NCBI RefSeq assembly: GCF_002532075.1
Contig: NZ_LYXE01000125.1
Span: 1-35,911 of the forward strand
Reading direction: 5' to 3'
DNA: 35,911 nucleotides
Source: Candidatus Chloroploca asiatica
GTDB lineage: Bacteria > Chloroflexota > Chloroflexia > Chloroflexales > Chloroflexaceae
Below are positions 1-35,911 of this stretch, one piece after another (positions within the stretch are counted from its first letter, which is position 1; each line of letters starts with the position of its first letter). The notes beneath the pieces are model-generated. The model worked only from the letters and a program-made list of their open reading frames with translations, searched no databases and was not told the DNA's origin. The position numbers and the translations under genes are program-made.

Positions 1-104
1 CAACGCCCGTTGATCGGATCGCAACAAGCCTCAAGAAACTGTGCTGACGCTAGTATAGCAGACGGATCGATGCATGGGTGCCCAACCACCGCATGACCGC
101 CGCA

Positions 105-134
105 CCTATCACCCCGCCGCCGCGGGGTGATAGG
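105..134. terminator. Strong GC-rich hairpin downstream of the first STAND gene
   Basis: CCTATCACCCCGC (105-117) pairs perfectly with its reverse complement at 122-134 around a 4-nt loop. It lies about 40 nt past the stop codon of the minus-strand gene ending at 173, where a transcription terminator is expected. No clear T-run follows on either strand, so intrinsic termination is an inference; it could equally be a processing or mRNA-stabilising hairpin. Confidence 0.5.
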
Positions 135-172
135 CGTTGGCAAATTAGGTGTGGTTCGGCAGTATAGGTGGA

Positions 173-3100
173 TCATGACTTATCCTTGAACATTCGAGAA
201 TAGGTAGAAACTCTTGCATCTGAGCCGGACATCGTGACCGATCTTCTCTGCCCACTGAACGCCAGGGTCATGCTGATCAATCCAGCGGCAAGCAGCATCG
301 CCGCTAGTTCCGGCAAAAAGATCCAGGGCATCCCGCTCGCTGACAAGAAAAAGACCAGGATGATTGGGATGCTGAGGATCACCAGGGCGGCAAAGGCGAT
401 CAACGCGATGGTCGCCAGGCTGTAGAGCGTTGGATCAACCGTTGCAATGACCAGCGCCGAACGCCATTGCGCACGCGAGGAGAGATAGCTGAAGCCCAGG
501 GCTACCAGGATGACCGCTATGAAGAGCCCGTGGGCCAGAGCGGTCGGCAAAAGTGCCAAAACGCCGAGACTCCAGAGTGAGGCCCAGAAGTAGAGACCCA
601 GCAAGCCGCCGAGACTATAGCCAATGTAGGCACCGATCCATTGCGCATACACCGTAGCTCGACGCATGCCCGGCGCAAAATCCGTGCGTTTGCGGAGGCT
701 TCGTTGGGCTAAGGGGATGATCCCTGGACCGAGCAGACCAACCCCGAACCATACGGCCAGTGGTGCGTGCAAGGCGTCCCGATCAAGGCGTATACTTGCT
801 GGATTGATCAAGAGCCGGATCAGCCCGATACTCAAGAGCAGCAAGCCCCAGGCGATGAACATCCCGCGCATAGTGCGAACCGCTACCAGCTCACGCATCC
901 AGGCTTCCACGCGATCGGCTAGGCGCGTATACCAGGTTGTGACTTCCACTGGCCCGCTGCCTTGATAGACGACCGGCAGACTCCAGTCAATTGCCCCAGG
1001 AACCATGTGCATCGCAATACGGCTCGCCGCGATTGCTTTGTCCAGGCTTTTGCCTTGCCCAAGCTCTTCATAGAATACCTGGACAAAGGTGTCAGCCGTT
1101 GCTTGCGTGAGTCCCCCCTGCATCTGGTAAAGTTTTGCGAGGTTGATGAGGCTAGAGTTTGTCTGAGGATGGGTTATTCCTAGGACGCGCTCGCGAATGG
1201 CGAGGGCGCGTTCGTAGCGCGGGCGGGCCGCGTCGTAGTTCCCTTGGGTTTGGTGCAGGTACGCGAGATTGTTGAGGCTGGTGGCGGTATCGGGATGCTC
1301 GGGGCCGAGCATGCGCTCGCGGATGTCCAGGGCGCGTTCGAGGAGCGGGCGGGCCGCGTCGTCGTTCCCTTGGGCTTGGTGCAGGGAGGCGAGATTGTTG
1401 AGGCTGGTGGCGGTATCGGGATGCTCGGGGCCGAGCACGCGCTCGCAAATGTCCAGGGCGCGTTCGTAGCGCGGGCGGGCCGCGTCGTCGTTCCCTTGGG
1501 CACGATACAGGTAAGCGAGATTGCCCAAGCTGGCGGCGGTGTCGGGATGGTCAGGGCCGAGCACGCGCTCGCGGATGGCCAGGGCGCGTGCGGCGTAGGG
1601 TTGGGCCAGGGCATAGCTGCCCAGCCGCTCCAGGTGTCGCCCCAGCCAGAGGCAGAGATCTGCTGCTCGTGCATCATCGCGCCCCAGTGCCGCGTCGGTG
1701 ATCCCGCGCAGGACGGGGAGGAAGGCGGTGAGCGGGGCCAGGGTTGGGGCGTCCACCATGCTGTCTGCCTCGCGGATGACCACGTGCTCCACCGCTTCTT
1801 GCGCTTCGGTATCTGTGCTCACCTGGCGCACGTAGGCTCCGACTAGGCGGTGCATGCGCAGGCGGTCGTCGCTTTCGCGTTCGATGAGGCCCAGGGCGAC
1901 GAGGCGATCAAGGGCGGCTTCGGCCACCAACTCCGCGTCGATGTCGTCGTCAGGTACTTCCAGCGTCGCCAGCAGCAACGCGGTCGGCACCACCTCCCCC
2001 GGCACGAGATGCGCCGCACGAGCGAGTAGTTTCAAGGCCAATGCATCCTCACTCGCAGCGAGATCAAGCCGTTCGTAGCTCAGGGCAAAGCTGCGGGCCA
2101 CGTCGCGGTTGTGGCCGGTTGGCAGGGTACCGTCCTGTTCGCGCAGCGGTAGGCGGTCGAAGAGCCGTGGGCTGCGGAGTTCCTCCAGGTAGCGTGCCAC
2201 GGTGAGCCGCTTTCTTGGCACGGCCAGGAAGCGCCCAGCCAAATGCAGCGCCAACGGCAGGTCGCCCAATTCGGCGGCGAGCGCGTCGGCGTCGGCGTCG
2301 TCCAACTCGGGCCGGTGTTGGCGCAGCAGTTCGCAGCTTTCCGCCCGGCTGAGCACGCCGAGCGCGTGACGCTGGACGCCCAGATCGCCCGGCCAGGCAG
2401 GGTTGCGGCTGGTGATCAGTACCCGCGTCGCGCCGCCAGGATGGTGCGCGCGCACCAACTGCGGGTCTTCGCAGTTGTCGAAGATCAGCAGATAGGGCAG
2501 CCCACAGGCGAGGCGGCTGCGCACGAGGTTCACTTGCTCGTTGAGTTTGAGGCCCGCTGCCTCAGTGAAGATTTGGAGATGGGCGGCCCCCCCCAGGCGG
2601 GCGAACTCGGTCGGAATGGTGTCGGGCTGCGCGAAGGAGAGCCAGAAGACGCCGGCGAAATGCTGACCGTAGCGTGCGGCGAACTCAATGGCTAACTGAG
2701 TCTTGCCAATGCCACCCAGCCCACTGGCAACGGCGGCTTGGCCCTGGTTCACCGCGACGCTCTGGCCCCCTTTGAGCAGCGTGGCGAGCGCCAGGAGGTC
2801 GGCTTCACGTCCGACGAACTGGTGATTGCGTCGCAGCCCGCCCAGCCACGAGCCAGGCGGCAGCACGTCCTGGGGTAGGGGGATGCTGGTCGTCGGCATG
2901 GCCGCGAGCGTGGCCTGGGCCGCAGCGAGTTCTTCGGCAGTCGCCGCGACGGGGCGGGGGGTGAAGGGCGGCTGGACAACCTTGTTGCCATAAATGACAT
3001 CGCCTGCATTTTTATTGACATCGCCCCCAGCGACATCGCCCATCGTCACATCACGGAACTGGTTGCCGCTGCCAAAATCCACGAGCGCCTGGCGCTGCGT

Positions 3101-3742
3101 ATCACGCAAGGCGGTCAGCGCCGCGAGCACCTCGTCGAAGCGGGCCTCGCTGCGGGCGGTGATCGCGGCGATCACCCGGTCAGCCTCGGCGATCACGACC
3201 GGCCCCAACGCGCCGCCGCTCACGTGCAGGCGCTCCATGTCGGCACTGAGTTGCTGCAACAGGTCGTACTGGGCGAGCAGCAGATCGCTCTGCGCCCCTT
3301 GCTCCTCAGCGATGGCCGCAAGCGCTTGGGGCAGCGCGTCGAGGGTACGGAGCAGCCGCGCCAGTTCGGTGGCGAGCGCTTGGTCACTGACCGCCGCCGC
3401 ATCGAGGCGCTGGCCCAGAGCGGCGACCCACGCCGGATCAGGTTCATCCTCCGCGAGCGCGGCCTGCACGCCGTCAGCGGCCAGGGTACCCACCCAGCCC
3501 GCCAGCGCGTTCATGCCCATCCCAGTGAGCCAGGCCATCACTGGCCCGGTCGCCAGCGTCTCGACGCCCAGCCCCGCCAGCAGCGGAGCCAGCCCCGCCG
3601 CGCCGAGCAGGCCCAGCGTCGCGGCCCCGCCCGCCCCAGCGAGCAGCGCAGGCCAGTGGGTGCGGCGCAGCCCGGCGCGGGCCTGGGTGGTCAACGGATC
3701 GTCAGCGGGCGGCGTTGGTGGCATCGGGGTTGCCCCTGTCAT
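173..3742 (-). CDS. Chimeric STAND protein: NB-ARC ATPase, TPR repeats, CHAT-domain tail and multi-TM C-terminus
   Basis: A 1189-aa signalling NTPase. Residues 30-90 are Gly/Ala-rich and hydrophobic; 100-225 are helical; 228-252 carry a GD-rich linker (MGDVAGGDV). NB-ARC follows: Walker A GLGGIGKT at 341-348, Walker B LLIFDN near 418-423, the LITSRN sensor near 442, and GDLPLAL near 493. About four 42-aa TPR units with LGPEHPDT turns end near residue 875. The next 50 residues (FYEELGQGKSLDKAI through DWSLPVVYQGSG) match the very end of a CHAT protease domain, without its catalytic His/Cys part. Six or so membrane segments then span 960-1165. The first 700 residues are nearly the same as the neighbouring gene at 3900-8216, but the tail is entirely different, so I read it as an in-frame fusion made by recombination. 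An ATG at 3724 is an alternative start. Likely role: phage or stress sensor with a membrane effector (inference). Confidence 0.85.
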   Translation of the reverse strand: MTGATPMPPTPPADDPLTTQARAGLRRTHWPALLAGAGGAATLGLLGAAGLAPLLAGLGVETLATGPVMAWLTGMGMNALAGWVGTLAADGVQAALAEDEPDPAWVAALGQRLDAAAVSDQALATELARLLRTLDALPQALAAIAEEQGAQSDLLLAQYDLLQQLSADMERLHVSGGALGPVVIAEADRVIAAITARSEARFDEVLAALTALRDTQRQALVDFGSGNQFRDVTMGDVAGGDVNKNAGDVIYGNKVVQPPFTPRPVAATAEELAAAQATLAAMPTTSIPLPQDVLPPGSWLGGLRRNHQFVGREADLLALATLLKGGQSVAVNQGQAAVASGLGGIGKTQLAIEFAARYGQHFAGVFWLSFAQPDTIPTEFARLGGAAHLQIFTEAAGLKLNEQVNLVRSRLACGLPYLLIFDNCEDPQLVRAHHPGGATRVLITSRNPAWPGDLGVQRHALGVLSRAESCELLRQHRPELDDADADALAAELGDLPLALHLAGRFLAVPRKRLTVARYLEELRSPRLFDRLPLREQDGTLPTGHNRDVARSFALSYERLDLAASEDALALKLLARAAHLVPGEVVPTALLLATLEVPDDDIDAELVAEAALDRLVALGLIERESDDRLRMHRLVGAYVRQVSTDTEAQEAVEHVVIREADSMVDAPTLAPLTAFLPVLRGITDAALGRDDARAADLCLWLGRHLERLGSYALAQPYAARALAIRERVLGPDHPDTAASLGNLAYLYRAQGNDDAARPRYERALDICERVLGPEHPDTATSLNNLASLHQAQGNDDAARPLLERALDIRERMLGPEHPDTATSLNNLAYLHQTQGNYDAARPRYERALAIRERVLGITHPQTNSSLINLAKLYQMQGGLTQATADTFVQVFYEELGQGKSLDKAIAASRIAMHMVPGAIDWSLPVVYQGSGPVEVTTWYTRLADRVEAWMRELVAVRTMRGMFIAWGLLLLSIGLIRLLINPASIRLDRDALHAPLAVWFGVGLLGPGIIPLAQRSLRKRTDFAPGMRRATVYAQWIGAYIGYSLGGLLGLYFWASLWSLGVLALLPTALAHGLFIAVILVALGFSYLSSRAQWRSALVIATVDPTLYSLATIALIAFAALVILSIPIILVFFLSASGMPWIFLPELAAMLLAAGLISMTLAFSGQRRSVTMSGSDARVSTYSRMFKDKS

Positions 3743-3752
3743 GGTGCTCTTG

Positions 3753-3793
3753 GTTGCCTGTCCTCAGTATACTCGATTTCAGGCACGAATCTG
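3753..3793 (-). promoter_or_regulatory. Conserved promoter block P1 upstream of the STAND gene
   Basis: A 41-nt block almost identical to blocks at 8245-8285 and 9183-9223. Each lies just upstream of a STAND gene or STAND relic. On the minus strand it contains TATACT (3771-3766), a good -10 element, preceded by the invariant CAGATTCGTGCCTGAAAT. No convincing -35 is visible, so the conserved upstream segment may bind a regulator. Transcription would start roughly 15-20 nt before the ATG. Confidence 0.55.
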
Positions 3794-3832
3794 AACGGCT
3801 TGACGGAGCGTGTCTCACCACGCTTCTTTTTT

Positions 3833-3884
3833 GACGCCAAGGCGCGAAGGCGCAGAGATCGCACCGCCAGGGCGTGCTGCACCA
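3833..3884. repeat. Single arm of a dispersed fold-back repeat
   Basis: These 52 nt, starting GACGCCAAGGCGCGAAGG, closely match 9350-9401, the left half of a complete fold-back element. The right arm is missing here. A shorter, diverged copy follows promoter block P3 near 9261. Confidence 0.6.
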
Positions 3885-3899
3885 GGCCAACGAGGATCA

Positions 3900-6800
3900 T
3901 CAGGGTGACGCGATCAACGCCAGCACCCGGTCGATCAGCGCCGCGTCCTGGTCGTCGAGGCCCGTCACCAGTGCCTCCCGGTCACGCTCCCCCGCCCAGA
4001 GGCGCTCGACGGGTTCGCGCAGCCTCCAGCCTTGTTGCTCTAGCTGGGCCAGGGCCGCCGTGACTTCCTCCCGTGGCCCCTCGTCGCCGTTCGCAACGGC
4101 GGCAATAGCCCCGAGGAGGGGGGCGAATTGTGCGAGGGGGTCTTGTTGCTCCACGTCTGGCTCAGTTGACTCAGGATGGCTGAGCAAAACGAGGATCCGC
4201 CGCACGAGCATGGCCGAGTTCGCATCGATCCCCTCGGTCAACCGTGCTTCATCGCGCTCACCGACCCAGATACGTTGCACGGCGTTCATGAGTTGCCACC
4301 CCTGTGCTTGGAGATGAGCGATCACGGCCACGATCTCTGCCAGTCTTCCGTCATCACCGTTAGCTACTGCAGCCATGTCACACAGCAGTGGCTCGAAATC
4401 GCGCAGCACCATATCCATATCCGGCCTGCGCCTAATGATCCTGGCTTCCTGAAGATGCTCAATCACCACATGACGTTCATCCTCTGGTAGGGCGTCCAGA
4501 GCCGACTGAAGGGCCACGGCATCGCTCTCAATGATCGCGGTGCGCACCGCATCCGGTAGGCTGTTGAGCAGTGCTTCACGCCCATTGGTAGTGTCAGGAT
4601 GGGGTGCTTCACAGCGATCGATCAGCGACATCACGTGCGCGATCACCTCTGCGTCTTGGTCGTCGAGGCCTGCCAGGAGCGCAGCGCGATCCCGCTCTCC
4701 CGCCCAGATGCGCTCGACTGGCTCACGCAACATCCAGCCCTGTGCCTCTAGTTGGGCCAATGTCTCAGTGACTAGTTGGCGTGGTGCATCGTTACCGTTG
4801 GCAACGGCGACGATAGCCGTGAGGAGGGGGGCAAGGAAGGCGGTGACGTCGCTGGGCGGCGGGGCTGCCGTTGCCCTGAGGCGTTGCTGTATGGCAGTAA
4901 GATCCTGGCGTGAGCCCTGCGTGTCGGGGTGGTCAGGCCCGAGACGGGCTTCGCGAATCGCAAGCGCACGGCGCATCAGCCGCTCGGCGGTCTGGTAATC
5001 ATTCTGGTCGTAGTGATGAATCGCCAGATTGCCCAAGGTTTGGGCGGTGTCGGGATGGTCAGGCCCGAGCACGTGCTCGCGGATGGCGAGCGCACGTTCG
5101 TAGAGCGGGTGGGCGGACGCAAAGTCGCCCTGGTTGTCTAGGAGAGCCGCGAGATTGTTGAGGCTGGTGGCCGTGTTGGGGTGGTCAGCCCCCAGGACGT
5201 GCTCATTGATGGCAAGGGCACGTTCAGCCAGGGGTAGAGCTTCATCGTAGTCCCCCTGGGCCTGATACAGTGAGGCGAGATTGCCCAAGGTTTGGGCGGT
5301 GTCGGGATGGTCAGGCCCGAGCACGCGCTCGCGGATGGCGAGCGCACGTTCGTAGAGCGGGTGGGCGGACGCAAAGTCGCCCTGGTTGTGCAGTAGGAGT
5401 GCGAGACTGTTGAGGCTCGCGGCCGTGTCAGGATGGTCAGAGCCGAGCACGCGCTCGCGAATGTCCAGGGCGCGTTCGAGGAGCGGGCGGGCGGACGCAT
5501 AATCGCCCTGGTTGTCTAGGAGAGCCGCGAGATTGCCCATAGTTTGGGCGGAGTCGGGATGGTCAGAGCCGAGCACGTGCTCGTGGATGGCGAGCGCACG
5601 TTCGTAGAGTGGGCGGGCAGCCGCAAAGTCGCCCTGGCTGTGCAACAGACCCGCGAGGTTATTGAGGCTGGTGGCGGTGGCGGGATGGGCGGCCCCCAGT
5701 GCGTGCTCGTGGATCGCTAGGGCGCGTGCGTAGAGCGGGCGGGCAGCCGCAAAGTCGCCCTGGCTGTGCAACAGACCCGCGAGGTTATTGAGGCTGGTGG
5801 CGGTGGCGGGATGGGCGGCCCCCAGTGCGTGCTCGTGGATCGCTAGGGCGCGTGCGTAGAGCGGGCGGGCAGCCGCAAAGTCGCCCTGGCTGTGCAACAG
5901 ACCCGCGAGGTTATTGAGGCTGGTGGCGGTGGCGGGATGGGCGGCCCCCAGCGCGTGCTCGTGGATCGCCAGGGCGCGTGCGAGGAGCGGGCGGGCCGCA
6001 TCGTACTGCCCCTGCGCTTTGTACAGCAAGGCGAGGTTGTTGAGGCTGGTGACGGTGGCGAGATGGTCAGAGCCGAGTACGCGCTCGCGGATGGCGACAG
6101 CGCGTGCGGCGTAGGCCTGGGCGGACGTATAGTTGCCCAGCTTTCTGAGATGCTCCGCCAGCCAGCCACACAAAGCTTCCGCTCGCTCATCCTCGCGCCC
6201 CAGGGCCGCGTCGGTGACCCCGCGCAGGACGGGGAGGAAGGCGGTGAGCGGGGCCACGGTTGGGGCGTCTACCAGGTTCACTGCCTCGCGGATGACCACG
6301 TGCTCTACGTCGGCCTGTGCTGCGCGATCAGCGCTCACTTGGCGCACGTAGGCCCCGACGAGGCGGTGCATGCGCAGGCGGTCGTCGCTTTCGCGTTCGA
6401 TGAGGCCCAGAGCGACGAGGCGATCAAGGGCGGCTTCCGCCGCAAGCTCAGCATCCAGGTCGTCGTCAGGTACTTCCAGCGTCGCCAGTAGCAACGCGGT
6501 CGGGACTACTTCCCCCGGCACGAGATGGGCCGCACGCGCAAGCAACTTCAAGGCCAACGCATCCTCGCACGCAGCGGGATCGAGCCGCTCGTAGCTCAGG
6601 GCAAAGCTGCGGGCCACGTCGCGGTTATGGCCGGTTGGTAGGGTGCCGTCCTGTTCGCGCAGCGGCAGCCGGTCGAAGAGGCGTGGGCTGCGCAGTTCTT
6701 CCAGGTAGCGGGCCACGGTGAGCCGCTTTCTTGGCCCGGCCAGGAAGCGCCCAGCCAAATGCAGCGCCAGTGGCAGGTCGCCGAGTTCTGCCGCGAGATC

Positions 6801-8216
6801 GTCAGCCTCCTGGTCGCTCAGGTCAGGCCGGTGTTGGCGCAGCATTTCGCAGCTCTCCGCCCGGCTCAGGACGCCGAGCGCGTGGCGCTGCACGCCCAGG
6901 TCACCGGGCCAGGCGGGGTTGCGGCTGGTGATCAGCACCCGCGTCGCGCCGCCAGGATGGTGCGCACGCACCAACTGCGGGTCTTCGCAGTTGTCGAAGA
7001 TCAGTAGGTAGGGCAGCCCGCAGGCGAGGCGGCTGCGCACGAGGTTCATTTGCTCGTCCAGCTTCAAGCCCGCCGCCTCGGTGAAGAGTTGGAGATGGGC
7101 GGCCCCCCCCAGGCGGGCGAACTCGGTCGGGATGGTGTCAGGCTGGGCAAAGGAGAGCCAGAAGACGCCGGTGAAGTGCTGACCATAGCGAGCGGCAAAC
7201 TCAACGGCCAACTGAGTCTTGCCAATGCCACCCAAGCCACTGGCAACGGCGGCTTGGCCCTGGTTCACGGCCACACTCTGGCCCCCTTTGAGCAGCGTGG
7301 CGAGCACCTGCAAATCCGCTGCGCGTCCGACGAACTGGTGGTTGCGTCGCAGCCCGCCCAGCCACGAGCCAGGCGGCAGCACGTCCTGCGGCGGGGGGAT
7401 GCTGGTCGTCGGCATGGCCGCGAGCGTGGCCTGGGCCGCAGCGAGTTCGTCGGCGGTCGCCGCGACGGGGCGGGGGGTGAAGGCTTGCTGGACAACCGTG
7501 TATTTGTGGATGTCACGCCCAGCGATATCGCCTATGTTGACATCACGAAACTGGTTGTCCCTCCCAAAATCCACCAGCGCCTGGCGCTGCGTATCGCGCA
7601 GCGCGGTCAGCGCCGCGAGCACCTCATCGAAGCGGGCCTCGCTGCGGGCGGTGATCGCCGCGATCACCCGGTCGGCCTCGGCGATCACGACCGGCCCCAA
7701 CGCGCCGCCGCTCACGTGCAAGCGCTGCATGTCGGCACTGAGTTGCTGGAGCAGATCGTGCTGGGCGAGCAGCACCTCGGTCTGGTCGCTCAGTTCCGCA
7801 CGCAGGGCGTCCAGGGTGAGGGGAAGGGCGTCCACCGTTTGGAGCAGCCGCGCCAGTTCCTCGGCAACTCCCTGATCACCCGCAGCGGCGGCATCGAGGC
7901 GCTGGCCGAGATCACGCACCCACGCCGGATCGGGCTCGTCCTCGGCGAGCGCGGCCTGCACGCCATCGGTCGCCAGGGTACCCACCCAACCCGCCAGCGC
8001 GTTCATGCCCATACTTGTCAGCCAGGTCACGACCGGCGCGGTCGCCAGCGTCCCGACGCCCAGGCTTGCCAGGAGCGGAGCCAGCCCCGCCGCGCCGAGC
8101 AGACCCAGCGTGGCCGCGCCGCCCGCCCCAGCGAGCAGCGCAGGCCAGCGGGTGCGGCGCAGCCCGGCGCGGGCCTGGGTGGTCAACGGATCGTCAGCGG
8201 GCGGCGTTGGGGTCAT
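3900..8216 (-). CDS. STAND protein: NB-ARC ATPase with ten TPRs and a triplicated C-terminal domain
   Basis: A 1438-aa paralogue of the gene at 173-3742. It has the same hydrophobic/helical N-terminus, a GD-rich linker (IGDIAGRDI), NB-ARC (Walker A GLGGIGKT at 327-334, LLIFDN, GDLPLAL), a winged-helix region, then ten 42-aa TPR units of the kinesin-light-chain/TPR_12 type from about residue 697 to 1112. Two internal units (DFAAARPLYARALAIHEH...) are identical at protein level. The C-terminus holds three copies of an approximately 80-aa helical domain (key residues VANGD, LxxQGWxL, ERxWAGERDR, GLDxQDAxLIxRV), near residues 1120-1205, 1245-1330 and 1350-1438; I do not recognise it. By analogy with STAND NTPases, TPRs would sense a ligand and NB-ARC would oligomerise. 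Start ATG at 8216 lies just downstream of promoter block P2. Confidence 0.88.
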   Translation of the reverse strand: MTPTPPADDPLTTQARAGLRRTRWPALLAGAGGAATLGLLGAAGLAPLLASLGVGTLATAPVVTWLTSMGMNALAGWVGTLATDGVQAALAEDEPDPAWVRDLGQRLDAAAAGDQGVAEELARLLQTVDALPLTLDALRAELSDQTEVLLAQHDLLQQLSADMQRLHVSGGALGPVVIAEADRVIAAITARSEARFDEVLAALTALRDTQRQALVDFGRDNQFRDVNIGDIAGRDIHKYTVVQQAFTPRPVAATADELAAAQATLAAMPTTSIPPPQDVLPPGSWLGGLRRNHQFVGRAADLQVLATLLKGGQSVAVNQGQAAVASGLGGIGKTQLAVEFAARYGQHFTGVFWLSFAQPDTIPTEFARLGGAAHLQLFTEAAGLKLDEQMNLVRSRLACGLPYLLIFDNCEDPQLVRAHHPGGATRVLITSRNPAWPGDLGVQRHALGVLSRAESCEMLRQHRPDLSDQEADDLAAELGDLPLALHLAGRFLAGPRKRLTVARYLEELRSPRLFDRLPLREQDGTLPTGHNRDVARSFALSYERLDPAACEDALALKLLARAAHLVPGEVVPTALLLATLEVPDDDLDAELAAEAALDRLVALGLIERESDDRLRMHRLVGAYVRQVSADRAAQADVEHVVIREAVNLVDAPTVAPLTAFLPVLRGVTDAALGREDERAEALCGWLAEHLRKLGNYTSAQAYAARAVAIRERVLGSDHLATVTSLNNLALLYKAQGQYDAARPLLARALAIHEHALGAAHPATATSLNNLAGLLHSQGDFAAARPLYARALAIHEHALGAAHPATATSLNNLAGLLHSQGDFAAARPLYARALAIHEHALGAAHPATATSLNNLAGLLHSQGDFAAARPLYERALAIHEHVLGSDHPDSAQTMGNLAALLDNQGDYASARPLLERALDIRERVLGSDHPDTAASLNSLALLLHNQGDFASAHPLYERALAIRERVLGPDHPDTAQTLGNLASLYQAQGDYDEALPLAERALAINEHVLGADHPNTATSLNNLAALLDNQGDFASAHPLYERALAIREHVLGPDHPDTAQTLGNLAIHHYDQNDYQTAERLMRRALAIREARLGPDHPDTQGSRQDLTAIQQRLRATAAPPPSDVTAFLAPLLTAIVAVANGNDAPRQLVTETLAQLEAQGWMLREPVERIWAGERDRAALLAGLDDQDAEVIAHVMSLIDRCEAPHPDTTNGREALLNSLPDAVRTAIIESDAVALQSALDALPEDERHVVIEHLQEARIIRRRPDMDMVLRDFEPLLCDMAAVANGDDGRLAEIVAVIAHLQAQGWQLMNAVQRIWVGERDEARLTEGIDANSAMLVRRILVLLSHPESTEPDVEQQDPLAQFAPLLGAIAAVANGDEGPREEVTAALAQLEQQGWRLREPVERLWAGERDREALVTGLDDQDAALIDRVLALIASP

Positions 8217-8244
8217 TGACGGTACCCTTGTTCTCTTGGTGTGC

Positions 8245-8285
8245 GTTGCCTGCTCGTAGTATACCCGATTTCAGGCACGAATCTG
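8245..8285 (-). promoter_or_regulatory. Conserved promoter block P2 upstream of the second STAND gene
   Basis: Second copy of the 41-nt block, again about 30 nt before the start codon and with TATACT on the minus strand. Next to it, at about 8330-8357, the sequence CTCGCCCCGCCCG is repeated in tandem about twice. Confidence 0.55.
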
Positions 8286-8368
8286 TTCTCTTTTCTCTTG
8301 CCTCTTTCGTACGCAACTGACCTCGCCCCGCCCGCTCTCGCCCCGCCCGCTCTCGCCCAGGCTTGCAT

Positions 8369-8776
8369 TCACAACTGGGCCATGAGTTCAGCAGGCGTCA
8401 AGACTGGCATCGGCGCATGGGCAAAATCAGCGCCATTTCGCGTCACAATCGCCGCAACTCCGAGGCGTATCGCACAGGCCACCAGGAGATTATCCTCAAA
8501 ATCATGGCCCGGCAGCGCGGTCGCATCTTCAAGGGTCTGGCGATCAACCGGTGCGATTGCAAAGGCAGCGAGGCACAACCCAACCGCCACTTGCGCCCGC
8601 GCCAGATCAGTTGTGCGGCGCGCAATGGAGAAAATGTCGGTGAGTGTTGATGCCGGAAGAAAGCCAACCAGACGCCCACGGTCACAGGCGTCCCACACGG
8701 CGCTGGCCTCAACCACACATGGGGCACGATCAAGCAACACATCAAGCACACTATTGGTGTCAAGCAGGACGTTCAT
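8369..8776 (-). CDS. PIN-domain ribonuclease toxin (VapC-like)
   Basis: A 135-aa protein from the ATG at 8776, beginning MNVLLDTNSVLDVLLDR. This is the classic PIN start, with the first metal-binding Asp in LLDTN. A second acidic cluster follows (FEDNLLVACA, then VTRNGADF near the end), as in VapC-type endoribonucleases that cut tRNA or rRNA. The start codon overlaps the stop of the upstream antitoxin (ATGA, 8773-8776), so the two are translationally coupled. Chromosomal PIN toxins of this kind arrest growth when the antitoxin is degraded. The longer reading frame upstream (to 8812) lies inside the antitoxin gene and is not the likely start. Confidence 0.85.
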   Translation of the reverse strand: MNVLLDTNSVLDVLLDRAPCVVEASAVWDACDRGRLVGFLPASTLTDIFSIARRTTDLARAQVAVGLCLAAFAIAPVDRQTLEDATALPGHDFEDNLLVACAIRLGVAAIVTRNGADFAHAPMPVLTPAELMAQL

Positions 8777-9009
8777 ACCCCATACCGTTCCGTGCGCCGC
8801 TCGTTCAGCCACTCCGCCACTTGTGCGTCGGACGGCGGAGCCTGATCGGTCGCAAGCAAACCGCGTGCGTGGGGGAGGGTCGGGCGCGGCTCTCGTTCCA
8901 CTGGTGCGAGGGTGCCGAGCACATCCTGTACGAGCGCAAAGCGTTGTGCAGCGGGCCAGGAGCGCACTAACCTCAGGATCGTTTCATAATCGCTTGTTTG
9001 GGCTGCCAT
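8773..9009 (-). CDS. Antitoxin partner of the PIN toxin
   Basis: A 78-aa protein, MAAQTSDYETILRLVRSW..., ending NERRTERYGV. The start at 9009 is chosen because AGGAGGG stands 6 nt upstream; a longer frame to 9078 lacks such a site. The N-terminal amphipathic helix pattern (YETILRLVRSWPAAQRFALVQDVLG) and charged C-terminus are typical of small antitoxins encoded directly before PIN toxins. I cannot assign a named antitoxin family. ATGA overlap with the toxin supports a two-gene operon. The pattern recurs in the 121-aa protein at 18692-19057. Confidence 0.7.
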   Translation of the reverse strand: MAAQTSDYETILRLVRSWPAAQRFALVQDVLGTLAPVEREPRPTLPHARGLLATDQAPPSDAQVAEWLNERRTERYGV

Positions 9010-9120
9010 ACCCACCCTCCTCTGATCCAACCGTCTGCGTTCTTGTTCTGATCGCCGTTCGTTCATGAGGGCCAGCACGCGCTTGATCCTCGCTGTGCCC
9101 TCGTCGTTGCGTCTGGTTCG

Positions 9121-9155
9121 GTCAACGGATCGTCGTGTGGCGGCGTTGGTGGCAT
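9121..9155 (-). pseudogene. Relic of a third STAND gene N-terminus
   Basis: Reading from the ATG at 9155, the minus strand encodes MPPTPPHDDPLT, matching the first residues of the STAND proteins (MPPTPPADDPLT and MTPTPPADDPLT). Similarity stops abruptly and the frame ends near 9063. The promoter block P3 is intact just upstream. The rest of the gene was deleted, with the junction close to the start of the toxin-antitoxin operon. Confidence 0.6.
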
Positions 9156-9182
9156 CGACGAGGCCCTGTCAGCGTAGGATGC

Positions 9183-9223
9183 GTTGCCTGCCCTCAGTAT
9201 ACCCGATTTCAGGCACGAATCTG
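9183..9223 (-). promoter_or_regulatory. Orphan promoter block P3
   Basis: Third copy of the 41-nt block with TATACT on the minus strand. The homology to the P1 region extends a further 75 nt (CTCACCACGCTTCTTTTT and the start of the fold-back repeat), so the whole upstream region was duplicated with the gene. It now faces a gene relic and, beyond it, the toxin-antitoxin pair, which it might drive. Confidence 0.5.
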
Positions 9224-9349
9224 TGCGGCTTGAGGCAGCGTACCTCACCACGCTTCTTTTTTGACGCAAAGGCGCAAGGGCGCAACGATTCGGACAACTG
9301 AGGTTAGCGCACCAGCCTGGTCAGGTGAGCGCCCTACGGTGGTTGTTGT

Positions 9350-9459
9350 GACGCCAAGGCACGAAGGCGCAAAGATCGCACCGCCAGGGCGTGCTGCACC
9401 ACCCACGATCAGGCCCGCCCCTTCGCTCGCGCCCCGTTGCGCCTCTGCGCCTTGGCGTC
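9350..9459. repeat. Fold-back (MITE-like) element, 110 bp
   Basis: The ends form an 11-bp perfect terminal inverted repeat: GACGCCAAGGC (9350-9360) and GCCTTGGCGTC (9449-9459). Inside the arms are further GGCGC-rich imperfect repeats. Its left half recurs at 3833-3884 and a related element lies at 11256-11369. It has no coding capacity and no clear target-site duplication. Confidence 0.6.
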
Positions 9460-9541
9460 AACCATACCGGGCGATCATCCACGCACAGGTGCGAACGCGG
9501 CGGTCTCTTCCGATCTATTGGTAGCATGATCCCCTCCGCTA

Positions 9542-9550
9542 TGCTACAAT
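9542..9550 (+). promoter_or_regulatory. Extended -10 promoter element
   Basis: TGCTACAAT is an extended -10 element about 45 nt before the start of the coiled-coil/HNH operon. No good -35 hexamer is found at 17 nt, which is tolerated by extended -10 promoters. Confidence 0.4.
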
Positions 9551-9595
9551 GGGCACGAAGGTTTGAACGCGAACGGTTCGAGGAAGGATGGCACG

Positions 9596-9904
9596 ATGCA
9601 AGCAGCAACACTCGTTACCCTGCATGACCGCTTTAGTCGTGGTGAGGCGCTTTCTGACGACGAACGAAGCTTGCTCGAAGCCTGGTATGCCGAGCAGGAT
9701 CGTGCCGAACAGGGTACCTTACCGTTGTCGCCAGCGAGTGATCCCACTGCTCACCTCCAAGACCAGATCGCCCAAACAGCCCACCAGTTAGAGGTGATAA
9801 CCCAACAGATTACCGCCACGCTTACGGCCAATGAGTCTCTACGGCAAGAGATCGCGGGGTTGCACGCTCGTTTGGTGCATCAAGGTGCAGGGCGTGCCGC
9901 ATGA
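9596..9904 (+). CDS. Small coiled-coil protein, partner of the HNH nuclease
   Basis: A 102-aa protein beginning MQAATLVTLHDRFSRGEALSDDER. The start at 9596 has AGGAAGG about 8 nt upstream; an earlier in-frame ATG at 9563 lacks a site. Residues 1-40 form a helical segment with a LSDDERSLLEAWYAEQD motif; residues 55-95 (DQIAQTAHQLEVITQQITATL) look like a coiled coil. Its stop overlaps the start of the HNH gene (ATGA, 9901-9904), indicating coupled translation and probably a physical partnership. I do not recognise a named family; an antitoxin or nuclease-targeting role would be inference. Confidence 0.7.
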   Translation: MQAATLVTLHDRFSRGEALSDDERSLLEAWYAEQDRAEQGTLPLSPASDPTAHLQDQIAQTAHQLEVITQQITATLTANESLRQEIAGLHARLVHQGAGRAA

Positions 9905-10434
9905 TCCTCTCCGCAGAGCGACGACTTCTTGTCCGTGAGCGTGCTCACTATGCATGCGAATATTGTGGCGTAACCGAAACAGATTCAGCAGGCGAATTGA
10001 CGATAGATCATCATCAGCCACCCCGCAAAGGTGGGACGGTCGATGATCTCCAGAATCTCGTTTACTGCTGTGTCCGGTGCAATCAGTATAAGTCGGACTA
10101 TTGGCCGATCCAGCCCCATGATCCTCCGCTCTGGAATCCGCGGAGCGAGCCTCGGACAGAGCATATGCTGTCGCTTGCCGATGGGACGCTGTATCCGCTC
10201 TCGCCTTGCGGTACCTTCACGATTCGCCGGTTGCGCTTGAACCGTCCGCCCTTGGTGGCGTATCGCTTACGGGCGATGCGGAAGAGGGAAGATGCGCGGC
10301 TCCTTGCTGAATTACGCCAACTCATGCAACTCCAAGAACAACTCCAACAGCAACATGCCCATCTTCTGCGCGAACAACAAGCCTTACTCGAACAACAACG
10401 CGATCTGTTAACGACGCTCCTCAACCTGCTCTAA
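9901..10434 (+). CDS. HNH endonuclease with C-terminal coiled coil
   Basis: A 177-aa protein. Residues 1-65 carry the complete zinc-bound HNH core: CEYCG, then TIDHHQP (the His-containing beta strand), then NLVYCCVRCNQYK. This is the arrangement of McrA-like HNH nucleases that nick or cut DNA. Residues 70-120 continue with a conserved-looking segment (HMLSLADGTLYPLSP, RLNRPPLVAYR), and residues 125-177 are a Gln/Leu-rich coiled coil. Related stand-alone HNH proteins are common in multicopy families in filamentous bacteria. It is the second gene of a two-gene operon with a 4-nt overlap. Confidence 0.85.
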   Translation: MILSAERRLLVRERAHYACEYCGVTETDSAGELTIDHHQPPRKGGTVDDLQNLVYCCVRCNQYKSDYWPIQPHDPPLWNPRSEPRTEHMLSLADGTLYPLSPCGTFTIRRLRLNRPPLVAYRLRAMRKREDARLLAELRQLMQLQEQLQQQHAHLLREQQALLEQQRDLLTTLLNLL

Positions 10435-10600
10435 CCCCTCGCTCACCTTCGCATCAGGATGCGTTGGCCCTCTGGCATCCTATACGCCCGCTGCGTTCGC
10501 CCTTTGGGAACGCAGCGACGGGCAGGCACGCAGCGCTCTTCAGGCCCCTTTGCGCCAAACCGATGAGGCGAGCATCCCCCCACCGGCGCAAAAGCGTCCC

Positions 10601-11194
10601 TCATGCCCCTTTCCCCTGCGCCACCAGCGCCGTGACCTGCGCCTGCAACGCCGTCACCGCCTCGGCGAGCTGCGCCACCTCGCGGCGACCATGTTCCTCC
10701 TGCCGCGCCAGTTCCGCCCGCGCCGCCGCCACCTGCTGCGCCGCCACCTCCGCTTGGGCCTGCGCCTCCAGCAGCAACCGCCCGAGCCTCGCCGCCTCAC
10801 GGCGGTGCTCGTCCAGCGCCTGTTCCCGCGCCTCGCCCTCGGTTTCCAGCCGCACCACCGCCGCTTCCGCCTCGGCCTGCGCCGTCAGCGCCGCAGCCAC
10901 CTGCTGCGCGGCTGCCGCCTGCACCTGCGCCACCTGCTCGCTCGCGAGGGTCTGCGCCGTAGCCCAGAGCGTGCGTACGAAGCGCGTGCCTTCCTCGGCC
11001 AACGCGGGCGGGGCCTCCGCGAGCACCGGCTCGGCCTGCTGCGCGTGCCAGCTATCGAGGTAGCGCTTGATCGTCGTAAAGCTGCCCATGCCCAAGTGGG
11101 CCTGCACCTGGAGGATACTGGGCGTGCGGCCTTGGGCCTGGAGTTCCGTGGCGGCGGTGAAGACCATTGCTTCGGTGACCAGGGGCTTTGCCAT
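10601..11194 (-). CDS. KfrA-like DNA-binding coiled-coil protein
   Basis: A 197-aa protein starting MAKPLVTEAMVFTAATELQAQG. Residues 1-50 match the KfrA N-terminal DNA-binding domain (helix-turn-helix with GMGSFTTIKRYLDSW). The remainder is an Ala/Glu/Gln-rich coiled coil. KfrA of plasmid RK2 is an autoregulated DNA-binding protein that forms filament-like assemblies; chromosomal homologues occur in accessory regions. The start at 11194 has GGAG 8 nt upstream; the longer frame to 11308 crosses the operator-like sequence and is rejected. An inverted-repeat candidate operator lies at 11220-11234. Confidence 0.8.
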   Translation of the reverse strand: MAKPLVTEAMVFTAATELQAQGRTPSILQVQAHLGMGSFTTIKRYLDSWHAQQAEPVLAEAPPALAEEGTRFVRTLWATAQTLASEQVAQVQAAAAQQVAAALTAQAEAEAAVVRLETEGEAREQALDEHRREAARLGRLLLEAQAQAEVAAQQVAAARAELARQEEHGRREVAQLAEAVTALQAQVTALVAQGKGA

Positions 11195-11219
11195 AGGGGG
11201 GCTCCGATAAGGTAAGCAA

Positions 11220-11234
11220 TAATTACGATAATTA
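11220..11234. promoter_or_regulatory. Candidate operator of the kfrA-like gene
   Basis: TAATTA-CGA-TAATTA, with half sites that are both direct and inverted repeats, lies 26 nt upstream of the start codon in an otherwise GC-rich region. A further GGTAATT occurs at 11254-11260. Position and symmetry fit autoregulation by the KfrA-like protein (inference). Confidence 0.5.
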
Positions 11235-11255
11235 TCATACCACGGTAATTCTTGT

Positions 11256-11369
11256 GACGCCAAGACGAGGAAAGAGAAAAGAGCCGAGCGCATGAGGACG
11301 CGCTGCACACCGCCGCACGGTCACGGAGCGCGTTTCGCACGACCCGTCGCGCCTCGGCGTCTTGGCGTC
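11256..11369. repeat. Fold-back (MITE-like) element, 114 bp
   Basis: A 12-bp perfect terminal inverted repeat, GACGCCAAGACG (11256-11267) and CGTCTTGGCGTC (11358-11369). It is the same length class and has the same ends as the element at 9350-9459, but a different centre. From 11370 to 11807 I see no gene; a degenerate right arm (GCGCCTCGGTGCCAAACC) lies near 11600. Confidence 0.6.
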
Positions 11370-11807
11370 AAACCAAGCGGGCAGGCCGGGCGAAAACCAT
11401 CTCGCTTTTGGCTGGAATGACGAAAACGAGATGATTTCAAGGGAGGCCGATGCGTCCTGCGCTACGCTGATGGCGGGCGACCTCCCTGCGGGCGCGGGCA
11501 CAGGCCCACCACGGGCAGGCCCACCCGCTGGTCACGGTGATCGGGCGGGGGAGCGTTTGAGGCCAAGGGGCCACGGCGCACCGAGCGCAATGACCCGTTG
11601 CGCCTCGGTGCCAAACCAAGCAGGCATGAAGGGGATCCATGCCCCGCTGCTCTGCGGAAGCGGTCATCTGCGTCATCTGCGGACAATCGAAATGACGTTG
11701 CAACAGCGCTACCCCGCTCAGCGCTGGGGTAGACGCTGATGCTCATACGGTGGTAGACTAAAACATGGCTTCAGTGATGGTTTGAGGCAGCAAAAAGAAA
11801 CAACGGG

Positions 11808-12053
11808 ATGGCTGAATTCAACTGCGGCTCTTGTGGCGCGAGCTTTCCGAGCGCCGCTACCGCGCAGGCGCATGCTAATGGGTGCGCGGCGCAACCTGCC
11901 CCCGCTTTGCTGGGCGCGACGACCGGGCTGATCTCTGCCTGCACCGCATGCGGTGCCGTTTTTGCCAACGCACACGCGGTGCATGCGCACGCGACGCAGT
12001 GCCCGGAAAGGAAGCGTGCCCCGTATGCCGCGCAGCGCGAGCGTCGCCCCTAG
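11808..12053 (+). CDS. Small protein with two C2HC zinc fingers
   Basis: An 81-aa protein with two equal fingers of the form C-x2-C-x12-H-x3-C: CGSCGASFPSAATAQAHANGC at about residues 6-26 and CTACGAVFANAHAVHAHATQC about 40 residues later. The regular spacing makes zinc binding likely; the target (DNA, RNA or protein) is unknown. It ends 14 nt before the downstream DUF1294 gene, or overlaps it if that gene starts at 12025, so the two are probably cotranscribed. The ribosome site is weak. Confidence 0.6.
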   Translation: MAEFNCGSCGASFPSAATAQAHANGCAAQPAPALLGATTGLISACTACGAVFANAHAVHAHATQCPERKRAPYAAQRERRP

Positions 12054-12066
12054 CATCGAGCAGCCC

Positions 12067-12642
12067 ATGGCCCGCCGTCAGCGCGGGGTGATCCGTACCT
12101 GGAAAGCCGCGCAAGGCTATGGCTTCCTTGCCCCCGAGCACGGCGGCGAGGAGATCTTTGTCCACATCACGGCGGTCGTCGCCGGTCGGCACCGCCTCGG
12201 CCCCGGCAGCGTGGTGGTCTATGACCTGGGCCGCGATGCCCAGCAGCGCCCCCGCGCCGTCAACGTTCGCGTCGGCTCCGGCCTCGGCACCCCGCTGCGC
12301 CTCGCCCTGCTCGCCAGCAGCCTCTTTCTCATCGCCGTCGGCGTCATCAGTTGGCTCGGCTTGCTGCCCGCCTGGATCGTGCTGGCCTATCTGCTGCTCA
12401 GCGGGTTCACCGCGCTCGTCTACCGCTTCGACAAGCGCCAGGCCGTCCAGGGCCAGCGGCGCGTCCCTGAAGCCACGTTGCACCTGCTCGACGCCCTCGG
12501 CGGCTGGCCGGGCGCACTGATCGCGCAGTGGGCGCTGCATCACAAAACCCGGAAGGTGGCCTACCAACTCACCTTCTGGCTGCTGGTGGGCCTGCACCTG
12601 CTCGGGCTGGCCGGGGTGGTCTGGGTGGTGGGGCGGTTCTGA
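12067..12642 (+). CDS. Cold-shock domain / DUF1294 membrane protein
   Basis: A 191-aa protein. Residues 1-70 form a cold-shock (OB-fold) domain: RGVIRTWKAAQGYGFLAPEHGG, then EIFVHITAV, with the RNP-like aromatic motifs retained. The rest is a DUF1294 membrane domain: two hydrophobic segments (LALLASSLFLIAVGVISWLG, AWIVLAYLLLSGFTALVY), the conserved DKRQAVQGQRRVPEATLHL loop, GGWPGALIAQ, the HKTRK motif and a final membrane helix. This fusion is widespread in bacteria but its biochemical role is not known. I start at ATG 12067 to match the domain; ATG 12025 has a somewhat better ribosome site (AAGGAAG). Confidence 0.85.
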   Translation: MARRQRGVIRTWKAAQGYGFLAPEHGGEEIFVHITAVVAGRHRLGPGSVVVYDLGRDAQQRPRAVNVRVGSGLGTPLRLALLASSLFLIAVGVISWLGLLPAWIVLAYLLLSGFTALVYRFDKRQAVQGQRRVPEATLHLLDALGGWPGALIAQWALHHKTRKVAYQLTFWLLVGLHLLGLAGVVWVVGRF

Positions 12643-13444
12643 GCCAGGCGTGGTGCTCGCCCTGCGGCGATGCCACGCGCTGCGCGACCGTTGCGCCGTG
12701 GCCGTCGAACGTGCCGCACGTTGCTCCGCTCCAGGCCGGGGTGGTTGGTGCAGCCGGGCCATGCCCATCCCCGCGCCGCGCTGCGCTCAGCGCTCTCCTG
12801 TGAGCGCCGTGCGTCCAGCGGCTTGACCACGTTCCCCTGGCTTCGCGCTCATGACCCCGCCACGCGAGGCACGCCCCGCATCCTTCCGTTGTGCTACCGT
12901 GGGCGCTCGCTTTTTAGCCCTCGCGCTTGGGGGCGATCTTGCTGCTTCCACGTGGGTCTTGGCTGGATCGGCTTTTGCGCTCCATTTCTTGCTGGTTCTT
13001 CACATACTGTGAGCGCATGGTAATGGATCGGTGCTCGCGGTGTGGTATGGTAGCGGGCAAGGAGCATCACGGCGACGCGAGGCGTATGGTCGCCGCCATG
13101 TGCTGGTTGGCCCGCGACTTCCGTGGACGGGCTTGATCAGCGGTGGGTTTGCCCCTGCTCGGGTTGGCCGGGGTGGTCTGGGTGGTGGGGCACGGTTCTG
13201 CGCGGAGCCGCAAGGCGTGCATGTCAACTCGCTCTGTCGCTGCGGTACAACCGTGGCTCCATTTTCTCCTTTCGGCTTGCATCGTTCATCGTTCATCTTT
13301 CCCTCTCCTTCTGCGGGCAAAGGTAGATCGTGGTTACACCGTGGTTCCCCATGTGTGGTATCGTAGGGGCAGTGCGGCGATGGGGGGCACGACCGGGTGG
13401 CTTCCTGGTTGCAGCGCCCGGCAACGAAATGAAGTGAGCACGCG
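12643..13444. other. Gene-free interval with a duplicated gene fragment
   Basis: About 800 nt with no convincing coding frame on either strand. It contains one recognisable item: a 58-nt near copy of the 3' end of the DUF1294 gene (13143-13200). Just before 13445 is a GAAGTGAG ribosome-site-like sequence for the next reading frame. Confidence 0.55.
13143..13200 (+). repeat. Duplicated 3' end of the DUF1294 gene
   Basis: GGCCGGGGTGGTCTGGGTGG and its flanks at 13143-13200 match 12586-12641 at all but a few positions. The source encodes the last membrane helix of the DUF1294 protein (LLGLAGVVWVVG). The copy has no upstream coding sequence and is a fragment left by a duplication or deletion. Confidence 0.7.
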
Positions 13445-13981
13445 ATGGTGCGCTTGGAAGCAGTCACGCCGGGGACGGTACTCCACGGCATCGTGCCGAT
13501 GGGGGCCGTGACCGTGGTGGCGGTGCAGTGGTATGGGTCGACGGCGGTTGACCTGACCTATAAGGACGCCGAGGGGCGGCCTGGTACCCGCTTGCTGTAT
13601 CGCGAGGATGAGCCGACCTTGGCCCTGGTCAACGCCGGCCGTGCCTGGAGCTTCGATGGCGATGGGCGGCTCTTCCGCCTAGTCGCCGAGGCCCACCGCA
13701 TCCGCCTGGCCCATCTCTTTGATCCGGTGCTGGCGGTGCATACCTCGCTGGTCGAGCCGCTGCCCCACCAGATCACGGTTGAAGGAAGGCTAGCCTTCCG
13801 CCCCATCAGAATGCCTGAAACCGACCAAATGGCCCGATTGTGCACGAATCGTTGTCATACCCCAGGTCAGCGTCAGAGCGGTGCCAACGGTGTCGTCTTG
13901 GTAGCGTTGTCGTGTGTATCGCGAAAGCGAACAAGTATGTATCGGGCTGAGATCGCTACAGTTACTTGCACCGTATCCTGA
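13445..13981 (+). pseudogene. Truncated N-terminus of an SNF2 (DISARM-like) helicase
   Basis: The first ~112 codons encode the N-terminal domain that precedes the motor in DUF3883-type SNF2 helicases: GTVLHGIVP, TVVAVQWYG, SFDGDGRLFRLVAEAHRIRL, AHLFDP, then SLVEPLPHQITV. The same landmarks occur before the Walker A of the intact helicase downstream (residues 330-430, ending DPLPHQLEAVY). Homology stops right after LPHQ (about 13780), just before the ATP-binding motif; the remaining 65 codons are unrelated and run into the 60-nt direct repeat at 13804. It starts with a plausible ATG and ribosome site, so a ~178-aa product may still be made, but no motor or nuclease remains. Confidence 0.7.
13804..13863 (+). 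repeat. Left copy of an island-flanking direct repeat
   Basis: Sixty nt that align without gaps with 27528-27587 at 46 of 60 positions, including the perfect core TGCACGAATCGTTG. Both copies have the same orientation and both mark a change from GC-rich coding sequence to AT-rich sequence. They bracket the kinase-helicase/methyltransferase/ATPase block. Confidence 0.55.
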
Positions 13982-14119
13982 TATGCTTTACAGTAGATGA
14001 AGTCGCAATGTTTCTCTGGATTCATTCCTGATCGATCTCGTGCATCGTATGTGTCGGGTGTCGTTATTGTATTTCGCCTACCGATGCTGTGTGTTACATG
14101 TTAAAATCGACTGGCAAAA

Positions 14120-14140
14120 GCGCTCATGATTCATGAGCGC
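14120..14140. promoter_or_regulatory. Perfect 21-bp palindrome upstream of the kinase-helicase gene
   Basis: GCGCTCATGA-T-TCATGAGCGC: 10-bp perfect arms around one base, 57 nt before the start codon. No T-run follows, so it is more like an operator for a dimeric repressor than a terminator. TATATG, a possible -10, lies 15 nt downstream, placing the palindrome over the expected -35. Confidence 0.6.
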
Positions 14141-14196
14141 CATCGTGATCAGCAATATATGCTTCGCAATCGCCGGTTATTCTCTTGGGAGAGCTC

Positions 14197-17100
14197 ATGC
14201 TTACAATAGGCAGTAAGCTTCAAGGCCGCTATGAGATTGAGGCCCTGCTTGGCAAAGGTGGCTTCGGGGCTGTCTACCAAGCGCGTGAGCAACCCCCGCT
14301 TCGGCGGCTCGTCGCTATTAAACAAACGTTGTTCCCCGAAGATCTGCGGCATATCAGCCGGTTCGAGCAAGAGGCTGAATTACTTGCGCAAGTGACCCAT
14401 GATGCCCTTCCGCGCGTGTATAGCTATTTCGAAGAATCCCGCTCCTGCTTTCTGGTCATGGAGTTCGTTCCTGGGATGACCCTCGCTAGCTATGTGACTC
14501 AGCAACCCCAGAGTTGTCTCAGTGAAGCGGAGGCGCTGCGTCTACTTGCGCCGATCCTCGACGCGCTCGAGTATCTGCACACGCTCAATCCGCCAGTTAT
14601 TCATCGTGATATCAAGCCGCAGAATGTGCGGATAACGCCCAAAGGCAAGATTTTCTTGGTCGATTTTGGGATCGCCAAGCTTGGCGATCCTTCCGTACGC
14701 ACTGAAACCATCGCACGCGCGGTCACGAGCGGCTTCTCACCTTTCGAGCAGTATAGTGGCGGCTCAACGGATGCGCGTTCCGATCTCTATTCGTTAGGAG
14801 CGATGCTCTATTTCATGCTCACCGGCGTTACACCACCGGATGCACCGCAGCGTGTGCGCGTCGATCCGTTGATCCCCCTCCATACGCTCAATGCTTCGCT
14901 TTCATCAACACTTGCGGCGATCGTTACACGTATGATGGCGGTCTGGCCGGATGATCGGTTTGCCGATGTCGCAGCGGTGCGCCAAGCATTGCGGTCAGGT
15001 ATGCCCTTCGTGTCTGCACCGCAGTCAGTTGATCGACCCCAAGCCCATGCTTTACCGGTCGATTCCGCACGAGCGGCTGAACTGGAATCCGAAGCACGCT
15101 CACCAGAAATTACTCCCCTACTCGGGTCGTCTACATCAATGAGGAGCACCGTGACTGATGTACCGTCGATCATTGCCCGTCTGAAGCCTAATGTCATTGT
15201 GTACGGCCCTATGTTTCCCGAGCGCGTCCAGATTATCGAGGTGACGCTGGCGGGTACATCGATTCGGATCAAGGGCGAAGGATTGAGCTCTGGGAAAGTG
15301 CTTCGCCCGATTCTGACGCCGCAACAGCTCAATGACCTTACGATTGAGGATGTTGGCCTTTTCGACGGTGACCCCCAACGCTTCCGCCTTGGGATTGAGG
15401 CGATGCGTTTGGGTTTGGCCTATGAATACGACCCGTATTTCTCGTTATCGATCGCCCGTGTCGATCCGCTACCCCATCAGCTTGAGGCGGTCTACGACTA
15501 TTTTCTCAAGCAACCGCGCATCCGATTTTTGCTGGCAGATGATCCTGGTGCCGGTAAGACGATTATGGCCGGACTCTTGATCAAGGAGTTAAAGATTAGA
15601 GGTCTGGCCCAACGCGTGCTGATTGTCACACCGGCAAATTTGACGTTCCAATGGCAACGTGAGATGAAAGATCGCTTCCGAGAGCAGTTCGAGATTGTAC
15701 GTGGTGACGTGCTGCGATCGACGTATGGCTCAAATCCCTGGCAAGAGAAGAATCAGGTCATTACCTCGATTTCCTGGGTTTCGCGCATGGACGATGCGCG
15801 CGAGAGCCTGCTGCGGAGTCGGTGGGATCTGATCATTGTCGACGAAGCACATAAGATGAGCGCCTATAGCGATGATAAGAAGACGTTGGCCTATCAGTTG
15901 GGCGAGGCGCTCTCGGAAATGACCGATCACTACCTGCTGATGACGGCCACCCCGCATAAGGGCGACCCGGAAAACTTTGCGCTCTTTCTGAAATTGCTCG
16001 ATCCCGATGTCTATGGGGATGTGAGCAGCTTGGAGAAGGCAATCGAGCGACGTGAAGCTCCCTTTTATCTGCGCCGGGTGAAGGAGGCGATGGTCACCTT
16101 CCCCGATCCGCAGACGGGTGAGGTCAAAACGCTGTTTACCAAGCGCGAGGTACGTACAATCGATTTCGAGATTGACGATAATGAGTGGGAGTTCTACGAT
16201 GCTCTGACCCACTATGTCGAAGAGCAGTCGGTCATGGCGGCGGCCGATCAATCGGCGCGCGGCCGGGCGGTCGGTTTCACGATGGCTATGCTCCAGCGGC
16301 GGTTTGCATCGAGTGTCTATGCAGTGCGCCGCAGTTTGGAGCGCATGCAGGAGCGGCGTGAGAAGATCCTGGCCGATCCCGAAGCCTATCGCCAGGGACA
16401 GATTACCAAACGCATGCCAGAGAATTTTGATGAGTTGCCGGACGACGAGCAGCAGCAGATCCTCGAAGAACTTGAGCAGGTCGTCGCCTCGGTCGATCCG
16501 GTGACACTCAAACATGAGATTGCGCAGATCGGTCGGCTTATTACCCAGGCAAGCGAGCTTGAGCAACGTGAGATTGAGTCCAAGCTGGTGAAGCTCAAGG
16601 AGCAACTGGCCACTCGCGGTGTTTTCGCTGATCCAAAGATGAAGCTGCTCTTGTTCACCGAGCATCGCGAGACCCTTGACTATTTGGTTACCAAGCTGCG
16701 TGCGTGGGGATTAACGGTAACGCAGATCTACGGTGGCATGCCAATTGGTGATCGTGATACACCAGGATCGCGTATTTATGCCGAACGCGAATTCAAGGAT
16801 ACGTGCCAGGTGCTGGTCGCAACCGAGGCCGCCGGCGAGGGTATCAATCTCCAGTTCTGTTGGTTCATGATTAACTACGATATCCCATGGAATCCGGTTC
16901 GCCTTGAACAGCGCATGGGCCGTATTCATCGCTATGGCCAGGAAAAAGACTGCCTGATTCTTAATTTCGTCTCAACTCGCACGCGCGAGGGACGGGTATT
17001 ACAGAAGCTGTTTGAGCGTATTCGCGAGATCGAAGGCGCGCTCGATCCCCAGCGTACCGGCAAGGTCTTTAATGTCCTGGGTGATATTTTTCCATCGAAC

Positions 17101-18636
17101 CAACTGGAGCGCATGCTCCGCGATATGTATGCACGCAACCTGACGGAAGATGTCATTAAGAGCCGGATCGTCGAGCAGGTTGACACTGAGCGCTTCCGGC
17201 GCATTAGCTTTTCGGCATTGGAAGGCTTGGCGAAGCGCGAGTTGAACCTGGCGGCAATTGTTGGTCATACGGCTGAGGCCCGCGAACGCAAGCTTGTGCC
17301 CGAAGTCATCCGCGATTTTTTCCTCCAAGCTAGTTCGGTCGCCGGTATCCAGGTACGTGCGGTCGGTCGCAGCGCCTCGACCGACAAGCCCCGCACCGGC
17401 CCCCTCGGCAATCCGGGCAGTGGGCCAATCTACCGTGTTGGTCGCATTCCACGGACGCTGGTAGAAATTGGCGAGCAGCAAGAAGCACGCTTCGGGCGCC
17501 TGGGGCGTGAGTATAAGCAGATTGCGTTCGACCAGCATGCCTTGAAGGACGATGCGACCCTGGAGTGGGTCACACCTGGACACCCATTGTTCGAGGCGGT
17601 ACGCGAAGATATCCGTGCGCAGACGCAGACCGATCTCCAGCGTGGTGCGATCTTTTTTGAGTTCCAGCGGAATATGCCAGCACGACTGGATGTCTTTTCG
17701 GCATCCATCGTCGATGGACGTAGGAAGGAACTGCATTGCCGACTCTTTGTTGTTGAAACTGCCTTGGATGGCACGATGAATGTGCGCCAGCCAACCTTAT
17801 TCCTCGACTTGGTGCCGGCACCAGAAGGTACCGCTGTGCCGGATGACGGTGGGTTGCCCAACTGCACGGTCGCGGAGCAGTTCCTGATTGATCAGGAGTT
17901 GCAAGGTAATCTGGCGCAGGTCGCCGCTGCACGCACGAAAGAGATCGCGACGATTGAGGAGCATCTCAAGATTAGTCTGGATGCGCTTATCAATCGCCAG
18001 AGTCTTCGGATGGCCGAGCTCCAAATTGCACAGGACTCAGGTGACGAGTCACCGCTGTTGGCGGCCAACCTCAAGACCACCGAGGATCGCCTGGATGTGC
18101 TCAACCGTCGGCTTGAGCGCCGCAGCGCCGAGATTGAGCAGGAACGCCACTGCACGATTGACAACGTTCGCCCGATTGCTCAGGCGTGGGTGTTGCCGCA
18201 CCCCGAGCGAACCTCCGAATTGCTCGCACCAATGGTGTCTGACCCGGATATCGAGCGCATTGCAGTTCAGGCAGTGATCGCCTACGAGAAGGCGCACGGG
18301 CGTCGCTCTATCGAGAGCGTTGAGAAAGACAACCGCGGCTTCGACCTGATCTCGCGTCGGCTGCATCCCGAAAACCCACAAACAGCCCTTGAAGTGCGCT
18401 TTATCGAGGTCAAAGGGCGTGCATTGGTTGGCGAGGTTGCCCTGACTAGTAACGAGTACCATACCGCTGAGCGGCTCAAGGACGACTACTGGCTGTATGT
18501 TGTCTATAACTGTGCGACAACGCCAGAGGTACAGGTCATCCGCAACCCAGCACGGCTCGAATGGGCCGAGGTCATGCAGGTGGCGCATTATCGTGTGGGG
18601 GTAGGGTCGATTATGAAGGCAGCCAGCACAGCGTAA
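14197..18636 (+). CDS. Hanks-type Ser/Thr kinase fused to SNF2 helicase with DUF3883 domain
   Basis: A 1479-aa fusion. Residues 12-265 are a complete protein kinase: Gly loop GKGGFGAVY (19-27), Lys42 in VAIK, HRDIKPQN (136-143), DFG (156-158), then SDLYSLGAMLYFMLTG. A linker (270-325) leads to the helicase: N-terminal domain 330-430, Walker A DDPGAGKT (448-455), DEAH (549-552), TATPHKGD, and motif VI QRMGRIHRYGQ near 906-916. A long C-terminal region ends in a DUF3883 domain (about 1370-1440) with GFDLISRR and FIEVKGR, compatible with a PD-(D/E)xK-like fold. Without residues 1-320 this resembles the large helicase of DISARM-type defence loci. The ATG at 14197 has GGAG 5 nt upstream; TTG at 14185 is less likely. 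It is the first gene of a co-directional cluster with the methyltransferase and ATPase, which suggests phosphorylation control of a restriction-like complex (inference). Confidence 0.88.
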   Translation: MLTIGSKLQGRYEIEALLGKGGFGAVYQAREQPPLRRLVAIKQTLFPEDLRHISRFEQEAELLAQVTHDALPRVYSYFEESRSCFLVMEFVPGMTLASYVTQQPQSCLSEAEALRLLAPILDALEYLHTLNPPVIHRDIKPQNVRITPKGKIFLVDFGIAKLGDPSVRTETIARAVTSGFSPFEQYSGGSTDARSDLYSLGAMLYFMLTGVTPPDAPQRVRVDPLIPLHTLNASLSSTLAAIVTRMMAVWPDDRFADVAAVRQALRSGMPFVSAPQSVDRPQAHALPVDSARAAELESEARSPEITPLLGSSTSMRSTVTDVPSIIARLKPNVIVYGPMFPERVQIIEVTLAGTSIRIKGEGLSSGKVLRPILTPQQLNDLTIEDVGLFDGDPQRFRLGIEAMRLGLAYEYDPYFSLSIARVDPLPHQLEAVYDYFLKQPRIRFLLADDPGAGKTIMAGLLIKELKIRGLAQRVLIVTPANLTFQWQREMKDRFREQFEIVRGDVLRSTYGSNPWQEKNQVITSISWVSRMDDARESLLRSRWDLIIVDEAHKMSAYSDDKKTLAYQLGEALSEMTDHYLLMTATPHKGDPENFALFLKLLDPDVYGDVSSLEKAIERREAPFYLRRVKEAMVTFPDPQTGEVKTLFTKREVRTIDFEIDDNEWEFYDALTHYVEEQSVMAAADQSARGRAVGFTMAMLQRRFASSVYAVRRSLERMQERREKILADPEAYRQGQITKRMPENFDELPDDEQQQILEELEQVVASVDPVTLKHEIAQIGRLITQASELEQREIESKLVKLKEQLATRGVFADPKMKLLLFTEHRETLDYLVTKLRAWGLTVTQIYGGMPIGDRDTPGSRIYAEREFKDTCQVLVATEAAGEGINLQFCWFMINYDIPWNPVRLEQRMGRIHRYGQEKDCLILNFVSTRTREGRVLQKLFERIREIEGALDPQRTGKVFNVLGDIFPSNQLERMLRDMYARNLTEDVIKSRIVEQVDTERFRRISFSALEGLAKRELNLAAIVGHTAEARERKLVPEVIRDFFLQASSVAGIQVRAVGRSASTDKPRTGPLGNPGSGPIYRVGRIPRTLVEIGEQQEARFGRLGREYKQIAFDQHALKDDATLEWVTPGHPLFEAVREDIRAQTQTDLQRGAIFFEFQRNMPARLDVFSASIVDGRRKELHCRLFVVETALDGTMNVRQPTLFLDLVPAPEGTAVPDDGGLPNCTVAEQFLIDQELQGNLAQVAAARTKEIATIEEHLKISLDALINRQSLRMAELQIAQDSGDESPLLAANLKTTEDRLDVLNRRLERRSAEIEQERHCTIDNVRPIAQAWVLPHPERTSELLAPMVSDPDIERIAVQAVIAYEKAHGRRSIESVEKDNRGFDLISRRLHPENPQTALEVRFIEVKGRALVGEVALTSNEYHTAERLKDDYWLYVVYNCATTPEVQVIRNPARLEWAEVMQVAHYRVGVGSIMKAASTA

Positions 18637-18691
18637 CCATGGTACAATTTTTTATCATTTCCATTGACTCGCGTGATGAGGAGGCATCGGT

Positions 18692-19057
18692 ATGACTCAA
18701 ATGACGCCCTATGATGCAGTCTTAGTGCTGGCCAGGCAACTTGCGCCGACCGAGCAAGCGCGCTTAGCCGCCGCGCTGATTGGCGTGCCATCCGAGCCAA
18801 CGCAGACCGATGCACCAGCGCGATGGCCAAGTCTCACACCCGAGGTGCAACAGTTGCTTGCGGGGAAAACCGCTCATGATTTCGACGTGCCACCCGATGG
18901 CACGCCCGAGGATGCACGTGCGCTGGTGCGCTCATGGGCCGAAGAAGATGCCGACGCCACGGAAGAAGAGGGTGAGTCGTGGGAGGATGTGCTGCGTTCG
19001 CTCGACGCCAACCGTTTCTCGGCCCGCCGCTTGTTTCCTGAAATGTTGACCACCTGA
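18692..19057 (+). CDS. Small acidic protein, possibly antitoxin-like
   Basis: A 121-aa protein with an excellent ribosome site (GAGGAGG) and a TACAAT -10-like hexamer at 18643. Its N-terminus (YDAVLVLARQLAPTEQARLAAALIG) has the same helix pattern as the antitoxin at 8773-9009 (YETILRLVRSW...). The C-terminal half is strongly acidic (WAEEDADATEEEGESWEDVL). It sits between the helicase and the methyltransferase, 55 nt and 81 nt from them. I do not recognise a family. It could be an antitoxin whose toxin is lost, an inhibitor of the complex, or a DNA-mimic-like regulator; all three are inference. Confidence 0.7.
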   Translation: MTQMTPYDAVLVLARQLAPTEQARLAAALIGVPSEPTQTDAPARWPSLTPEVQQLLAGKTAHDFDVPPDGTPEDARALVRSWAEEDADATEEEGESWEDVLRSLDANRFSARRLFPEMLTT

Positions 19058-19138
19058 CGCGGCTCGCACCAGCCGAGCATTGGCAGAAGATCACGGGATA
19101 GATCAATTGTTTGGTCTCGCTCGTGTGAAGGAATCGTT

Positions 19139-22100
19139 GTGACCACCACCACCTACCCGCGCCGCCTGATCGAGGTCGATCTGCCAATTAAGCGCATCTC
19201 TGCCCATGCCCGCCGCGAGAAGAGTATTCGGCACGGCCATATCAGCACACTGCACATCTGGTGGGCCCGCCGCCCGCTAGCCGCATGTCGGGCGGTTATT
19301 TGCGCATCGCTGTGGCCCGATCCAGCCGATGAGCTGTGCCCGCCGGTATTCCGCACGGTTGCCGCGCATGTACTGGCCGAGTTCGGCGAACTGGTGCGTA
19401 CCGACCGTGCATTGGCTGAGTTGTGTAGCCCCGAAAGCTTCAAGCGCTGGCAACGGACGACCAAGCAGACCCTGCGGGCAAACGACCCGGCATGTTGGCC
19501 AGATCTGCGCTATGCATTGCTTGATTTCATCGCCGACTTCGCCAACTGGGATGCTTCGACGGTTCCAGCGTATCTCGAAACTTCGCGCGCATTGACGCAA
19601 GCGGCCCACGAAGCCCTTGGTGGTATGCCTGGCACGCGACCATTGGTTGTCGATCCATTCGCCGGCGGCGGTGCCATCCCGCTGGAGGCGCTGCGCGTTG
19701 GTGCGGATGCATTCGCGTCCGATCTGAACCCTATACCGATATTATTGAATAAGGTAGTTCAAGAATATATTCCACGATATGGTAATGATTTAGCACGACA
19801 GGTGCGCGAATCCGGCATTAGAGTAAGGGCGCTCATAGAGCAAAAGCTCGGAGCTTTTTACGTAAGCAATGATCCGAATGAGAAACCTTATGCTTTCTTT
19901 TGGGGAAGAACCATTATTTGCGAGGGACCATCGTGTGGCTATCGATTTCCGCTCATCAAGTCGCTATGGTTAAGACAGAAAAGTAAGAACGGTGTTGCGC
20001 TCGAATTAAAGCCTAACCATCGAACACGAGAGGTTGATATTGATGTAAGGATAGGCGTTCATTTGCAAGAAGTTGGTTCAGGAACATCGAAACAAGGGGC
20101 AGCTACCTGCCCAGTCTGTGGTTATACAACTTCAGTTGAGAGTGTAAGACGCCAGTTATCTCAGCGTAATGGTGGGACTTTAGACGCACAAATGCTCGCT
20201 ATATGTATCTCTAGTAACTCATATATAGGAAAGACGTATCGAAAACCCACCGATGATGAGAGATCTCGCTTTAATATAGCCTTGGCGGCTTACCATAGAT
20301 TAATTCCTAACGAAGGAGATGATATTCCCGACATTCCAAATGAAATGTTGAATCATCTGCGGGGGTTTTTCAATGTGGTTCTATATGGAATGAAGAGATG
20401 GGGCGATCTGTTCGGCCCTCGTCAGGCTCTACTGATGACATCGCTTACCAAAGAGATTCGCGTAGAACACCAAAGATTGCTCAATATATGCCCTGATATG
20501 GCCGATGCTGTGGCTACTTGCCTGGCATTAGCTGCGGGCAAAGTTGCCCAGTACAATTCCTCCTGTTGTCGATGGAAGTCTACTGGGGAAACGTTGATAG
20601 ACATGTTTGGTAGGCAGGCTATCCCTATGGTATGGGATTTTTCAGAAGCGTATCCATTTGGAGGTAGCACGGGCGATTACGGTCAGTATATCGAATCATT
20701 TTGTACAACTCTGGACACGCTTTCGCTTGTTTTATCCTCAAGCGGGACAACCCAACAGGCCAGTGCCACCCAACATCCCCTCCCAGATAACATAGTCGAA
20801 GCTTTTGTGACAGATCCACCATACTATGATGCCATTCCATATGCTGATCTTTCTGACTTCTTTTATGTGTGGCATCGTAGAATGTTAGGAAACATACATA
20901 GCGAGCTTTATTCGGGCAATCTCTCACCAAAAGATGAAGAATGCGTAACTCTATCTCATCGAGCGGCAATGTATCGACATAAAGATCGCTCATTCTTTGA
21001 GCGGATGATGTCCATTGCTATGGCAGAAGGCAGACGCATCACGAAGCCGCAAGGAATTGGTGTTGTAGTCTTTGCCAATAAATCAACTACTGGCTGGGAA
21101 GCCATGATTGGTGCTCTGGTTAGTTCTGGATGGATCATATCAGCTTCATGGCCTATTGATACCGAAATGAGCAGTAGACTCCGTGCTCAAGATTCAGCAG
21201 TTCTTGCTTCGTCGGTTCATCTTGTCTGCCGCCCGCGTGAGCAGGCCGACGGGACACTCACCGAAGATATCGGTGACTGGCGCGATGTACTACAAGAACT
21301 GCCTCTCCGCATCCACGAATGGATGCCGCGACTAGCCGCCGAAGGCGTAGTTGGTGCCGACGCAATCTTCGCCTGCCTCGGCCCGGCACTGGAGATTTTC
21401 AGCCGCTACAGCCGTGTCGAGAAGGCCAGTGGTGAACAGGTCAAGTTGGGCGAGTATCTGGAGCACGTCTGGGCGGCTGTCTCGCGCGAGGCGCTTTCGC
21501 TGCTGTTCAAGGACGCCGACGCCAGTGGTTTAGAGCCGGACGCACGCCTCACCGCCATGTGGCTCTGGACGCTCTCGACCGCCGACGACCGCCGACCAAG
21601 TAACGGCAACGGCGAGGGCGATGAAACCGACGAGAACGACGACGAATCGACCAGCAGCAAAAGTGCTGGAAAGGGTGGCTTTAGCCTGGAGTTTGACGCT
21701 GCACGCAAGATCGCGCAAGGGCTTGGCGCAAACCTTGACATCCTACGGCATGTTGTCGAGGTCAAAGGTGAGACGGCGCGCCTCATCTCGGTCGGCGAGC
21801 GCACCCGCTATCTGTTCGGCAAGGACGAGGCGATGGCACCCGCCAATCGCAAGATCAAGAAAAGTGCTCAGCAAATGAGCCTGTTCGCCGAGCTAGAGCA
21901 AGCCGAAGAAGAGGCTGGCTGGGGCGAAAAGAGTGCGCCGCCAGCTGGCGCAACCGTGCTCGATCGCGTTCACCAAGCGATGATTTTGTTCGCTGCTGGT
22001 CGGGCCGAAGCCATGAAGCGCTTCCTCGTTGAGGAGGGTGCTGGCACCGATCCACGCTTCTGGCAGTTGGCGCAGTCGCTTTCGGCACTCTACCCCACCG

Positions 22101-22162
22101 CTACGGACGAAAAGCGCTGGGTGGATGGCGTACTAGCGCGGAAGAAGGGGTTGGGGTTTTAG
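19139..22162 (+). CDS. DUF1156 DNA methyltransferase (adenine-specific type)
   Basis: A 1007-aa protein with GTG start (AAGGA upstream). The N-terminus (PIKRISAHARREKSIRHGHISTLHIWWARRPL) is the DUF1156 signature. SAM motif I is VDPFAGGGAIPLEAL (DPFAGGG at 172-178); the catalytic motif IV is TDPPYYDAIPYADL (DPPY at 559-562), followed by FFYVWHRR. Cys pairs (CEGPSCGYRF, CPVCGY) in the middle suggest a zinc-binding part of the target-recognition region. The C-terminal third is acidic and helical. DPPY-type enzymes make N6-methyladenine, so this would mark self DNA. The stretch coding for residues about 199-695 is conspicuously AT-rich (ATA, AGA, TTA codons), unlike both flanks, suggesting recombinational exchange. 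It is followed 49 nt later by the DUF499 ATPase. Confidence 0.88.
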   Translation: MTTTTYPRRLIEVDLPIKRISAHARREKSIRHGHISTLHIWWARRPLAACRAVICASLWPDPADELCPPVFRTVAAHVLAEFGELVRTDRALAELCSPESFKRWQRTTKQTLRANDPACWPDLRYALLDFIADFANWDASTVPAYLETSRALTQAAHEALGGMPGTRPLVVDPFAGGGAIPLEALRVGADAFASDLNPIPILLNKVVQEYIPRYGNDLARQVRESGIRVRALIEQKLGAFYVSNDPNEKPYAFFWGRTIICEGPSCGYRFPLIKSLWLRQKSKNGVALELKPNHRTREVDIDVRIGVHLQEVGSGTSKQGAATCPVCGYTTSVESVRRQLSQRNGGTLDAQMLAICISSNSYIGKTYRKPTDDERSRFNIALAAYHRLIPNEGDDIPDIPNEMLNHLRGFFNVVLYGMKRWGDLFGPRQALLMTSLTKEIRVEHQRLLNICPDMADAVATCLALAAGKVAQYNSSCCRWKSTGETLIDMFGRQAIPMVWDFSEAYPFGGSTGDYGQYIESFCTTLDTLSLVLSSSGTTQQASATQHPLPDNIVEAFVTDPPYYDAIPYADLSDFFYVWHRRMLGNIHSELYSGNLSPKDEECVTLSHRAAMYRHKDRSFFERMMSIAMAEGRRITKPQGIGVVVFANKSTTGWEAMIGALVSSGWIISASWPIDTEMSSRLRAQDSAVLASSVHLVCRPREQADGTLTEDIGDWRDVLQELPLRIHEWMPRLAAEGVVGADAIFACLGPALEIFSRYSRVEKASGEQVKLGEYLEHVWAAVSREALSLLFKDADASGLEPDARLTAMWLWTLSTADDRRPSNGNGEGDETDENDDESTSSKSAGKGGFSLEFDAARKIAQGLGANLDILRHVVEVKGETARLISVGERTRYLFGKDEAMAPANRKIKKSAQQMSLFAELEQAEEEAGWGEKSAPPAGATVLDRVHQAMILFAAGRAEAMKRFLVEEGAGTDPRFWQLAQSLSALYPTATDEKRWVDGVLARKKGLGF

Positions 22163-22211
22163 TTTCACGTAGACCGGTTTACCGAAAAAACAGCATCACA
22201 AGGATCTTCAT

Positions 22212-25200
22212 ATGGCACTCAAACCCTGGTACACTGTCATTCCCCCACGCGAAGACCTGCGATCGGGCAAGCCGCTCGACGCATCAGAGTTTGCTGTCCA
22301 TCTCGATCAGGTGCGCGATGAGCGAGCGCCGATTGATTACCGCGATCCTGAGCGTTTCTTTGAGCGCACTTACCTCACGCAGACCTTGCTCGGCCTTGGC
22401 TCCGAGGTCGTTCGCCGCCTTTCAGGCGAGACAACTGAGACCTCAGCGGTATTCAACCTCTCGACCCAATTTGGTGGTGGTAAGACCCACGCCTTGACCT
22501 TGCTATATCACTTGGCCAAACATGGAAAAGGTGCTGATCATTGGCCCGGTGTCCAGCGGATTCTCGAAAAGGGCGGTGTGGCGTCTGTTCCCGATGCAGC
22601 CGTTGCGGTGTTTGTCGGCACCGAGTTCGACTCACTTACCGGTCGCGGTGGAACTGACGGTACGCCACTCCGCCGCACACCCTGGGGGGAGATTGCGTAT
22701 CAGCTTGGTGGCGCACCGGCACTCGCCGTGCTGGCAGAACATGAGGAACAGTTTGTCGAACCGAAAGGCGACGTCATTCGGGCCTTTCTCCCCAAAGACA
22801 AGCCGTGTCTCATCCTCATGGACGAGATTATCAACTACGTCAGCACCTATCGGCGCAAAGGCTATGGCAATGCGCTCTACAACTTCATTCAGGCGCTTTC
22901 GGAAACCGCACGCGGCATGAAGAATGTCGTGCTGGTCGTTTCGATCCCTGCATCAGTACTGGATTACACGGCGGAGGACATTGACGACGAGGGCCGTTTC
23001 AAACGCATGCTCGACCGACTTGGCAAAGCCTATATGATGTCGGCGGAGAGTGAGACCTCGGAAATCATCCGTCGACGGTTGTTTGAATGGGATCTGCGTG
23101 CGGTCGGGCAGAACGGACGCATCGCCCTGCCGAAAGAGGCACTGAACACCTGTAACGACTACGCCGATTGGGTCGTTGCGCACCGTCAGTCGCTCCCACA
23201 ATCCTTCCCGATCGACAGCGCCCGCGATGCCTTTGCCGCAACCTATCCCTTCCATCCCATGGTGCTCTCGGTCTTTGAGCGCAAGTGGCAATCACTCCCC
23301 CGCTTCCAACAGACGCGTGGCATGCTGCGCCTGCTGGCGCTGTGGGTCTCGAAGGCCTACCGTGAAGGATTTACCGGTGCTTTTCGCGATCCACTGATCG
23401 ATCTTGGTACCGCGCCGCTCGATGACGCCATGTTCCGTGCGGCGGCCTTTGAGCAACTCGGCGAATCAAAACTGGAAGTGCCGGTCACCACCGATATCTG
23501 TGGCAAAAAAGACTCGCATGCCGCACGCTTGGACGAAGAAGCCAGCGATACGATCAAGCGTGCCCGCTTGCACCGCAAGGTCGCGACCGCAATTTTCTTC
23601 GAGTCAAACGGTGGCCAGGCTCAGAGCTATGCAACCCTCCCAGAAGTGCGGATGTCGGTAGCGGCCCCAACCCTCGATATTGCAAATGTCGAAACGGTGC
23701 TCGAGGCGTTAGTTCCCCCTAATGGCGTGTGCTACTACTTGGACACGAATAAAAACCGTTATTGGTTCAGTACCAAGCCCAACTTGAGCAAGCTGCTCGC
23801 CGACCGGAAGGCCAGCGTTCAATCACCGAGGATTGACGAGCGGGTACGCACTGAAATCGAAAAGGTATTTAGTCCCTTGCCGGGTACCGAGCGAGTTTTT
23901 TTCCCGACGGCGAGCGGTCATATACCGAATCAGCCAGTGCTAACACTGGTCATCCTTGCGCCTGACCAATCGCCACAAGACTCATTGACCCTGACGCGCC
24001 TTGAGGCGATGACGCGTGAATCAGGCAATGGATCGCGAACCTTCAAGAGCGCACTGCTCTGGGTGCTCGCCGATGGCGATGGGGCGTTGCGCGAAGAGGC
24101 CCGCAAGCTCTTGGCATGGGAAGCGATTAGTGATGAGAAGGACGACTTGGCGCTCGACGAGGTGCAGAAGAAACAGATCGACACCAATTTCAGCAACGCC
24201 CGTCGCGATCTACGTGAGAGCGTCTGGCGCGCCTACAACCATATTGCGATGTTAGGAAAAGGCAATGACATCGAGGTCAAAAACCTGGGACTGGTGCATT
24301 CAAGTTCAGCGAACTCTCCGGTTCAACTTATCATTAACCGGCTAAAGATGGATGGCGACATTGAGGAAAGCATTGGCCCGAGTTTCCTTGTACGCAATTG
24401 GCCCGCCTTCGCCGAATGGAGTACCCGCTCGGTACGCGATGCGTTCTTTGCCTCGCCCAAATTTCCACGGCTGCTAAGCGCCACTGCTGTCAAGGAGACG
24501 ATTGCGAAGGGCGTCGCGAATGGGTTTCTTGCTTACGTTGGCAAAATGGCTGATGGCGACTACCAGCCCTTTATCTACGGTACCAGCCTACAACCTGGCG
24601 ATGTCGAGATCTCCGATGACATGTATGTTATTACGAAAGAGACCGCTGATGCCTACCAGCGTGCGAAGAGTGAGGCGCGCACGCTGACAAGCCTCGTCAT
24701 TAGCCCATCCCAGATTACGCTCAAACCCAGTGAGCAATGCAAATTCACCGTACAGGGCTATGATCAACAGCGTAAAGAAATGCCGGTAGAGAGTGTCGTT
24801 TGGAGTACAAGCGCTGGGTTCATCGCCGAAAACGGAACGTTTGTCGCCAGCGACGAGCCAGGCACAACCACCATCACCGCCACGCTCGGCAGCATCACTG
24901 CTACCAGCACTATTCAGGTACGTTCCGTCGATGACAAAGGCATTCGTGACGGGTCAGACGATGGCAATCATCAGCCAGAACTTCCGAAGCCTGTTGATCC
25001 TCCTATGCCAGACGCACTCGCTCGCCTCATCTGGGAAGGCGAAATTCCTTGGCAAAAGTGGGCAAACTTTTACCCCAAGATTCTTGCAAAATTTGCCTCA
25101 ACTAAGGGCTTAAAGTTGACGCTCCGGGTAGAGGTTGCACCTGACAAAGGCGTTTCAGCGCAGCAGGTTGAGGAAATGAAGCTTGGGTTGCGTGAGCTTG

Positions 25201-25229
25201 GGTTGGATGATACGGTGCGAACAGAGTAG
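22212..25229 (+). CDS. DUF499 ATPase with C-terminal Ig-like domain
   Basis: A 1005-aa P-loop ATPase beginning MALKPWYTVIPPREDLRSG, the DUF499 start. Walker A is QFGGGKTH (86-93), Walker B is CLILMDEIINYV (199-210). The family regularly travels with DUF1156 methyltransferases and SNF2 helicases and is distantly similar to the BrxC/PglY-type ATPases of phage exclusion systems; the usual view is that it powers assembly or movement of the complex on DNA. Residues about 828-905 form an Ig-like (BIG-type) beta domain (ISPSQITLKPSEQCKFTV, then WSTSAGFI, ITATLGSITATSTIQV), often an adhesion or protein-binding module. The last 70 residues (IPWQKWANFYPKIL...) resume a conserved DUF499-like tail. AAGGAT precedes the ATG. 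Confidence 0.88.
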   Translation: MALKPWYTVIPPREDLRSGKPLDASEFAVHLDQVRDERAPIDYRDPERFFERTYLTQTLLGLGSEVVRRLSGETTETSAVFNLSTQFGGGKTHALTLLYHLAKHGKGADHWPGVQRILEKGGVASVPDAAVAVFVGTEFDSLTGRGGTDGTPLRRTPWGEIAYQLGGAPALAVLAEHEEQFVEPKGDVIRAFLPKDKPCLILMDEIINYVSTYRRKGYGNALYNFIQALSETARGMKNVVLVVSIPASVLDYTAEDIDDEGRFKRMLDRLGKAYMMSAESETSEIIRRRLFEWDLRAVGQNGRIALPKEALNTCNDYADWVVAHRQSLPQSFPIDSARDAFAATYPFHPMVLSVFERKWQSLPRFQQTRGMLRLLALWVSKAYREGFTGAFRDPLIDLGTAPLDDAMFRAAAFEQLGESKLEVPVTTDICGKKDSHAARLDEEASDTIKRARLHRKVATAIFFESNGGQAQSYATLPEVRMSVAAPTLDIANVETVLEALVPPNGVCYYLDTNKNRYWFSTKPNLSKLLADRKASVQSPRIDERVRTEIEKVFSPLPGTERVFFPTASGHIPNQPVLTLVILAPDQSPQDSLTLTRLEAMTRESGNGSRTFKSALLWVLADGDGALREEARKLLAWEAISDEKDDLALDEVQKKQIDTNFSNARRDLRESVWRAYNHIAMLGKGNDIEVKNLGLVHSSSANSPVQLIINRLKMDGDIEESIGPSFLVRNWPAFAEWSTRSVRDAFFASPKFPRLLSATAVKETIAKGVANGFLAYVGKMADGDYQPFIYGTSLQPGDVEISDDMYVITKETADAYQRAKSEARTLTSLVISPSQITLKPSEQCKFTVQGYDQQRKEMPVESVVWSTSAGFIAENGTFVASDEPGTTTITATLGSITATSTIQVRSVDDKGIRDGSDDGNHQPELPKPVDPPMPDALARLIWEGEIPWQKWANFYPKILAKFASTKGLKLTLRVEVAPDKGVSAQQVEEMKLGLRELGLDDTVRTE

Positions 25230-25820
25230 TCCAATCCTCTATTCAGTGACAATATCCTCGCCAAAATCATATCCAACCGGCTGAATTCCGGATCACGCGC
25301 ACGGAATGGGCAAAGCAGGCCGTGGGCGAGGTTGACTGTGACTTAAAGCATAACCTTATGCGATCACGGAACACGCGTGACGGAAAAGCCCAGGCTTGAG
25401 CCCCCTTGAGGCTAGTGCCACGAAGCTCGGCGCAGGGCCTCTTGGGGGCGCGGCTCGCGAGGGTTGCGCCGAAGGCGGTGAGGGGCGCGGGGTCACTAGG
25501 CGTCGCCTTCCGACAACTTGGGGGGCGAAACGGGTGGGCAAACCAGGGGGTAACGACCGGAAGGATCGCATCATGGCGGGGCCGACGGGTCGTCGTTCCC
25601 TGCTGCTGAGCCGAGCGCTCTTCCACCGCGTGGCCTCGTGCGCGTGCGTTGCCCACCCCCCGCTTGCTCCGCACCGGCCATGCGGTATCATGGGCACCAA
25701 CGACGCGGGCCGTTGACCCACGCGGCAGATCATTGACCCAGCCCCGCGCCGCCGTCGGCGGCCCCGCCCGCGCGTCCGTTCAGGCGGCGTGCGCAATCGT
25801 GCAACCCGAGGACATCACCC
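25230..25820. other. Interval without a recognisable gene
   Basis: About 590 nt. Several overlapping frames exist on both strands, but all are Arg/Pro/Ala-rich and show no motif. Short palindromic sequence (CACGCGTG) occurs near 25373. I see no RNA gene or terminator with a T-run. Confidence 0.5.
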
Positions 25821-27389
25821 GTGCCTGCACCACCCTTCCCTCAACTGACGACCACCCTCCCCAATGGGGTCGTGGCAACCGTGGAGGCCGCGCCGCACGA
25901 CATTGATCTGGCGCACTGGCACCGCAACCATGCCGTGATCATCACCGATAACACGGTCATCACCCTGCGCCTGCGGCGGCGCGACCAGTTGGCCCTCACC
26001 GCCCAGCACGCCGGGGCGTGGCTCGCCGCCACGCCGGTGCCCATGACGCCGCTGCTTGCCCTGGCGCTCAGCACCCTGACCGGCGAACTGCCCGAACCCT
26101 GGCACCTGTCCATTCTGCGCTTTGTCGGGGCGACGCTGCCCCCGCTGAACGTCCCTGACCACGAACCCGCAGCGCTTCGTGCGATTCGCGCCCTGGTTTA
26201 CGAGGCCTTGCACCGCGAGACCGACGACCCCGGCCTCGATCTCGGGGGCGACCGTTGGGTCGTCGCCCGCATGCTCGGCTGCTACGGCGAAGCCCTGTGG
26301 GCGCTGCGCGGCGCGGATGCCCGCCGCTGGGGTTCCCTGCCGCTTGGGGTGCCGACCGACCCGCCGCTGCTGCGGATCCTCGTGGGCATGGCCGGGGTGA
26401 TGCACCGCACGGCGCAGCGAGCGGGCCACGTCACGCTGCCCCTGGCTGACGGCGGGCATCCCACCGATGCGATTATTGATTGGCTCGCGCTCGTTGCTGG
26501 GCCAGCGCCGCCACCGGCCGCGTTGCTCCCTGGCGGCCTGGGCCGCGTCAGTACGCATACGCTGGTCGTCGGCTCCGCGACCGAACCCCTCACCCTTGAT
26601 CCCCAGCGGGCCGAGGCGCTGCGTGACCTGGCCGCGATCCTCCTCGCACGGGTGAGCCGCCCGGCCCCCCGCTACCTCGGTGAGGTGCTCGATCTAACCA
26701 TCCCTCCCGGCCTGATGGCGGAAGTGACCGCCTGGAACATCGCACGCGTGCGCGTCATCCCCCACCCCGAAGGCCTCTGGGTGGCGGTGGGCGGGGCCGA
26801 TGACGAGGCGGCGGCGGTGGCCTGGTGGGGAGCCACCCCAGCCAGCAGTACACGTTTCCCGATCTCGTTTCCGCCGGCGGCCTGGCTGCTGATGCACGCG
26901 ATTCTGGCCGCCCTCTGGCATGATCTCTGTGCGGAGGCCATCGTGATGGAGCCGCAGCCGGACGCCGCACCGCCCGCCCGCCCGTCGGGGGCGCGCGAGG
27001 CTACGGGCCGTGGCCCCGGTGGAGGGCGCAGCGTGCGCTTGCCGCCGGTACGGTACCTGGCGCACTGGGGCAGCGACGAAGATCGGGCGCTGATCAATGC
27101 CTATGTCCTGGCAGGCCATGGCTATCGCCGCCTTCCGAGCGGATGGGAAGCGCGGCAGGACAGGCGCGACTTCCAGCGGCGCACGACCGCCGCCGCCGAC
27201 CGCGCCCACGCGCACGGGCTGGATGCCCCGCCGCCCGGCTACACGTATGTTGCGCCCCATCAGCGTCCTGCGGGGCGCATTCAGGCGGACGAGGGCCTGG
27301 CGGCCCCCCGGCAGGTACAGGCGCGCGGGCTGTTCACACTGCGGCTCGGGCTGCGGCGGAACGACGACGAGGCTCCGCTGCGAGCCTAG
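25821..27389 (+). CDS. Protein of unknown function, 522 aa
   Basis: GTG start at 25821; the frame is strongly biased to G/C in third positions, as expected for a real gene. The product is soluble and Pro/Ala-rich, with a mixed alpha/beta N-terminal part (residues 1-110, PNGVVATVEAAPHDIDLAHW, AVIITDNTVITLRLRRRDQ), a helical middle (120-220), a beta-rich segment (290-350), and an Arg-rich C-terminus (RALINAYVLAGHGYRRLPSGW then RRDFQRRT). No catalytic motif is apparent. It is the last gene before the right-hand direct repeat, so it travels with, but may not belong to, the kinase-helicase/methyltransferase/ATPase cluster. Confidence 0.65.
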   Translation: MPAPPFPQLTTTLPNGVVATVEAAPHDIDLAHWHRNHAVIITDNTVITLRLRRRDQLALTAQHAGAWLAATPVPMTPLLALALSTLTGELPEPWHLSILRFVGATLPPLNVPDHEPAALRAIRALVYEALHRETDDPGLDLGGDRWVVARMLGCYGEALWALRGADARRWGSLPLGVPTDPPLLRILVGMAGVMHRTAQRAGHVTLPLADGGHPTDAIIDWLALVAGPAPPPAALLPGGLGRVSTHTLVVGSATEPLTLDPQRAEALRDLAAILLARVSRPAPRYLGEVLDLTIPPGLMAEVTAWNIARVRVIPHPEGLWVAVGGADDEAAAVAWWGATPASSTRFPISFPPAAWLLMHAILAALWHDLCAEAIVMEPQPDAAPPARPSGAREATGRGPGGGRSVRLPPVRYLAHWGSDEDRALINAYVLAGHGYRRLPSGWEARQDRRDFQRRTTAAADRAHAHGLDAPPPGYTYVAPHQRPAGRIQADEGLAAPRQVQARGLFTLRLGLRRNDDEAPLRA

Positions 27390-27527
27390 GGCGCGGTGGC
27401 CAGGCACCGGTTTCGCGTGCCGACCCGCGCTCACCGATGCATGCGAAGCTCACCAGGATCGCCGACGGTGCCAGCGCAGGCCCCTGCGCTGGCATTCAGC
27501 ACTGGGCGCAGCGATAGAGCGATGGCG

Positions 27528-27587
27528 CATCAGAACGGGCGAAATCGCGCCCATGGCGCGATATTGCACGAATCGTTGGCATGCCCC
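27528..27587 (+). repeat. Right copy of the island-flanking direct repeat
   Basis: Partner of 13804-13863 (46 of 60 identical, no gaps, same orientation). Past it the sequence turns AT-rich for about 300 nt up to the NACHT-FGE gene, and contains no gene. Confidence 0.55.
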
Positions 27588-27612
27588 GAAGACGTTACCA
27601 TTACGGCGAACG

Positions 27613-27641
27613 GTGACTTATAGATTTTGCTGTCGTATAAT
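27613..27641 (+). promoter_or_regulatory. Sigma-70-type promoter upstream of the NACHT-FGE gene
   Basis: A perfect TATAAT (27636-27641) lies 17 nt after GTGACT (27613-27618), which matches four positions of the -35 consensus. It is in an AT-rich stretch with a leader of roughly 265 nt before the start codon. Confidence 0.45.
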
Positions 27642-27915
27642 AAGTATAGAGATACCGTTGATTAGCTTTCATGCGGTTCTCGATTTAGGAATTATCTTTA
27701 CCTTGGACTCACTGACCGAGGATTTTACTTTGTTTGGTGCAGCACAACTCTGGAATGAGCATTTAGAACATTGCGTTCTTTCTTGCGTTTTCCGCACCCT
27801 ATTATACCTAATTTTCGATAGTATCGAGCTGGTTTTACATTTTCCAGAACAGGTTTACTTGACGCCGGCGTGATCAGTAATTTTTTTGCTGGATGGATTT
27901 CTTAACCGATTTCAT

Positions 27916-30900
27916 ATGAACAATACCCAACTCCAAACCATCTTTGCCGACGCCCACTCGCGCCTCGCCGCTGATCAGAAGGGCGAACTGGCGCGTAGCG
28001 AAATGTCGTCTCCCCTGGCTTATCTCAGTCTCGCGCTGCTGGAAGCGCTGGCCGTGTGTGTTGATCAGGATGAAGTCGGCGATCTTTTGAAGGAATTGGT
28101 GGGTGCCGAGCACCGCAAGGCTCTGCGCGGCGCCCTGCGCGATCCCCTGTTCGCGCTGCGGGCGATGATTCATGGCGAGGCCCTCGATCTGGCGTGCGCC
28201 GCCCTCATCGAGGCGCTGGGCGCCGCGCAGCAGCAGCCGATGGCGGTGTGCCAGGGGATGTGTGCCGAGCGGATCGAGCATGCGAAACAAATCGTCGCCA
28301 CGAACTACTACGAGGCCCCCAAAGACCCGGCTGAGACCCGGGCGGAGGAGGCGCTGACCGCCTATCTGCATTCACTTCGCCTCCAGTGCAATACAGTGCA
28401 GATGGCCCGCATCGACCCGCGCGATGCCCGTCATCACGCCGAAATGCGCCTGGAGCGCGTGTATATCGGGCTGGACACTGAGCGTCAAGTGGAGCTAAAT
28501 CCCCAGGAGCAAGAGGAGTATGATGACCATCGGGGTGTTATCCAGCGAAGTTTTTTTCGAGATACAAGAAAAGTAAGTGCGCTTGAAACCCTGAACCAAC
28601 ACCCGCCCGCCCGCCTGATGCTGTTGGGCGGCCCCGGCAGCGGCAAGAGTACCTTCCTCAACCACCTGGCTCTCTGTCTGGCTGGAGCCGCCCTTGGTGA
28701 ACGTGTTCAGGTCGAGTCGACCAAGGGTGCAACCCCGCTTGAACGGCTTGCGCCCCATTGGAAATGCGGGGCGTTGCTGCCGATTCGGGTTGTGCTACGG
28801 GAACTGGCCACTGTGCTACCGCGCAACCCAAACCCGGGCCAGGAAGTCGATCTTCTGCATACTTGGTTGGAACAGATCCTGGGTCGCGATGATTCAGCCC
28901 TGGCCTTGCTGCGCCAAGCCTTGCATGACGGGCGGGCGATCCTGCTCTTTGATGGCCTGGACGAGGTTGAGGCTGGCCCGGTGCTCAAGCGCGTCACTGA
29001 GTGTATCGAGGTGTCGGCTGGCATCTATACGCACAGCCCGGTGCTAGTCACCTGCCGCGTGCTTGACTACCAGGCCAACGAGCAACGCCACCTGTCGGGC
29101 TTTCAGGTCGAGACTCTGGCAGCTCTGAATGATGAGCAGATCGATGCTTTTATCAACGCCTGGCACGATGAAGTTGCTGACACCGGGCGCACGATGCTTG
29201 GCAACGCGCCTGGATTGCGCCAGGCCCTCGCCGGACGCACCGACATGAAAGAGATGGCCCGCCAGCCGCTGCTGCTGACCATGATGGCGATCGTCCATGC
29301 CGGCAAGGGCAAGCTCCCCGACGCCCGCGCCCTACTCTACCGTGAGTGCATCGAACTGCTGCTGCTGCGCTGGCGCAGCGAGCCCGACCTGCTGCGCCAG
29401 CTTGGCCTGCCCGAGTTCAAGGAGTCCGATCTGATGAAGGTGATGGCCCGGATTGCCTTCGCCGCCCACAACCGCTCGCTGAGCGACTCCGATGCTAAGA
29501 TGAAGGTGATGGCCCGGATTGCCTTCGCCGCCCACAACCGCTCGCTGAGCGACTCCGATGCTAAAGCGAGACCGTCGGACCTGAGCGGCAGTGAGGTGAA
29601 GGCCGAACTCAATGCTGCCTTCACCTACTACGTCTCCGACGAGGAGCGCCGCGCCGCCCTGGTGATACGCTTGCTCCGCGCCTTTGCCACTCGCAACGGC
29701 TTGCTGTTCCAGCAGAGCGGCGAGAGCGGCGAGGTTTACGCCTTCCCGCACCGCAGCTTCCAGGAGTTTCTGGCTGGCTACTGGATCAGCCTCCAGGACG
29801 ACTTCGACCGGCTGGTGTGTGAACGGGCCGGGCAGGTTGGTTGGCACGAGGCCTTGCGCCTGATGGTCAGCTATCAGGCACTCAAGGATGGGGCGCTCGG
29901 GCGGACGCTGCAAGTGATCAAGGAGTTACTAGACGATCACACTGCTCTGAAGCAAACTCTGGCGGGTGAACTGTTGGCCCTGGTAGGCTACGCCCGCGCT
30001 GCTGGCTATCGTGAGGAGTGGGTCGGTACAAATGGACGCTGGACCAGAGCGTGCATCGCGCTGCGCACCATCGCCACCGCCGATAGTGCGTTGGCCGCTG
30101 CGCCGCTAAGAGCCCGCGCAGGTATAGCCCTTGGGCAGCTCTGCTATGGTTCGTTGGATGCCTTGACTCAGCAGGGGGCCACACTAATTGCCCCCGACCC
30201 ACGTCTGCTCAGTCCGGCCACCGGCGATGCGCCCAATGGGTGCTATTGGTGCCAGCTTGAGCCAGGGTCATTCTGGTATGGCGATGAGTCAGAGGATGCT
30301 GATGACGATGAGGAGGAGTTAGAGGATGCTGATGACGATGAGGAGGAGTTAGAGGATGCTGATGACGATGAGGAGGACAGCAACAAGACCACGGAAAAAG
30401 ATTACGTCTACGCTCCGAAAGATGTGCTCCAGCACGTTATCATCCCCTACGGCTTCAAGATCGCCCGCTACCCCGTCACCAACGCCGAGTTCGCCGCCTT
30501 CATCGCCGCAGGTGGTTACGCCCACGAGTCGTGGTGGACTCCAGAGGGCTGGAAGTACATTCAGCCAGATGGCTCTCGCGTTGAAGGCGAACCCGATCGT
30601 ATCACCTTACCGCGCTACTGGAGCGATCCCGGTCTGAACAACCCGCTCCAGCCGATAGTTGGCGTCTCATGGTATGAGGCCGCAGCCTACTGCAACTGGC
30701 TCACCGCGCAGGGCCATGCGCAGGGTTGGTTGCCTGCCGAGGCAGTGATTCGCCTACCAACCTCGCTGGAGTGGGAGTATGCCGCACGGGGGGGCGACAG
30801 CCAGCAATGGTACCCCTGGGGGAACGATGCACCCACGCCAGAGCACGCCAACTACCGCGAGACGGGCATCGAGCGTCCCGCTCCGGTGGGCTGTTTCCCG

Positions 30901-31200
30901 TTGGGTCGGGCGGCCTGTGGAGCCGAGGATCTGGTTGGTAATATCCAGGAATGGATGGCAACAGCTATAGAAGCCTCAGATGGCGTTGCAGCACGAACAG
31001 ATTTTACGTTTCGGGAAAGGGCGCTAATTGCTTATAATGAATGGAGTAACACAACAGAACAATTAAACTGTGGTTCACGTGTCGAATTCGACCCGAAGGG
31101 TTGGAATATCTTCCTAGGCTTTCGAGTGATCTGGCTCCTTGACGCTCATTCCGAAGGATTGGAATATCTTCCTAGGCTTTCGAGTGATCTGGCTCCTTGA
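27916..31200 (+). CDS. NACHT ATPase with C-terminal FGE-sulfatase (C-type lectin fold) domain
   Basis: A 1094-aa STAND protein. An N-terminal helical domain (1-150) precedes NACHT: Walker A GGPGSGKST (238-246) and Walker B AILLFDGLDEVEAG near 341, with further NACHT helices (FPHRSFQEFLAGYWI near 612). An acidic linker built from three 10-residue repeats (EDADDDEEEL) leads to the FGE-sulfatase domain from residue 846: RYPVTNAEFAAFIAAGGY, VGVSWYEAAAYCNWL, RLPTSLEWEYAARGG, YPWGN, DLVGNIQEWMA. The usual RGGSW motif is replaced, but RVEFDPKGWNIFLGFRVIW marks the normal end. A 58-bp tandem duplication then shifts the frame and adds 16 alien residues. Such proteins act as immune-type sensors in bacteria (family knowledge); the FGE part is probably the sensor. 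The ATG at 27916 has a weak ribosome site. Confidence 0.87.
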   Translation: MNNTQLQTIFADAHSRLAADQKGELARSEMSSPLAYLSLALLEALAVCVDQDEVGDLLKELVGAEHRKALRGALRDPLFALRAMIHGEALDLACAALIEALGAAQQQPMAVCQGMCAERIEHAKQIVATNYYEAPKDPAETRAEEALTAYLHSLRLQCNTVQMARIDPRDARHHAEMRLERVYIGLDTERQVELNPQEQEEYDDHRGVIQRSFFRDTRKVSALETLNQHPPARLMLLGGPGSGKSTFLNHLALCLAGAALGERVQVESTKGATPLERLAPHWKCGALLPIRVVLRELATVLPRNPNPGQEVDLLHTWLEQILGRDDSALALLRQALHDGRAILLFDGLDEVEAGPVLKRVTECIEVSAGIYTHSPVLVTCRVLDYQANEQRHLSGFQVETLAALNDEQIDAFINAWHDEVADTGRTMLGNAPGLRQALAGRTDMKEMARQPLLLTMMAIVHAGKGKLPDARALLYRECIELLLLRWRSEPDLLRQLGLPEFKESDLMKVMARIAFAAHNRSLSDSDAKMKVMARIAFAAHNRSLSDSDAKARPSDLSGSEVKAELNAAFTYYVSDEERRAALVIRLLRAFATRNGLLFQQSGESGEVYAFPHRSFQEFLAGYWISLQDDFDRLVCERAGQVGWHEALRLMVSYQALKDGALGRTLQVIKELLDDHTALKQTLAGELLALVGYARAAGYREEWVGTNGRWTRACIALRTIATADSALAAAPLRARAGIALGQLCYGSLDALTQQGATLIAPDPRLLSPATGDAPNGCYWCQLEPGSFWYGDESEDADDDEEELEDADDDEEELEDADDDEEDSNKTTEKDYVYAPKDVLQHVIIPYGFKIARYPVTNAEFAAFIAAGGYAHESWWTPEGWKYIQPDGSRVEGEPDRITLPRYWSDPGLNNPLQPIVGVSWYEAAAYCNWLTAQGHAQGWLPAEAVIRLPTSLEWEYAARGGDSQQWYPWGNDAPTPEHANYRETGIERPAPVGCFPLGRAACGAEDLVGNIQEWMATAIEASDGVAARTDFTFRERALIAYNEWSNTTEQLNCGSRVEFDPKGWNIFLGFRVIWLLDAHSEGLEYLPRLSSDLAP
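29434..29565 (+). repeat. Tandem duplication of 66 bp inside the NACHT gene
   Basis: Units 29434-29499 and 29500-29565 differ at one position (final codon AAG/AAA). Each encodes 22 residues starting MKVMARIAFAAHNRSLSDS. The duplication is in frame. Confidence 0.95.
30292..30381 (+). repeat. Three 30-bp tandem repeats encoding an acidic linker
   Basis: Units at 30292-30321 and 30322-30351 are identical; the third (30352-30381) differs only at its end. They encode EDADDDEEEL and lie between the NACHT and FGE parts. Copy number is likely to vary between strains. Confidence 0.95.
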
Positions 31201-31208
31201 CGCTCATT
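31093..31208 (+). repeat. Tandem 58-bp duplication at the 3' end of the NACHT-FGE gene
   Basis: Units 31093-31150 and 31151-31208 differ at one base. Because 58 is not a multiple of three, the second copy is read in another frame and ends at a TGA at 31198-31200. Without the duplication the protein would end GFRVIWLLDAH at the TGA now at 31209-31211. Confidence 0.95.
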
Positions 31209-31221
31209 GAATGCTCGTAGT

Positions 31222-31268
31222 AGGCGCTTCATCGCCGTCCACGGGCCGCAAACGGCGCTAAAGCGCCT
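31222..31268 (+). terminator. Hairpin after the NACHT-FGE gene
   Basis: AGGCGCTT (31222-31229) pairs with AAGCGCCT (31261-31268), and CGCCGT (31233-31238) with ACGGCG (31252-31257), separated by a 3x3 internal loop, about 20 nt past the stop. No T-run follows, so this is a stable stem that may terminate or protect the transcript. Confidence 0.5.
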
Positions 31269-31367
31269 CCTCCAAACCTCGCTCGTAGGTTTGCGTGCAT
31301 ACGTATGGGCAACACCCCCAGCCGCGCATAGCGCGGAATCACGGTATAAACTATTTAGGAGGTTCCT

Positions 31368-32225
31368 ATGCCGGCTGAAAGTGACGCCAAGGCCAAACTC
31401 ACGCTCGGGCTGCTGCTGGTTGGCGCCAGTGTCCTGCCCGCCAGTGGCATCCTGGGCAGTGTGCTCGGCGCGGCCGGGGGGGTTGGAGGCAACTGGGTCG
31501 CTGAGGCCCTCGGTGGTGTCTTTGGGGCTGGCCCACCGCCTGCGGCCCAGCTTCAGCAGGCCTTTACCAATGCAGTGCGCGAGGCCGCTAGCACGCTGCG
31601 CGAGCAGTACGGTCTTGATCGCGTGCGCCACGATAATGCCGATGCCTTCGATTTACTGCGCGATACAGCCCGGAGCGTCACCGCAATCGAACTACCACCC
31701 GAGGCCCAGGATCTAGCGGCGGTGCAACGTAGCCTCGCCGCTGCCCTCAACCAACTGTTGCACGGCCACCCCGATGCCCAGGTTTTGCTGATCAAGCAGC
31801 AGCTGCTGCCCACCACTGCGCGCGCCTTCCAGGCCGAGCTGTCCCGCAACGATCAAGCCTGGCGGCTCTACCACGGCTGGCTGCTTGAGCGGATGCTCAC
31901 CCAGAGTGTGGCCCTCCAGTCGGCCCTAGCCGACCAGCCCGCTGCCCGTGCCCAGTTGAGCAATGTGGCTGCGCTTGAAGCCCACTTCGACCTCTTCGGG
32001 GAGCAGCTGGAGGGTATGTTGACGGCGTTGCGCAAACTGTTGGAGCGGGCGGCCCTGACCCCGGCGGCCCCTGATCAGGCGACGATCACGGTGTTGCAGG
32101 AAATGGAAGCCGAAGCGATTACGCGGGCGCGTCAGCAGGCTTCTGACATCGCGGGTCGCCTGCATCAGCGGATGCAGGCTAAAACGATTAGCGATTCAGT
32201 CCAGATCGCGACCGGCGTGCGCTAA
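31368..32225 (+). CDS. Gly-rich hydrophobic/helical protein, possible STAND-associated effector
   Basis: A 285-aa protein with an excellent ribosome site (AGGAGG 6-7 nt before ATG). Residues 10-53 form a Gly/Ala/Val-rich hydrophobic stretch (LLLVGASVLPASGILGSVLG onward), followed by long amphipathic helices to the end. The layout, and phrases such as QAFTNAVREAASTLREQYGLDRV, resemble the N-terminal 225 residues of the NB-ARC proteins in this window (hydrophobic Gly-rich segment, then a helical bundle). It follows the NACHT-FGE gene by 170 nt on the same strand. A membrane-inserting effector partner is a reasonable guess, not shown by any motif. Confidence 0.7.
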   Translation: MPAESDAKAKLTLGLLLVGASVLPASGILGSVLGAAGGVGGNWVAEALGGVFGAGPPPAAQLQQAFTNAVREAASTLREQYGLDRVRHDNADAFDLLRDTARSVTAIELPPEAQDLAAVQRSLAAALNQLLHGHPDAQVLLIKQQLLPTTARAFQAELSRNDQAWRLYHGWLLERMLTQSVALQSALADQPAARAQLSNVAALEAHFDLFGEQLEGMLTALRKLLERAALTPAAPDQATITVLQEMEAEAITRARQQASDIAGRLHQRMQAKTISDSVQIATGVR

Positions 32226-32581
32226 ACCCATCCAACTGCCCCTGCGCTCGTCCTCACGCCTAGCCCATCCGCGACTCCGGTGATCAGTCTGGTGCTGCGC
32301 TTTACGCCCAGCCCAATCGTCGCGACGATTGCCTGGGAGGGCGACACGGTACAGCCATTTCTTTAGCCCTTATCAGAACGACGATCTCGACATGGTGCTG
32401 CGTACGCTCGATCATATCCAGTACCCAACCAGCAGTCTGAGCGCGGCTGATCAGGCTCGTCTGGATGCGTTGGGTTTGCCGGTTGTCAATGGCATGCTCG
32501 CGCTTGGCATGGAACGTGTCGTTGGTCAGCAGTTCTATGTGGCGCTCACCGCCAACCCCAACGCGGCGCGGGCACTCCACG
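32226..32581 (+). pseudogene. Decayed N-terminal piece of a CHAT/caspase-type protein
   Basis: One frame reads LVLRFTPSPIVATIAWEGDTVQPF and stops at 32365; a second frame takes over with SPYQNDDLDMVLRTLDHIQYP, LSAADQARLDALGL, then RVVGQQFYVALTANPNAARAL. Joined across a frameshift near 32362 these resemble the N-terminal segment of Chloroflexota CHAT/caspase-fold proteins. No start codon context and no protease domain follow. The family assignment rests on memory of similar sequences and is tentative. Confidence 0.45.
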
Positions 32582-32605
32582 GATCCCCTGTTGCTGACCG
32601 ACGTA

Positions 32606-32755
32606 CGGATCTGGATCATCAAGGCGGTGAATGATCTGCGTGGCGCAACCATTGACCTTGCTGCTGATCGGCCTTTGCTTGAAGCTGCCCTCTTTCATTG
32701 TCAACAGGGGATCGAGAAGGCGTTCAAGGCATTTCTGAACTACCACCAGCCAAAG
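32606..32755 (+). pseudogene. Truncated HEPN-domain gene
   Basis: Encodes IWIIKAVNDLRGATIDL, then LLEAALFHCQQGIEKAFKAFL, the characteristic first two helices of small HEPN proteins (part of HEPN/MNT toxin pairs). Similarity stops around 32750, where the sequence becomes the antisense of a PIN gene. The RxxxxH catalytic part and the partner nucleotidyltransferase are absent. Confidence 0.65.
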
Positions 32756-32860
32756 TGTCTGGAGGAGTTGATAGTAGGGGGCGATCTGTTCGACGCTGTA
32801 GATCAATGCATCAGCATCAAGGTAGACCCTACCGCTAGATGGCAAGGTTAACGAACCCAC
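32755..32860 (-). pseudogene. Truncated PIN-domain toxin gene
   Basis: From a GTG at 32860 the minus strand encodes MGSLTLPSSGRVYLDADALI, then YSVEQIAPYYQLLQTLW, the N-terminus of a PIN ribonuclease (first Asp in YLDAD). The frame then enters antisense HEPN sequence, so the rest of the domain is lost. It overlaps the end of the small ORF 32848-32970, its probable antitoxin. Confidence 0.65.
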
Positions 32861-32970
32861 GCAGTGCGCTCCATCTGTAAGTACGCGCCCACCTCAAATA
32901 TCTCCACATCGTCCAACAACTCAGGCGGAAGTTGGCGTAGCTTGACGGTGCTATGCTCAACCATGGTCAT
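32848..32970 (-). CDS. 40-aa antitoxin-like ORF
   Basis: ATG 32970 to TAA 32848, encoding MTMVEHSTVKLRQLPPELLD and 20 more residues ending MERTAWVR. The VKLRQLPPELLDDVE phrase is typical of DUF2281-like antitoxins that precede PIN toxins, and the gene overlaps the PIN relic. GAGG stands about 9 nt upstream. With the toxin broken it may be an orphan antitoxin. Confidence 0.5.
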   Translation of the reverse strand: MTMVEHSTVKLRQLPPELLDDVEIFEVGAYLQMERTAWVR

Positions 32971-33073
32971 TGGGCAATTCCTCGCTAGCAAGGAATGCCA
33001 CCGTTCGTTGGCGGTATTCTTCCAGGCTGGCTCGTCTCTTCGAGCATTCTCGCATTATCATGTCGCTTGTCAT
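32957..33073 (-). CDS. 38-aa ORF coupled to the caspase-like gene
   Basis: ATG at 33073 overlaps the stop of the caspase-like frame (ATGA) and has GAGGAGGAG just upstream. It encodes MTSDMIMRECSKRRASLEEY and then RQRTVAFLASEELPNDHG. It ends overlapping the antitoxin-like ORF. Coupling and a strong ribosome site argue that it is translated; I recognise no family. Confidence 0.45.
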   Translation of the reverse strand: MTSDMIMRECSKRRASLEEYRQRTVAFLASEELPNDHG

Positions 33074-33962
33074 GACTCCTCCTCAACGCGCAAACGCACC
33101 GCCGGGTCGCCGAGCCAGATATAAGCGCGACCGTTGTGGTAGTCCAGCCAGAGGTCGGCCAGATCAGCATCGGCGACCTGCTTATTAAACTTAAGATCAT
33201 CTAGCTTCTTGGCTAAACGCATTCCCCTCGCAGCCTGGATTATGTTGAACTGGTCGGTTGCAGCGCCGACTCGACGACCTTGCATCAACCGGCTTAACAG
33301 ATCCTCGAAAGGAATCGAGGCTTCGCCCTTGCGAAAGGTAAGATAGTACCAGACCCGATCTACCTGTCCAAACACGCCCAGCGCCCCGCTGAGCAACATC
33401 TGCTGCGGGAGTTGGGCGATGGCGGCATGTGGGGCAAGCTGAAGCGGTTTTCGCTCCGGTGGGTCAGGCTGTACCTCTTGCATAAACCCAGATGGTTGCT
33501 CGGTGACCTTGATCTGCCCATCCTCGGCGGGCCAGCCCAGGCCATAGCTAGAATGCATACAGACCAGCATGCCGCTCAGGTCGAGATCACGCACATCTTC
33601 GCCAGTCAGTAGTTGCTCACGCGCAACCGGGCCGTTGCCTGTCCAGTCAGCCATGATTAGCGCACCCTGCAATTGGCTCTGCCGTGGGTCGTCAGGCGCA
33701 AAACCCACGCTCTGCGCGGCCAGGAAGAGGATTTGCGGCGTCTCTTGGCGCAGCAACTGTTCGATGCGGCTCTGATCGATTTCAGCGGTGGTGCCGAAAC
33801 TCACCTCGCTTGAGCTGCGCACCCTGGATCTATAGAGGCTTTGCATCTCGCGTGGTATGACGCTCGCCTGCTGTTGCGCCAGTATCGCAGCCATGGTGAC
33901 GTCAATCTGCAGCAACGGCTGGCCTGTCGTCGCATCAACCCCATTGGGCTGGTTTGCTGATC
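33070..33962 (-). pseudogene. Caspase-fold (gingipain/C25-like) protease, 5'-truncated
   Basis: The frame is open from a TGA near 33962 to 33070, about 296 codons. The C-terminal features fit Chloroflexota caspase-like proteases: a hydrophobic strand ending in Cys (LSGMLVCMHSSYGLG), HAAIAQLPQQMLLSGALGVF, GQVDRVWYY, and the ending YHNGRAYIWLGDPAVRLRV. The Cys in LVCMHSSYG is the likely nucleophile. Upstream, another frame (about 34155-33940) reads WPIILISKPAQ next to NGVDATTGQPLLQID in this frame, suggesting a frameshift near 33945 that split a longer gene. A TTG at 33915 could start a shortened product. Such proteases usually act in cell-death or STAND-linked defence. Confidence 0.55.
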
Positions 33963-34172
33963 AGGATGATCGGCCAGTCTGTTTCTGAATGTGGCAGTTG
34001 TTCTGGCTTTGCGGGGCCTGGATCCGATTCAAGCGGCTTCCATGGCGACTCCTGCCCGCCTTTGCTTCCAGCACAGTGGGTACTCCACGCTAGACCGTCT
34101 GCGCACCCGAAAAGATACGCTCCCTTGGCAAGATCGCCGTGGATGCGCCGCAGGGCCGGCCAACAGGGATCA

Positions 34173-35911
34173 TCAGGGCAACGCGATCAACGCCAGCACC
34201 CGGTCGATCAGCGCCGCGTCTTGCTCGTCGAGGCCCGTCACCAGCGCATCACGGTCACGCTCACCGGCCCAGAGGCGCTCGACGGGTTCGCGCAGCCTCC
34301 AGCCCTGCTGCTCAAGGTGCGCCAGGGCCGCTGTGACTTCCTGCCGTGGCGCATCGTCACCGGTGGCAACGGCGGCGATGGCCCCGAGGAGCGCGGTGAC
34401 GTCGCTGGGCGGCGGGGCGGACGTTCCCCTGAGGCGTTCCTGTATGGCAGCCAGACTCCGGCGTGAGCCCTGCGTGTCGGGGTGGTCAGGCCCGAGGCGG
34501 GCTTCGAAGATCGCAAGTGCCCGGCCCATCAGCTGCTCGGCGGTTTGGACATCGTCCTGGTCATAGTAATTGATCGCCAGGTTGTTGAGGCTGGCGGCGG
34601 TGTCAGGATGGTCGGCCCCGAGCGCGTGCTCCCGGATCGCCAGGGCGCGTTCGAAGAGCGGGCGGGCCGCGTCGTAGTTCCCTTGGGTTTGGTGCAGGTA
34701 CGCGAGATTGTTGAGGCTTAAGGCGGTATCGGGATGCTCGGGGCCGAGCACGCGCTCGCGGATCGCCAGGGCGCGTGCGAGGAGCGGGCGGGCCGCGTCG
34801 TACTGCCCCTGCGCGTGGTACAGCCCCGCCAGGTTGTTGAGGCTGGCGGCGGTGTCAGGATGGTCGGCCCCGAGCGCGTGCTCCCGGATCGCCAGGGCGC
34901 GTTCGAAGAGCGGGCGGGCCGCGTCGTAGTTCCCTTGGGTTTGGTGCAGGTACGCGAGATTGTTGAGGCTTAAGGCGGTATTGGGATGCTCGGGGCCGAG
35001 CACGCGCTCGCGGATGGCCAGGGCGCGTGCATAGAGCGGGCGGGCCGCGTCGTAGTTCCCTTGGGCATCGTGCAGGGCCGCGAGATTGCCCAAGCTGGTG
35101 GCGGTATTGGGATGCTCGGGGCCGAGCACGCGCTCGCGGATGGCCAGGGCGCGTGCATAGAGCGGGCGGGCCGCGTCGTAGTTCCCTTGGGCATCGTGCA
35201 GGGCCGCGAGATTGCCCAAGCTGGTGGCGGTATTGGGATGCTCGGGGCCGAGCACGCGCTCGCGGATGGCCAGGGCGCGTGCATAGAGCGGGCGGGCCGC
35301 GTCGTAGTTCCCTTGGGCACGCAACAATGCCGCGAGATTGTTGAGGCTTAAGGCGGTATCGGGATGCTCGGGGCCGAGCACGCGCTCGCGGATCGCCAGG
35401 GCGCGTTCGTAGAGGGGTCGGGCCGCGTCGTAGTTCCCTTGGGCACGCAACAATGCCGCGAGATTGTTGAGGCTTAAGGCGGTATCGGGATGCTCGGGGC
35501 CGAGCACGCGCTCGCGGATCGCCAGGGCGCGTTCGTAGAGGGGTCGGGCCGCGTCGTAGTTCCCTTGGGCACGCAACAATGCCGCGAGATTGTTGAGGCT
35601 TAAGGCGGTATCGGGATGCTCGGGGCCGAGCACGCGCTCGCGGATCGCCAGGGCGCGTTCATAGAGCGGACGGGCCGCGTCGTAGTTCCCTTGGGCATCG
35701 TGCAGGCCCGCGAGATTGTTGAGGCTGGTGGCGGTAGCGGGATGCTCGGGGCCGAGCACGCGCTCGCGGATGTCCAGGGCGCGTTCATAGAGCGGACGGG
35801 CCGCGTCGTAGTTCCCTTGGGCATCGTGCAGGAGCGCGAGATTGTTGAGGCTGGTGGCGGTAGCGGGATGCTCGGGGCCGAGCACGCGCTCGCGGATGTC
35901 CAGGGCGCGTT
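34173..35911 (-). CDS. TPR-repeat STAND-family protein, 3' part (runs off the window)
   Basis: The frame is open to the right edge, so the N-terminus is missing here. About 580 residues are visible: some twelve 42-aa TPR units with LGPEHPDTALSLNNLA consensus, several identical or nearly so at DNA level (three successive ALLRAQG units; two identical LHDAQG units; a two-unit block repeated). The C-terminus carries one copy of the approximately 75-aa domain that is triplicated in the gene at 3900-8216 (VATGDDAPRQEVTAALAHL, ERLWAGERDRDAL, DQDAALIDRV-like ending). By homology the missing part should be hydrophobic N-terminus plus NB-ARC. It stands convergent to nothing and reads toward the broken caspase-like gene on the same strand. 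Confidence 0.85.
   Translation of the reverse strand, partial: RALDIRERVLGPEHPATATSLNNLALLHDAQGNYDAARPLYERALDIRERVLGPEHPATATSLNNLAGLHDAQGNYDAARPLYERALAIRERVLGPEHPDTALSLNNLAALLRAQGNYDAARPLYERALAIRERVLGPEHPDTALSLNNLAALLRAQGNYDAARPLYERALAIRERVLGPEHPDTALSLNNLAALLRAQGNYDAARPLYARALAIRERVLGPEHPNTATSLGNLAALHDAQGNYDAARPLYARALAIRERVLGPEHPNTATSLGNLAALHDAQGNYDAARPLYARALAIRERVLGPEHPNTALSLNNLAYLHQTQGNYDAARPLFERALAIREHALGADHPDTAASLNNLAGLYHAQGQYDAARPLLARALAIRERVLGPEHPDTALSLNNLAYLHQTQGNYDAARPLFERALAIREHALGADHPDTAASLNNLAINYYDQDDVQTAEQLMGRALAIFEARLGPDHPDTQGSRRSLAAIQERLRGTSAPPPSDVTALLGAIAAVATGDDAPRQEVTAALAHLEQQGWRLREPVERLWAGERDRDALVTGLDEQDAALIDRVLALIALP

What the first reader, a model, noticed from the sequence alone, without database searches (positions are those of the whole stretch)
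31093..31208. 58-bp duplication frameshifts the FGE C-terminus
The first copy encodes the normal FGE ending GFRVIWLLDAH; the second copy is read in a shifted frame and adds 16 unrelated residues. Together with the 66- and 30-bp repeats, one gene carries three independent tandem duplications, suggesting that this locus is prone or selected to slip.
Basis: seen in the sequence. Interest (0 to 1): 0.6.

Follow-up and report, generated by a model that had tools for sequence, protein, structure and literature searches.

The report
Duplicated tail of retired variable sensor
The end of a bacterial defence-type sensor gene carries a small 58-letter duplication that adds 16 stray amino acids; relatives of this gene end in a hypervariable tip rewritten by a mutation-making retroelement, which here appears lost, so the duplication is most likely a harmless scar.

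Summary
In detail: 31093-31150 and 31151-31208 are adjacent 58-bp copies (57/58 identical). Copy 1 ends at the family's usual C-terminus; copy 2 is read out of frame and adds 16 residues. Five full-length orthologs lack this and the 66-bp duplication.

Missed context: the gene is a NACHT-FGE fusion whose tip, in relatives, is the variable region (VR) of a diversity-generating retroelement (DGR). Six related loci lie beside DGR-type RT genes; template/VR pairs with nearly only adenine mismatches were found for three of them and for another gene of this genome. For the window gene no RT, template or Avd was found. Its VR keeps 10 of 17 template-constant letters, against 16-17 in 17 of 20 relatives scored. 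The neighbouring CHAT-family gene looks broken.

Best reading: a retired DGR target with a probably neutral tail duplication. Three tandem duplications in one gene is unusual here, but neither slippage (no junction microhomology in the two clean cases) nor selection is supported. A homing accident is not excluded, but 0 of 62 DGR VRs behind long reading frames show a tandem unit of 20 bp or more there. Assembly error cannot be excluded without reads.

The parts
27886..31200 (+). NACHT-FGE fusion gene, 1104 aa as listed from a TTG start; the true start may lie downstream
   Evidence: ORF; Pfam NACHT 5.6e-6, exactly at the cut-off; FGE-sulfatase 1.2e-37; orthologs at 44-61% identity
29433..29564 (+). 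exact 66-bp tandem duplication, in frame (22 aa); absent from 5 of 5 orthologs aligned
30286..30377 (+). 30-bp repeat, 3.1 copies, acidic linker between NACHT and FGE parts; the G028 ortholog has its own 30-bp linker repeat
30421..31149 (+). FGE/C-type-lectin domain, of the kind found in DGR variable proteins, up to the natural C-terminus
31067..31137 (+). eroded variable region: the stretch aligned codon by codon with the 71-nt VR/TR of G012
31093..31150 (+). copy 1 of the 58-bp unit: 3' half of the VR, the conserved GFRVIW stretch and the tail to the natural end (13 nt past the VR end)
31151..31208 (+). copy 2 of the 58-bp unit, read out of frame; ORF stop TGA at 31198-31200
31368..32634 (+). 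apparently broken homolog of the CHAT-domain gene that follows the related cluster in G028: stop at 32223, frameshift near 32347, nearly all of the CHAT part missing; its first ORF of 285 aa is open

Best explanation
The window gene descends from DGR-diversified NACHT-FGE sensors but has lost its retroelement. Its variable region is no longer rewritten and has drifted like ordinary sequence. In this relaxed 3' end a 58-bp stretch, from the middle of the VR to the stop codon, was duplicated in tandem. This leaves the whole domain in frame and replaces the stop with a 16-residue, probably disordered and neutral tail. Shown here: the duplication, its absence in orthologs, the DGRs beside related genes, the drifted VR and the damaged CHAT-family neighbour. 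Inferred: that the DGR was lost rather than never present, that the tail is neutral, and that a DNA-level accident made the duplication.
For: RT genes lie within about 1.2 kb of related FGE targets at six loci (G028:C46, G015:C220, G013:C319, G017:C115, G003:C49, G012:C617, the G012 one below the Pfam cut-off at a contig edge); these RTs are 52-56% identical to the C181 RT of the own genome. TR/VR pairs have mismatches almost only at template adenines: G012 13 of 13, G015 13 of 14, G003 12 of 12, own-genome C181 14 of 15; C181 also has an Avd (NF033474, 2.2e-31). No template for the window VR in the own genome: BLAST with E up to 10 returned only itself and two chance matches of 15 and 17 nt, and a relative's TR matched only the C181 template and an unrelated coding stretch on C9 below E 0.1. 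No RT or Avd homolog in the window (tblastn to 1e-4). Erosion: the window keeps 10 of 17 constant template letters; of 20 relatives scored 17 keep 16-17, G030 14, G041 10, G011 9. Over the last seven codons, 18 of 29 relatives keep 8-9 of 9, the window 4. The tree groups the window with G028, G012, G030 and G011 (93/87, below the starred level). Tail tolerance: tails after the GFR motif differ in length and sequence; the extension is below pLDDT 50.
Against: The closest full-length ortholog, G028b, also has a drifted VR (6 of 9, extra codons) although an RT lies about 400 bp away, so drift alone does not prove loss of the DGR. Adjacent RT is not needed either: G006 and G032 VRs keep 16-17 letters with their RTs found on other contigs. 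Loss is inferred from a tree without strong support at the key fork, whose members G011 and G030 are drifted or partly so. A second lineage (seven rows, 3-5 of 9) shows that low scores also mark genes for which no DGR link was seen. A DGR on unassembled or masked sequence is possible: 199 contigs, 13 of 60 sampled stretches masked. The NACHT motifs and frame are intact, so the gene is not a simple pseudogene. Assembly error cannot be tested here.
Confidence: 0.65

Rival explanations
1. Assembly artefact: two overlapping pieces or strain variants were joined without merging their overlap, doubling 58 bp (and possibly 66 bp).
For: Zero junction microhomology in both. VRs are hard to assemble: 10 of 70 VR rows in the loci scanned read out of frame, some perhaps for that reason. 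One mismatch could be a strain variant.
Against: The two units differ in length (58 and 66), unlike a fixed k-mer overlap (recalled). The genome sample holds other tandem duplications (18 arrays, 14 of them within open frames of 150 codons or more, in 862 kb). No template or sister VR in the genome to be confused with.
Confidence: 0.2
2. The duplication was made by the DGR itself, through faulty mutagenic homing at the 3' end of the VR, before the element was lost.
For: The unit begins inside the VR and covers its 3' constant part. The single difference between copies lies in a column that is adenine in relatives' templates (A in copy 2, G in copy 1), though 12 of the 58 unit positions are such columns.
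Against: 0 of 62 DGR VR rows behind an open frame of 150 codons or more carry a tandem unit of 20 bp or more there, while the same test finds the window's. The unit extends 13 nt past the VR end seen in G012.
Confidence: 0.07
3. The gene was never a DGR target in its own lineage; its tip is simply a diverged FGE/CLec end, and the duplication is an ordinary accident.
For: No template, RT or Avd for it; low constant-letter scores also mark a lineage without a seen DGR link.
Against: It groups with DGR-served genes of G028 and G012 and all the framework residues of the VR are kept.
Confidence: 0.15
4. The extension is functional: selected, for example as a new binding or regulatory tail.
For: The gene is otherwise intact and the tail stays open for 16 codons.
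Against: No duplicated tail in the relatives listed (some have other longer tails, e.g. L076, L010); predicted disordered; it is a shifted-frame copy of existing sequence whose length is set by the first stop.
Confidence: 0.04

Closest known systems
DGR-diversified NACHT/STAND-CLec putative antigen sensors (Dore et al. 2024, PMC10907252)
   Same: NACHT or related STAND NTPase fused to a C-terminal CLec (FGE) domain, filamentous Chloroflexi among the hosts, protease-type neighbours, and 'degenerate' loci lacking machinery
   Different: Here no TR, RT or Avd was found for the gene, the VR has drifted, and a tandem duplication extends the tail
Treponema denticola TvpA (PDB 2y3c) and Bordetella phage Mtd (PDB 1yu1-3)
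   Same: fold of the variable-protein C-terminal domain: Z 21.2 and about 12.8
   Different: no NACHT part; those are targets of intact DGRs (recalled)
Formylglycine-generating enzyme / sulfatase-modifying factor (PF03781)
   Same: family match and fold (Z about 20)
   Different: part of a NACHT fusion; catalytic cysteines not established; best solved match by sequence is EgtB

Membership tests
DGR target gene (active) | VR with a template repeat in the genome, mismatches at template adenines | tested here: not met
   no cognate template in the 5.84-Mb assembly by BLAST to E 10; relatives do have it
DGR target gene (active) | DGR reverse transcriptase and Avd at the locus | tested here: not met
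   no RT/Avd homolog in the window; the genome's two RVT_1 hits are on C85 and C181
DGR target gene (active) | VR keeps the non-adenine letters of the template family | tested here: not met
   10 of 17, against 16-17 in 17 of 20 relatives scored; 4 of 9, against 8-9 in 18 of 29
NACHT-CLec (FGE) sensors whose relatives are DGR targets | NACHT plus C-terminal FGE/CLec, with close relatives that are DGR targets | tested here: met
   (the NACHT match of the window is exactly at the cut-off; one of four orthologs scanned, from G032, is below it)
Formylglycine-generating enzyme | catalytic cysteine pair | tested here: inconclusive
   no residue-level alignment to the two catalytic Cys was obtained; the only Cys in the last 70 residues before the natural end is in NCGSR
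Antiphage NACHT defence | shown protection against phage | not testable with these tools
   only a weak NCBIfam match to EruA (5.7e-7, far below cut-off)

The most novel reading that the evidence does not exclude
Mutagenic homing can occasionally mis-resolve at the 3' end of a variable region and leave a tandem copy of it; this gene preserves such a scar after the retroelement was lost.
Probability: 0.06. Interest if true: 0.55.

Novelty: new member of a known kind. Interest (0 to 1): 0.3.

Why it matters
It suggests what a hypermutable immune-type receptor looks like after its mutator is gone: constant letters drift, the partner gene decays, and the tail tolerates a frameshifting duplication. 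Counting the template letters kept in a VR is a simple way to flag live against retired DGR targets, though G028b shows it is not decisive alone. If the duplication proved to be a homing scar, it would add a new error mode to DGRs.

Tried and rejected
Considered and rejected: that the 58-bp unit is shared with relatives. A 58-bp tandem repeat in L069 (6334-6451) has the same length by coincidence; it is GC-rich sequence past the DGR. A possible template on C9 of the own genome is an unrelated stretch. Plasmid records: no similar DNA. Papers with 'diversity-generating retroelement', 'tandem duplication' and 'variable region': none in the held library; with 'frameshift' and 'variable repeat' 7 hold the terms, 6 listed, seen as listing only; with 'FGE-sulfatase' 6, seen as listing only. 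PMC10907252 was seen as abstract and start of introduction, parts 1 and 2 of 3 of its Results, and search passages; PMC7159879 as search passages only. My first VR codon table missed most rows because of a bad search expression and was redone.

Limits of counts: one search lists 29 relatives; one search scored 20 of them. Left out there: G028b and G006a (other VR lengths) and seven rows of a second lineage; one search scores all 29 over the last seven codons (G028b 6, G006a 6 because of an extra codon, G011 and G041 5, the second lineage 3-5 of 9). The VR/TR scan used 80 genome-contig loci plus 12 others: 72 pairs in 60 loci, 70 after removing identical VRs. Of the 70, 62 lie behind an open frame of 150 codons or more; the one row with a tandem unit of 20 bp or more is L252's second pair, with 6 open codons upstream; L240 and L246 carry 15-16-bp repeats. 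Six rows had no motif to judge the frame, and two out-of-frame rows (L240, L243) begin at a contig edge. In one search a time limit stopped the scan at L233; one search finished L233-L265 around the RT on one strand only. The catalogue behind the 80 loci was capped.

Changed on re-check: the '0 of 69' count became 0 of 62; G028b's drift was added as evidence against, a 'never a target' rival was added, and my confidence was lowered from 0.68 to 0.65 for it.

Full report
1. The observation. The two 58-bp copies are at 31093-31150 and 31151-31208 and differ at one base. The ORF 27886-31200 reads copy 1 in the normal frame to ...GFRVIWLLDAH and copy 2 one base out of phase for 16 codons. Without copy 2 the gene would end CAT-TGA, and relatives end at about the same place, with tails such as SLRAH*, SLRAHE*, SLALIE* and WSPRST*. 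Five full-length orthologs, at 44-61% identity, lack the 22-residue insertion, and their translations to the stop show no duplicated tail.

2. Chance and background. In 862,181 non-N bases from 47 of 60 sampled stretches of the own genome (13 fully masked contigs dropped) I found 18 arrays of 30-200-bp units at 95% identity or more that are not themselves made of shorter repeats, 14 of them within open frames of 150 codons or more. The expectation for a 3.3-kb gene is about 0.07, and this gene has three. The gene was chosen because of its repeats, so this shows it is unusual, not how improbable. Among 20 stretches with related NACHT-FGE or DGR loci four arrays were seen, in L021, L065 (two) and L069; one of them is the G028 ortholog's own linker repeat. 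The two clean duplications have no extra matching bases at their junctions, which does not favour slippage between short repeats.

3. What the gene is. Pfam gives NACHT, exactly at its cut-off, and FGE-sulfatase; three of four orthologs scanned and the C181 gene pass both cut-offs. A model of the FGE part, made from the window protein and 29 relatives, is confident (mean pLDDT 84.9) except for residues 1-10 and 249-264 below 50; the natural end is model residue 248, so the second stretch is exactly the added tail. The nearest solved folds are EgtB (Z 25.0), with TvpA of Treponema denticola at 21.2, FGE at about 20 and the Mtd tropism protein at about 12.8. TvpA and Mtd are DGR variable proteins (recalled; PMC7159879 passages, for TvpA and the Bordetella phage protein); TvpA is also found by sequence (7.2e-6).

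4. The DGR link. The own genome has a complete DGR on contig C181: a NACHT-FGE target, an RT, an Avd (NF033474, 2.2e-31) and a template repeat with 14 of 15 mismatches at template adenines. Relatives of the window gene lie next to RT genes at six loci in other genomes, and template/variable pairs were found for three of them: G012 13 of 13, G015 13 of 14 and G003 12 of 12 adenine mismatches. For G028, G013 and G032 no template was seen in the stretches fetched, but all but one of their VRs keep the constant letters; the exception is G028b.

5. The window VR looks retired. No cognate template was found in the 5.84-Mb assembly by BLAST to E 10, where a 15-nt exact match was still visible, and no RT or Avd relic in the window. 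Relatives' VRs show codons of the form NNC and NGG, as expected when AAC and AGG template codons are mutated only at A. Of 20 relatives scored, 17 keep 16-17 of 17 constant letters, G030 14, G041 10 and G011 9; the window keeps 10. Over the last seven codons all 29 relatives can be scored: 18 keep 8-9 of 9, the rest 3-6, the window 4. Against a simple reading: G028b, the closest full-length ortholog, keeps 6 of 9 although an RT lies about 400 bp away, so a VR can drift beside a DGR. On the tree of the domain without its VR the window groups with G028, G012, G030 and G011 (93/87, below the strong level). Loss of the DGR is the simplest reading, not proven. The neighbouring gene 31368-32634 is an apparently broken relative of the CHAT-domain gene that follows the G028 cluster: a stop, a frameshift, and nearly all of the CHAT part missing.

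6. Does the DGR explain the duplication? The unit runs from inside the VR to the stop codon, and its one mismatch falls in a template-adenine column, but 12 of 58 positions are such columns. Of 70 VR rows from DGR loci, 62 lie behind an open frame of 150 codons or more, and none of these has a tandem unit of 20 bp or more at this place; the same test does find the window's. Homing error is possible but not favoured. The survey also shows 10 of 70 rows, in 8 loci, out of frame within or at the VR; two of these loci start at a contig edge. Frame damage near the VR thus occurs elsewhere, whether by small indels or by assembly error.

7. Verdict. A real feature of the assembly, correctly described, in a gene more interesting than the finding. 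It is most likely a retired member of a published kind, NACHT-CLec sensors diversified by DGRs with degenerate loci (PMC10907252), carrying a probably neutral C-terminal duplication.

Noticed in passing
window 14185-25229: Hma-like defence locus: HmaA helicase (PDLC00659, 3e-180) with an N-terminal kinase-like part matching PD-T4-6 models in the same ORF, HmaB methylase and HmaC ATPase. The kinase-helicase fusion may be worth a look.
   Followed up: partly
L021 (G000:C181:86000-96000), 2409-7319: Complete DGR of the same genome: NACHT-FGE target, RT, Avd, template repeat.
   Followed up: yes
L227, L229, L238, L244, L250 (and L215): DGR variable regions read out of frame relative to their template frame behind long open target ORFs; biology or assembly error not resolved.
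   Followed up: partly
L065:8890-11778 (G028b): Closest ortholog of the window gene: its VR has extra codons and has drifted although an RT and less drifted paralogs lie in the same cluster.
   Followed up: partly
window 32465-32851: Short HEPN-domain ORF (Pfam HEPN, 5.3e-5, just over cut-off) overlapping the damaged CHAT-family gene in another frame.
   Followed up: no
window 34173-35911 and 5043-6097: TPR genes with 126-bp (42-aa) tandem units up to 100% identical; one runs off the contig end.
   Followed up: no
L012, L049-L053, L055 (e.g. G000:C126): A second FGE lineage whose tip (HYWFHPAQRYNLLGFRMVW and similar) is alike between genera, as if frozen rather than diversified.
   Followed up: no
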